Source: Deltaproteobacteria bacterium
Lineage (GTDB): Bacteria; Myxococcota_A; Polyangia; JAAYKL01
Length of the DNA: 45,796 nt
Assembly: GCA_030621515.1 (NCBI GenBank)
Contig: JAUXHN010000009.1
Span: forward strand, 1-45,796
Direction of reading: 5' to 3'
Each line of letters begins with the position of its first letter. Position 1 is the first letter of the stretch. Below the pieces are notes generated by a model. The model had not been told where the DNA came from and searched no databases. It was given only the letters and a program-made list of their open reading frames with translations. Made by a program: the position numbers and the translations under genes. Positions 1 to 45,796 of this stretch are shown in pieces.

Positions 1-665
1 GTCAGGTTCATTCCGGTAATCGGCTGGGCCTCGCGTTGGAATTGCTTTATCGATGCGAAGATATCTCTCGGAGAGATCTCGTTGCTCTTTGCAATTTCCT
101 CCAGGGTTCGGTCGGCCGACACGCCCTTATAGCCAATGCGTTTCAGCTCGGAGATGGACCGGCCCAGGTCGATATTGGTCTTCTTGCTGAAGGCCTTCAG
201 GGAAAGCAACTCGGCGTGACCGAACGGAGGCTCATCATCCTTTCCCTCGATCCAGGAGTCCTTTATCAATTCATTGAGATCGACGAGGTAGCCCAGCGGC
301 GGTATGTGCCATATGGCGCTGACAGTCACGAGAACCGCGATGGCAGACGTAATGAGCAACTCCCGACGGGCGCGGATCCCCTGTGACAACTTGCGACGAA
401 TGTGCCCGAGGAAAGCCTTCCAATTGAAATAGAGGTGCCAACCGCCCAGTGCGATGAACAGTATACTCGCCACGATGTGAATGTTTCCCCAATCGGTCTT
501 GCTCAGCCCCAAAAAACGCCAGTCGACCCAGTACGCGATGCGCCCCTGTGGGACGACATAAAGAACAAGGCCGGTGATCCCCATTATCAGGAACATCCAG
601 GATATTCCGAGGGACGCATATGTCCGCCACTTGATTTTCTTGCCGCCACGTTTTTCTTCGCTCAT
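1..665 (-). CDS. DUF4405-like membrane protein, 3' end cut by window edge
   Basis: This reading frame is open to the left edge, so the ORF track missed it. It starts at ATG 665 (MSEEKRGGKK) behind a GGAGGGCGAATTCA ribosome site and gives about 221 residues. After a basic start there are three hydrophobic segments (near residues 16-34, 55-75 and 95-115). The second carries a His in NIHIVASILF and another in GGWHLYFNW, a pattern typical of DUF4405 cytochrome-b-like membrane proteins that may bind heme. The last ~90 residues are a soluble helical region (SKKTNIDLGRSI, SNEISPRDIF). It is divergent from tsaD with only 61 bp between. The family call is from pattern memory and the function is unknown. 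Confidence 0.7.
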   Translation of the reverse strand, partial: MSEEKRGGKKIKWRTYASLGISWMFLIMGITGLVLYVVPQGRIAYWVDWRFLGLSKTDWGNIHIVASILFIALGGWHLYFNWKAFLGHIRRKLSQGIRARRELLITSAIAVLVTVSAIWHIPPLGYLVDLNELIKDSWIEGKDDEPPFGHAELLSLKAFSKKTNIDLGRSISELKRIGYKGVSADRTLEEIAKSNEISPRDIFASIKQFQREAQPITGMNL

Positions 666-691
666 TGAATTCGCCCTCCAGTGTCGCGGGG

Positions 692-720
692 TTGTCTGCA
701 ACAACCAACCCTTCTATACC
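692..720 (+). promoter_or_regulatory. Candidate sigma-70 promoter of tsaD operon
   Basis: TTGTCT (692-697) and TATACC (715-720) are separated by exactly 17 bases. A start site 7 bases after the -10 would fall on the GTG start codon at 727, so the transcript may be leaderless. No Shine-Dalgarno sequence is visible in front of that GTG. This is a visual match only (4 of 6 in each box). Confidence 0.4.
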
Positions 721-726
721 GTAGTT

Positions 727-1731
727 GTGAAAATACTGGGCATAGAATCATCCTGTGACGATACCGCTGCCTCGGTGGTGGAGGACGGTCGCGTTCTCTC
801 GGACGTGATCGCCGGCCAGGCGAACGTGCACAGCCCCTATGGCGGTGTGGTGCCCGAACTGGCCAGCAGAAATCATCTGCTGAACATCATGCCGGTGGTC
901 GACAAGGCCCTGGAGGACGCCGGCGTCGATCTGGACGACATCCAGGGAATCGCCGTCACACGGGGTCCGGGCCTGGTGGGATCCCTGGTGGTTGGTCTTC
1001 AGTTCGCCAAGACCCTGGCCGCCGCGAGGAACCTGCCGTTCGTTGGGGTCAACCACCTGCGGGGGCACCTGCTGGCGGCGCGAATAGAAGGGGATGACTT
1101 GCCGCTCCCGAAGTTCCCCTACATGGCCCTCCTGGCGTCCGGAGGACATACGGGAATATATCTCGTTGAAAATGAAATGGAGATCACGTGCCTCGGCCAG
1201 ACCCGGGACGACGCCGCCGGCGAGGCGTTCGACAAGGTGGCCAGGCTCCTGGGCCTGGGATACCCCGGAGGACCGTTGATCGATAAGATGGCCGAGACGC
1301 AAGGATCGAAGGAACAGTTTCCGCAGTCCTTGCGGCAGCGCAAATCGTTCGAGTTCAGCTTCTCGGGGATAAAGACCTCGGTGGCACAGCGGGTGGCCCA
1401 GATTCCGGGCGGCCCCGACCCGGATCAGGTGCTGGCGATAGTCCGGGGCTTCCAGCAGGCGGTGGTGGAGATTCTGGTCAGGAAGGTCACCCTGGCGGCG
1501 CGCTCAAAGCAGATCTCCACGGTGGTGCTCTCGGGAGGGGTGGCCGCCAACAACGGTCTTCGAAAGCATGCAAGGGAGGTCTGCGATCTCAATGATCTGG
1601 AACTCTTCGCGCCGCCGCCGAAGCGATGCACCGACAACGGATCGATGATCGCGTACGCGGGCTACCTGGCCTTGCAAGCGGGGCTTAGCGACTCACTCGA
1701 TCTGTCGCCCCTGTCGGGGTGGCCCCTTTGA
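727..1731 (+). CDS. tsaD: tRNA threonylcarbamoyladenosine transferase TsaD
   Basis: TsaD transfers the threonylcarbamoyl group to A37 of ANN-decoding tRNAs, working with TsaB and TsaE in the cytoplasm. The protein opens with ILGIESSCDDTAASVV, has the metal-binding HLRGH motif (NHLRGHLLAA), the ASGGHT motif, the nucleotide motif GEAFDKVARLLGLGYPGG, FSGIKT, and SGGVAANNGLR near the C-terminus. The length (334 aa) is normal for the family. The track start at 574 would overlap the divergent gene and add a non-homologous tail. GTG 727 puts the conserved ILGIE block at residue 3. The gene overlaps ruvX by 13 nt, so tsaD-ruvX-mltG form an operon. Confidence 0.95.
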   Translation: MKILGIESSCDDTAASVVEDGRVLSDVIAGQANVHSPYGGVVPELASRNHLLNIMPVVDKALEDAGVDLDDIQGIAVTRGPGLVGSLVVGLQFAKTLAAARNLPFVGVNHLRGHLLAARIEGDDLPLPKFPYMALLASGGHTGIYLVENEMEITCLGQTRDDAAGEAFDKVARLLGLGYPGGPLIDKMAETQGSKEQFPQSLRQRKSFEFSFSGIKTSVAQRVAQIPGGPDPDQVLAIVRGFQQAVVEILVRKVTLAARSKQISTVVLSGGVAANNGLRKHAREVCDLNDLELFAPPPKRCTDNGSMIAYAGYLALQAGLSDSLDLSPLSGWPL

Positions 1732-2141
1732 AAACGCGAACCCTGGGACTGGATGTGGGATCCAAGAGGATCGGCGTCGCCCTGGAGGACGAGCTCGGAA
1801 TAACCGCCCAGCCACTCACCGTCCTGAACGTGGATCAAGGTGATGCGGTCGGAACGATCGGAGATCTGTGCAAGAAGCACCGGGTGGGGACCGTTGTGGT
1901 GGGGCTCCCGCTCTCCATGAGCGGCCAGGACAGGGGTTCGAGCGCTCGAAGGGCGCGGGCACTGGGAGAAAAGATGGAGCAAAGCCTGAAGATCGAGGTG
2001 GTGTTCTGGGACGAGCGGTTCACCACAGTTCAGGCCGAGAAGCTGCTGAAATCCGCCAACGTGAAGAGGGAGAAGAGGAAGGCCGTGATCGACAAGATGG
2101 CTGCGACGCTTATACTGCAAGGATACTTGGATGCCCGCTGA
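1719..2141 (+). CDS. ruvX: YqgF/RuvX-type Holliday junction resolvase-like nuclease
   Basis: This is the RNase-H-fold YqgF family, known for pre-16S rRNA 5' processing and proposed as a Holliday-junction resolvase. The N-terminus LGLDVGSKRIGVAL carries the first catalytic Asp. VVVGLPLSMSG is the central strand, WDERFTTVQAE holds the second acidic cluster, and KMAATLILQGYLD is the typical C-terminal helix. The 140-aa length is normal. The track start GTG 1719 overlaps the end of tsaD by 13 nt; TTG 1728 is an alternative. Its end overlaps mltG by 11 nt, which suggests translational coupling. Confidence 0.9.
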   Translation: MAPLKTRTLGLDVGSKRIGVALEDELGITAQPLTVLNVDQGDAVGTIGDLCKKHRVGTVVVGLPLSMSGQDRGSSARRARALGEKMEQSLKIEVVFWDERFTTVQAEKLLKSANVKREKRKAVIDKMAATLILQGYLDAR

Positions 2142-3198
2142 GAGCAGACCCATCAGTCGCTGGAAGATCTGGTCTGCCGCGTGGGCTGTCATGCTCATCG
2201 TGGGCGGCCTCGGAACCGCCTACGATCTCCTCTATCGATACCCCGACGCACCCGGCCCGGGCATCGGACGAACATTGAAGGTCGAGATCCCTCCTGGCGT
2301 GGGTCCGGAAAAACTCTCCCGCATCCTGGACGAGAAGGGGATCATCTCGAGCCCCGGCAGGTTCAGACTGTGGCTACGACTTACAGATCGACTGCCGGGC
2401 GTAAAGGCCGGCCTGTTCGCTCTCGAGGACAACATGACCCCTGCGAAGATCCTCTCCGTCATCTCGGGGCGTCCGGAAAACCGAGGCGTGCGGGTGACGA
2501 TTCCCGAGGGCTTCACACTCGGTCGGATCGCGAAGGCACTCGAAGACGCCGGCATCGCAACACAGCAGAGTTTCTTCATCGCGTCGAACGAAGGAAAAAC
2601 CCTCGCCCGGCTCGGTATCCCCGGACCGTCTGCGGAAGGCTTTCTCTTTCCGGACACCTACTTCTTCGAACGAGGGACATCTGCTGAAGATATCGTCGTT
2701 ACGATGCACAAGAACTTCTCCGCGCGATTGCGATCCCTGGATCCTCCTGCCTGCACGGATCTCCTCGAGTTGGTCACCTCGGCCTCCATCGTTCAGGCGG
2801 AGTCGACGGTACTTGACGAAATGCCGATCATCGCCGGCGTGTACCACAACCGCCTGACCGACCCCTCATTCCCATCGCGCCTGCTCCAGGCGGATCCGAC
2901 GGTGGCCTACGGCTGTGAACCGTGGGTGTTGCCGCGCGCACCGTCGTGCTCAGGGTTCATCGGAAAGCTCGCAAGGAAGCACCTCGAAGATCCGGTGAAC
3001 CCGTACAACACCTACCGCCACGCCGGACTGCCCCGGGGGCCCATATGCGCTCCGGGAATCAACGCATTGAAAGCCGCCCTTCACCCGAAGGACGTTCCAT
3101 ACCTCTATTTCGTCGCCGGGAAGGACGGGCGCCACCGTTTCTCCAAAACCCTTCTGGAGCACAACGAGGCCGTCAAACTTTACAGGGAAGGTCGATAA
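2131..3198 (+). CDS. mltG: Endolytic murein transglycosylase MltG
   Basis: MltG is an inner-membrane lytic transglycosylase that cuts nascent glycan strands and sets their length. A single membrane anchor lies near residues 13-33 (IWSAAWAVMLIVGG). A LysM-like region follows (VEIPPGVGPEKLSRILDEKGII), then the YceG catalytic domain with SIVQAESTVLDEM carrying the catalytic Glu, AGVYHNRL, LQADPTVAYG, NTYRHAGLPRGPICAPG and YFVAGKDGRHRFSKT. The length of 355 aa is typical. The gene overlaps ruvX by 11 nt and closes the tsaD-ruvX-mltG operon. The yqgF-mltG neighbourhood is common in bacteria. Confidence 0.95.
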   Translation: MPAESRPISRWKIWSAAWAVMLIVGGLGTAYDLLYRYPDAPGPGIGRTLKVEIPPGVGPEKLSRILDEKGIISSPGRFRLWLRLTDRLPGVKAGLFALEDNMTPAKILSVISGRPENRGVRVTIPEGFTLGRIAKALEDAGIATQQSFFIASNEGKTLARLGIPGPSAEGFLFPDTYFFERGTSAEDIVVTMHKNFSARLRSLDPPACTDLLELVTSASIVQAESTVLDEMPIIAGVYHNRLTDPSFPSRLLQADPTVAYGCEPWVLPRAPSCSGFIGKLARKHLEDPVNPYNTYRHAGLPRGPICAPGINALKAALHPKDVPYLYFVAGKDGRHRFSKTLLEHNEAVKLYREGR

Positions 3199-3251
3199 CA
3201 AACAATTCTCATAGATGGTATGATCATCTCAACAGATGGAGGTGGGCCAAG

Positions 3252-4586
3252 ATGATCAATTCTAAATACCTTTTGCTGAGCCTGGTGCTGCTCGCGGCGG
3301 TTGCCGTTCTTGGGTGCGACGGAGATTCTCTCAATGCAAGTTTCGATGCATCCACGGACACCGATACCGACACGGACATCGACACGGATATCGACACGGA
3401 CACCGACACGGACACCGACACGGATACGGACACCGACACGGACACCGACACGGACACCGACACGGACACCGACACGGACACCGACACGGACACCGACACA
3501 GACACCGATACGGATACCGATACGGAAACAGACATTGACACCGATACTGTGTGGGCGCTGGTGGGCGACAATCCCATCGACGGATTGGGCAGCAGCGGCG
3601 TGCGGGATCACGACCTGGGAAGCGATGGCACGCAGCCTACGGTGGCCTACGTACAGGAGGCCGGGACCGGGTCGGTTCTTGTTCTGACCTACACCGGAGT
3701 TCCGGTGTGGGCCCCGCTGAACCCGGCGCCCGGCACCGGAGCGGAGACCGTGTCCCTGGCTTTCGATGGCCTCGTGCCCTATGTCCTCTACACCCAGAGC
3801 GCGTTTGCCGACAATGTGCATGTCAAATTCCGCACGGTCGGCCTCTGGCAGGAGTTGGGTCCGCCCGGGTTCAGCTTGCAGTGTATGTCTCACTGGTCCG
3901 CCGCCCTCGCCCTGGACGGCGTCAATCCTCATCTGGTCACCCATGGAGCCGGGGGCTGTGGCATCGGCGTTGAGCACACCTGGTGGAACGGAGCATCCTG
4001 GCAGCAGCATTCCCCCGGGCTGCTCACCATGATGGGTCACGGCTATCCGGACATCCTGTTCACTGACCAGGCCTACATCGCGATTAGTGATAACAGTGTT
4101 CACAGTGTCAAATATTGGGACTCCGTCGCCATCGCCTGGGCAGACCTTGGCTCGCCCCTCAGCATGAACGTCTTCAACGGATCACAAGAGGACATGTCCA
4201 TCGCCGCCGACGGTTTGGGAAACCTGTACGTGGCCTGGGCCGAGAACGATGGCACGGGGCTGTATGAGGTGTATGTCAAGACCTTCCTTGTGGACTGGAC
4301 CCTGGTTGGCGCGGGCAAGGTGAGCGGCCCCGGGAGCGCCGGGTCCCCGTCCATCTCCATCATCGGCGGCATTCCCCTGGTGGCCTATGTTGAGGAAGTG
4401 GGAGGGGTGAATCAGGTGTTCGTCCGGATGTGGAACGGAGCTACATGGCAGCAGTTAGGTCCGGCCCTCAACGAGGACCTTACGGAGTCAGCCTACAAGC
4501 CGGTGATCGTGGGCATCGGCGGCGTGCCCCATGTGGCGTTCCGAGAGGAGGTGGCCGGCGTCCAGCACCTCTACGTGAAGAACTGA
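3252..4586 (+). CDS. Asp-Thr-repeat lipoprotein with beta-propeller-like repeats
   Basis: The 444-aa protein starts at ATG 3252 with GGAGG 10 nt upstream; the longer track ORF adds a non-secretory tail. The signal peptide ends at a VLGC lipobox, so the product is probably a lipoprotein. Residues ~35-98 are nearly pure Asp-Thr dipeptides, probably a surface spacer. The rest has at least five repeats ending in W-Q-x-L-G or W-x-L-V-G (WQELGPPG, WQQHSPG, WTLVGAG, WQQLGPA) with PYVLYT/LYVAWAE-like strands, as in secreted beta-propellers. The leader and the block CDGDSLNASFDAST are almost repeated in the next gene. The ligand is unknown. Confidence 0.8.
   Translation: MINSKYLLLSLVLLAAVAVLGCDGDSLNASFDASTDTDTDTDIDTDIDTDTDTDTDTDTDTDTDTDTDTDTDTDTDTDTDTDTDTDTDTDTETDIDTDTVWALVGDNPIDGLGSSGVRDHDLGSDGTQPTVAYVQEAGTGSVLVLTYTGVPVWAPLNPAPGTGAETVSLAFDGLVPYVLYTQSAFADNVHVKFRTVGLWQELGPPGFSLQCMSHWSAALALDGVNPHLVTHGAGGCGIGVEHTWWNGASWQQHSPGLLTMMGHGYPDILFTDQAYIAISDNSVHSVKYWDSVAIAWADLGSPLSMNVFNGSQEDMSIAADGLGNLYVAWAENDGTGLYEVYVKTFLVDWTLVGAGKVSGPGSAGSPSISIIGGIPLVAYVEEVGGVNQVFVRMWNGATWQQLGPALNEDLTESAYKPVIVGIGGVPHVAFREEVAGVQHLYVKN
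3354..3548 (+). repeat. GACACSGAY-type tandem repeat coding for Asp-Thr linker
   Basis: About 195 bases of alternating GAC/GAT and ACC/ACG/ACT codons form an almost perfect 6-12 bp tandem repeat. In frame it encodes (DT)n with a few DI steps. On the other strand it yields long Val-Ser or Arg-Val ORFs that are artefacts. Such a tract is prone to length change by slippage. Confidence 0.9.
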
Positions 4587-4649
4587 CTTTTCCCACGTCC
4601 TGTCGCAAGTCATGTTACAATTTCCAAATCAACTAAAAGAGGTGCGATC

Positions 4650-5852
4650 ATGAGAACCACGGGATTAGTCGTTTTTGTCATGGGCATGATGGTGGTTGCT
4701 GTTCACGGGTGCAAAGGAGATTCTATCAACGAAGGTTTCGATGCATCCACGGATACCGATACTGACACCGACACGGATACCGACACGGATACCGACACGG
4801 ATACCGACACGGATACCGACACGGATACCGACACGGATACTGACACCGACACGGATACTGACATCGACATGGATACTGACACCGATACCGATACCGATAC
4901 CGACACGGATACTGACACCGACACGGATACTGACACCGATACGGATACTGACACCGACACGGATACAGATACGGATACTGACACCGATACGGATACTGAC
5001 ACCGACACAGATACAGATACCGACACAGATACAGATCCGTTGTTGCCGGACTATATAGTCACGGGCCTCACGATCCCCACCACGGTGATGATGGGATACA
5101 CCATTGACGCCACGCCAACGGTGCAGAACATCGGCACCGCCGCCGGCACGGTCAATCCTTTGTGGTGCACGCTGATACTATCCACGGACGACAACCCCGA
5201 CACCCCAGGGGACGACTTCTTCCTGATGGGCGCGGGGATGATCATGGTTCCCGGCCCCCTGGCGATAAGCGCGAGTAGCTCCGGCACCCAGAATTTCGAT
5301 ATCTCGCCGTTCCCGGGCAACACCCCTGGAACCTACTATGTGTTTGTGGAAGTCAGCCCGTGGGCGGAACCCGAGCTGGACACGACAAACAACATCTATG
5401 CTCACACGAGCCAGCTTCAGGTAACAGCCTTCACGGGTACGGATGTGACCATCGAAACGTACCCCACCGCCAATGCAGACACCGTCAGGACGAACGTCAC
5501 CGTGTACTTCGATGACGGCATAACCATTGTACCGGGCTTCTGGGGCGCCCAGACCGCCAAGCCGGACGATTACGTCTACTGGGCCGGCCAGCTCCCGGCG
5601 GGCACCTACTTCGTGAAGGTGGGATCATACCTCACCAACGGCTACGGGCCTTATTCCATCATCTACTACACGGGAGTATCGGGGACCTACACCGCGGAGG
5701 CCCCGGGCATGGACCACGACGACGTGGACGCCTACGAGCCCGACGACGACGCGGCGAGCGCGACAACTCTCCTCGACGACGTGCAACAGAACCACACCAT
5801 CACCGATGCGCCGACCAACTACTACGACTGGTTCGAAATCACCGTTATCTGA
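4650..5852 (+). CDS. Asp-Thr-repeat lipoprotein with CARDB-like and PPC-like domains
   Basis: The 400-aa product starts at ATG 4650 (AGAGGTGCGATC upstream). The signal peptide ends in VAVHGC, a probable lipobox. The start CKGDSINEGFDAST closely matches the preceding gene, then come 96 codons of Asp-Thr repeat. Residues ~130-255 look like a CARDB adhesion domain (DYIVTGLTIPTTVMMGY, VQNIGTAAG, DTTNNIYA). Residues ~262-350 look like a bacterial pre-peptidase C-terminal domain (VYWAGQLPAGTYFVKVG). A short acidic DDDAASATTLLDDV tail follows. Both folds mediate surface binding in secreted proteins. It is same-strand with the previous gene, 63 nt downstream. Confidence 0.8.
   Translation: MRTTGLVVFVMGMMVVAVHGCKGDSINEGFDASTDTDTDTDTDTDTDTDTDTDTDTDTDTDTDTDTDTDTDIDMDTDTDTDTDTDTDTDTDTDTDTDTDTDTDTDTDTDTDTDTDTDTDTDTDTDTDTDPLLPDYIVTGLTIPTTVMMGYTIDATPTVQNIGTAAGTVNPLWCTLILSTDDNPDTPGDDFFLMGAGMIMVPGPLAISASSSGTQNFDISPFPGNTPGTYYVFVEVSPWAEPELDTTNNIYAHTSQLQVTAFTGTDVTIETYPTANADTVRTNVTVYFDDGITIVPGFWGAQTAKPDDYVYWAGQLPAGTYFVKVGSYLTNGYGPYSIIYYTGVSGTYTAEAPGMDHDDVDAYEPDDDAASATTLLDDVQQNHTITDAPTNYYDWFEITVI
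4749..5036 (+). repeat. Asp-Thr coding tandem repeat, 96 codons
   Basis: The tract is made of GATACY GACACS units of 6-12 bp. It is longer than the one in the preceding gene and varies at third codon positions, which shows selection on the DT protein sequence rather than a recent expansion only. Confidence 0.9.
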
Positions 5853-6106
5853 ACACGGAGAAAACAAGCCCTACAGAAGCTCGAGTTTGTGCCAGAAGGA
5901 CGGATTCGCGGCAGAGTTGCCTTAGCCTGCTTAATGCGCCAAATGCCGAAGTAAAATTGTGAAGACCGTGTCCGGATTTGGGCGAGCGGAGGATCGAAGG
6001 AGGCAGGCGCATCCGTCGATGCGTCGACGACTGAGAGTCGAGCACGGCCAAAGACGGCGCGGGATACGCGATTTTACCGGCAGGCTGGCGAATTATGCAG
6101 GTTAGC
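5853..6106. other. 254-bp non-coding stretch with a decayed gene 3' end
   Basis: No credible gene was found. Bases 5871-5911 match the last codons of the metallophosphoesterase at 6715 (see the repeat entries). The rest holds only short inverted repeats such as GCATC-cgtc-GATGC. The track ORF on the minus strand (5845-6051) has no recognisable protein features. Confidence 0.5.
5871..5911 (-). repeat. 41-bp repeat copy 1: remnant of metallophosphoesterase 3' end
   Basis: Read on the minus strand this copy encodes PSFWHKLELL followed by a stop, nearly the same as the ASFWHRLELL end of the gene at 6715-7518. It matches copy 2 at 36 of 41 bases. The match stops after about 15 codons, and a stop codon lies just upstream in frame. 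It is a gene-end remnant or an attachment-like duplication. Confidence 0.75.
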
Positions 6107-6565
6107 CTACGGATAATACGAAAGGTGACGAGGCCGCGCGAAAACCATCATTGTGCTGCCTATGCCCGGATCACTGTGTTGGTTCGACCGGAGATCATCT
6201 GCCAGTCGTTTGCACTCGCTGAGTTCATCCTGACAAGATGGATTGCACCAGAGTTGAACGTCTTCCAGCATTTGTTTGTACTTATTAACCTTTTTATTAC
6301 ACATGGAGTTGCAAAGAGCTGCGCTCCTCATTTTCAATAATTCCGCATGTAACGAGTGCCGCCTCTGTTTCAAGCAATCATAGGTATCCCGCTGTTGAAC
6401 AACTTTTTGTTCGGGTTCGCACAGTTGTTCAGAGTTGAGGTTGTCATCCCACAAAGGACTATCCGAAGAAACATATCCAAAGAAAAGACCCAACAAACCC
6501 AGATTTATCGCGGCAAGAGCAACTACAATTTTGGTTCCATGTGAGACCATCAAACCTCCTACCAT
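6107..6565 (-). CDS. Small Cys-rich membrane-anchored or secreted protein, unknown
   Basis: The 152-aa product has an N-terminal hydrophobic helix (GTKIVVALAAINLGLLGLFFGYV) that would act as a signal anchor. Behind it is a charged, probably coiled-coil region with paired cysteines (CEPEQ, DCLKQR, LCNSMCNKK, WCNPSCQDEL, SECKRL). The pattern suggests disulfides or metal binding outside the cytoplasm. ATG 6565 has AGAGG 8 nt upstream; ATG 6550 has GGAGG at a tighter spacing and is an alternative. Local base composition is visibly more AT-rich than the neighbours, and the gene lies between the two 41-bp repeats. I do not recognise the family. Confidence 0.6.
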   Translation of the reverse strand: MVGGLMVSHGTKIVVALAAINLGLLGLFFGYVSSDSPLWDDNLNSEQLCEPEQKVVQQRDTYDCLKQRRHSLHAELLKMRSAALCNSMCNKKVNKYKQMLEDVQLWCNPSCQDELSECKRLADDLRSNQHSDPGIGSTMMVFARPRHLSYYP

Positions 6566-6617
6566 AAATGTAACCTCTTTTCCCCGTTATTCAAGGTGTA
6601 CAAACGCTGTAGCCTAG

Positions 6618-6671
6618 TTGTCGTGCAGGTCAGAGGAAATCCCCTCACTCTTCGAGGGGCCTGCGCGACAA
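6618..6671. other. Large intergenic hairpin, 12-bp outer and 6-bp inner stem
   Basis: TTGTCGTGCAGG (6618-6629) pairs with CCTGCGCGACAA (6660-6671), with one T-G wobble. Inside it CCCCTC (6641-6646) pairs with GAGGGG (6654-6659). An 11-base bulge lies only on the 5' side. No T-run follows directly on either strand, so it is not a simple terminator. It could be a small structured RNA, an mRNA 3' stabiliser or a fold-back mobile remnant. Confidence 0.65.
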
Positions 6672-6714
6672 TAAATTCGAAGTTGTTTTTAACGAGAAAA
6701 AAAGAACATGAACC

Positions 6715-6755
6715 TTACAGAAGTTCGAGTCTGTGCCAGAAGGACGCCTTCGCGG
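6715..6755 (-). repeat. 41-bp repeat copy 2: true 3' end of metallophosphoesterase
   Basis: This is the direct-repeat partner of 5871-5911. It covers the stop codon and the last ~13 codons of the gene. The two copies are in the same orientation and 844 bp apart. Confidence 0.75.
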
Positions 6756-7518
6756 TGCCGGCGTTCTTGATCTCGATGACGGTGGTCATCAGCTGGCCGC
6801 CGAGGACCCTGTCGGTGGACTTGTGCGAGGAGACGATGAGCGGCACGCCGCCCTTGTTCCACCAGATTCCGTATTCATGTTCGTGGCCGAACAGGGTCAG
6901 CTCGCAGTTTCCCTTGAGCGCTTTCAACAATCGGCCGGAGCCGTTCAGCCTGGTGAACAAGCCATGGGTGAACGGGTGGTGATGCAGGAAAACTATTCTC
7001 GTCTTGCCCTTGTATTTCTGCAGGGATGACCGCAGGGCATCGGCCAGTTTCTTGCTGATGTATCCTCTTGCCGAGATTACCTTGTCCTCCGGATCCCCCG
7101 AGTCGATGCCGAAGTAGACGCACTTGCCGCTCTCCCATACACCGAGCCCGCCGATGCCTTTCGGCTCGCAATCGACTCCCATCCAGCCGGGTCGTTTTTT
7201 GCTCCAGCCCACCGGCTCACCGAGGATCTTGACCCAGTTCTTCCATCCGTCCACGCGCAGAACGTTGCCTTTCCAGGCGTAGTCGTGGTTGCCCGGCACG
7301 AGTAATACCGGGTTTGTCGAAGCGAGTTTGTCGATTACCGCACGCGCCTCGAGCATCTCTTTGCGCTTGGCAGAGTCGGTGATGTCACCCGTGATGATAA
7401 CGACGCTTTTCTTGTAGTGTTTTGCGATGTTCTCGACGATTCGAACGGCCCGATCGCGCTCCTTCTTGCGTCCCCGCAAATGAAGATCACTCAGATGTAT
7501 GATGCGCTGCAACGTCAT
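6715..7518 (-). CDS. Calcineurin-like metallophosphoesterase
   Basis: The 267-aa protein has the full metal-binding set of the calcineurin-like phosphoesterase fold: HLSDLHL, GDITD, PGNHDY, HHHPF and GHEHEYG. Such enzymes hydrolyse phosphodiesters or phosphomonoesters with two metals. CpdA-like cAMP phosphodiesterases are close in motif layout, but the substrate cannot be read from sequence. There is no signal peptide. It begins 12 nt after oadB and is probably the last gene of the oadG-oadA-oadB operon. Its 3' end is duplicated 0.84 kb away. Confidence 0.85.
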   Translation of the reverse strand: MTLQRIIHLSDLHLRGRKKERDRAVRIVENIAKHYKKSVVIITGDITDSAKRKEMLEARAVIDKLASTNPVLLVPGNHDYAWKGNVLRVDGWKNWVKILGEPVGWSKKRPGWMGVDCEPKGIGGLGVWESGKCVYFGIDSGDPEDKVISARGYISKKLADALRSSLQKYKGKTRIVFLHHHPFTHGLFTRLNGSGRLLKALKGNCELTLFGHEHEYGIWWNKGGVPLIVSSHKSTDRVLGGQLMTTVIEIKNAGTAKASFWHRLELL

Positions 7519-7530
7519 CCTGCTCTCTTT

Positions 7531-8895
7531 CTACCCCACCAGGGCGATGAGAACTCCCGCGGCCACGGCGGAGCCGATGACCCCCGACACGTTCGGGCCC
7601 ATGGCGTGCATGAGCAGGAAGTTCTTCGGATTGGCGTCCAGACCCACCTTGTTTACTACCCGCGCTGCCATGGGAACGGCCGAAACCCCGGCGGCGCCGA
7701 TGAGCGGGTTGATGGGGTTTTTGGAGATCAGGTTCATCAGCTTGGCGAGCAGCACACCCGTGGCGGTCCCTATGGAGAACGCGACGGCGCCGAGGGCCAG
7801 GATTCCCAGGGTCTCCGCCGACAGGAACTTGTCCGCCATCAGCTTTCCCCCAACCGCCAGCCCCAGAAGGATGGTGACGATGTTGATGAGTTCGTTTTGG
7901 ATGGTCTTGCTCAGGCGCTCCACCACGCCCGACTCCTTGACCAGGTTGCCGAACATGAGACAGCCTATGAGCGGTGTCGCGTCGGGGATCAGCAATATAC
8001 ACAGGAAGAGCACAATCAGGGGGAAGAAGATCTTCTCCAGCTTGCCCACCTTCCTGAGCTGCGCCATCTTGATCCTGCGCTCCCTCTCCGTTGTCAAGAG
8101 CTTCATGATCGGCGGCTGGATGATGGGCACCAGAGCCATGTAGGAGTACGCCGCCACCGCGATGGCGCCTAGCAGGTCCGGAGCGAGCCTGCTCGCTACA
8201 AAGATCGCCGTGGGTCCGTCCGCGCCGCCGATGATCCCGATTGCCGCCGCGTCCTTGAGGCTGAAAGAGATAGCTCCCCCGGTGAGATCCGAGAGCATGA
8301 GCGCGCCGAGCAGGGTCGCAAAGATCCCGAACTGTGCGGCGGCGCCGAGCAGGGCCGTCTTGGGATTGGCCAGCAGGGGCCCGAAGTCGGTCATGGCGCC
8401 CACGCCCATGAAGATGAGCAGCGGGAACACGCCGTTGGAGATGCCCATGTTGTAGATGATACCCAGGAACCCATCCGGGTCGGCGATGCCTGCCACCGGG
8501 ATATTGGCCAATATGCCGCCGAACCCGATGGGCAGAAGGAGCAGCGGTTCGAACCCTTTTGAGATGGCCAGGTAGATGAGCAGGAGTCCGATCAGGATCA
8601 TGACGATCTGTCCCACGCCGGTCGGCAATATGGCGCCGTCCCTCTCCTCCTCCTCCATCGGAGTGGCCTCTTTGAAGAGCGCCGCGAAGCCGTCGATGAA
8701 GTTCTTGAGGCCGGTGTTCTCGCTCAGCCTGTCGAAAGTGGATTCACTGCCTTCGTCGGAATCCGCGAGGGGCCTGGGCGAGGGAGAAACGCCCATGCCC
8801 AGGGAGAAGAGCGCGGCAAGGATGATCCCGAACGTCAACCACCACATTCCATCGACCCTGCCGATCGGCCTGTATTTGATTTTTTTTTCCGCCAT
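7531..8895 (-). CDS. oadB: Sodium-pumping decarboxylase beta subunit (OadB/GcdB/MmdB)
   Basis: This is the integral membrane subunit that decarboxylates carboxybiotin and drives Na+ out of the cell. The 454-aa protein has the family signatures [48 protein letters not shown] with the essential Asp, [33 protein letters not shown] and the C-terminal [14 protein letters not shown]. Residues ~40-110 are an extra acidic segment ([20 protein letters not shown]) before the core, longer than in the shorter paralogue at 19409. The gene starts 8 nt after oadA. Whether the substrate is oxaloacetate, methylmalonyl-CoA or glutaconyl-CoA depends on the alpha partner, which points to oxaloacetate or pyruvate carboxylation. 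Confidence 0.9.
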
Positions 8896-8903
8896 CCGTC
8901 TCT

Positions 8904-10715
8904 TCAGCCGAGAACCATAAGGAGCTGGCCCGCGCTCACCTGCTCGCCCTTACTTACTTCAACCGCCTCGACCTTTCCACCCACCAGCGCCTTGACATCC
9001 ACCTCCATCTTCATGGCCTCGAGCACCAGGAGCACATCGCCCTTGGAGATAATGTCGCCCACCTCGCAGACAATCCGAACGACCGAGCCGGGCATGGCCG
9101 CCTTCACCGACGTCTTGGCTCCGGACGATGTTACTACCGGCGCGTCACCGCCGTCCTTCGCGGTGCCCTCGGTTACCTCGATCTCGTAGGTCTTGCCGTT
9201 GACTGACGCCCTGTCTCCATCGAGTTTTACCACGTATTTCCTGCCGTTCACCGACACCGTGTAACCGCCCGCCCTTGCCGCTGATTTCTCACCGGGCGAC
9301 GCTGTGGGATCTACCTTGCGAATGCCGAGCTTGGCCTCTCCATTGAGGTAATCAATCCCCTTTTCCATGCATGTGGCGGCGATGAAGATGTTCTCGTCGG
9401 TGACCGGCAGACCCGCATCCTGAAGTCGCTTCTTGGCCGCGGGAATTCCCTTCTCTGGATTGGCGTCGTTGATCTCGATCGGTGTCTGGATCGTGGGCTC
9501 CATGCTCAGTTGCTCCTCGGCAATCTGAACGATCTCGGGATCGGGCGAGACCGGGGTCTTGCCGAAGTAGCCGAGCACCATCTTGCCGTACCCATCGGCG
9601 ATCCTTTCCCACGGCCCGAACATCACGTTGTTGAACGCCTGCTGGAAATAGAACTGGGACACCGGCGTCACCGACGTCCCGAAGCCCCCGCGTTTGACCA
9701 CATCGCTCATGGCCGCGATCATCTCCGGGTATTTGTCCATGATGCCGTTATCGCGAAGCATCTGAGTGTTGGCGGTGAGCGCTCCACCCGGCATGGGGCT
9801 CCACGGGATCATGGGCTCCACCTTCAGTGCCTCGGGGGGCATGAAATAATCTTTCATGCATTCCTTGAACACTTTCTCGGCCTCCATCACCTTGTCGATA
9901 TCGATACCAAGGTCGTACTTGCTGCCGCGGAAGGCGTGCCACATGGTAGCCACGTCGGGCTGGCACGTCCCACCAGACGCGGGGGCCAGGGAGAGATCTA
10001 TGGCGTCGGCGCCGGCGTCGAGCGCTGCCATGTATCCCTGGACGCTGATACCGGCGGTTTCGTGCGTGTGGAAGTGAATGAGCGTCCCCGCCGGCAGCAT
10101 CCTGCGAGCGCGCCTGACGGTTTCGTGCACCTTGGACGGCACCGCCGTGCCCGACGCGTCCTTGAAACAGACCGAATCAAACGGGATGCCCGCGTCGAGG
10201 ATCCGTCGTAGGGTCTTCTCGTAGAACGCCGCATCGTGGGCGCCCTCGCAGTCGGGTGGCAGCTCCATGAGAGTTACGCAGACCTGGTGCTTGAGCCCCG
10301 CGTCGACGATGCACTTGCCGCTGTGGATCAGGTTGTTGACATCGTTGAGCGCGTCGAAGTTGCGAATGGATGATATGCCGTGCTTCTTGAAGAGCTTGGC
10401 GTGAAGCTCGATGATATCACTCGACTGGGAGTCGAGCCCCACCACGTTGACACCCCTGGCCAGGGTCTGGAGATCGGCGTCGGGACCGGCGGCCTCCCTG
10501 AAGCGGTCCATCATCTCGAACGCATCCTGATTGCAGTAGAAATAGAGCGACTGGAAACGCGCGCCGCCGCCCGCCTCGTACCACGTGATCCCGGCCTCCC
10601 GTGCGGCCTCCACCGCAGGAATGAAGTCCTCGGTGAGAACACGGGCGCCATAGACGGACTGGAACCCGTCACGGAACGCGGTGCACATGAATTTTACCTG
10701 CTTCTTGCCCAACAT
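8904..10715 (-). CDS. oadA: Biotin carboxyltransferase alpha subunit (OadA / PycB type)
   Basis: The 603-aa protein joins a carboxyltransferase TIM barrel to a C-terminal biotinyl domain. The barrel has [16 protein letters not shown], the metal-site Asp/Lys region (CFKDASGT) and the metal-binding His pair in [10 protein letters not shown], followed by [13 protein letters not shown] middle domain follows (residues ~300-450), then a linker and the biotin-accepting EAMKM at the C-terminus. It transfers CO2 between oxaloacetate and biotin and feeds the membrane subunits. It starts 24 nt after oadG and ends 8 nt before oadB. A pyruvate carboxylase subunit B role cannot be excluded, but the oadG/oadB neighbours favour a Na+ pump. 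Confidence 0.9.
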
Positions 10716-10739
10716 GTATCTGCCTTTCTCGTCTGCTTC

Positions 10740-10871
10740 CTATCTTTTCGGCCCCTTGCCGAACCGCCTAAAAACAGCGGCCGAGCCGTACATGACAAAC
10801 ACCATGATCGTCAGGAACAACACCACAACCCCCATCCCGGCACCCATGAGCACCAATCCCTCTTCGATCAT
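10740..10871 (-). CDS. oadG: Minimal sodium pump decarboxylase gamma subunit (OadG)
   Basis: This 43-residue gene is too short for the ORF track. It starts at ATG 10871 with GAGGAAACG just upstream and ends at TAG 10740. The protein starts MIEEGLVLMGAGMGVV, one transmembrane helix with the OadG signature (IEEGL..MGxGMGVVxxFL), followed by a short basic tail RRFGKGPKR. OadG stabilises the alpha-beta complex and its C-terminus normally holds Zn. Here the C-terminal soluble part is almost absent. It lies 24 nt upstream of oadA and leads the operon. Confidence 0.85.
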   Translation of the reverse strand: MIEEGLVLMGAGMGVVVLFLTIMVFVMYGSAAVFRRFGKGPKR

Positions 10872-10899
10872 CGTTTCCTCACTTATTACCGGCCTTTTC

Positions 10900-10947
10900 T
10901 TGCATATGATTGATGCCAGGGTTTTGCATATGATTAATGCCAGGGTT
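10900..10947. repeat. Tandem 24-bp direct repeat upstream of oadG
   Basis: Two copies of a 24-mer (TTGCATATGATTRATGCCAGGGTT) sit end to end at 10900-10923 and 10924-10947, differing at one base. Each contains GCAT and ATGC arms (GCATATGATTAATGC). They lie between the divergent oadG (start 10871) and acylphosphatase (start 11001), about 30 bp upstream of oadG. They may be paired operator sites or a local duplication. Confidence 0.7.
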
Positions 10948-11000
10948 TTTCCAACCCACTGTTGATAAGAGCAAGGTTGAAATCAATCGGCGGCAGTATA

Positions 11001-11291
11001 ATGACGAACCAAACAACAGACAAGGTGTTTCACGCGATCGTGCACGGCAGGGTCCAGGGAGTCTCCTTTCGGTACCACACCCGGGCTGCGGCGAGCACCC
11101 TGGGATTGAATGGCTGGGTCAGGAACCTTCCCGACGGAACCGTCGAGGTCCTTGCGCAAGGCGATGACCGGGATCTTCGCGATCTCCTGCGATGGCTGAA
11201 AGACGGGCCGCCCGGCTCCCGGGTCGACAAGCTCGACGTCGACTGGCGCGACCCCTCCGGATCCCCAGAACCATTCAAGATCATTTACTGA
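11001..11291 (+). CDS. acyP: Acylphosphatase
   Basis: The 96-aa protein is a complete small acylphosphatase. HGRVQGVSFRYHTRAAA contains the substrate-binding Arg of the GVxFR loop, and GLNGWVRNLPDGTVEV contains the catalytic Asn. These enzymes hydrolyse acyl phosphates such as acetyl phosphate or 1,3-bisphosphoglycerate. I chose ATG 11001 (MTNQTTDKVFH) because family members start here; the track extension adds 13 unrelated residues. No strong ribosome site is visible. It is divergent from the oad operon and same-strand with the tRNA. Confidence 0.93.
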   Translation: MTNQTTDKVFHAIVHGRVQGVSFRYHTRAAASTLGLNGWVRNLPDGTVEVLAQGDDRDLRDLLRWLKDGPPGSRVDKLDVDWRDPSGSPEPFKIIY

Positions 11292-11351
11292 TTTTGAACG
11301 GCGCTTGATCCTCCCACGACCATGTGCTACTTGGCTCTCCAAACTTTTGTC

Positions 11352-11427
11352 GGGCGATTAACTCAGTGGTCAGAGTGCCGTCTTCACACGGCGGAAGTCC
11401 CCAGTTCAAATCTGGGATCGCCCACCA
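11352..11427 (+). tRNA. tRNA-Val (anticodon CAC)
   Basis: A full cloverleaf can be drawn. The acceptor GGGCGAT pairs with ATCGCCC, the D stem is ACTC/GAGT, and the anticodon stem CCGTC/GGCGG encloses the loop TTCACAC with anticodon CAC. The variable loop is AAGTC, the T stem CCCAG/CTGGG and the T loop TTCAAAT. Discriminator A and an encoded CCA (11425-11427) follow. Confidence 0.93.
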
Positions 11428-11437
11428 AGCTAGTGGT

Positions 11438-12382
11438 ATGGCACCTGAAAACAATCACACAAAACGAGATTTGCAGTTGCCAAAGGGCGCGTGTGAGATA
11501 TTCCTGGCCGCCATCGAGGCCGCAACGGGGGAGGAACAGCGCGCGGGCGGGGGCGACCCCATGTCCGGCGAACAGGTGATGGAGGCGATGGAAAGGCTGC
11601 TCACCGCACCCCACCCGGACCGGGGTCTTGAGGTTCTCGTGAGAGACGGGGTCATGGAGGCGCTCCTGCCGGAGGTCGTCGCCATGGTGGGGTTCGGCGA
11701 GGGTATCCGCCACAAGGACGTCTGGGCCCACACCAAGCAGGTGGTGCGGCAAGCTCCTCCACGCCTCAAGGTCCGATGGGCCGCCCTGCTCCACGATATC
11801 GGCAAGGTCCCGACGCGTCGTTTCGAGCAGGGGGGGCAGGTCACCTTCATCGGTCACCCGGAGGTGGGCGCGAGGTTGTTCGACCGGATCGCCCGCCGCC
11901 TGCCCTTCCCCGACGACATCACCGAGCACATTCGTTTTCTGATCGCCGCTCATCTGCGCGCGGCCGGATACGAGGAGAGCTGGACCGATTCAGCCGTGAG
12001 ACGATTCGCCCGCGATGGAGGCGACAACCTGGAGGATCTGCTGGATCTTGCGCGTGCGGACATCACCAGCAAGCACCCCGAAAAGGTCCGCAAGGGAATG
12101 CGACAGATCAACCTGCTGGCCAACCGAATCGCCGATCTGCGCGAACAGGACGCGAAACCCGTTCCCCTTCCGACGGGGCTGGGCACCGCCCTGATGGAGC
12201 GATTCGAAATTACTCCGGGACCCGGTCTCGGGCGGTTGATGAACGCGCTGAAAGCAGCCGTGGAGGAGGGTGACCTTCAGGCCGGAGCCCCTTTCGAACA
12301 CTACCTTGACCACGTGCAAGAACACGATGAACTGCGCGAGTTGTGCAAAGACTTCAGTTCGCAACAACGGAGATCCCCATGA
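11438..12382 (+). CDS. HD-domain protein resembling C-terminal half of CCA-adding enzyme
   Basis: The 314-aa product has an HD phosphohydrolase core: H of IRHKDVWAHT, then LLHDIGKVP, GHPEVGARLF and IAAHLRA. The part before it (MSGEQVMEAMERLLTAPHP..GLEVL) and the HD block resemble the RNA-binding and HD parts of tRNA nucleotidyltransferases, but the N-terminal nucleotidyltransferase head is missing. ATG 11438 lies 11 bases after the tRNA-Val CCA. ATG 11561 is a possible later start with better upstream purines. The end overlaps the next HD gene in ATGA. A 2',3'-cyclic phosphodiesterase or phosphatase role on tRNA or nucleotides is possible but unproven. Confidence 0.75.
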   Translation: MAPENNHTKRDLQLPKGACEIFLAAIEAATGEEQRAGGGDPMSGEQVMEAMERLLTAPHPDRGLEVLVRDGVMEALLPEVVAMVGFGEGIRHKDVWAHTKQVVRQAPPRLKVRWAALLHDIGKVPTRRFEQGGQVTFIGHPEVGARLFDRIARRLPFPDDITEHIRFLIAAHLRAAGYEESWTDSAVRRFARDGGDNLEDLLDLARADITSKHPEKVRKGMRQINLLANRIADLREQDAKPVPLPTGLGTALMERFEITPGPGLGRLMNALKAAVEEGDLQAGAPFEHYLDHVQEHDELRELCKDFSSQQRRSP

Positions 12383-12915
12383 ACAGAGAAGAAGGCTGGA
12401 AGCTCGTCCACGACCGCCTCGGCGACAGCGCAACTACCGCTCACTGCCTGGCCTGCGAGGCCTGCATGCGCGCCCTGGCACGCCGCCTGGAACAGGACGA
12501 GGAGCTGTGGGGGCTCACGGGCCTCGTACATGATCTCGATCTGGACGAGTGCGCGAACGACATCGATCGCCACGCTCTGGTGGCTGCGGAGGTGCTGAAG
12601 GACCACGGCGCTCCGAATGAGCTGATCCAGGCGGTGCTCGGTCACAACGACAAGGCACCGCGGGAGACTCTGATGGCAAAGGCCTTGTGGGTGGTCGATC
12701 CGACCACGGGGCTTATCACCGCGGCCGCGTTGATCCGCCCGTCGCGCAGCACGAGCGACCTGAAGATCAAGAGCATCAAGAAACGCATGAAGGACAAGCG
12801 TTTCGCCGCAGCGGTCAACAGGGATCAGATCCGCGCCTGCACGGACCTGCTCGGCCTGGAACTGGATGATTTTCTCACCATATGCCTGGAAGCAATGAAC
12901 GAGGTATGGACTTAG
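12379..12915 (+). CDS. HD/HDIG-domain hydrolase
   Basis: The 178-aa protein begins MNREEGWKLVHDRLG and has the H...HD pattern of small HD phosphohydrolases: HCLACEACMRAL, GLVHDLDLDE, DRHALVAAEVLKDHG and VLGHNDK. Such proteins hydrolyse phosphate esters of nucleotides. The substrate is unknown. The start ATG overlaps the stop of the previous HD gene (ATGA), which implies coupling. The gene ends 4 bases from the convergent VWA gene. The track start at 12343 lies inside the upstream gene and is less likely. Confidence 0.85.
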   Translation: MNREEGWKLVHDRLGDSATTAHCLACEACMRALARRLEQDEELWGLTGLVHDLDLDECANDIDRHALVAAEVLKDHGAPNELIQAVLGHNDKAPRETLMAKALWVVDPTTGLITAAALIRPSRSTSDLKIKSIKKRMKDKRFAAAVNRDQIRACTDLLGLELDDFLTICLEAMNEVWT

Positions 12916-12919
12916 AGGA

Positions 12920-13801
12920 TCACTCCATGCCGAAGTCGTCGCACGTGGCCTGCATGACCTCCAGAGCATCCGCGAGACTCCCCGAGAGGTCGCCTTCGCA
13001 GATATCGCCGAAGAAGCCGTTGTCCTCCACCAGATCGATCAGCTCCTTGATCTTGATCGCTTCTTCCGCGTCTCCGAACGCGGAGGAGCACATCTGCGGC
13101 CCGGCTATGCCCACGACCACGTAGCGATTTTGTCCGCCGGTCAGCTCCGTCAGGAAATCCTTGACTTCGACCGCCTGAACTTCGGACCTGTCGTCCTCGT
13201 CGGTGATTATCACCACCACGAGAAGCGACGCCTGATTCTCACGATAGAACCCGTTGTTGATCTGTCCACTCTCGGCTTTGGTGCCCAGCGCCTCCTGGAC
13301 GGTCACGAACGGTTTCTCCTGGCCGGACCCGTTCGTACCCACCTCCGCCATGCAGGCGAATTTGGTCACCACATCGTCTGCGGGCCCGTCGACCCACGGG
13401 TGGGAGCCCAGGCCGCACGCCGCCTGGCCCACGAACTCCCCCGATGTCGCGATGTCGGCATCGGTGGTGGTCACCGCCACGCGATAATCCATGTGCTCCC
13501 CGGACGGATTGGTGTACTGGTCGAGCACCTCGATGAACATGGGGAAGTTGTTGGCCAGGTTGGTCTGCTCCTCGTGCATGCTTCCCGAGTTGTCTATCAC
13601 GAAGATAATGTCCATGGAGATGCAACCTTCCTCCTCCTCTTCGCCCGCATCGTAGTCTCCCGTATCGGTATCATCATCATCGTCATCGATGCCCCGCTCA
13701 TCGCGGTCGTCGCCGCACGAGAGCATCGCGATGGAGAGTATTGCGATGAGCAACGTCATCGGCATACTCGATATCGTCGGAGTGTCTGTTGAATTGATCA
13801 T
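12920..13801 (-). CDS. VWA-domain lipoprotein with acidic linker
   Basis: ATG 13801 (MINSTDTP) has GGAAGGAAGAAAGCC upstream. The 293-aa product has a signal peptide ending in AMLSC (lipobox), an acidic linker (GIDDDDDDTDTG, EEEEEGC) and a von Willebrand A domain. The MIDAS motif is FVIDNSGSMHEEQ, and VVIITDEDDRSE is a further acidic loop. Six or more Cys residues suggest disulfides. VWA domains bind ligands through a metal. The track start at 13855 adds 18 residues before the signal sequence and was not used. Confidence 0.85.
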   Translation of the reverse strand: MINSTDTPTISSMPMTLLIAILSIAMLSCGDDRDERGIDDDDDDTDTGDYDAGEEEEEGCISMDIIFVIDNSGSMHEEQTNLANNFPMFIEVLDQYTNPSGEHMDYRVAVTTTDADIATSGEFVGQAACGLGSHPWVDGPADDVVTKFACMAEVGTNGSGQEKPFVTVQEALGTKAESGQINNGFYRENQASLLVVVIITDEDDRSEVQAVEVKDFLTELTGGQNRYVVVGIAGPQMCSSAFGDAEEAIKIKELIDLVEDNGFFGDICEGDLSGSLADALEVMQATCDDFGME

Positions 13802-14083
13802 GGCTTTCTTCCTTCCATCAATGGATGAAATCATATCTCGACAATATAGAGACATCCAGACGGCTCAACAGCTCGAAATAGAGCATTCCGTTCGATCTCA
13901 GGTCGGATCCCTCTCATTACCTGATTCCATTCTACTCGATAATCGTTAAAGAAATCCTGAAAGAAATCCTGAAAATCATGGAGCCGCTTATACAGGTGGT
14001 CCACGTTGCGAGGAAACGTAGCGTGCGATATGTTTATGCTCAGGAAAAAGTTGCATTGTTCATCAAAGAAGATTTCGTCCTTC
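13802..14083. other. Divergent 282-bp intergenic region
   Basis: No gene was found. It contains a perfect 12-bp tandem duplication, GAAATCCTGAAA, at 13951-13962 and 13963-13974. A weak promoter-like pair TTGCGA (14006-14011) and TATGTT (14029-14034) with 17-bp spacing could serve the downstream gene. Confidence 0.4.
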
Positions 14084-15049
14084 ATGAGTAAAAAGATCAC
14101 CATCCTGATTTTTCTTGTCGCGCTGGTGCACTGTGGCAGCGCCATAGCCGGAGACAAAAAGGCCGAAGCAAAGGCCGAAGCAAAGGAGCATTTCGAGTCA
14201 GGTTTCAATTTAATGAGAACTGAGGACTTCGACTCGGCGGTCGCCGAATTCGAAATGTCTGTGGAGCAGTTTCCAACCAAGACGGCTCTGTTCAACCTGG
14301 CCAACTGCTACAAGGCTCTGCGTCGCTACGGCAAGGCACTGACCACCATTCGAACCCTGAACGAAAAATTCGGTGACGTTCTGGAAGGGGAGTTCAAACT
14401 GGAAGTCGAGGAGTTTGAGCGCGCCGTCGAGGGAATGGTGGCGAAGCTATGTGTGAAGGTAGATATGGATGGGGCAACTGTCTCGGTGGACAGTGAAATG
14501 ATTGGACTGTCTCCGCTAAACGCACCGCTACTGCTTGCGCTGGGGAAGCACGAAGTAACCGTCCAGCTGGAAGGATACACATACGATGTCCAGAAGGTGA
14601 AGTTGCTGGCCAGGGACGAGCAGAGCCTTTCGTTCATAGGAGAACCGGTCGTCACGGAGTCCGAGAAGGCTCGTGGTCGTCCTTCTGCGCTGTTCTGGAC
14701 AGGCACCGCCGGTACGGTAGTGGCCGGAGTATTGAGCGGTGTGTTCTTTGGTTTACGTGGCAACGCGGAGGACGACTTCAACAGCGCCCAAAACAAGTGG
14801 AATGATTTGAGTGAGGAAGAGCAGGCATCGTCCGCCGGGGACGGCCCGTGGAAGGATATGAAGACGTCCGGGGACGACTATGACAAGTTCAACACGGGCG
14901 CCATCATTTCGGCGGTTGCCGCCGGTGTTTTCGCTGCATCCTCTGTTGTGATTCTTGTGACTGACCTGAAAGACGTGGATGATAATGACGAGACTGCGGC
15001 CCGAGTCAGAATCCGCCCGACGCCTGGCGGACTGGGAGTAACCTTCTGA
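14084..15049 (+). CDS. Secreted TPR/PEGA-domain membrane protein
   Basis: ATG 14084 gives a clean signal peptide (KKITILIFLVALVHCGSAIA). The mature part begins with charged AEAKAEAKEHF and one or two TPR-like hairpins (FNLMRTEDFDSAVAEFEMS, TALFNLANCYKALRRYGKA). A PEGA-like domain (DGATVSVDSEMIGLSPL, LALGKHEVTVQLEGY) comes next, then two transmembrane segments near the C-terminus. It would sit in the envelope. The 321-aa layout matches the gene at 43560. No function is known. It is followed 11 nt later by the next lipoprotein gene. Confidence 0.75.
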   Translation: MSKKITILIFLVALVHCGSAIAGDKKAEAKAEAKEHFESGFNLMRTEDFDSAVAEFEMSVEQFPTKTALFNLANCYKALRRYGKALTTIRTLNEKFGDVLEGEFKLEVEEFERAVEGMVAKLCVKVDMDGATVSVDSEMIGLSPLNAPLLLALGKHEVTVQLEGYTYDVQKVKLLARDEQSLSFIGEPVVTESEKARGRPSALFWTGTAGTVVAGVLSGVFFGLRGNAEDDFNSAQNKWNDLSEEEQASSAGDGPWKDMKTSGDDYDKFNTGAIISAVAAGVFAASSVVILVTDLKDVDDNDETAARVRIRPTPGGLGVTF

Positions 15050-15060
15050 AGAGGGGAAAG

Positions 15061-15762
15061 ATGACAAAAAGAACGTTGACGAATGGGTTATTGACGACTG
15101 CTGTTGCGGCACTGCTGCTTGTATCTTGCGGTGGTCTAAAAATGCCCGACCGCCCGGATGGAAGCGCGGCCGACACGGATACTGACACCGATACCGACAC
15201 GGATACTGACACCGATACCGACACGGATACTGACATCGATACGGATACCGACACGGATACTGACACCGATACCGACACGGATACTGACACCGACACCGAC
15301 ACGAATACCGGTTCAATTGTGTGCAATCTGGGGACGTACACCGGCAATTTCGGGATCACAACACAATCGGATGTTGCAACTCTCGCAGGGTACATTTCGA
15401 TCTCTGGATACCTTTCAATCGACTGCCCATTGTGCACTGACTTGAGCGAGTTGTTTTGCCTCACCTCGGTGGGCACGTACTTATACATCGACAACAACGC
15501 CGCCCTCACGAGCGTGGACGGACTGAATAACATCACCTCGGTGGGCCACTTACGCATCCGCTACAACGACGTCCTCCCCAACCTGGACGGCCTGAGTAGC
15601 ATCACCTCGGTGAATGATAACTTTTTGATCGATAACAACCCCGCTCTTCCCGATTGCGAGGTGTGCGAGCTTTTGGACCAACTCACCAGCATACCAGGCT
15701 TCACAAGTGTCCAGGACAACCTCTCCGATTCCTGCACGTCGGTTCCGGGTAACTGTCCGTAG
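15061..15762 (+). CDS. Asp-Thr-repeat lipoprotein with leucine-rich-like repeats
   Basis: The 233-aa product has a signal peptide ending in LLLVSC (lipobox), a short spacer, 44 codons of Asp-Thr repeat and then a repeat domain of the receptor-L or bacterial LRR type. Units read LTSVGTYLYIDNNAALTSVDGL, NITSVGHLRIRYNDVLPNLDGL and SITSVNDNFLIDNNPALPDC. The C-terminus is Cys-rich. It is likely an outer-membrane surface protein that binds a ligand. A GAGG ribosome site lies before ATG 15061. It sits 11 nt after the TPR/PEGA gene, so both may be co-expressed. Confidence 0.82.
   Translation: MTKRTLTNGLLTTAVAALLLVSCGGLKMPDRPDGSAADTDTDTDTDTDTDTDTDTDTDIDTDTDTDTDTDTDTDTDTDTDTNTGSIVCNLGTYTGNFGITTQSDVATLAGYISISGYLSIDCPLCTDLSELFCLTSVGTYLYIDNNAALTSVDGLNNITSVGHLRIRYNDVLPNLDGLSSITSVNDNFLIDNNPALPDCEVCELLDQLTSIPGFTSVQDNLSDSCTSVPGNCP
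15172..15309 (+). repeat. Asp-Thr coding tandem repeat, third copy
   Basis: About 138 bases of GACACS GATACY units encode (DT)n. The unit ACGGATACTGACACCGATACC recurs almost exactly several times. It is the same kind of tract as at 3354 and 4749 but carries a different C-terminal domain. Confidence 0.9.
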
Positions 15763-15808
15763 GTAGATCCATCTTCGGAGACGGATTGATCGGTTTCTCT
15801 GTTGTTTC

Positions 15809-18064
15809 CTACAGCATGGAGACCGGATCTATATCCAGGCGTATTCGGACCCCGGTCGGTGGTGACTCGATCTGCGAGACGACCTCGCTCAACAGTTTCC
15901 TGATCTGTATCTGACGCTTCGCACGGAGCATTATCCTCCAGCGATATCGATTCTGAAGATACGGAATCGGCGCGGGCACCGGCCCCAGCATGGATATCGG
16001 CGGGCGATCGATCTTCCTCCAGGCATCCCTCAAGTTGGAAAAGATATCCCGTGCGGCCATCTCCACCTTTGGCCCGTCGTGACCGCTTAACCGAAGCGCC
16101 GCGAGCCTCCCGAAGGGCGGATATCCCAGCTCTTTTCTGTTCTCTGATTCATATGCGGCGAAAGAGCCATAGTCATGGGTGCGGGCAAAAGCGACGGCCG
16201 GGTGCCCGGGGCTGTACGTCTGGATCAGGGCCCTTCCACCGAGGGAGGAGCGACCCGCCCGTCCGGCGACCTGGGTAAGGAGCGCGAAGGTGCGCTCGGC
16301 GGCGCGGAAGTCGGGCATGTGCAATCCGACGTCGCCGAGGAGAACCCCCACGAGTGTGACCCTCGGAAAATCGTGCCCCTTGGTCACCATCTGTGTGCCC
16401 ACCAGGATATCGATCTCCCCTTGTCGAAGCAGCTCGAGCACCGGCTGCGCTCCACGACCCATCGCCGAATCACGGTCGAGACGAGCCACGCGGGCGCTCG
16501 GGTAGAGCTTCGCGAGCAACTCCTCCACCTTCTGGGTGCCCATACCCAGGGGTTCGAGATCCGGCGCGCCGCAGGACGGGCACGCCTCGGGCACCGGTCG
16601 GCGTGCGCCACAGTAATGACACATCACCCCCGGGGGCCGGCTGTGAAAAGTGAGAGAGACCGCGCAATCGTCGCAGCGAAGGGCATTTCCGCAGCTCGAA
16701 CAGATCAAGCTGGGCGCGAAACCGCGCCTGTTCAAGAAGAGTATCGCCTGCTCCTTTTGCTCGAGAACCCGAGTGAGTTCCTCGTGGAGCGGGTCCGAGA
16801 TCACCTTCTGCCCACCGGGCCCAAACCCATGAGTGGTCAGATCGACGATCTCTATCTCGGGCAGGGGCTGCCTGGTGGGTCGCTCGGTGAGCTCGAGCCG
16901 GGTCAGCTTTCCGATATCGGCGTTGTGAAACGTCTCCATGGAAGGAGTCGCGGATCCCAGAACGGCCACGGCGCCGGCCCGAGCGGCCCGGAGCAGCGCG
17001 AGATCGCGAGCGTTGTAAGGAAAACCCCGCTCCTGCTTGAACGATCCGTCGTGCTCCTCGTCCACAACCACTATCCCCAGATCCTCCACCGGAGCGAATA
17101 CGGCGGACCTAACGCCCACAGCGACTTTCACCGCACCAGTGCGAAGGAGCTTCCACTGATCGAAACGCTCACGGTCGGTCAACCCCGAATGCCACACCGC
17201 GAGAGACTCGCCGAACCGCGCCCGATAACGGTTCACGAGCTGTGGCGTCAACGTGATCTCGGGCACCAGGACAAGAGCGCCGCGCCCGTGACTTGTCGTC
17301 TCCTCGATGGCCCGCAGGTACACCTCGGTTTTTCCCGAACCTGTGATCCCCTGAAGTAAAAACCCACGGTATTCGCCGGAATCTATGGCTGTGACAATGG
17401 ACGCAACCGCCCTGTCCTGTTGAGCCGTCAGGGTCGGCGGGGTATCGCGATCCACCGAAGTCAACCAGAAGGGATCCGGCGGCCGCTCGCGCTCCTCCAC
17501 CTCAACCATCTCATCCTGAACGAGCCTTCGAACGTGCTTCGAGGCATCCGAATACACAGAGCGCAACCGGGGCAACGCCATCGGGCCGGACTCGACGATC
17601 ATGGCCAGAACCGCAGCCCGCTTCGGCGCGCGCCGGGTCATCCCGTCCAGCGCATCGGGCGCCCGCATCAAGGCCGTCACAACCTTGTGAACCCGATCCT
17701 TCACCCTCGGAGATCGCACCGAACCCCCGCTCGTGAGGGGATCGATCCCGGGTGGGAGCGCCGACCGCAGCACTTCTCCTATGGGATGCATGTAATAATC
17801 CGCGGCCTCGACCAGGAAGGCCAACAGCTCTCGCGGCAAGGCCGGTTCGTCATCCAGAAGTGACTCCACCTTCTTTATCTTGAAACCGGGATCCTGCGTG
17901 CTGTGCGATTCGGACAGGAGGTATCCCGCCAGCTTCCTTCGTCCGAACGAAACCAGAACCCTCGCGCCCGCAACGGGATCTCCTATCTCCTGCGGAACCT
18001 CGTACAGGAAGGTACGACGCAATGGAGCAGGAACGGCCACATTCCATATCCGCGAAGCGCTCAT
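15809..18064 (-). CDS. priA: Primosomal protein N', replication-restart helicase PriA
   Basis: PriA is the 3'-5' helicase that reloads the replisome at stalled forks. The 751-aa protein has the N-terminal DNA-binding domain (VAVPAPLRRTFLYEVP, GARVLVSFGRRKLAGYL), Walker A GITGSGKTEVY, the DEEH box VVVDEEHDGSFKQ and GSATPSMET. The zinc-binding insert has pairs CSSCG, CDDC, CHYCG and CPSCG. Helicase motifs GTQMVTKGHDFPRVTLVG and QVAGRAGR follow. The true start is ATG 18064 behind GAGGGGTGGCCCAG. The longer track ORF reads back through the upstream gene in another frame. Its ATG overlaps the stop of the FlhB-like gene. Confidence 0.95.
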   Translation of the reverse strand: MSASRIWNVAVPAPLRRTFLYEVPQEIGDPVAGARVLVSFGRRKLAGYLLSESHSTQDPGFKIKKVESLLDDEPALPRELLAFLVEAADYYMHPIGEVLRSALPPGIDPLTSGGSVRSPRVKDRVHKVVTALMRAPDALDGMTRRAPKRAAVLAMIVESGPMALPRLRSVYSDASKHVRRLVQDEMVEVEERERPPDPFWLTSVDRDTPPTLTAQQDRAVASIVTAIDSGEYRGFLLQGITGSGKTEVYLRAIEETTSHGRGALVLVPEITLTPQLVNRYRARFGESLAVWHSGLTDRERFDQWKLLRTGAVKVAVGVRSAVFAPVEDLGIVVVDEEHDGSFKQERGFPYNARDLALLRAARAGAVAVLGSATPSMETFHNADIGKLTRLELTERPTRQPLPEIEIVDLTTHGFGPGGQKVISDPLHEELTRVLEQKEQAILFLNRRGFAPSLICSSCGNALRCDDCAVSLTFHSRPPGVMCHYCGARRPVPEACPSCGAPDLEPLGMGTQKVEELLAKLYPSARVARLDRDSAMGRGAQPVLELLRQGEIDILVGTQMVTKGHDFPRVTLVGVLLGDVGLHMPDFRAAERTFALLTQVAGRAGRSSLGGRALIQTYSPGHPAVAFARTHDYGSFAAYESENRKELGYPPFGRLAALRLSGHDGPKVEMAARDIFSNLRDAWRKIDRPPISMLGPVPAPIPYLQNRYRWRIMLRAKRQIQIRKLLSEVVSQIESPPTGVRIRLDIDPVSML

Positions 18065-18756
18065 CTGGGCCACCCCTCGCCCATCTTCGCGCGGACACGA
18101 GATCGCGCCGCCCGGTCGCCCGAGGCCGCTCGCTCCTCCCTCACAGCCTCGCTCCTGGTCAGATGCAGGCGCCTCCAGATCCGCGCGCGTCGAAGCGCAA
18201 GATCGATCATGCCCACCAGGCACATCACCACCCCCGCCGCCGCGATCAGGGAAAACAGGAGATCCGCCGGGGCCGAGCCCGCACCCGTGGACGAAAATCC
18301 ATGGCCGCCGATTATCTTTATGGATAGCAACGTGAACGCCGCGACTCCCGCAGCGTTCAGAACAAACGAGGAGACCCTTGCGGGTTTTTCTTGGGGGATG
18401 GAAACTGCGGTTTGCCCCACGCCGCGCCGGGCCATGAGAGCCGGAATTACTGCGCCTGCCAGAGCGACAGCGAACAGGGCTCCGAGAAAGGGCAGCAAAA
18501 AGACGATACCTCTGCCGAGGCAACCGTAAAGAGCCGTCGTCGGATCTGGGCGCAGTGTCACCGCATCGAACAGGCCGTGGCGCACCAATTCCACGGTGGT
18601 CCCCGCCAGCCACTCCTTCATCGACACGAACATCGCGGCGCTGACGATCAACACCAGGCCGCCGGTCAGGACCCGCGATCCGGCAAACAGGCCCTCGCGC
18701 GCCGCAGCGGCGATCCTCTCATGAGATGGGGGTACTACACGGCCACCGGTTTCCAT
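18061..18756 (-). CDS. Truncated FlhB/SctU-like export-apparatus membrane protein
   Basis: The 231-aa protein has four predicted transmembrane segments. Its N-terminal block PPSHERIAAAAREGLFAGSRVL resembles the PTPKRLREAREKGQVPRS start of FlhB. Its tail LALRRARIWRRLHLTRSEAVREE..SGDRAARSRVRAKM resembles the linker that follows the FlhB membrane domain (MTRQEVKEE..EGDP.IK.R.R). It ends there, without the cytoplasmic autocleaving NPTH domain. It could be a decayed or repurposed FlhB. No other flagellar or type III gene is in the window. The stop overlaps the priA start in ATGA. The start ATG 18756 lacks a ribosome site but has TAGACT 6 bases upstream. Confidence 0.65.
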   Translation of the reverse strand: METGGRVVPPSHERIAAAAREGLFAGSRVLTGGLVLIVSAAMFVSMKEWLAGTTVELVRHGLFDAVTLRPDPTTALYGCLGRGIVFLLPFLGALFAVALAGAVIPALMARRGVGQTAVSIPQEKPARVSSFVLNAAGVAAFTLLSIKIIGGHGFSSTGAGSAPADLLFSLIAAAGVVMCLVGMIDLALRRARIWRRLHLTRSEAVREERAASGDRAARSRVRAKMGEGWPR

Positions 18757-18828
18757 GGGTAGAGTCTAGAACGACGGCATCAGACTTGGAAGTAGGGCAA
18801 TGTAGAAAAAGGGCTTATTGGAGGCGCT

Positions 18829-19398
18829 TCAGTGTTTTCCACTCTTCCGATTCTCCAGGTCCTTGGCCGCAGCCAGAGCGACAGCAACCATCTCCTGCTC
18901 GTGAGTCCCGGTGCCGTCGGCGGCCTTTTTCGCTTCGATTCTTTTAACCGATCTGGATATAACGGCTCCTGTAATGGACATGCAGATAAATAGCATAATG
19001 ATAACTGCAAAAACACCTATATATCGCAAGACCAGGGTCCCGAAAATCCAACTCCAGCTGTCTTTCTTGATGACAACAACGGTTTTTCCTTCGAGTTTCT
19101 TTTTGGAAACCGCAATGGAATGCCATTTCAGATTGCCGTAGTCTGTAATCTGTGTAGTTTCCTCTCGCTCAATTGTTTTTATGTCTTTGTGATCCTTCAG
19201 GAGACCTTCATAGAAGTCCACAATTTCGTCGCGAGACATTGCTGTTTTCATCTCTACACGATCTTCTGTCCTGTCGACGACCTCACTTCCGGGAACAACG
19301 GGAACTCCAAGAAAATCCTCTGCCAGGAGAGGCGTTGTAAAGATTGTCAGAAGAGCGACTACGGCAAACATCGTTTTCTTTGTTTTTGCTAACTTCAT
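18829..19398 (-). CDS. OadG-like gamma subunit with extra periplasmic domain
   Basis: From ATG 19398 the 189-aa product has a signal peptide (TMFAVVALLTIFTTPLLA). Next is a ~100-residue extracytoplasmic domain (VPVVPGSEVV, SRDEIVDFYEGLLKDHK). Last come one transmembrane helix (RYIGVFAVIIMLFICMSITGAVISRSV) and a short cytoplasmic tail ending EQEMVAVALAAAKDLENRK. Helix and tail resemble OadG, whose tail often reads like ELVAVIAAA. The signal peptide plus periplasmic domain is not usual for OadG. It lies 10 nt after oadB2, so it is probably its partner. TTG 19416 and ATG 19407 are alternative starts. Confidence 0.65.
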   Translation of the reverse strand: MKLAKTKKTMFAVVALLTIFTTPLLAEDFLGVPVVPGSEVVDRTEDRVEMKTAMSRDEIVDFYEGLLKDHKDIKTIEREETTQITDYGNLKWHSIAVSKKKLEGKTVVVIKKDSWSWIFGTLVLRYIGVFAVIIMLFICMSITGAVISRSVKRIEAKKAADGTGTHEQEMVAVALAAAKDLENRKSGKH

Positions 19399-19408
19399 AA
19401 TGGCCATC

Positions 19409-20551
19409 TCAATCAAACATGCTGATAAACATCCCGGCTGCGGCAGCCGAGCCGATAACTCCAGCCAGATTTGGTCCCAACGCGTGCATTAGCAGATTAT
19501 TGGATTCGTCATATTTTTGACCCTCGGTCTGACAGACTCGTGCTGCCATTGGAACAGCCGAAACCCCCGCCGCGCCGATTATGGGATTGATCTTGGTCTT
19601 GACAAAAAAGTTCATAATCTTGGCGGTCAATATGCCGCCGACTGTACATACCGCGAAGTCGACAAGGCCCAATCCGAAGATCAATAGCGGTTTCCAGGTG
19701 AGAAACTTTTCGGCATGCATTGTGGCGCCCACGGAGAGTCCCAGGAAGATCGTTACGATGTTCATCAAGGCACCCTGCGATGTCCCGGTCAGGCGCTCTA
19801 CAACACCACTTTCCTTCATCAGGTTGCCGAACATGAACATTCCCAGAAGCGGTATGACCGAAGGCACGAGCAACGCGATGATGGTCACAGCTACAATTGG
19901 GAAAAAGATTTTTTCTGTCTGGGAGACCGGTCTGAGCTGACTCATCCTTATCATTCGTTCTTTCTTTGTAGTCAGTAATCGAATGATGGGAGGTTGCAAA
20001 AGCGGGACCATGGCCATGTACGAATATGCCGCCAGCGCATTGGGCCCCAGTAACTGCGGAGCCAGGTGCTGCGTCAAATAGACTGTCGTCGGCCCGTCAG
20101 CGCCGCCGATAATACTGACCGAGGCCGCCTCCTTGAGAGTGAAACCGGCGATCACCGTGCCGGTGAAGGTGATGAACACACCAAGCTGTGCGCCGGCTCC
20201 AATGAGCAGCGACTTGGGATTGGCTATGAGCGGCCCAAAATCGGTCATGGCCCCGAGACCCAGGAAGATGACACAAGGAATCACCTCCCACTCCAATCCA
20301 TAATGGTAGAATATTTGCAGGAGTTGGTCGTGGCCATGGGAATGGCCCATCAGTGGAACCAGCGGGAAATTGACGATGAATATTCCGAAACCGATGGGAA
20401 GAAGCAGCAAAGGTTCAAACTTCTTTGCAATCGCCAGGTATATGAACCCCCCACCAACAACCCACATGATGAGGTATTTCCAACTAAACGTCGGTATTCC
20501 CGTCGTGTAGATTATGCCCCACAACGTATCTAATGCGTCGTATATGCTCAT
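19409..20551 (-). CDS. Second sodium-pumping decarboxylase beta subunit
   Basis: The 380-aa membrane protein carries all core motifs of OadB/Mmd[84 protein letters not shown] and HALGPNLAGVIGSAAAAG. It decarboxylates carboxybiotin and exports Na+. Unlike the oadB at 7531 it lacks the acidic N-terminal insertion and has a His-rich loop (GHSHGHDQ). No alpha subunit is next to it. It may use the OadA at 8904 or another one elsewhere. It is followed by the gamma-like gene. Confidence 0.88.
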   Translation of the reverse strand: MSIYDALDTLWGIIYTTGIPTFSWKYLIMWVVGGGFIYLAIAKKFEPLLLLPIGFGIFIVNFPLVPLMGHSHGHDQLLQIFYHYGLEWEVIPCVIFLGLGAMTDFGPLIANPKSLLIGAGAQLGVFITFTGTVIAGFTLKEAASVSIIGGADGPTTVYLTQHLAPQLLGPNALAAYSYMAMVPLLQPPIIRLLTTKKERMIRMSQLRPVSQTEKIFFPIVAVTIIALLVPSVIPLLGMFMFGNLMKESGVVERLTGTSQGALMNIVTIFLGLSVGATMHAEKFLTWKPLLIFGLGLVDFAVCTVGGILTAKIMNFFVKTKINPIIGAAGVSAVPMAARVCQTEGQKYDESNNLLMHALGPNLAGVIGSAAAAGMFISMFD

Positions 20552-20809
20552 GAACCCTCGAAATCCCTATTTTTTACAATGAGTTGAACTGAATGATGCA
20601 CGAAGACACCTGCTGCTGCTACGCTGGTTGTAATGAAACAATATCTGGATACAAAACAACAAAAATCGCTGTTCATGGCCGTTACAAAACCACCTTTTTC
20701 GCCCAAGGTCAAGCCCCAGACCCGGAAATTCGGCGTGACCGGCGGGTGCTCGCCGGATTCGGCGGGAACAACAGAATTCACACCGAACTTTACGCGACCG
20801 TGGCAAGGG
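20552..20809. other. 258-bp intergenic region with GC-rich hairpin
   Basis: No convincing gene was found. CCGGCG (20739-20744) and CGCCGG (20751-20756) form a 6-bp stem with a 6-base loop, next to further GGCGGG-like repeats. It lies downstream of the ORP-like cluster and upstream of oadB2 on the minus strand. No T-run follows, so it could be a dispersed palindromic repeat rather than a terminator. Confidence 0.4.
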
Positions 20810-21676
20810 TTATTCCAGTAATCGAACGATATCTCTCCACGTCTTTTCGAGGGCAGTCTTTACCTCGGGGATCACCAGGGGAGTCTCCCTCCGGGCGAGG
20901 GCCCTGGGAACTCCTTCGTCGAATGGGACCCTTCCCACCGTATGCGCCCCGCGATTTTTCACCATCTCCTCGATCTCCTCGGTGACCGCCACGCTCAGGT
21001 CGTACTTGTTGACCACCACTGCCGATTCGAGCTTGAAGTGATCGCACAGGTCGAGCATTCGTTTCAGATCGTGCGCCCCGGACGACGACGGCTCCGTGAC
21101 CGCCACCACCAGATCGACTCCACCGACGGCTGGATGGACCGGGCATCCAATGCCGGGCGGCCCGTCGAAGATCGCCAGATCGATGTTGCGCTCCATCGCG
21201 ATGAGTTTTGTATCGGCGCGCACCTTTGCCACCAGTTTTCCCGAGTTGTCCTGCGCAATGCCCAGAGCGCCGTGAACCATGGGCCCCGTCGATGTCTCCC
21301 GGTGGAACAGGGTACCGGCCCTGTTGTTCATAAAAGTGATGCAGTCCTCGGGGCAGACAACACTGCACGCACGACAACCCTCGCAGAGAAGATCGTTCAC
21401 CCTTGCAAGATTATCGATCACCGGAATCGCCTCGTAGCGGCACGCGTTCTCGCATTCGCCGCAACCGGTGCACTTGTTCTCATCGACACGCGCTCTTTTG
21501 CCCGCGAGGAACGGTTCTTCCACGAAATCCTCTCCGTGCATCAGCAACGCAAGGTTTGCCGCGTCCACGTCGCAATCGCCCAGGGCGACAGGCCCCTTCG
21601 CCAGGTGCGCAAAGGCGGCGGTGAAGGAGGTCTTGCCGGTGCCGCCCTTGCCGCTCACCACTACTATCTCCTTCAT
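20810..21676 (-). CDS. MinD-superfamily ATPase with inserted ferredoxin domain (ORP-cluster type)
   Basis: The 288-aa protein begins with a deviant Walker A, VVSGKGGTGKTSFTAAFA. A two-[4Fe-4S] ferredoxin insert follows at residues ~65-115 (CTGCGECENAC and CEGCRACSVVCP). The ATPase core resumes with FDGPPGIGCPVHPA and VAVTEPSSSG. Such proteins occur in pairs in anaerobes. In Desulfovibrio vulgaris two of them (DVU2103 and DVU2104) belong to the orange protein complex. It overlaps its sister at 21673 in ATGA and is the last gene of the cluster. It probably couples ATP use to Fe-S or metal-cluster handling. Confidence 0.88.
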   Translation of the reverse strand: MKEIVVVSGKGGTGKTSFTAAFAHLAKGPVALGDCDVDAANLALLMHGEDFVEEPFLAGKRARVDENKCTGCGECENACRYEAIPVIDNLARVNDLLCEGCRACSVVCPEDCITFMNNRAGTLFHRETSTGPMVHGALGIAQDNSGKLVAKVRADTKLIAMERNIDLAIFDGPPGIGCPVHPAVGGVDLVVAVTEPSSSGAHDLKRMLDLCDHFKLESAVVVNKYDLSVAVTEEIEEMVKNRGAHTVGRVPFDEGVPRALARRETPLVIPEVKTALEKTWRDIVRLLE

Positions 21677-22542
21677 GGGGATACTCCTTGCGCCAGGGAG
21701 AGCAGGCCCTGAGCCAGCTTCACGATAGAGCTCGCAAACTCGGAACTGTCCTCCATGGGCATTCGCGAGGCGGCGTATGATTCGGCGACCGCGCGATCGA
21801 ACGGGATCTCGGCGAGCACCGGGATCGATCTGGCCTCCAGCAGGGCGCGGGTCCCGTCACCACCAATATCCGACCTGTTGATCACCGCAGCCATTTTCCT
21901 TCCCAGGGCTTTTCCCATCTCCAGCGCGAGGATGAGATCGTGCTCGCCGAAGGGTGTCGGTTCCGTTACCAGCAACACCAGGTCGGCGATCTCCACTGCG
22001 GCCATCGCCGAACAGGAGGTTCCCGGCGGGGCGTCGATTACCACCAGGCGATCGCCATCCGCATTTTCGGTTGACGCTTCCACGACGCCGGAGATCAACG
22101 GAGTGACCCGCGCCTCTCCCACGTCCAGGGTCGCCGAATAGAACTCGAGACCATTCGAGTCGCCGTGCGTGATGGTCCCGATCTCCCGCCCGGTCTCCTG
22201 CAGAAAACCCTCGGGGCAGGCGAGCACGCAGGCGCCGCACCCGTGGCACAGCTCGTCGAAGACGATCACGCTTCCCTTTGCGGAAAGAATCGCGTTGAAC
22301 GCGCAAATCTCCTGGCACTTTCCGTGGGCAGCGCAGGTCCGTCCTTCAAGGGTGGGTATTTTCACGGTGAAACGTTTCTCTTCGATCACATCGGGCTTGA
22401 GGAAGAGGTGTCCGTTCGGTTCCTCCGCGTCCGCGTCCACATATGTGACCGCTTTATTCCCGTCAGCCCACAGCCTCGCGAGACTCGTGGAGATCAGGGT
22501 CTTGCCGGTGCCGCCCTTGCCGCTGGCCACGGAGATGATCAT
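21673..22542 (-). CDS. Second MinD-superfamily ATPase with ferredoxin insert
   Basis: From ATG 22542 (MIISVASGKGGTGKTL) the 289-aa product has the deviant Walker A. The ferredoxin-like insert has a first Cys set (CAAHGKCQEICAFNA) that looks less canonical than the second (CHGCGACVLACP). The core motifs IDAPPGTSCS and LVTEPTPFGEHDL follow. This asymmetric spacing is seen in the orange-protein ATPases. The start shares a base with the stop of the NifX-like gene upstream (TGATG), and its end overlaps the next ATPase. The track's longer ORF is an artefact of the upstream gene. Confidence 0.88.
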   Translation of the reverse strand: MIISVASGKGGTGKTLISTSLARLWADGNKAVTYVDADAEEPNGHLFLKPDVIEEKRFTVKIPTLEGRTCAAHGKCQEICAFNAILSAKGSVIVFDELCHGCGACVLACPEGFLQETGREIGTITHGDSNGLEFYSATLDVGEARVTPLISGVVEASTENADGDRLVVIDAPPGTSCSAMAAVEIADLVLLVTEPTPFGEHDLILALEMGKALGRKMAAVINRSDIGGDGTRALLEARSIPVLAEIPFDRAVAESYAASRMPMEDSSEFASSIVKLAQGLLSLAQGVSP

Positions 22543-22901
22543 CAGTATTTCACGATCTGCATTTGCGTGAGCTGCCCGGCTACCATCTTGTCGAGGGCCT
22601 GCCCCGCGGTGAGACCCTGCGGGGCGTTCCACATCTGAATTCCGAGTCTGCTCAGGGCTTCGTATGCCTTTGGACCGAATCGACCGGCGATAACCGCGTC
22701 CACATTGGCGCCGGACATCGTGGCGGCAGCTCCGGTTCCCGCGCCGTGGGCTGCCTCGACCGATTCATTGTCGATAGTCGAAATGATTTCCCTTGTTTCG
22801 GCATCCACAATGAGGAACACCCCCGCCCGACCGAAGCGGGGATCGATCAGCGTGTCGAGATCCCCGGCGTGTTCCAGTGTGATTGCTACCAGCTTGCCCA
22901 T
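22542..22901 (-). CDS. NifX/NifB-C family protein (ORP-like), copy A
   Basis: The 119-aa protein has the RNase-H-like NifX fold pattern: VAITLEHAGDLDTLIDPRFGRAGVFLIVD, GAGTGAAATMSGANVDAVIAGRFGPKAYEAL, ending ALDKMVAGQLTQ. Family members bind Mo-Fe-S or Mo-Cu-S cofactors and include the orange protein of Desulfovibrio. No nifHDK genes are present, so nitrogenase maturation is not implied. It is sandwiched between the second NifX-like gene and the ATPases with one-base overlaps, which supports joint action. The bound metal cannot be read from sequence. Confidence 0.88.
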   Translation of the reverse strand: MGKLVAITLEHAGDLDTLIDPRFGRAGVFLIVDAETREIISTIDNESVEAAHGAGTGAAATMSGANVDAVIAGRFGPKAYEALSRLGIQMWNAPQGLTAGQALDKMVAGQLTQMQIVKY

Positions 22902-23300
22902 TCAGTGACCCCCGCAACTATCAGCGTGATCGTGAGCGCACGGCACGATTCCCTTGATGTCACCCCGCAAGTAGGCGTCCAGGACATTCTTGACATTTCC
23001 GATGGCCCCGGTGGCGACCTCTATTCCCATGTTGATGAAAAGGTCGATCGCTCTGGGTCCCATACCTCCCGCCAGGATCACGTTTGCACCCAGATCCCTG
23101 ATGAAGGCCGGCATAACACCTGGCTGGTGGCTGCCGTAGAACGAGTTGCGCTCCACCTTGGACTCCATAACCGTATCCCCTTCTATGCTCACCATGAAAT
23201 AGTATGGACACCTGCCGAAGTGTTGGCTCACCTGCCCGTCGAAACCCTTGTCATCCTCGACGGCGATGGCGATGTACTTTTTGGTTTTCTGTTCGTTCAC
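22902..23300 (-). CDS. NifX/NifB-C family protein, copy B, with His/Cys tail
   Basis: The 132-aa protein has KYIAIAVEDDKGFDGQVSQHFGRCPYYFMV, the typical HFGRCP turn of this family, and GANVILAGGMGPRAIDLFINMGIEV. Its C-terminus adds CAHDHADSCGGH, a likely extra metal site. It is close in layout to the DVU2108-type orange protein, but identity would need an alignment. It lies directly upstream of copy A (no gap) and 32 nt after the Mrp ATPase. It is probably a metal-cluster carrier or binding subunit. Confidence 0.88.
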   Translation of the reverse strand: MNEQKTKKYIAIAVEDDKGFDGQVSQHFGRCPYYFMVSIEGDTVMESKVERNSFYGSHQPGVMPAFIRDLGANVILAGGMGPRAIDLFINMGIEVATGAIGNVKNVLDAYLRGDIKGIVPCAHDHADSCGGH

Positions 23301-23332
23301 TCTTGTTGCCTCCTTTCAGAAAAAATCGGGAT

Positions 23333-24178
23333 TTACCGATTCGTTTTTTCGTTCCATCCGCGTTCAAGGTTCGCAGCGATCTCCGTGAGCATCAGGGACG
23401 CGGGATTATCCGGCAGATCGACCACCAGCGGCTTGCCCGAGTCTCCCGCCGACACCATGGCGGGGGCGATCAGGATCCTTCCCAGAAACGGAACATCCAT
23501 CTCTTTTGCGGCCCGCTCCCCGCCCCCGGTCTTGAAGAGATCCACCCTGTGACCGCACTCGGGGCAGACAAACCCTGACAGGTTTTCCACGATGCCCAGC
23601 ACCCGCTGGTCCATGTCCCTCACAAAATTGACACACTTGCGCGAGTCCAGCAATGCCACATCCTGCGGAGAAGTGACTATCACCACGCCGTCGGAATCGG
23701 GGATCAGCTGGGCCACGGTCATGGGTTCGTCCCCTGTTCCGGGCGGGCAATCGACTATCAGGACATCGACGCCCTTCCAGTTGCCCTGGCCCAGGAATTG
23801 CCGGATGAGCGAGGACTTTCTGGGACCCCTCCAGGCCACGGGCACCGTGGTGTCCGGAAGAAAAGAGGCGATGGAGAGCACTCGCACTCCGTCTCGAGCC
23901 CTTGCCGGCGCGAGTGTGCCGTCATCGGAGCCGTAGACCCGATAGCCCTCCGTGCCTGTCATCAGGGCCACGTTGGGGCCGTGCAGATCCGCGTCCACTA
24001 TCCCCACTGATTTGCCCATGGCCGCAAATGCGTAGGCAATGTTCACCGAGATGGTGGTCTTGCCCACGCCTCCCTTCCCGCTCATGACCAGGATCTTGTG
24101 GGGCACTTCCGCCATGGCCGTCCGCGCGGCGCTCTCCTCTTGCTCCAGCTTGTGCGACATATTTACATTGCAAGACAT
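23333..24178 (-). CDS. Mrp/NBP35-type P-loop ATPase (Fe-S carrier)
   Basis: The 281-aa protein is a Mrp/NBP35-family ATPase: VMSGKGGVGKTTISVNIAYAF, VDADLHGPNVALM, LIVDCPPGTGDEPMTVAQL and VTSPQDVALLDSRKCVNF. GFVCPECGHRVDLF supplies the bridging CxxC. These proteins bind and pass on [4Fe-4S] clusters. In Desulfovibrio a longer Mrp protein (DVU2109) is part of the orange-protein system; here no NifX domain is fused, and separate NifX-like genes follow instead. It starts 2 bases after the DUF5320-like gene. The first ATG has no clear ribosome site, so coupling to the upstream gene is likely. Confidence 0.9.
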   Translation of the reverse strand: MSCNVNMSHKLEQEESAARTAMAEVPHKILVMSGKGGVGKTTISVNIAYAFAAMGKSVGIVDADLHGPNVALMTGTEGYRVYGSDDGTLAPARARDGVRVLSIASFLPDTTVPVAWRGPRKSSLIRQFLGQGNWKGVDVLIVDCPPGTGDEPMTVAQLIPDSDGVVIVTSPQDVALLDSRKCVNFVRDMDQRVLGIVENLSGFVCPECGHRVDLFKTGGGERAAKEMDVPFLGRILIAPAMVSAGDSGKPLVVDLPDNPASLMLTEIAANLERGWNEKTNR

Positions 24179-24180
24179 GG

Positions 24181-24399
24181 CTAACGATTACCCCGGCCGC
24201 GTCCACCCCGGCCCTGGCCCTGTCCGCCGCCACCACCCTGTCCGCGTCCCCGTCCACCACCCCGGGGTTCTCCTCCGCGTCCGATCCCGCGCAGAGGTTT
24301 TTCATTCTGCGCCGTGTCCTTGTCGTCGTTACATTTTCCAAGACCCCTTCCCGTTCTGGGGCCGTCTCCTTGTGGTCCTTTTCCATCAAATCCTGACAT
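24181..24399 (-). CDS. DUF5320-like small Gly/Arg-rich protein
   Basis: The 72-aa protein starts at ATG 24399 behind GGAGGATGAG. MSGFDGKGPQGDGPRTGRGLGKC matches the MPGFDRTGPxGxGPxTGRGxGxC start of DUF5320 proteins, which are often found beside NifX and MinD-type genes in anaerobes. The second half is almost only Gly, Arg and Gln (RGGEPRGGGRGRGQ, then GQGRGGRGRGNR). The track gives it as the tail of a 248-aa ORF, whose upper part overlaps the NifX-like gene in another frame. The role is unknown. It may be a disordered scaffold or nucleic-acid binder. Confidence 0.75.
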   Translation of the reverse strand: MSGFDGKGPQGDGPRTGRGLGKCNDDKDTAQNEKPLRGIGRGGEPRGGGRGRGQGGGGGQGQGRGGRGRGNR

Positions 24400-24413
24400 C
24401 TCATCCTCCTTGA

Positions 24414-24431
24414 AGCCTATCTCAGTAGGCT
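24414..24431 (-). other. Short stem-loop before the DUF5320-like gene
   Basis: AGCCTA and TAGGCT flank a six-base loop, just upstream of the GGAGG ribosome site. It may protect or process the mRNA between the NifX-like and DUF5320-like genes. Confidence 0.4.
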
Positions 24432-24446
24432 CTTGGCCATGTGGCT

Positions 24447-24857
24447 CTAGTTGTTTTCTCTTCGGCCTTTTGGGCCACCCTTGCCTCGACCTCGTCCACC
24501 GCGCCTCGGCCCGAACCATCCGGGGGCGCCCTGCCTGCAACAGCGGGCGACGGGAAGCTCCTCTCCCCGTGCGTATGTCTCCACCAGATCCGATGCGTCT
24601 CCCGCGAGCCCGGCGATAATGCTTATCCCCAGGTTCTGTGCGAGGGGCTCGAATCGACGATTGAAGCCTCCGCACAGGATCAACTCCACGCCGAGATCTC
24701 TCAGCCCGGTCAGGCGGTCGTGCCAGCCGGCGGCGACCAGGGCGATAACGGTTGTTCGATCCACGCGGCCATTCGATATCTCCGCGAGCAGCAACTGGTC
24801 GGCAAAGCCGAATCTGGGCGCCACCCGGGTGCCAAAAAGTGGAACAGCAACCTTCAT
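24447..24857 (-). CDS. NifX/NifB-C family protein, copy C, with basic Gly-rich tail
   Basis: Starting at ATG 24857 (AGGAGG upstream) the 136-aa protein shows the NifX pattern in shortened form: MKVAVPLFGTRVAPRFGFADQLLLAEI, GVELILCGGFNRRFEPLAQNLGI and DLVETYARGEELPVARCC. The tail GWFGPRRGGRGRGKGGPKGRRENN is strongly basic and Gly-rich. Two adjacent Cys (RCC) could bind metal. It is the first gene of the cluster, 24 bp from the sigma-54 promoter. The track's TTG start at 24860 is too close to the ribosome site to be used. Confidence 0.82.
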   Translation of the reverse strand: MKVAVPLFGTRVAPRFGFADQLLLAEISNGRVDRTTVIALVAAGWHDRLTGLRDLGVELILCGGFNRRFEPLAQNLGISIIAGLAGDASDLVETYARGEELPVARCCRQGAPGWFGPRRGGRGRGKGGPKGRRENN

Positions 24858-24880
24858 CAAACCTCCTGCCTGGAGTGCAA

Positions 24881-24897
24881 AGCAATGTTGATGCCAA
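24881..24897 (-). promoter_or_regulatory. Sigma-54 (-24/-12) promoter of ORP-like cluster
   Basis: On the minus strand TTGGCATCAACATTGCT has the required GG and GC exactly 10 bases apart, inside good flanking matches (TTGGCA and TTGC). A start site ~12 bases after GC would fall near 24870, just before the AGGAGG ribosome site of the first gene. A sigma-54 activator gene lies in the window (30180-31562). Confidence 0.8.
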
Positions 24898-24972
24898 AAT
24901 CGCTAACTTATGAATATTTCTGGCCAAACCTCAAAACACGACAATGAATGTTCCAAAACGGGCGGGATAAAT

Positions 24973-25019
24973 GAAACGATAAGTTTCTCCGCTGAAACAT
25001 TGTTCCTTTAAATTGAAAC
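24973..25019. promoter_or_regulatory. Candidate activator-binding repeats (GAAAC/GTTTC)
   Basis: GAAAC occurs at 24973, 24994 and 25015, and its complement GTTTC at 24983. They form two overlapping inverted repeats with 5- and 6-base spacers. They lie ~80-120 bp upstream of the sigma-54 promoter, the normal place for enhancer-binding sites. The palindrome AACATTGTT (24997-25005) is also there. Confidence 0.45.
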
Positions 25020-25027
25020 ACCAGAAG

Positions 25028-25843
25028 CTATTCGCAGTGACCCTCGCCGTCGATATGACCGAGGGTGGAGGTCATGTGGGAGATGAAATCCCACATGTTG
25101 AAGATGTCGAGGCTTCCAACTCCGTAGTTGGAGAGGGTCGTGATGTCGTGATCGGCCAGCTCCGATGCGGTCACTTCGCTGTCGTCGTTCGCGTCCGCGA
25201 GCGCTATTTCGCCGAAGAGCAGGCCCGGCGAGGCGCTCACCGCGTCGTCGTAGAACAGATGATCCCCGTGGATGGTGAGCTGGACTGTTGCCTCGCTCCC
25301 GTCAGCAAGGACAGCCTCCGAGTGACACGGATCGTAGACAGTCTCGGTGTCGAAGCCCCATGCGAAGGTTTTTGTAGAGGCGCCATCGGTGGCCGATCCG
25401 GCCACGTAGACCGAGTAGCCTTCATCGATCATCAGCTGCAAGTCGTCGTCTGTCGCATTTCCCGATACGCTCGAAACGGTGGCCCTTGTGATGCTGTACG
25501 CGGTGCGATCGTAGTGCCCGGTGGAGGCAACGGCCGAGACGATATCGAACGGGCCCTGCATCGTGAGATCCCAGACTCTCATTTCCTGCTCGTCGATGAT
25601 CGGCGACGATCCCTCCTTCGCGACGGTGATCCCACCGAGATTGATCAGGAACCTGTCAAAGGTGACGGCGTACCCGTCCGCGAACTCGGTCGCCGGGATG
25701 CCGTCCTCGATGTACTCTTCCCCCCACAGTTCCAGGCCGAGGGTTCCCGTTGCGCTCTCGTCATCCGAACAGCCGATTCCAATCGACGCCGGCGCGGCAA
25801 GCCCCGCGAGTAAAATGGTCGTTACCGTTTTTGAAAAGTTCAT
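25028..25843 (-). CDS. Lipoprotein of a TonB-receptor operon, function unknown
   Basis: ATG 25843 follows AAGGAGAAGAA. The 271-aa product has a lipoprotein-type signal peptide ending in GIGC and a mature part beginning SDDESATG. VTFDRFLINLGGITV and AYSITRATVSSVSG look like beta strands of an Ig-like domain. Candidate metal ligands include HGDHLFYDD and the C-terminus GHIDGEGHCE. I do not recognise a family. It is the last gene behind a second lipoprotein and a TonB-dependent receptor, so it may help capture the same ligand at the outer membrane. Confidence 0.7.
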   Translation of the reverse strand: MNFSKTVTTILLAGLAAPASIGIGCSDDESATGTLGLELWGEEYIEDGIPATEFADGYAVTFDRFLINLGGITVAKEGSSPIIDEQEMRVWDLTMQGPFDIVSAVASTGHYDRTAYSITRATVSSVSGNATDDDLQLMIDEGYSVYVAGSATDGASTKTFAWGFDTETVYDPCHSEAVLADGSEATVQLTIHGDHLFYDDAVSASPGLLFGEIALADANDDSEVTASELADHDITTLSNYGVGSLDIFNMWDFISHMTSTLGHIDGEGHCE

Positions 25844-25862
25844 TTCTTCTCCTTGCATTGTT

Positions 25863-26654
25863 TCATGGTTGTGGGATCACGCTGTAGTGATCATGTCGTA
25901 CAATGGTCTTTGCCAGCACGTTGTGGGCTTCGTCACCGGGCTCTATGAGGGCGATACCGTCATGGTCGTCATCGATTTCAAGGAAGTCGAGGCCGTCGAA
26001 CAGGGTGTCGTTCTCGTAAGGATCTATGGTGTGGATCCGCAAGGCGAGAGTGGACGAGGTGTTCTCGGTCACATCGAGGGTGAACGGACCTCCCACCATC
26101 CCGGTTCCGTCTTCCACGTCCAGGACAGCTGTGAAATCAACGATGTCGGAGCCTCGCGTGGCCTTGCCCTCTATCACGGCCGTGTGGCCGAGCAACGGAT
26201 CGTTCACGTCGAGGCCGTCCGATTCCAGCGCGGCGCGGAAATACAAGTTGAAACCGTGGTACTCGCCGACCAGGAGATCCGCACGGCCCAGGCTCTGTTC
26301 GACGCCTGCATGTAGATCGAGCACGAAGTCGCCGGTCAGCTCGCCGGTCACCTCCCCTCCCGCAAGGTGGCCGGGGTGTGCCAGGGCCGTCGGGATCAGT
26401 AGTTCCGAGATCCTGCCGGACAGGCCGGCGTGGATCTCCCCCTCGACGGTGAACTCCAGATCCCGGACGGCCAGACGGAAAGTGGAAACCTCAACGGTCC
26501 ACCCCTCATCGTTGACACACGCCACTATTTCATCACCATCGACAACCACCGGCAGGGAGATCAAGGCCGGTTCATCTCCGCCAGGATCGCACACCCCGAC
26601 GATCAGCGCGGCGGCGAGCAGCGCGATGGTGATGATGATTGTTCGTTTCCACAT
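25863..26654 (-). CDS. Lipoprotein partner of TonB receptor
   Basis: The true start is ATG 26654 (MWKRTIIITIALLAAALI) because the track's 599-aa ORF runs back through the receptor gene in the wrong frame. The 263-aa protein has a lipobox VGVC. The mature part is beta-rich: EGWTVEVSTFRLAVRDLEF, PTALAHPGHLAGGEVTGEL, VEQSLGRADLLVGEYHGFNLYF and acidic DDDHDGIALIEPGDEAHN. The AHPGH and HDH motifs could bind metal. The family is not recognised. It lies 17 nt after the receptor and 19 nt before the next lipoprotein. Confidence 0.72.
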   Translation of the reverse strand: MWKRTIIITIALLAAALIVGVCDPGGDEPALISLPVVVDGDEIVACVNDEGWTVEVSTFRLAVRDLEFTVEGEIHAGLSGRISELLIPTALAHPGHLAGGEVTGELTGDFVLDLHAGVEQSLGRADLLVGEYHGFNLYFRAALESDGLDVNDPLLGHTAVIEGKATRGSDIVDFTAVLDVEDGTGMVGGPFTLDVTENTSSTLALRIHTIDPYENDTLFDGLDFLEIDDDHDGIALIEPGDEAHNVLAKTIVRHDHYSVIPQP

Positions 26655-26671
26655 GGTTCTATTGTCCAATC

Positions 26672-28741
26672 TCAAAGATGTGCGGTGAGCACGATCCGCG
26701 CAGTCAGCGGCTCCCCCGCCACATAGTGAATTTTCGGGATGACGCTGCGCTCCTCGGTGGGGTCGAAGCGAGACGCGTAGTGGTAGGCGCCCTCCATGAT
26801 CTTCCACCCCAGGGCGTTGTCCACGATGATGCTCACGTCGAAGCGCGTAAAGCGCCAACCCGCGTTCAGATCCAGTCTTGCGTAGCCGTCGACGCCGGCT
26901 CCATGAGCAAGCGGGCGCGCGCCGATCCACAGGACACTCGACCCGCCGTACGGGCCCCGATCCTCGCCGATGAAGAGCCGCAAGGCGCCAAGCCAGACGG
27001 GGGCGCCGGGCACGGGGTTTCCGGATTCGTTGAACCGTGCGTCGGTCCAGGTGACCTCCGCGAGGGTCGACAGCCACGAGGCCGGCCTCAACGCAGTCGA
27101 TGCTTCCAGGCCCAGACGCCTCGTTCCATCCATCTCCAGGTTCGTGTTGCTCACGTGATCGAACAGCATCTCGCGCTCCATCCAGGTGGCGAAACCGGCG
27201 ATGCGAAAGACAGCGACCTCGTGTGGAGAGATCTCGGCGCCCATCTCTGCGGAATCGCAGGTAGCGGTCTTGCGCGATCCCCCGAAGTACGGAGCGACCG
27301 TTTCGTCTTCCGGTGTGCCAGCAGGAGCGACGATGGCCCTTGACTCGGGCGCCCTGAAACCCCGACCGTAGTCGGCATAAAGTGTGACCTTGCGATGGAC
27401 GGGAAAGGAAATAGCCATCCTCGGTGAGATCGCCACCTCGGTATCGTCGGCTGTCCGCTCCTCGAGTTGATCGCGCGCGTCGAAAAAAAACAGATCGAGT
27501 CTGATGGAGGGATAGATCTCCAGCCAGGACCAGGGCGAGAGCCGGTATCCCGTGAACAGGTGGACGTGCTGTATCCCGGCGTCCAGGTGGCGGTTCGTCT
27601 GCCATGCGGCACCGGCATCGTCGACCTGCGCCTCCCGCTGGCGTAACACGTCCAGCCTCCACCCTGCCCCGGCGAGCAAGGCGGACGCATATCCGGTGGA
27701 GAGCCTGTGCTCCAATTCGATGTCCGCCCCGACCGAGCCGCCGGACTGCTGTTGCCGCTTGCGGTCACCGCGAACCTCGTGGACCAGCCTGCCCGTGAAG
27801 TTCTCCTCCAGAGAAAACTGCCGGAGCATGCCGTACACAAAGATGCCCAGATCCGTATCGCCGGTATCTCGATTCATACCGAGCCGCGCGAGCACCCGAT
27901 CGGAAAGACCCTCTCCCGCCGGACCGTAAGCGCCGTGAAAATCGATCTTCCCGTCCTCCACGTCTGCGAGCCGCAAGGCGCCAGGGGATTCGAAGCGGGC
28001 TGCCTGGGCCATGAGGAGCGCGTTCAACTCGGTTCCGTCGCTCGTGCCCCGGCTGCGACTGCTCAGGAAGGCTGCGCGCATGGCCTCCCGGTCCGGTCCG
28101 AAACCGCGATCGTAGACGGCCTCCGCAGCGACGAACGTCTCCTCGGGTTGGCCTTCCGGAGCGACGACCACCACCGAACGCAACCGCCCCCGATGGCTGA
28201 CCTCGGTTCGAACCAGCCCGGGCCGGAGATCGTCCGGAACCCCCAGGCGAAAGCCGATGGATCCAGCGGTGGCGAAGTTACCCTGCCATGGAAGGAACGG
28301 GCCCTTGACGGCGGTGATCTCCATGATGACCTCGGGGATGATGCCGTACAGATCCAGATATCCCTGCCCGTGAACATGGGACGGCTCGTTAAGAGAGATG
28401 CCTTCTAGCAGCACCTCCACGTCGCTTCCGTGAACCGCGTCGAAACCTCGAAGGAAGAGCTGGTGTCCCTTTCCCTGCGCCCCGTGTTGAACGACGGTGA
28501 CTCCCTGTACGAGCTCGAGGATCTCGTCGGTCGACGAGGGGTGGGCTTTTTCGATCTCCTCGGCGGTGACGGAAACAGTTCCTGCGGACATGGGCGGACG
28601 ATGGGAACGCACAACGGTTTCGTAGGTTTCAATGAGGTCGTGACTCGCGGGATCCTCCTCACCCGGCTCGCCCGCTGCGGAAGAAAGGCAGACCAGTGTT
28701 GCGCAAAGAGGCAACATCCGGGATAGAATACGAGAGAGCAT
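26672..28741 (-). CDS. TonB-dependent outer-membrane receptor
   Basis: The 689-aa protein has an N-terminal signal (MLPLCATLVCLSSAAG). A plug domain follows (GTVSVTAEEIEKAHPSS, ILELVQGVTVVQHG, LFLRGFDAVHGSDVEVLLEG, PEVIMEITAVKGP). A ~22-strand barrel comes next with FRAPESRAI and ends LTARIVLTAHL. His residues in the plug (NEPSHVHGQGY) suggest a metal or metal-complex ligand, but this is inference. It heads an operon with two lipoproteins. Neither ATG 28741 nor 28717 has a ribosome site. TATACT lies 8 bases before ATG 28741. Confidence 0.9.
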   Translation of the reverse strand: MLSRILSRMLPLCATLVCLSSAAGEPGEEDPASHDLIETYETVVRSHRPPMSAGTVSVTAEEIEKAHPSSTDEILELVQGVTVVQHGAQGKGHQLFLRGFDAVHGSDVEVLLEGISLNEPSHVHGQGYLDLYGIIPEVIMEITAVKGPFLPWQGNFATAGSIGFRLGVPDDLRPGLVRTEVSHRGRLRSVVVVAPEGQPEETFVAAEAVYDRGFGPDREAMRAAFLSSRSRGTSDGTELNALLMAQAARFESPGALRLADVEDGKIDFHGAYGPAGEGLSDRVLARLGMNRDTGDTDLGIFVYGMLRQFSLEENFTGRLVHEVRGDRKRQQQSGGSVGADIELEHRLSTGYASALLAGAGWRLDVLRQREAQVDDAGAAWQTNRHLDAGIQHVHLFTGYRLSPWSWLEIYPSIRLDLFFFDARDQLEERTADDTEVAISPRMAISFPVHRKVTLYADYGRGFRAPESRAIVAPAGTPEDETVAPYFGGSRKTATCDSAEMGAEISPHEVAVFRIAGFATWMEREMLFDHVSNTNLEMDGTRRLGLEASTALRPASWLSTLAEVTWTDARFNESGNPVPGAPVWLGALRLFIGEDRGPYGGSSVLWIGARPLAHGAGVDGYARLDLNAGWRFTRFDVSIIVDNALGWKIMEGAYHYASRFDPTEERSVIPKIHYVAGEPLTARIVLTAHL

Positions 28742-28749
28742 GGATGTTT

Positions 28750-28776
28750 AGTATATGTATGCTACGCATATGTAAA
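28750..28776. promoter_or_regulatory. Receptor promoter with internal palindrome
   Basis: On the minus strand TTTACA (28776-28771) and TATACT (28755-28750) are 15 bases apart, which is short. Between them lies the perfect inverted repeat TATGC-TAC-GCATA (28758-28770). It would be a good operator, and the short spacer may fit activator or repressor control. The same region serves the divergent gene at 28803. Confidence 0.45.
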
Positions 28777-28802
28777 CCCTTGCTACTATCGCGAGGCGAA
28801 GC

Positions 28803-29075
28803 ATGAAGCTCCTGCTGGACGGTCATTGCATAGAAACCGAGGCGCGCAGGCAACGTGACAGGCTGGTGAAGGAGGTTCTGTCGTCAGCTGACGAGCACAG
28901 CCACGGACCGGGAGTTCAACGGGATCTGGAGCTGCTGACCGATTTCCTCACGAGTACTGACTTTCGCGCGTTGAGGGCGCGGCGCACGGAACTGGAAGGT
29001 TCCGGGCTGATAACGGTCGAGATCATGCGCACCGGAGATGGTAAGGTGGTGGTCATCGAGGAGCAAACACCATGA
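28803..29075 (+). CDS. Unknown 90-aa protein coupled to CGGC-domain gene
   Basis: ATG 28803 follows GAGGCGAAGC. The protein is mostly helical and charged (EARRQRDRLVKEVL, QRDLELLTDFLTSTDFRALRARRTELEGSGL) and ends with a beta segment (GDGKVVVIEEQ). One Cys and three or four His lie in the first 35 residues (DGHCIE, DEHSHGP). I do not recognise a family. Its last 4 bases overlap the CGGC gene (ATGA), so the two are translationally coupled. It is divergent from the TonB receptor. Confidence 0.7.
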   Translation: MKLLLDGHCIETEARRQRDRLVKEVLSSADEHSHGPGVQRDLELLTDFLTSTDFRALRARRTELEGSGLITVEIMRTGDGKVVVIEEQTP

Positions 29076-29518
29076 ATGAAAAAGTTAAAATCGGGATTAT
29101 CATTTGCGACCGCTACCGCACTTGTGCCGGGGGCAAGTGCCTGAGATCTCTTCGCAACAGAGAAGGCGCCTTCAGTATCTACGAGAACCAGGAGGTTGAG
29201 CTGGTCGGGTATGCAACCTGTGCCGGCTGCCCGGGAGGCAACGTCGAATACGCCCCTCAAGAGATGAAGAACAACGGAGCCCAGGTCGTTCACTTCGCAA
29301 CGGGGTTGATCGTCGGATATCCACCCTGTCACCGAATCGCCTTTTTTCGAGATTTCGTCGAGACGAAATTCGGGATGAAGGTTGTTATCGGGACGCATCC
29401 CATTCCCCAGAAATATCATAGTACGCACACCGCGTTGAAAACCTGGGAATCCGTACAATGGCAGGAAATGATTCAACCGACGTTGGTGGATAAGAAAATG
29501 CGCCTGGCTTATGATTGA
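29072..29518 (+). CDS. CGGC-domain protein, predicted metal-binding
   Basis: The 148-aa protein starts with KIGIIICDRYRTCAGGKCLRSLRNREGAF and continues with VGYATCAGCPGGNVEYAPQEM, FATGLIVGYPPCHRI and VVIGTHPIPQKYH. This is the layout of the CGGC domain family (PF08821), with several Cys likely to bind metal. Function is not established for the family. Coupling to the unknown 90-aa gene and closeness to a TonB operon and the ORP-like cluster suggest a metal role. Confidence 0.85.
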   Translation: MNEKVKIGIIICDRYRTCAGGKCLRSLRNREGAFSIYENQEVELVGYATCAGCPGGNVEYAPQEMKNNGAQVVHFATGLIVGYPPCHRIAFFRDFVETKFGMKVVIGTHPIPQKYHSTHTALKTWESVQWQEMIQPTLVDKKMRLAYD

Positions 29519-29540
29519 GGTCTGGAAATCGACAAGACGT

Positions 29541-29570
29541 TTGACAGATGTGGATGCCTGTTGGGATAAT
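29541..29570 (+). promoter_or_regulatory. Strong sigma-70 promoter before the Cys-rich lipoprotein
   Basis: TTGACA (29541-29546, perfect) and GATAAT (29565-29570, 5 of 6) are separated by 18 bases. The predicted start is ~35 bases before the ATG at 29612. This is the best -35/-10 pair seen in the window. Confidence 0.7.
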
Positions 29571-29611
29571 GTCGCTATTATCGTTATTCAACTACATGAA
29601 GGGAGAATACC

Positions 29612-30172
29612 ATGAGAGTTCTGTCTTTGATGTCGGTCTTGCTTGCGACCTGCCTGGCGCCGGGCTGCGACACCGATCCCGTGCTCAGTGAGGCCATCGA
29701 CGACGTGAATACCGCCGCGCCCAAGGTCTGCAAGGACTGGTGCGAGGAGGTGACCCTTTGTTACTGGAGCATGTTGCTCGAGAATAATGAAGGTCTGGCC
29801 ATCGACGGCGAGGAGCTCGAGAATGCGAAGGTGAGTCACAAGGAGGCCTGTATCGCCAACTGTGCGTTTCGTGCCGACAACGGGGTATACGTTTACGGGT
29901 ACGATCACGATGGCGATACCACTACCTACACTTTCGTGGAACAACTCGTCGGCAGCCTGTGGACGGACTATTTCCGGTGCATCTGGGACGCCGATCTCTG
30001 GGAGTGTTCCGAGAACGGGCTGACCATCGACGACAGCACCGAAGCCAATTGCGAGGCCCGGGACGTGTGTCATCTGATCCTGGATATCGCCGACCAGCTC
30101 GAATGGCACGGTGAAAACGAGGCCTGTTACCACGACGGCTACCAACACGTCTGGGACCTCTGGGGCGACTAA
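29612..30172 (+). CDS. Cys-rich secreted lipoprotein, unknown function
   Basis: The 186-aa product has a signal peptide ending in APGC (lipobox) with GAAGGGAGAATACC before ATG 29612. The mature part is acidic with about ten Cys residues (VCKDWCEEVTLCYW, EACIANCAF, FRCIWD, LWECSEN, NCEARDVCHL, EACYHDG), so disulfide bonds or metal sites are likely. No family is recognised. Proteins of this look, with paired Cys and a lipobox, are common in Myxococcota. It is followed 7 bp later by the convergent activator gene. Confidence 0.75.
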   Translation: MRVLSLMSVLLATCLAPGCDTDPVLSEAIDDVNTAAPKVCKDWCEEVTLCYWSMLLENNEGLAIDGEELENAKVSHKEACIANCAFRADNGVYVYGYDHDGDTTTYTFVEQLVGSLWTDYFRCIWDADLWECSENGLTIDDSTEANCEARDVCHLILDIADQLEWHGENEACYHDGYQHVWDLWGD

Positions 30173-30179
30173 CCAAAAT

Positions 30180-31562
30180 CTAGATCAGTCCGTAACCCTT
30201 CATCCTTCGCCACAATGTTGTACGGCCGATACCCAGCTCCCTGGCGGTGGCGGTGCGGTTCCAGCCGTGGGCCTCCAGAACAGAGAGCAGCTTGCGGACC
30301 TCCGGGGTGTCCGGGCGGTTCGCGGGTTTGATTGTATCGGTCATGGCGATCTTCTTCTCGGAGGGAAGGGGACCGGTGACCGACGCGCGAGGGACGCGCG
30401 AGTCCGACGGGTAAACGACCTCCGGGGGAAGGCAGTGGGGCTCGATTGTGCTTCGCGAACAAAGGACGAACGCGCGCTCGATGATGTTCCTCAGTTCCCG
30501 CACGTTGCCCGGGTACTTGTAGTCGTAGAGCAGCCTCATGGCCTTGCGGCTGATGCCGGGCGCCGGGCGTCCCGTGCGAGCCGAATGCAATTTGACAAAG
30601 TGCTCGATGAGCAGGGGGATGTCCTCCCGTCGTTGGCTCAGCGGCGGCAGATCGATCGGGATGACCCGTATTCGATAATAGAGATCCTCGCGGAACCGGC
30701 CGTCGGCCACCATGCTCTCCAGGTCCTGGTTGGTCGCGCAGATCAGCCGCACGTCGACCTTGATCGTTTTTGTGGCTCCCAGGGGTTGAATCTCACCTTC
30801 CTCGAGAGCCCGGAGCAGCTTGACCTGGGACGCCGGTGAGATGTCGCCGATCTCGTCGAGGAAGAGGGTGCCTCCGTGGGCCAGCTGGAACCGGCCGGGC
30901 TTGTCGCGGTTGGCCCCCGTGAAGGCGCCCCTCACGTATCCGAAGAGCTCCGACTCGAGAAGTGTGTCCGGCAGGGCCCCGCTGTTCACGCGGATAAATG
31001 CGCTGTCCTTTCGCGGTGACAGGTCGTGAACCGCCTGCGCAACGAGCTCCTTTCCCGTGCCGCTCGGCCCCCTCACGAGAACCGGCGCCTCGGACTCGGC
31101 CACCTGTGGGATCAGCGCAAAGATCTCCCTCATTGGGGCGCTCTGTCCGATGATATCCCGAAAGCTTCGACGTCCGTCCAGCTCGCTGCGCAGGGTTTCC
31201 ATCTCGGAAACGTCCTTGAAAATCTCGACCCCTCCGATCAGGCGGCCGTCACTGTCCCTCAACACCGCAGTCGATATCGTGATGGGCACCGACTCCATAT
31301 GAGCGTTCAACACGTCAACGCGAACATCGCGCTTCGGCTCGCCTGTCCGGAGCGTGGATCTCAGGGCGCACCCTTTTTGACAGATGCTCGCCCGCAGCAC
31401 CTCGTGGCACGGTTTTCCGACGGCATCGCTCTTGGAGATACCGATGATGCGCTCGGCGGCGGCGTTGAACGACGTGATCCGGAAGTCCTCGTCAACCGTG
31501 AAGACACCTTCATTGATGCTGTCGAAAATCAGCGGGAAAAGCTCGTCGGGGCATTCATTCAT
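30180..31562 (-). CDS. PAS / AAA+ / Fis-type sigma-54-dependent activator
   Basis: From ATG 31562 (MNECPDELF) the 460-aa protein has a PAS domain (residues ~5-115). The PAS domain contains the Cys motif CHEVLRASICQKGC, known from related regulators and possibly redox or metal sensing. The AAA+ domain follows with Walker A GPSGTGKELVAQAVHD, the sigma-54 contact loop GAFTGA and LFLDEIGDIS. The C-terminal helix-turn-helix is WNRTATARELGIGRTTLWRRM. It activates sigma-54 promoters with ATP. A sigma-54 promoter lies at 24881. In Desulfovibrio an activator of this kind (DVU2106) controls the orange-protein operons. TATATT lies 6 bases before the ATG. Confidence 0.9.
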   Translation of the reverse strand: MNECPDELFPLIFDSINEGVFTVDEDFRITSFNAAAERIIGISKSDAVGKPCHEVLRASICQKGCALRSTLRTGEPKRDVRVDVLNAHMESVPITISTAVLRDSDGRLIGGVEIFKDVSEMETLRSELDGRRSFRDIIGQSAPMREIFALIPQVAESEAPVLVRGPSGTGKELVAQAVHDLSPRKDSAFIRVNSGALPDTLLESELFGYVRGAFTGANRDKPGRFQLAHGGTLFLDEIGDISPASQVKLLRALEEGEIQPLGATKTIKVDVRLICATNQDLESMVADGRFREDLYYRIRVIPIDLPPLSQRREDIPLLIEHFVKLHSARTGRPAPGISRKAMRLLYDYKYPGNVRELRNIIERAFVLCSRSTIEPHCLPPEVVYPSDSRVPRASVTGPLPSEKKIAMTDTIKPANRPDTPEVRKLLSVLEAHGWNRTATARELGIGRTTLWRRMKGYGLI

Positions 31563-31683
31563 TGACGAAATATACGACCCAAACCGGAGACTTCCACGAA
31601 AAATCGAAATAAAAAGAAGGCGCACCCTCAAACAGGTTGTTTCGACTGGAGCATGATATATTGTTCAGCCAAGGCGACACCGG

Positions 31684-31947
31684 ATGAACGAATACGAATC
31701 GAAACTAATGGGCAAACTGATCGAGCACCTTCAACTGGAGGATGTCGATCTGAGCGAGATCACCGGCAAGACGCAGCTCTTCGGTGATGACGGCCTGGAA
31801 TTCGACTCGATTGACGCCATCGAAATAGAGATCATGATCCAGAAGGAATACGGCGTGGACATTCTTCCGTCCGAGAGATCGAAGTCGTCATACAGCGACC
31901 TGGGCACCCTCTCCGGCTTCATCCAGGGCAAGCTCGTATCAAAATAG
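31684..31947 (+). CDS. Acyl carrier protein
   Basis: The 87-aa protein has the ACP four-helix pattern with the phosphopantetheine Ser in GDDGLEFDSIDAIEIEIMIQKEYG. The DSID form differs from the DSLD of primary fatty-acid ACPs. It begins the ACP-HTH-BtrH-ABC operon and would carry a thioester-bound acyl or aminoacyl group. It lies 121 bp from the divergent sigma-54 activator. TATATT lies ~25 bases upstream, but no matching -35 is evident. The next gene starts 43 bp downstream. Confidence 0.88.
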   Translation: MNEYESKLMGKLIEHLQLEDVDLSEITGKTQLFGDDGLEFDSIDAIEIEIMIQKEYGVDILPSERSKSSYSDLGTLSGFIQGKLVSK

Positions 31948-31990
31948 CCCGGCGCGTTCCGCCGCGCTGCAAGGACACACAGAGGGATCA

Positions 31991-32461
31991 ATGATAATCA
32001 CCGAGACGCCAGAACAACAAAAACACCCGCACAGGTTCCTCATGTGGGACGCAGACAAGGATGGGAAGTGCGTCTCGTCGTTGACAGAGTCGGAGTTCGC
32101 ATCTGACATCCATCTATACTACGAACAACGTGCCATGGAGGTGAGGTGTCTCCTCGCCAGGCTGACGGACAATGAGATCAGCCCTGTCTACTTCTTCATG
32201 GATTACCAGCAAATCGCCGTGAAGGATCTGGCCTCGCGCGTGCGTGTGAGCGCCTCGACAGTCAAGAAGCACCTGACACCGGATGGGTTCAAGAAAGTGA
32301 GCATCGAAATACTCCAGCGATATGCCCGAGTGTTCGACATTGTGCTCGCGGACTTTTTCAACTTTACGTTCGTTCCCGACGATATTCACGTCAGGAATAC
32401 GAGACACAACAACCGTCTGCTGCAAAAAACGACGATCACGGCAAATGAAAACAATACATAA
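31991..32461 (+). CDS. Helix-turn-helix protein of the BtrH operon, unknown
   Basis: The 156-aa protein starts at ATG 31991 behind AGAGGG. A Cro/C1-like helix-turn-helix is in the middle (QQIAVKDLASRVRVSASTVKKHLTP). The N-terminal ~70 residues are unlike known domains (FLMWDADKDGKCVSS, YYEQRAMEVRCLLARL) and the C-terminus is basic and polar. It could be a local regulator or a structural partner. Its end overlaps the BtrH-like gene by 17 nt, so production of the two is linked. Confidence 0.7.
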   Translation: MIITETPEQQKHPHRFLMWDADKDGKCVSSLTESEFASDIHLYYEQRAMEVRCLLARLTDNEISPVYFFMDYQQIAVKDLASRVRVSASTVKKHLTPDGFKKVSIEILQRYARVFDIVLADFFNFTFVPDDIHVRNTRHNNRLLQKTTITANENNT

Positions 32462-33524
32462 CTACACTCACGAGGTTGCCGCCCACTGCGAAACGGGCAG
32501 CGTGCGAAACCTCATCAAGCACGCCGGACTGGAAGTGACGGAACCGATGATCTTCGGAATCGGCTCCGGACCTGCCTTTTACTACCTGTTTTTCGTCAAG
32601 GGGCCCTGTAAATTTCCGCTCATCGGCATCCGCACGCCGCCCGGCACAATTCTGAAGAACGTCTCAAAACTCAGCGGTATCGACTTCTTCTCCAGGCAGT
32701 ACTCGAACACCGACAAGGCATTGGCCAAAGCTCACGAATTGCTCGAAGCCAATGTGCCGGTGGCCCTGAGCGTCGACATGTTTTACATGAAGTACCTGCC
32801 CTCCTTCCTCCACGTCCATGCGCCGTTTCACTTCATCATCCTCGTGGGCGTGGAAGGCGATCGCTATACGATCTCGGATCCCTACTTCGAAGAGATCGGC
32901 TACCTTCATATAGACGACCTGAGAGCCGCCTGGGAGACCCATGCACCCCTCGCAAAGGACAACTCTCTCTTCCACGTGAAGAATATCCCTGGCGAGATAG
33001 ACTGGAAGACCGCCGTCATCAGGGGAATGAAGCGCACCTGCAAAAACATGATCCTCCCGCCGGTCATCAAGAACCTTATGTTCTTCGTGGGAATCCAGGG
33101 GATACGGACCTACGCAAAAAAGATCCGCCAATGGCCGAAGGACTACTCCGGCGTGATACTTCGCGAGGGTATACTCTTCAACGCCGTGGGTTTCGAAGAC
33201 CAGGGGACCGGCGGCGGCGCGTTCCGCCTGATGTACGGCGCCTTTCTCCAGGAGGCCGCCGAACTGCTGGGGTCCGCCGCCCTCGTGGAAATGGCCGACC
33301 GGATAATCGAGCACGGACGAAACTGGCGGGATATCTCCAGGATGCTGATTCGCCTGGGCAAAAAGCTGCCCACAAGCGATGAAGAATACAACGATTGGAT
33401 CCAGCAGAACGCCGGGATGCTCGATGACGGTCTCGGTGAGATCGCCGGTCTGTTTGAAAAGGCGGCAGACGTGGAAGACAGGTTCTTCAGGGATCTCGGC
33501 AGAATCGCCGCTGATCTGGACTGA
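32445..33524 (+). CDS. BtrH-like papain-fold acyltransferase (BtrH_N / DUF4872)
   Basis: The 359-aa protein has HCETGSVRNLIKHAG at the start. This matches the BtrH N-terminal domain, whose nucleophile would be Cys15. His129 in APFHFIILVGVEGDRYTISDP and Asp145 complete a papain-like triad. The C-terminal part (~210-359) resembles DUF4872 (GILFNAVGFEDQGTGGGAFRLMYGAFLQEAAELLG). BtrH moves an acyl group from the carrier protein BtrI onto an amine in butirosin synthesis. Here the ACP two genes upstream could be the donor. ATG 32445 is chosen; the track start adds 41 residues in the previous gene's wrong frame. Confidence 0.85.
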   Translation: MKTIHNYTHEVAAHCETGSVRNLIKHAGLEVTEPMIFGIGSGPAFYYLFFVKGPCKFPLIGIRTPPGTILKNVSKLSGIDFFSRQYSNTDKALAKAHELLEANVPVALSVDMFYMKYLPSFLHVHAPFHFIILVGVEGDRYTISDPYFEEIGYLHIDDLRAAWETHAPLAKDNSLFHVKNIPGEIDWKTAVIRGMKRTCKNMILPPVIKNLMFFVGIQGIRTYAKKIRQWPKDYSGVILREGILFNAVGFEDQGTGGGAFRLMYGAFLQEAAELLGSAALVEMADRIIEHGRNWRDISRMLIRLGKKLPTSDEEYNDWIQQNAGMLDDGLGEIAGLFEKAADVEDRFFRDLGRIAADLD

Positions 33525-33546
33525 CAACCAGAGGGGGAAAAGCCCC

Positions 33547-35373
33547 ATGGACGGAAATCATAAATGGTGGAACGCCTGGGCGCCCTACTGGGAGTACCTC
33601 GAAGACCGCCATATGAGCACGCGGATCGCAGACAAGCTCGCCGAGGGCATACGCGGCCCGGTCCTCGTTCTGGGCGCCGGACAGGGCTTGATCGTCGAGC
33701 GCCTCAGGGAAAAGGGGCTCAGTGTCGACGGTGTCGATCTCGATGACCGAATGATCGCGCTGGCGAAGACCCGTCGTTCCCTGGAGATCCAGCGCTGTGA
33801 CGCGGCCGCCCTTCCCTTTGAAAACGAGAGTTACAGAACCGTCATCGTCTCGACCGGCGTGATCGACTACCTGACCGATAATGAAAAGATCGCGAGAATA
33901 ATCGCGCAAGCCCGACGCGTAACGCGCTCGCGTGGAGACGTGATCTTCGCATTCTACCAGGCCGACCCCGCCCTGAAGGAAATCTACCGGCGAATAGGCA
34001 TCCTCTCTTGCGACGGACGCTGGTATCACATGAGCCGCATGTTCGAGATCTTCAGGACGCTCAAGATTCATCCGCTGCGCTGCGTCCCTCTGGTAGCTCG
34101 ATGGACGGGAAGTTCGATCTTCTCCGCGTTCTTCTACTGGTCGTGGCTGGGTCTGACTCTGCCCGCAAAGATGAAGGAAGAGCAACAAACCATAGAGCGT
34201 ATCTTCGAGCTCGCAGAAAAAGACGGGGTGGAGGCCGATGTACTCTACGACAGTGTCCCCGAACGCCTGCCGTATCGAGATCAAGCCGCCGTCCGCGATC
34301 TGCTGAAGGAAAACGGTATCGCCAATCCGCAAATCGATGAGGTCGACGACTGTATCATCGCAAGACACCGAGTCTTTGAACTGAACCGGGAGCCTCCACA
34401 TGAACACACGAGGCCCCCCGCCATCTTGACCACCGGCCTTTGCAAACGATACGGCAATACCGTCGCGGTGGATGCCGTGGATCTGGTGGTCGAACAGCGG
34501 ACTATACACGGAATACTCGGACCAAACGGAGCAGGAAAAACAACGATCATATCCATGCTCGTCGGGCTGGTTCAACCCGACGCAGGCTCCCTTACATTCC
34601 CGGGCCTGAGCAGCAACGAAGATCCCGCACACGCCATCGGCTACGTTCCCCAGGAGTTGGCGCTATACACCCGGCTTTCAGCGCGCCGCAACCTCGCTTT
34701 CTTCGGAAAACTATACGGGATCCGGAAGCCGGAACTGGACGAACGCATCGAACACCTCCTGCAGGTGGTCGGCCTGGGAGAACGCGGCAACGAACCCGTC
34801 TCGAACTTCTCCACCGGGATGATGCGGCGCCTGAACCTGGCGGCCGGTCTGCTCCACAAGCCGACAATCATCTTCCTGGACGAGCCCACGGTCGGCATAG
34901 ATCCGCAATCACGTAACTGCATCTTCGAGGCCATCTCGGAAATAAGGGACACGGGCGCCACCGTCATCTACACGACCCACTACATGGAAGAAGCCATGCT
35001 GCTGTGCGATCGGATCTCCATCATGGATCACGGTCGGATCGTGCTGGAGGACACTCCGGCGCGCGCAGTTGCAAGCTACGGTTTGACCCGAATGGATTTC
35101 GTAACGGACGGCACCACAGGCCTGGAACTTGAAAAGGAGATGATGGCAATTGGACCGGTGAAGGACGTTGTCGCGAATGACGGCACTATTTCCGTGTTCG
35201 GGAGCCGGATCGAGAACACCGTCGAACTCCTGAACGCGATCAAGACAACCGCCATGCGGCGGGGGGTGAAAATCTCCCTGCAAAGCGTCCGCGAACCTTC
35301 CCTGGAGAGCGTCTTCCTCGACATCACCGGCAAGAACCTGAGGGACGCTCTTTTGAAAGAGCGAACTCGATGA
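33547..35373 (+). CDS. SAM-methyltransferase fused to ABC-transporter ATPase
   Basis: The 608-aa protein starts at ATG 33547 behind GAGGGGGAAAAGCCCC. Residues ~1-280 are a class I methyltransferase (motif I VLVLGAGQG, acidic VDGVDLDD, IVSTGVIDYL) with a possible membrane-associated patch (SIFSAFFYWSWLGLTLP). Residues ~291-608 are an ABC ATPase: GPNGAGKTT, FSTGMMRRLNLA signature, FLDEPTVGIDPQ, H-loop TTHYMEE and the C-terminal VFLDITGKNL typical of exporters. There is no stop or start between the two parts in this frame. The ATPase pairs with the permease downstream (ATGA overlap). The substrate of either half is unknown. Confidence 0.85.
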   Translation: MDGNHKWWNAWAPYWEYLEDRHMSTRIADKLAEGIRGPVLVLGAGQGLIVERLREKGLSVDGVDLDDRMIALAKTRRSLEIQRCDAAALPFENESYRTVIVSTGVIDYLTDNEKIARIIAQARRVTRSRGDVIFAFYQADPALKEIYRRIGILSCDGRWYHMSRMFEIFRTLKIHPLRCVPLVARWTGSSIFSAFFYWSWLGLTLPAKMKEEQQTIERIFELAEKDGVEADVLYDSVPERLPYRDQAAVRDLLKENGIANPQIDEVDDCIIARHRVFELNREPPHEHTRPPAILTTGLCKRYGNTVAVDAVDLVVEQRTIHGILGPNGAGKTTIISMLVGLVQPDAGSLTFPGLSSNEDPAHAIGYVPQELALYTRLSARRNLAFFGKLYGIRKPELDERIEHLLQVVGLGERGNEPVSNFSTGMMRRLNLAAGLLHKPTIIFLDEPTVGIDPQSRNCIFEAISEIRDTGATVIYTTHYMEEAMLLCDRISIMDHGRIVLEDTPARAVASYGLTRMDFVTDGTTGLELEKEMMAIGPVKDVVANDGTISVFGSRIENTVELLNAIKTTAMRRGVKISLQSVREPSLESVFLDITGKNLRDALLKERTR

Positions 35374-36698
35374 TCAGGCTGTTCGCCATCGTCTTCAAGG
35401 AACTCCACCTTCTCCTCCGGGATCCCGGCGGCCTCCTCCTGCTCTTCGTGCTTCCGAGCATTTTCATCCTGGTGCTGTCGGTCGCGCTCCAGGGAGCTTT
35501 TTCGTCCATGGAAAACGACGAAAAACTCGACATCCTCATCGTCAATCTGGATCCCGGCGACTTCGGAGCCGGGCTCGTGGAGTCCGTCGATACGAACGGC
35601 CACTTTCGAACCGTGACCTCGTTGGACGGAAACCCACTTACTCGAGAACGGGCCATCGAGGAGGTTACCGCCGGCTCCTTCCAGCTTGCGATGATCATCC
35701 CCGCAAAAAGCGAGGAGGCGTTGCTGTACGAGGAGGACGCGGTCGTCGAGCTGATCATCGATCCAATCCTCTCCAGGCAATTCACGAACGCCCTTACCGG
35801 GGCCGTCAGGAGCTTCATTCACTACTCGTTACTTGCGCGCTATATGGCGGAATCGAACGCCAAGTCAGAAGTGATCGATGAACTCGCCGGTTCTCTGGAA
35901 CAACTTGGCCATATGTTCAAGGCGCCGCGCAGCGAACCTGACTCGGGGGTCGATGGCCCCGACTTCTGGCCCGCATTCGAAACAGACTTCCCCCTGGAGT
36001 TGCAGCCGAAATACGCCATCCAGAAGCGCGGTCTACAGGTCGAAAGCAACCGAGTAACGGAGATCGCGGACGATCCCTCACCGAACACGGTTCAGCAAAA
36101 CGTTCCGGGCTGGACGATCTTCGCGCTGTTCTGGATCGCGCAGATCCTGGCTCTGAACATCCTGCAAGAACGGTTGAGCGGCGCTTACACAAGGATAATG
36201 GTATCCCCGACGGGGCTCCTGACTTTTGTTCTTGGAAAAACAATTCCGTTCATGCTCATCAACCTCGTGCAGGCGGTGTTCATGTTTGCGCTGGGCGTAT
36301 TCGTGCTCCCCCGACTCGGTTGCCCCGATCTGATAATCTCAAACATTCCCGGGCTCGCCCTGGTCACCATCGCCATCTCGCTGGTGGCCGTTGGTTTCGG
36401 CCTGTTCATGGCTTCCTTCTCCGAAACGGAGTTCCTCGCGGCGTCCATCTCGGCTTCAGTCCTCATCATTATGAGCGCCGTTGGCGGGATCATGGTTCCC
36501 AAGTTCGTGATGCCCGAATTCATGCGCGATATGAGTCTCTTTGTCCCCCATGGCTGGGCGCTGGACGCCTATCTGGACATCCTGGTCAGAAACAAGGGCA
36601 CGGCGGAGGTTCTGCCGGAGATCGGAATCCTCCTCCTCTTCGCAGCGCTCTTCTTCGGAGTGGCGATAGTCAGAATGGCAAGGCAGGATCGGAGTTAA
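35370..36698 (+). CDS. ABC-2 type transporter permease
   Basis: The 442-aa protein has one N-terminal membrane helix (KELHLLLRDPGGLLLLFVLPSIFILVLS). A large ~200-residue extracytoplasmic domain follows, then five C-terminal helices (FALFWIAQILALNIL, LINLVQAVFMFALGVFVL, LVTIAISLVAVGFGLF, SASVLIIMSAVGGIMV, GILLLFAALFFGVAI). This is the ABC-2/YhfP-like exporter layout. The motif ERLSGAYTRIMVSPTGLLTFVLGK is typical. It overlaps the fused ATPase in ATGA. It probably exports the product of the operon. Confidence 0.92.
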   Translation: MIRLFAIVFKELHLLLRDPGGLLLLFVLPSIFILVLSVALQGAFSSMENDEKLDILIVNLDPGDFGAGLVESVDTNGHFRTVTSLDGNPLTRERAIEEVTAGSFQLAMIIPAKSEEALLYEEDAVVELIIDPILSRQFTNALTGAVRSFIHYSLLARYMAESNAKSEVIDELAGSLEQLGHMFKAPRSEPDSGVDGPDFWPAFETDFPLELQPKYAIQKRGLQVESNRVTEIADDPSPNTVQQNVPGWTIFALFWIAQILALNILQERLSGAYTRIMVSPTGLLTFVLGKTIPFMLINLVQAVFMFALGVFVLPRLGCPDLIISNIPGLALVTIAISLVAVGFGLFMASFSETEFLAASISASVLIIMSAVGGIMVPKFVMPEFMRDMSLFVPHGWALDAYLDILVRNKGTAEVLPEIGILLLFAALFFGVAIVRMARQDRS

Positions 36699-37103
36699 AT
36701 GCGTATTCAAATAATCAACGGCTATCTGTCGATCGCGGTTTTTCTCACGGTTCTGGGATGCGGGTACAGCGGGCCCAGGTTCTCGGTGCAGGAGCTCAAG
36801 GCCGCCATGGACGATCCCTCCCGTGAGGTGACGGTCATCGATGTTCGCCCGGCGGTACTTTACCGCAAGGGTCACGTGCCGGGATCGAGGAATTGCCCCC
36901 TTGAAAAGCTCGATGAGAAGGCGACGGACATTGCAGCCCTCGGCGGAGAAGTTGCTCTCATCTGCACCTGCGGCAAAAAAGCGCTCAACGGCGTGAAGCG
37001 GCTAAACGAGCGCGGCATCAAAACCATCTTCGTGGTGGGAGGCTGCAAGGAGTGGAAGAAAGCGGGGTTTCCCGTGGAAGTCGGAGCCGGTATCTCACCC
37101 TGA
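36699..37103 (+). CDS. Rhodanese-domain lipoprotein
   Basis: The 134-aa protein has a signal peptide ending in TVLGC (lipobox), then a rhodanese fold: FSVQELKAAMDDP, VIDVRPAVLYRKGHVPGSRN, active-site loop ICTCGKKALNG and IFVVGGCKEWKKAGFPV. The catalytic Cys lies in CTCGKKA. Being outside the cytoplasm, it may move sulfur or act as a phosphatase-like or sensor protein. The ATG follows the permease TAA with no gap, so it belongs to the operon. It overlaps the convergent lptB by 9 nt. Confidence 0.85.
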   Translation: MRIQIINGYLSIAVFLTVLGCGYSGPRFSVQELKAAMDDPSREVTVIDVRPAVLYRKGHVPGSRNCPLEKLDEKATDIAALGGEVALICTCGKKALNGVKRLNERGIKTIFVVGGCKEWKKAGFPVEVGAGISP

Positions 37104-37820
37104 TCGCCGATCGAAATCCGCTCCAAGGTAGAGGCGTCGAGCGATGTCGCTGCGTCGGATATCATCAGGCGATCCGCTCTCCACGATCTTTCCGTCAACG
37201 ATCAGGTAGATGCGATCGCAGACGGCCAGGGCCTCGCGCACGGTGTGATCCGTGAGCAAGACCCCGACTCCTCCGTGCGCCAGATCCTCGATGGCCGCCG
37301 AAATCCCTGCCAGGGCGATGGGGTCGACCCCCGCGAAGGGCTCGTCCACGCAGAGGATCTCCGGATCCGAGCACAGGGCCCTCGCGAACTCCAGCCTGCG
37401 GCGCTCCCCGCCGGAGAGGGTGCCCGCCCTCTGACCCGCCAGCCGATCCAGCCCGAACCGTTCGAGGATCTCGTCCGACCGTTTACCGGGGTCCGGTTTC
37501 TTGAGCGTCTGCAGGAGCACGAGCAGGTTGTCGCGCACGCTCAATCCCCTGAAAACCGACGGACCCTGGGGCAGATACCCGAGCCCTCTTCTCGCCCTCA
37601 GGTGGAGAGGGAACCCGTCCAGCGGTTCGCCAAAAGAGACGGTTCCTCGATCCTGTCGAATAAGGCCCAGGATCATCCTGAACGTGGTGGTCTTGCCGGC
37701 GCCGTTCGGTCCCAGGAGGCCGACGATCTCGCCCGTCCCGATCTCCAAGTTCAGATCGTCGACGACTGTGCGGCCCCCGAAGGATTTCGTGAGCCCGCGA
37801 ACTTCCAGGATCCGACTCAC
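37095..37820 (-). CDS. lptB: LPS export ABC transporter ATPase LptB
   Basis: The 241-aa protein has all ABC motifs: GPNGAGKTTTFRMILGL, Q-loop YLPQGPSVFRGLSV, LSGGERRRLEFARAL, CVDEPFAGVDPIAL and DHTVREAL, with the LptB-typical PSVFRGLS and RRLYLG end. It powers LPS transport to the outer membrane with LptFG. The true start is GTG 37820, because it shares GTGA with the stop of lptA. The longer track ORF reads back through lptA in another frame. It is the last gene of an lptC-lptA-lptB operon. Confidence 0.93.
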   Translation of the reverse strand: MSRILEVRGLTKSFGGRTVVDDLNLEIGTGEIVGLLGPNGAGKTTTFRMILGLIRQDRGTVSFGEPLDGFPLHLRARRGLGYLPQGPSVFRGLSVRDNLLVLLQTLKKPDPGKRSDEILERFGLDRLAGQRAGTLSGGERRRLEFARALCSDPEILCVDEPFAGVDPIALAGISAAIEDLAHGGVGVLLTDHTVREALAVCDRIYLIVDGKIVESGSPDDIRRSDIARRLYLGADFDRRSG

Positions 37821-38284
37821 CTGGGGTTTCCCACCCCGAGCTTGAACACGCCCTTCGCCCGGGTCACCTCCAGTCGACCCGACTGTATATGAATGGAGAT
37901 ACGTTTCCCCTCGAGTCTGTTGGAACCTCTGATCACCACGGGCTTGCCCTCGAGTACCAGTAGCCCCAGGCGGGCGTCGAGCCTGGCCTTGCCTGCGGTC
38001 GCGCTGGTATCCCCCCGCGACACGCTCACGTGTCCGCTGGCCAGAAGGGAGGTCACGGCGCCGCCGTCGCTGTACGTCACGGTCATCCGGTCGCACCGAA
38101 GCGTGATATCCCCGTATTTTGCGAGGACGTTTCCCTCGAACCGGGCGCTCCTGGCCTTGTGATCGATTTCGAGGCGATCGGACTCGATTTCCACCGAGTC
38201 TTCCGCCCACGCGTCGATACCCACGGCCATGACCATTGCCAGGGTCAGAAGCGCGCCCATCCGAAATGATCGATCAGTTTCCAT
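37817..38284 (-). CDS. lptA: LPS transport periplasmic protein LptA (OstA domain)
   Basis: From ATG 38284 (METDRSFRMGALLTLAMVM) the 155-aa product has a cleavable signal peptide (GIDAWA/ED). The OstA jellyroll pattern follows: VEIESDRLEIDHKARSARFEGNVLAKYGDITLRCDRM, SDGGAVTSLLASGHVSVSRGD and LEGKPVVIRGSNRLEGKRISI. It forms the LPS bridge across the periplasm. ATG 38299 is an alternative start. The gene overlaps the upstream LptC-like gene by 11 nt and lptB by 4 nt. Confidence 0.9.
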   Translation of the reverse strand: METDRSFRMGALLTLAMVMAVGIDAWAEDSVEIESDRLEIDHKARSARFEGNVLAKYGDITLRCDRMTVTYSDGGAVTSLLASGHVSVSRGDTSATAGKARLDARLGLLVLEGKPVVIRGSNRLEGKRISIHIQSGRLEVTRAKGVFKLGVGNPR

Positions 38285-38666
38285 CCGCCTCTGTCTCATT
38301 CCACCCCAATGCCATCGGAGGTATTTCGAACCGGGCCTTGACGTTACCATTCATCCGGATGATCGGGCCGTTACCCTCCACCCTCAGTTGTCGTGCCGTC
38401 GCCTCGAAGATCGCCTCGCCATCGAACTCGACACGGGCGTTACCCGTGAATACGATTTCCGTCCCGTCCTTATCAAGGATCATCCGGTCGCCGCGCGCGA
38501 CTATCTGTCCCGTGGGAACCCGGATCTCCATCGTGGCACCTGTGGCCTCGAAACCGGGACCGGGGGGGTCACTATTCGTGATTTTCCGCGAGCAAGAGGC
38601 CGCGAGAATCGATACGGCGACGGTTGCCGCCACGATGCCGTTCCTCATCTGTAGTTTTGTCAGCAT
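38274..38666 (-). CDS. LptC-like or OstA-like lipoprotein
   Basis: The 130-aa product has a signal peptide ending in AASC, so it would be a lipoprotein rather than the usual LptC with a membrane anchor. The body (ATMEIRVPTGQIVARGDRMILDKDG, TEIVFTGNARVEFDGEAIFEATARQLRVEG) is an OstA/LptA/LptC-type beta jellyroll. Its place before lptA-lptB suggests the LptC role of receiving LPS from LptFG. ATG 38666 is used, with GATCGGGAT upstream. Confidence 0.75.
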   Translation of the reverse strand: MLTKLQMRNGIVAATVAVSILAASCSRKITNSDPPGPGFEATGATMEIRVPTGQIVARGDRMILDKDGTEIVFTGNARVEFDGEAIFEATARQLRVEGNGPIIRMNGNVKARFEIPPMALGWNETEADGN

Positions 38667-38685
38667 GTATCCCGATCGCGAATGG

Positions 38686-39171
38686 TTACTCGCCGAGTTT
38701 GAACGGATACTTCTCGATCACCTGCTGGCTGGATCCCTTGAACATGGGGAACTTCACTTCCTTGACGATATCCGCCACGCAGGCCGCCTGGGGCGAGTCC
38801 GCCGCGTCGCCTACCGGGAAGGCGCCGATGACGTCGCCGGACTTGTCGATGACCAGCTTGAGCACAACCTCACGCCCGATACCCCTGGAGCAGTCCTTGT
38901 TGAGCGCGGGTCGGACGGCGGTGAGGCAAGCCATGATCTGCTTGCGGGACAGGGCGTCCGGAGGTTGATTGATCGACTTGTCGACCGCGTGTTCGCAGAA
39001 CGCCTGCGCCTGTTCCGCCTCCTTGTCCGCCGGGGCCGAGCTCCCGCCGGGTCCGTCACCATCCGACGAAACCCCGCCCGATCCCGACGCGGCGGCGCCG
39101 CCGCAACCGAATAACAGCAAGGCAGTCAACCCCGGGATCACAAACGTCGCGATGAGCCTTCTTCTTGTCAT
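38686..39171 (-). CDS. Lipoprotein with AgmX/TonB-like C-terminal domain
   Basis: ATG 39171 is preceded by GGAGGAGGTTGAA. The 161-aa product has a lipobox (LLLFGC), a Gly/Ser-rich spacer and a C-terminal domain (ALNKDCSRGIGREVVLKLVIDKSGDVIGAFPVG..ACVADIVKEVKFPMF). This matches the TonB-like/AgmX-PglI C-terminal fold seen in Myxococcota, here with a Cys pair. Such domains link inner- and outer-membrane functions or motility. It lies 19 nt upstream of the lptC-like gene. Confidence 0.8.
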   Translation of the reverse strand: MTRRRLIATFVIPGLTALLLFGCGGAAASGSGGVSSDGDGPGGSSAPADKEAEQAQAFCEHAVDKSINQPPDALSRKQIMACLTAVRPALNKDCSRGIGREVVLKLVIDKSGDVIGAFPVGDAADSPQAACVADIVKEVKFPMFKGSSQQVIEKYPFKLGE

Positions 39172-39311
39172 TTCAACCTCCTCCAAAAGGGAGCCGACTC
39201 CCCGGGAAACCGCCCATTTCCTCCGAGCGTTCAGGTTAACTTGGAGTGTAAAATATGTCCAGTGAGGGCGGAAGGTGTTCGGTTGACTTTGGTCCGGGCT
39301 GATGTTCATTG

Positions 39312-39341
39312 TTTACGTATTCACAAGTAGATGGGTAATAT
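39312..39341 (+). promoter_or_regulatory. Candidate promoter of the selD operon
   Basis: TTTACG (39312-39317) and TAATAT (39336-39341) have 18-bp spacing. A start ~7 bases after the -10 would be at ATG 39349, so the message may lack a leader. No ribosome site is seen before either ATG. Confidence 0.35.
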
Positions 39342-39348
39342 CTCCGCG

Positions 39349-40413
39349 ATGACCAAGAAGGAAGAAATACACCTGACGAGAAACGTGGTCGGCTCCGGGT
39401 GAGCGTCCAAGCTCGGGCCGGGGGACCTGGCCGCGGCGCTCTGTGGGTTGACCTTCGACCGCGATCCCAATCTGATCGTCGGGCTGGACAGATCCGACGA
39501 CGCGGGGGTGTACCGGTTGACGGACGAAATCGCCATCGTTCAGACGGTCGATTTCTTCACGCCCATCGTCGACGATCCCTTCACCTTCGGGCAAATTGCG
39601 GCCGTCAATTCCCTGTCCGACGTATACGCCATGGGCGGCACTCCCATCTGCGCCATGAACATCGTGGGCTTTCCCATCGACACGATGGACATCTCGGTGC
39701 TCCAGGAGATCCTCGCGGGCGGGCTGGACAAGCTGAAGGAGGCCGGGGTTACCCTCGTCGGGGGCCACAGCGTCACCGATCCTGAGCTCAAGTACGGACT
39801 CTCTGTCACCGGTACAGTGCATCCGGATCGGGTGTTGACCAACCGGGGAATCCGGGACCGGGATCGCCTGGTGCTCACAAAACCACTGGGCACGGGCATC
39901 GTGAACACCGCCGTGAAAGCCGAGCTGGCGGAGCAAACGGCCATTGAGGCCGTCATCGAGTCAATGTCCACTCTCAACCGAAATGCGGCTGAAATCATGC
40001 GCGATTTTCCGGTCAGCGCCTGCACCGACGTGACGGGTTTCGGTCTCCTGGGTCATATCCGCGAGATGATCGAGGGAGGCGGAATGTCCGCGCGCATAGA
40101 CGTCGGCAAGCTGCCCTATTTTCCAGCGGCGGTTACATACGCCGACATGGGTCTCTTGCCCGAGGGGTTGCACCGCAACGAGAAGCACTGGAAAGAATCC
40201 CTCGTGGTGGAGCCGGGTGTGGAGCGGCACATGGTGGACATCGTGTGCGATCCGCAGACCTCCGGCGGCCTGCTCATCGCCCTCGACGAGAGCTCGTCGG
40301 CCCAGATGGTTTCACGTCTGCGCGCGCAGGGAATCCCCGCTGTGGATGTCGGCTTCGCAGTATCCGATGACGGCGAGAAGGTGATCCTCGACGCTCGCGG
40401 AGCCCACGGGTGA
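39349..40413 (+). CDS. selD: Selenide, water dikinase SelD, selenoprotein with in-frame UGA
   Basis: The track begins at TTG 39448 because a TGA at 39400-39402 interrupts the frame. Reading that TGA as selenocysteine restores GSG-U-ASKLGPGDLAAAL, the exact SelD active-site context, at residue 18 of a 354-aa protein. The rest is standard: GLDRSDDAGVYRL, VDFFTPIVDDPFTFGQIAAVNSLSDVYAMGG, GGHSVTDPELKYGLSVTG, TDVTGFGLLGH and CDPQTSGGLL. SelD makes selenophosphate for Sec-tRNA. ATG 39331, in frame, is another possible start. It overlaps the next gene in GTGA. Confidence 0.93.
39416..39432 (+). promoter_or_regulatory. SECIS-like hairpin after the selD UGA
   Basis: GGCCGGG and CCTGGCC pair (7 bp, one G-T wobble) around a GGA loop, starting 13 bases after the UGA. 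This is the position expected for a bacterial SECIS bound by SelB. Confidence 0.6.
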
Positions 40414-41840
40414 GATCGCAAAGTAGGCGATTCGTCGCGGCGGCGTTCATCCTTGCCCTGACGCTGACTTCCGGCACGGTGTACGCGGATCTACCGTCCC
40501 TCGTCGGTGAGGATGGAACCGTGACGGAGGAGGCCCTCGAAACCCTGCTCGCCCCCGGGGAGTTTCCCGGCAGGCGTTTTTCGTACGAGAGCGCCGGCCA
40601 GGAGGCCCAGTTCTGTCTCGACTCCAGCTTGGGGTCGCAAAAACCATCGGTTCAGGTGAATCCACGGCGCGTTCGGTGGCCGAAAGTGGCCGGGCTCGCG
40701 CTCGTCGTCAAGGGCGACGCTCTCACGCTGCGCCCGTTGAAGGAAAAGGTGACAGACGAGGATCTCGACAGGGGGTTTGCGATTCGCTGGATCCTCGAGC
40801 CCATCGGCCAGCGTTTCGATCCCTCGCCCAGGTTCGAGATGAGGATAGTGGGCGCCCGTGTCTCCTCCACCGTGGATGCCCGGGAGTTGATGGAGTGGGT
40901 GGAGCCGCCGCCGCCGTCGGTCTGCGTGAAGAACGCGAAACCCGGTCGGCCCGTGTGCGATCTCCCCGGAGTTAGCAAGGAGGCGCGTGCGCTGGCCCTC
41001 AGTCCGAACGGAAAAATGTTGGCGATGGCCATCGGGGGGTTGCGGCCCCGCATGGAAATGTACGACATATCACTCGAGCCGCGAGTAATCTGGCAATCCC
41101 TGTTCCCGTCCGATTCGGGAGGCGTGGCCAATATCGCTTTTTCGTCGGACGGGCGTTGGGTGGTGGCCCTCGCGGCCAACGGCGAGATGCACAGGTTCGA
41201 CGCGCCTGGTGGCGGGCAGCACATGACGATACCGTCGAAGGGAAGAACCGCGCGGAGCATTCCGCCCGGACACATCATGGCCGTCGCCGGAGAATCGGGA
41301 GAAGTCACCCTGTGGTATCTTTCGGACGGAACCATCGCCTGGAGACTTCCACCGAGGAAAGTGCGCGGCCCCATCGATCACCTGGCGGTGAGCGGAGACG
41401 GGGGTCGTTTTGCGACGCTGGAGTACAACGCCACGAGCACCGTGGTGCGTGTCTGGGAGATCAACCGGCGCGCAATGTTGACCCAGATCGATTTCGATCC
41501 GTACGCCGTCGAGGATATCGCCCTCGATGAAAAGGGACGACGTCTTTTCATCTCCCACGAGAAAAAGGGTTTGATGACGGTCGAGGTGAAACGCTCGGCG
41601 GATGATCCAAAACCTCACGGCGGCAGATTGGGTGCCCGCTGTAAGGGAATGCTGGAGTGGTTGAGCGACAGCGGTGTGTTGAGCTGTGCGATGAAGAGCG
41701 GATTGATTCAGATCGACGCCGACGGCAAGGCCGGACGGGTGCTCGTAACCGAGGTCCTGTCGGCCGACTGGATCGTGGCCGCAGCGTCCAGGGGAAACAG
41801 GATCGCGGCGGTGGGAGAGGGACACTTGCTGATCTGGTGA
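40410..41840 (+). CDS. Secreted WD40/beta-propeller-like protein
   Basis: The 476-aa product starts at GTG 40410 inside the selD stop (GTGA). It has a signal peptide (RRFVAAAFILALTLTSGTVYA). A ~150-residue N-terminal domain has Cys in QFCLDSS and CVKNAKPGRPVC. Propeller-like repeats follow (ARALALSPNGKMLAMAIGG, VANIAFSSDGRWVVALAANG, IDHLAVSGDGGRFATLEYN, VEDIALDEKGRRLFISHE). The blades resemble WD40 strands. The function is unknown. fabG follows 19 bp later. Confidence 0.8.
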   Translation: MRSQSRRFVAAAFILALTLTSGTVYADLPSLVGEDGTVTEEALETLLAPGEFPGRRFSYESAGQEAQFCLDSSLGSQKPSVQVNPRRVRWPKVAGLALVVKGDALTLRPLKEKVTDEDLDRGFAIRWILEPIGQRFDPSPRFEMRIVGARVSSTVDARELMEWVEPPPPSVCVKNAKPGRPVCDLPGVSKEARALALSPNGKMLAMAIGGLRPRMEMYDISLEPRVIWQSLFPSDSGGVANIAFSSDGRWVVALAANGEMHRFDAPGGGQHMTIPSKGRTARSIPPGHIMAVAGESGEVTLWYLSDGTIAWRLPPRKVRGPIDHLAVSGDGGRFATLEYNATSTVVRVWEINRRAMLTQIDFDPYAVEDIALDEKGRRLFISHEKKGLMTVEVKRSADDPKPHGGRLGARCKGMLEWLSDSGVLSCAMKSGLIQIDADGKAGRVLVTEVLSADWIVAAASRGNRIAAVGEGHLLIW

Positions 41841-41859
41841 GCGGTGAGAAAGGCGTGAG

Positions 41860-42618
41860 ATGTCGAGAAATCTGGATGGAAAAACGGCGCTCGTGACGGG
41901 CGGATCCCGTGGGATCGGGCGCGCCGTGGTGGAAGATCTTTGTGCCTGCGGGGCCAACGTCACGTTCACCTTCGTCAAGGGGGAGAGCGCGGCAAGGGAA
42001 CTGGAGGAGAGCTGCGCTGCCGCCGGATGGAGCGCCACGCCGGTCCTCTGCGATTCGAGGGACTCGCAGGCCGTTACCTCCACTGTGGAGGAAGTCGTGT
42101 CCGGCCATGGGAAGCTGGACATCCTAGTGTGCAACGCCGGAATAACACGCGATCAATACCTCATGATGATGAAGGAGGAGGATTTCGTCGACGTGATCCA
42201 GACCAACCTGGTCGGAGCGTTTCGCTTTGCAAAGGCCGCGTGCCGCCCCATGTTGACCGCAAAGAGCGGCGCCATCGTCACCGTGTCTTCCATCGCGGCG
42301 ATCTTCGGAATAGCCGGCCAGACGAACTACTGCGCGTCCAAGGGCGGGCTGGTGGCCTTTACCAGGTCCATGGCGGCGGAACTTGCGCCCAAAGGTGTTC
42401 GCGTTAACGCGGTGCTTCCCGGGTTCATAGAGACCGAGATGACCGCGAAGATGCCCAGGCAAGTCAAGCGGTCCGCAATGGACCGGATCCTCCTTCGGCG
42501 GTTCGGCGATCCTGCGGAGGTTGCAAAGGTCATCTCCTTCCTGGTGTCCCCGGATGCCGGCTACATCGTGGGTCAGGAGATCGTCGTGGACGGCGGGCTC
42601 ACTTCGGCGGTGAGCTGA
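41860..42618 (+). CDS. fabG: 3-oxoacyl-ACP reductase FabG
   Basis: FabG reduces 3-oxoacyl-ACP with NADPH. The 252-aa short-chain dehydrogenase has the Rossmann motif TGGSRGIGRAV, NAG of CNAGITRD, the catalytic Ser in VTVSSIAAIFG, YxxxK (NYCASKGG) and the C-terminal PGFIETEMTAKMP..YIVGQEIVVDGG. It is followed with no gap by fabD (TGAATG). The selD-propeller-fabG-fabD run looks like one transcript, though the functional link to selD is unclear. Confidence 0.93.
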   Translation: MSRNLDGKTALVTGGSRGIGRAVVEDLCACGANVTFTFVKGESAARELEESCAAAGWSATPVLCDSRDSQAVTSTVEEVVSGHGKLDILVCNAGITRDQYLMMMKEEDFVDVIQTNLVGAFRFAKAACRPMLTAKSGAIVTVSSIAAIFGIAGQTNYCASKGGLVAFTRSMAAELAPKGVRVNAVLPGFIETEMTAKMPRQVKRSAMDRILLRRFGDPAEVAKVISFLVSPDAGYIVGQEIVVDGGLTSAVS

Positions 42619-43563
42619 ATGTCACGCATAGCTTTCCTTTTCCCCGGACAGGGAGCCCAGGATGTGGGCATGGGCCGCGACATGTTCGGACGCGATCCAT
42701 TTCTGGACGAGCTGGTGGACCGAGCATCTTGCGCGGTCGGTGAAGATGTCGCGCGCACGTGCGCCCGGGGACCGTCGAGGAAGCTCGCACGAACCGGGTT
42801 CCTGCAGCCGGCCATGACTGCTGTTTGCCTGGGCCTGTGGAAGAGGATCGTCGACGCCGGAGTGAAACCGTGGGTCACCGCCGGGCATTCAGTGGGAGAG
42901 ATTCCCGCGCTGGCGGCGTGCGGGGCGGTCGATCCACACGACGCGGTATCCCTCGCGGCGGTGAGGGGCGAGGCCATGGACGAAGCGGCGAAGCTCCAGG
43001 AGGGCGCGATGATCGCGGTGACCGGTCTCGACGTGGAGGAGGTCTTCAAAACGGTGGAGACCTTTGTCGAAAAAGGCGTTGTCGCGGCTGCGGCCGTCAA
43101 CGCTCCAGGCCAGGTGGCGATTTCCGGAGATCCCGCAGTCCTCGAAGGGGTCGCTCAAGCATTGCGGCGAGAGCAGGATGTCAGGATCACCCCCCTTCGT
43201 GTCTCCGGAGCCTGGCACTGCGAGCACATGCGTCCGGCGGTCGCGCGGTTCAGGGAGGCGCTGAGCGATCTCGAGCTTTCCGTGCCGTCCGTAAAGATGG
43301 TGTTCAACCGACACGGCCGCGAATCGAGCGATCCGGACGAGATAAGAGACCTGATCGCGGGCCAGCTGGTCACCCCGGTGAGATGGGATCTCGTCATGGC
43401 GCACCTGGCTCAAGAAGAGATAACGGATTTTGTGGAGATCGGTCCGGGGAAGGTGCTGCGCGGCCTTGTTCGCCTCAACCTACCCGACCCGGATATTATT
43501 GTTCACAACGTCTCCGACCTGAGATCCCTCGACAGGGTGGTAACGACTCTCGACGGGAACTAA
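42619..43563 (+). CDS. fabD: Malonyl-CoA:ACP transacylase FabD
   Basis: FabD transfers malonyl groups from CoA to ACP. The 314-aa protein has FLFPGQGAQDVGMG, the active-site Ser in AGHSVGEIPALAACGAV, VAAAAVNAPGQVAISGD and the catalytic His in GAWHCEHMRPAV (usually FHSPLM, so this loop is divergent), ending EIGPGKVLRGLVRL. It starts right after the fabG stop. Its stop overlaps the convergent TPR/PEGA gene by 4 bases. The ACP at 31684 is a possible but unproven acceptor. Confidence 0.92.
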   Translation: MSRIAFLFPGQGAQDVGMGRDMFGRDPFLDELVDRASCAVGEDVARTCARGPSRKLARTGFLQPAMTAVCLGLWKRIVDAGVKPWVTAGHSVGEIPALAACGAVDPHDAVSLAAVRGEAMDEAAKLQEGAMIAVTGLDVEEVFKTVETFVEKGVVAAAAVNAPGQVAISGDPAVLEGVAQALRREQDVRITPLRVSGAWHCEHMRPAVARFREALSDLELSVPSVKMVFNRHGRESSDPDEIRDLIAGQLVTPVRWDLVMAHLAQEEITDFVEIGPGKVLRGLVRLNLPDPDIIVHNVSDLRSLDRVVTTLDGN

Positions 43564-44516
43564 AACCGTCCGACCACGGCAAGCCCGAGACCAGGCCCGG
43601 GGACCACGGCCACCGGCTCCTCCTTCTTGCTGTCGCCGGATTTGAGGTCATATATCAGGAAGCCGATAGCGCAGGCAGCGGCGGCCGATGTCACGCCGAT
43701 CATTACGTTGGTAATCAGCTGATCCCGCTCACCCTGATCTCTGAGATCCTCGTCGGTGCCGCCGGTTGCGTCGAAATCCTCCTTGGCCTTCATCGCCCTG
43801 ACGCCGAACACAACTGTGACAGCCCCCGCCGCGACCGTCGCTCCGGCCGATATCCAGAATCCGGCCCCGAGCGTCACCCCTTCTTCTTCCGGTACCGGTT
43901 CTGCGGGAACCTCCTCCATGGGTCCCTCGACGGGCTCTTCTTCCTTTTCTTCGGGAATTACCTCCCGCTGGAACAACTCGACCCTGGAGACCTCACCCGC
44001 CACAACCCTGGCATCGACTGCAGCAATCTTGTTTTTGCCGTCAAACGCCTCCACGCGGTGCAACCCGATCTCCACGACAATGAGCACCGGCGCTTCGCCG
44101 CGATCTACCTTGTCGACCTCGATGCGACAGCTCGCCGACGGGCACTCAACCGACAGCTCGCCGACCATTGAAGACATCTCCCTGAGCCGTTTCTTGATCT
44201 TCCTCCGCTCCTTCTTTTTTTTAATCTTGACGACGTATTTCTCGTAAAACTCGATGGCCTTCACGATGTTACCCGCCTTGTCGTAAGACATGGCGATGTT
44301 TGCAAGGACCATTGGATGGGGCGCGAGATCGTAAGCGAGGAGGAAAGATCCTGCTGCTCTGGCGTAATCTCCAGAATCGAACAGTCGCTCACCCCTGGCG
44401 AAATACTCGCCCGCCTTCGCCTTGCTCTCGTCCTGTTTGTCATCGTCGGCTCTCGCGCTACCCATGCAGACCGCGAAAAGGCAGGCGATCACCAATAGTG
44501 AAAATATCGATCTCAC
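43560..44516 (-). CDS. Secreted TPR/PEGA-domain membrane protein, second copy
   Basis: The real start is GTG 44516, overlapping the kinase stop in GTGA, with a signal peptide (MRSIFSLLVIACLFAVCMGSARA). The 318-aa protein has TPR hairpins (GEYFARGERLFDSGDYARAAGSFLLAY, VLANIAMSYDKAGNIVKAIEFYEKYV), a basic helical part and a PEGA-like domain (ECPSASCRIEVDKVDRGEAPVLIVVEIGLHRVEA). An acidic Pro/Glu linker and two transmembrane helices follow. The layout is as in the gene at 14084. Translational coupling to a Ser/Thr kinase suggests it is a partner or substrate. Confidence 0.78.
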   Translation of the reverse strand: MRSIFSLLVIACLFAVCMGSARADDDKQDESKAKAGEYFARGERLFDSGDYARAAGSFLLAYDLAPHPMVLANIAMSYDKAGNIVKAIEFYEKYVVKIKKKKERRKIKKRLREMSSMVGELSVECPSASCRIEVDKVDRGEAPVLIVVEIGLHRVEAFDGKNKIAAVDARVVAGEVSRVELFQREVIPEEKEEEPVEGPMEEVPAEPVPEEEGVTLGAGFWISAGATVAAGAVTVVFGVRAMKAKEDFDATGGTDEDLRDQGERDQLITNVMIGVTSAAAACAIGFLIYDLKSGDSKKEEPVAVVPGPGLGLAVVGRF

Positions 44517-45796
44517 CCGTACGGACTCCCCTTCAGCTTCAATTTCTTCTTCTTCCATACCCGCTTGAGATGAACCTTCACGGTCTGATCTTTGTCGGAA
44601 ACAAAGGTTACGACCTCTTCTGTGTATCCCACTGCAGACACCTTTAGCTCGTACCTCTGGCCGTCTACCGGAAAACTCAGTTCGGTCGTGCCCTTTTTCA
44701 CGATCTTTCCGTCCACGCTGATTACAGCATTCTTCGGCACTATGTCCAGGGTGATCTTCAAGGGCGGCTTCTCTTCCTCGACCACTGGTATTTTCTCTTC
44801 GACCTTCGGAGCCGGTTCCGTGACCGGGGGCGCGATCGCCGGCACTACTTCGTCCTGATCCGAACCCTTCGGCATCACAACCCATGCGATCGCAGCGACC
44901 GCCAGAAGCGCCCCGGCTATTCCAATGCCCAACCCCAGCTTGCTCGAACGCTTCATCCGGAGCGTTCCGTGCTCGATTACCGCGGGCGTCCCCGCAGCCG
45001 TCGGCGGCTCCGATTTAATAGATCCGGCCATCGCACCGCGCCCCGCCATCAGGAGATCTTTTTGATCACCGTCCGCCGATTCCGTCGGGGCGGTCTGCAA
45101 TCGATACTGAAACTCGAAGATATCCTCTTCGAACATTTCCTTCATCAACTCGGCCATCTGCAACGAGCCGACACTCGCCGTCCTGGTGCGCAGGTAGCTT
45201 TCGAGATCGGCATTCATATGAGCCGCCGTGTCAAATCTCTCGTCGGGTTTTGTTGCCATGGCTCGAAGAATGATATCCTCGAGAACACCGTCCAGCTCCG
45301 GGGCAATTTTTCTGGGCGGCATGAAATTGCCCTGGAGGATCTTGTGAATCCTCTCGCCGTCGCTTCCTCCCTGAAATGGCGCACGCCCTGTCACCATCTT
45401 GTAGAGCACTACCCCCAGTGAAAAAAGATCGCCCCGCCGGTCGACCTTCTCCCCCATTATCTGCTCCGGCGGCATGTACCCGATCTTCCCCTTCAGGGTT
45501 CCCGCGTCGGTATGAGACAGTCGCCCCTGGGCATGGGCCACCCCGAAATCAATCAGCTTGACGGACCCGTTGTACGAAATGAGGATGTTCTTCGGCGAGA
45601 CATCACGGTGCACCAGCTTGAGCGATTTGCCGGTGGGGTCCTGGAGATCGTGTGCGGCGTGAAGCCCGAGGCATACCATCGAAACTATCCATGCAGAGAC
45701 ATCGTCCGAAATCTTGGTACCCAGGTGGCTCGCCCGCCGGAACATCTCGGCCAGGCTTTGACCCATCACCAGTTCCCCCACCATGAACAGGAGACC
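44513..45796 (-). CDS. Ser/Thr protein kinase with C-terminal PEGA domain, 5' end missing
   Basis: The frame runs off the right edge, so the ATP-binding N-terminus is missing and the track Met is internal (in GLLFMVGELVMGQSL). The visible part has HRDVSPKNILIS, IDFGVAHAQG, GKIGYMPPEQ and DLFSLGVVLYKMVTGRAPF, a Hanks-type kinase core as in myxobacteria. A juxtamembrane region, one transmembrane helix (LGLGIGIAGALLAVAAIAWVV), an acidic linker and a PEGA domain (KITLDIVPKNAVISVDGKIVKKG..YELKVSAVGYTEEVV) follow. The PEGA part would sense or bind outside the membrane. Confidence 0.9.
   Translation of the reverse strand, partial: GLLFMVGELVMGQSLAEMFRRASHLGTKISDDVSAWIVSMVCLGLHAAHDLQDPTGKSLKLVHRDVSPKNILISYNGSVKLIDFGVAHAQGRLSHTDAGTLKGKIGYMPPEQIMGEKVDRRGDLFSLGVVLYKMVTGRAPFQGGSDGERIHKILQGNFMPPRKIAPELDGVLEDIILRAMATKPDERFDTAAHMNADLESYLRTRTASVGSLQMAELMKEMFEEDIFEFQYRLQTAPTESADGDQKDLLMAGRGAMAGSIKSEPPTAAGTPAVIEHGTLRMKRSSKLGLGIGIAGALLAVAAIAWVVMPKGSDQDEVVPAIAPPVTEPAPKVEEKIPVVEEEKPPLKITLDIVPKNAVISVDGKIVKKGTTELSFPVDGQRYELKVSAVGYTEEVVTFVSDKDQTVKVHLKRVWKKKKLKLKGSPYG

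Follow-up and report, generated by a model that had tools for sequence, protein, structure and literature searches.

OrpR (DVU2106) of Desulfovibrio vulgaris is reportedly an Fe-S redox sensor. At sigma-54 promoters, the polymerase forms a closed complex on the -24/-12 element, and an activator bound to upstream sites drives its opening with ATP through a DNA loop. NtrC-type enhancers are bound by a Fis-type helix-turn-helix and consist of dyads whose half-sites start with TG, located at about -100 to -150, while the NorR enhancer presents three activator dimer sites before a sigma-54 promoter and was proposed to nucleate the activator hexamer. The orp operons of D. vulgaris are divergent and are driven by DVU2106, sigma-54 and IHF, the activator sites being palindromes at -131 and -88 (PMC3897727); the DVU2106/sigma-54 regulon is listed likewise in PMC4641369. 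The ORP complex and MrpORP were described in PMC6345978.

We analysed a window of 45,796 nucleotides (the whole stretch of DNA under study) from an uncultured member of the Myxococcota, whose genome is available as a 4.64-Mb assembly (G000), together with two relatives of the same genus (G001 and G002). The circuit encoded there is the Desulfovibrio orp/DVU2106 (OrpR) logic with a DNA recognition sequence of its own. It is highly probable that a sigma-54 promoter and phased activator sites control an ORP-type iron-sulfur gene cluster through the PAS-AAA+-Fis activator encoded at 30180, a reading that draws on the promoter, the operator array, the activator family, the gene neighbourhood, the co-occurrence of operator and recognition helix and the presence of rpoN, all taken from sequence. 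With D. vulgaris orp1 and orp2 the window shares sigma-54 promoters, a genetically linked single-component activator and a very small regulon. The sequence-only reading had already drawn this parallel, and the use of sigma-54, of the cognate DVU2106 and of palindromic sites is indeed documented in D. vulgaris (PMC3897727). The layout differs, as the window contains one operon with its activator 5.3 kb off whereas in Desulfovibrio two divergent operons surround the activator gene. The window also has three tandem activator sites at 21 bp; compared by position, not by sequence, these are centred at -110, -131 and -152, against -131 and -88 in Desulfovibrio. Finally, no IHF consensus was found between the array and the promoter, whereas the Desulfovibrio orp operons use IHF; the best match has 2 mismatches, and a divergent site is possible.

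The gene set held in common with Desulfovibrio orp, i.e., NifX/ORP proteins, two MinD-ferredoxin ATPases and Mrp, is complete in the window, where all genes of the set lie on the minus strand. The first gene (24447-24857) encodes a NifX/ORP-like protein of the Nitro_FeMo-Co type, which falls below the Pfam cut-off and matches the C-terminal domain of the MrpORP model. It is followed by a small DUF5320-like gene (24181-24402, match just below the cut-off), a gene for an Mrp/NBP35 P-loop Fe-S carrier (23333-24178), two further NifX/ORP-like genes (22902-23300 and 22542-22901) and two genes for Orp3/Orp4-like MinD-type ATPases, one with a ferredoxin domain (21673-22554) and one with 4Fe-4S motifs (20810-21676), these last four assigned by domain matches. 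The two-domain MrpORP fusion is absent: unlike its Desulfovibrio counterpart, the Mrp protein lacks the C-terminal ORP domain, covering only positions 1-250 of the 365 of the model, and the ORP domains are encoded as separate proteins. Just downstream of the operon, 19409-20551 encodes an oxaloacetate-decarboxylase beta-type sodium pump subunit, a second copy of which is found at 7531-8895.

The predicted sigma-54 promoter of this operon, TGGCATCAACATTGCT (24881-24896, minus strand), is separated by 13 bp from the Shine-Dalgarno sequence of the first ORP-type gene. On the minus strand (TTTTGGCATCAACATTGCT; ATTTTGGCATCAACATTGCTTTGCACTCCAGGCAGGAGGTTTGATG), GG at 24895/24894 and GC at 24883/24882 enclose exactly ten nucleotides, as had been claimed, and a simple -24/-12 weight matrix ranks this element first in the window with a score of 15.4, the runner-up reaching 12.6. 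The predicted +1, at about 24870, is the inferred transcription start of the ORP-type operon; it lies just ahead of the first ribosome site, in agreement with the sequence-only reading, with AGGAGG at 24867-24862 (minus strand) preceding the ATG at 24857. A loose IUPAC promoter scan of the whole window with 2 mismatches gave no significant excess (16 sites found, 14.4 expected), although no site other than TGGCATCAACATTGCT came within 1 mismatch of the pattern. Genome-wide, a stricter version, TGGCAYNNNNNWTGCW, has 26 matches against 14 for the reversed control (genome-wide statistics, here and below, derive from pattern searches). As this is only about twice the control, the motif alone is weak, and what counts is where it lies and that it is conserved. 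In an alignment of the three genus members, TGGCA-C-TTGCT is kept with changes at weakly constrained positions only, GG and GC are retained in both relatives, and the Shine-Dalgarno sequence is conserved as well. When 300 bp upstream of the NifX1-type gene were scanned in 50 loci, sigma-54 sites with a score of 12 or more were found on the sense strand in 34 loci and on the antisense strand in 1. The genome also encodes rpoN (E 1.7e-63), the absence of which would have counted against the promoter.

Farther upstream, plus-strand GAAAC at 24973, 24994 and 25015 and GTTTC at 24983 are arranged as GAAAC-N5-GTTTC-N6-GAAAC. These repeats had been noticed before and proved rare by chance and conserved, but they are better described as three phased sites than as two overlapping inverted repeats. 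TGAAAC recurs on the plus strand at 24972, 24993 and 25014, reading GTTTCA toward the promoter, with an exact 21-bp period. The three putative operators lie on the minus strand. Operator III, the promoter-proximal one (24972-24988, centre about -110), was delimited by dyad search and alignment and is the dyad AGAAAC-TTATC-GTTTCA, completed by the GTTTC at 24983. Operator II, AAAGGAACAATGTTTCA (24993-25009, centre about -131), and operator I (25014-25030, centre about -152), both delimited from the 21-bp pair and the alignment, have one perfect arm each, GTTTCA in operator I, whose second arm is degenerate and overlaps the stop codon of the upstream gene. A TGGAAC in the spacer (24950-24955, minus strand) may be a weak extra half-site. 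Counted from the -24 element, the array lies about 80-120 bp upstream, as first reported; counted from the predicted start, that figure does not hold and the span is -103 to -149.

Among 5000 dinucleotide shuffles of the 167-bp intergenic region, 13 contained three equally spaced copies of a 6-mer and 14 contained four GAAAC/GTTTC (mean 0.65), while four of them per 60-bp stretch were reached in none of 200 whole-window shuffles. The 26-bp GAAAC/GTTTC pattern without mismatch occurs exactly once in the genome, and the 4.64-Mb assembly contains two copies of GTTTCA-N15-GTTTCA, both of which lie at this promoter. In the relatives, the latter falls at the corresponding promoter for the single copy of G001 and for 2 of the 3 copies of G002. 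The GG/GC pair and the repeats, for which a scan of relatives had been proposed, are kept in both; the genus alignment of three members preserves the three GTTTC cores and the spacer TGGAAC. G002 has a perfect proximal dyad (TGAAACATTATGTTTCA), and that of G001 is near-perfect. No perfect 17-bp dyad was found in the G000 genome, and single one-mismatch dyads are not commoner there than in the control; only the array rises above it. Perfect dyads fall in the ORP locus in G005 (1/1), G012 (2/3), G007 (1/2) and G002 (1/2).

The activator gene (30180-31562, minus strand) encodes, according to its domain matches, an OrpR-like protein composed of a PAS domain, an AAA+ domain with a GAFTGA loop and a Fis-type helix-turn-helix with recognition helix RTTLWRRMK. 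The domains and the distance of 5.3 kb are as previously stated, whereas the start had to be corrected, ATG 31562 being likelier than TTG 31631. The PAS cysteines C-x8-C-x3-C are invariant in 12 orthologs. In a sample of 379 genomes of the phylum, 20 carry this PAS family, and the nearest named relatives of the activator are MAGs labelled Deltaproteobacteria/Myxococcota. A degenerate dyad, CGAAACAACCTGTTTGA, is located ahead of the activator gene (31628-31644, minus strand); it is better preserved in G001, where it is one mismatch from perfect, and it recurs in several relatives, therefore suggesting possible autoregulation.

The interval that separates the activator from the ORP operon (25028-28741) encodes a TonB-dependent receptor and two proteins without a Pfam match, an arrangement seen in this genus only among the loci inspected; in G009 (L126), homologs of the latter two are likewise neighbours of a related activator. 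A CGGC-domain protein, putatively metal-binding, is encoded at 29072-29518, divergently from the TonB operon and near the activator. On the other side (31684-36698), a small acyl-carrier-protein-like ORF, an HTH protein, a methyltransferase, an ABC ATPase and permease-like ORFs were assigned by eye and, by the same eye, resemble a small biosynthetic or export cluster. The activator match in G004:C314 (L086/L113) contains one in-frame TGA, which may reflect an assembly error or a match extending upstream of the real start.

Activator orthologs, roughly 54-95% identical, are found near ORP-type genes in G001, G002, G004, G005, G007, G012, G017 and G040. Family members adjoin NifX, Mrp or MinD-ferredoxin genes in most of 80 further loci (L128-L207) from the Myxococcota, Thermodesulfobacteriota, Planctomycetota, Nitrospirota, Acidobacteriota and Krumholzibacteriota. 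An unbiased dyad search recovered TGAAAC-N5-GTTTCA in 11 of the 13 loci whose activator carries an RTTLWRR helix, the next-best motif reaching 3 and shuffles 2-3; its everted counterpart, GTTTCA-N4-TGAAAC, was shared by 8 of the 13. The dyad occurs near ORP or activator genes in 11/13 RTTLWRR loci versus 1/71 loci with other helices; the corresponding Fisher p of 5e-11 ignores shared ancestry and is inflated, because three loci come from one genus and ten from one clade. In the RTTLWRR loci L142 and L143, the dyad was not found near the labelled genes. Locus L185 is the best independent case of helix/operator pairing: its activator is 46% identical and is excluded from the clade of the window's activator (AU test p 2e-10, long branch), yet it has the same RTTLWRR helix, and the locus contains TGAAACCCGTTGTTTCA upstream of a sigma-54 site with a score of 18.6. 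Three identical TGAAACTTGAAGTTTCA copies in G013 (C419:80, C448:7770 and C501:71), two of them near contig starts, are probably part of a repeated element rather than operators.

The source genome contains a second ORP-type cluster (L116, G000:C30:4500-14500, at 1637-6630) with its own PAS-AAA+-Fis activator and a fused MinD ATPase. There the activator helix is PSTLYRK, the promoter is TGGAATGGATGTTGCT and the upstream sequence is of the TGCAA type, without TGAAAC. Given the different helix and upstream half-site, the two circuits appear to be insulated from each other.

The conserved gene neighbourhood and the co-occurrence of operator and helix tie the repeats to the 30180 activator and support the original proposal that sigma-54 and a nearby activator would control the ORP-like cluster. 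The promoter could nevertheless be real and driven by another, or by several, of the roughly 20 sigma-54 activators of the genome, the 30180 protein controlling something else, since the genome encodes about 22 convincing AAA+ activators and unrelated genes lie between the promoter and the 30180 gene, 5.3 kb away. We judge this unlikely: the neighbourhood is conserved across families and phyla, the operator co-occurs with the recognition helix of this very activator, in several relatives the same dyad also precedes the gene for the activator, and the paralogous second activator adjoins its own cluster, which has a different upstream sequence. Less likely still, the repeats could serve an unrelated regulator or form an RNA hairpin or terminator at the 3' end of the upstream gene, with only the -24/-12 element being relevant. 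The array does start at the upstream stop codon and inverted repeats this short could base-pair in a transcript, yet the predicted fold is no better than that of shuffles (z -0.17), no terminator-like site was found, and the repeats are kept despite different upstream genes (L110, L111, L112 and L185); the hairpin or terminator reading was consequently rejected. It is very improbable that the cluster owes most of its transcription to read-through from the TonB-receptor operon and that the sigma-54-like site is a chance match: this operon lies on the same strand, no terminator was found behind the upstream gene and the loose promoter pattern is common by chance, but the position and conservation of the promoter, its 34:1 strand bias across loci and the lack of the upstream genes in most relatives argue otherwise.

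For the preferred reading, that is control by sigma-54 and the 30180 activator, we propose the following mechanism. Sigma-54 RNA polymerase would occupy the -24/-12 element without being able to melt the DNA alone, and dimers of the 30180-31562 activator would bind the three GTTTCA-ending sites which, spaced by 21 bp, lie on the same helix face. Such helical phasing could aid assembly into a hexamer, three dimers making one hexamer, and the activator ATPase would then reach the promoter by DNA looping and open it. We infer activator binding, hexamer assembly on the three sites and Fe-S redox sensing from these features. The PAS domain probably holds a cysteine-bound iron-sulfur cluster, by analogy with Desulfovibrio OrpR, and the activator would work only under reducing, anoxic conditions; the invariant PAS cysteines and the OrpR parallel make a redox-controlled switch likely. 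The three dimer sites recall NorR, which differs in having a GAF rather than a PAS sensor, a nitric oxide signal and a different half-site. The Fis-type helix-turn-helix, the TG half-sites and their distance recall NtrC-type enhancers, although NtrC is a response regulator and has a different half-site.

Other helix groups hint at a possible general code linking recognition helix and operator. K[TSA]TLWRK loci are enriched in the ATTGCA half-site (50 observed, 8.7 expected) and RNTLWR loci in TGGAAC (18 observed, 3.5 expected). TGGAAC dyads occur in 3 of 8 RNTLWR loci, a count equal to shuffles in these GC-rich loci, so this pairing is suggestive only despite the half-site enrichment. The KSTLFR and STLYR groups show only weak GTCGCA enrichment. 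Counter-examples exist: RTTLWRK activators of other lineages, taken from a second sample (L255, L256, L259 and L265), have no TGAAAC cluster upstream of the labelled genes, and a rule by which any RTTLW helix reads TGAAAC is contradicted and not general as stated, although the gene neighbours are poorly defined in these loci. An OrpR-type rule valid across several phyla (RTTLWRR/TGAAAC, RNTLWR/TGGAAC and K[TSA]TLWRK/ATTGCA), combined with a 21-bp triple array scaffolding hexamer assembly, is thus a tentative proposal that we hold to be somewhat doubtful. If the helix-to-operator rule were true, a single residue change from T to N would switch one half-site base.

A circuit worked out in a single sulfate-reducing bacterium is extended by this analysis to anaerobic Myxococcota and, judging from gene neighbourhoods, also to the Planctomycetota, the Nitrospirota and further phyla, and an explicit operator is given for an OrpR-type circuit. 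The natural operator/helix pairs offer direct tests of DNA recognition by Fis-type sigma-54 activators. Together, these observations support the idea that a dedicated sigma-54 system commonly controls ORP-type iron-sulfur clusters.
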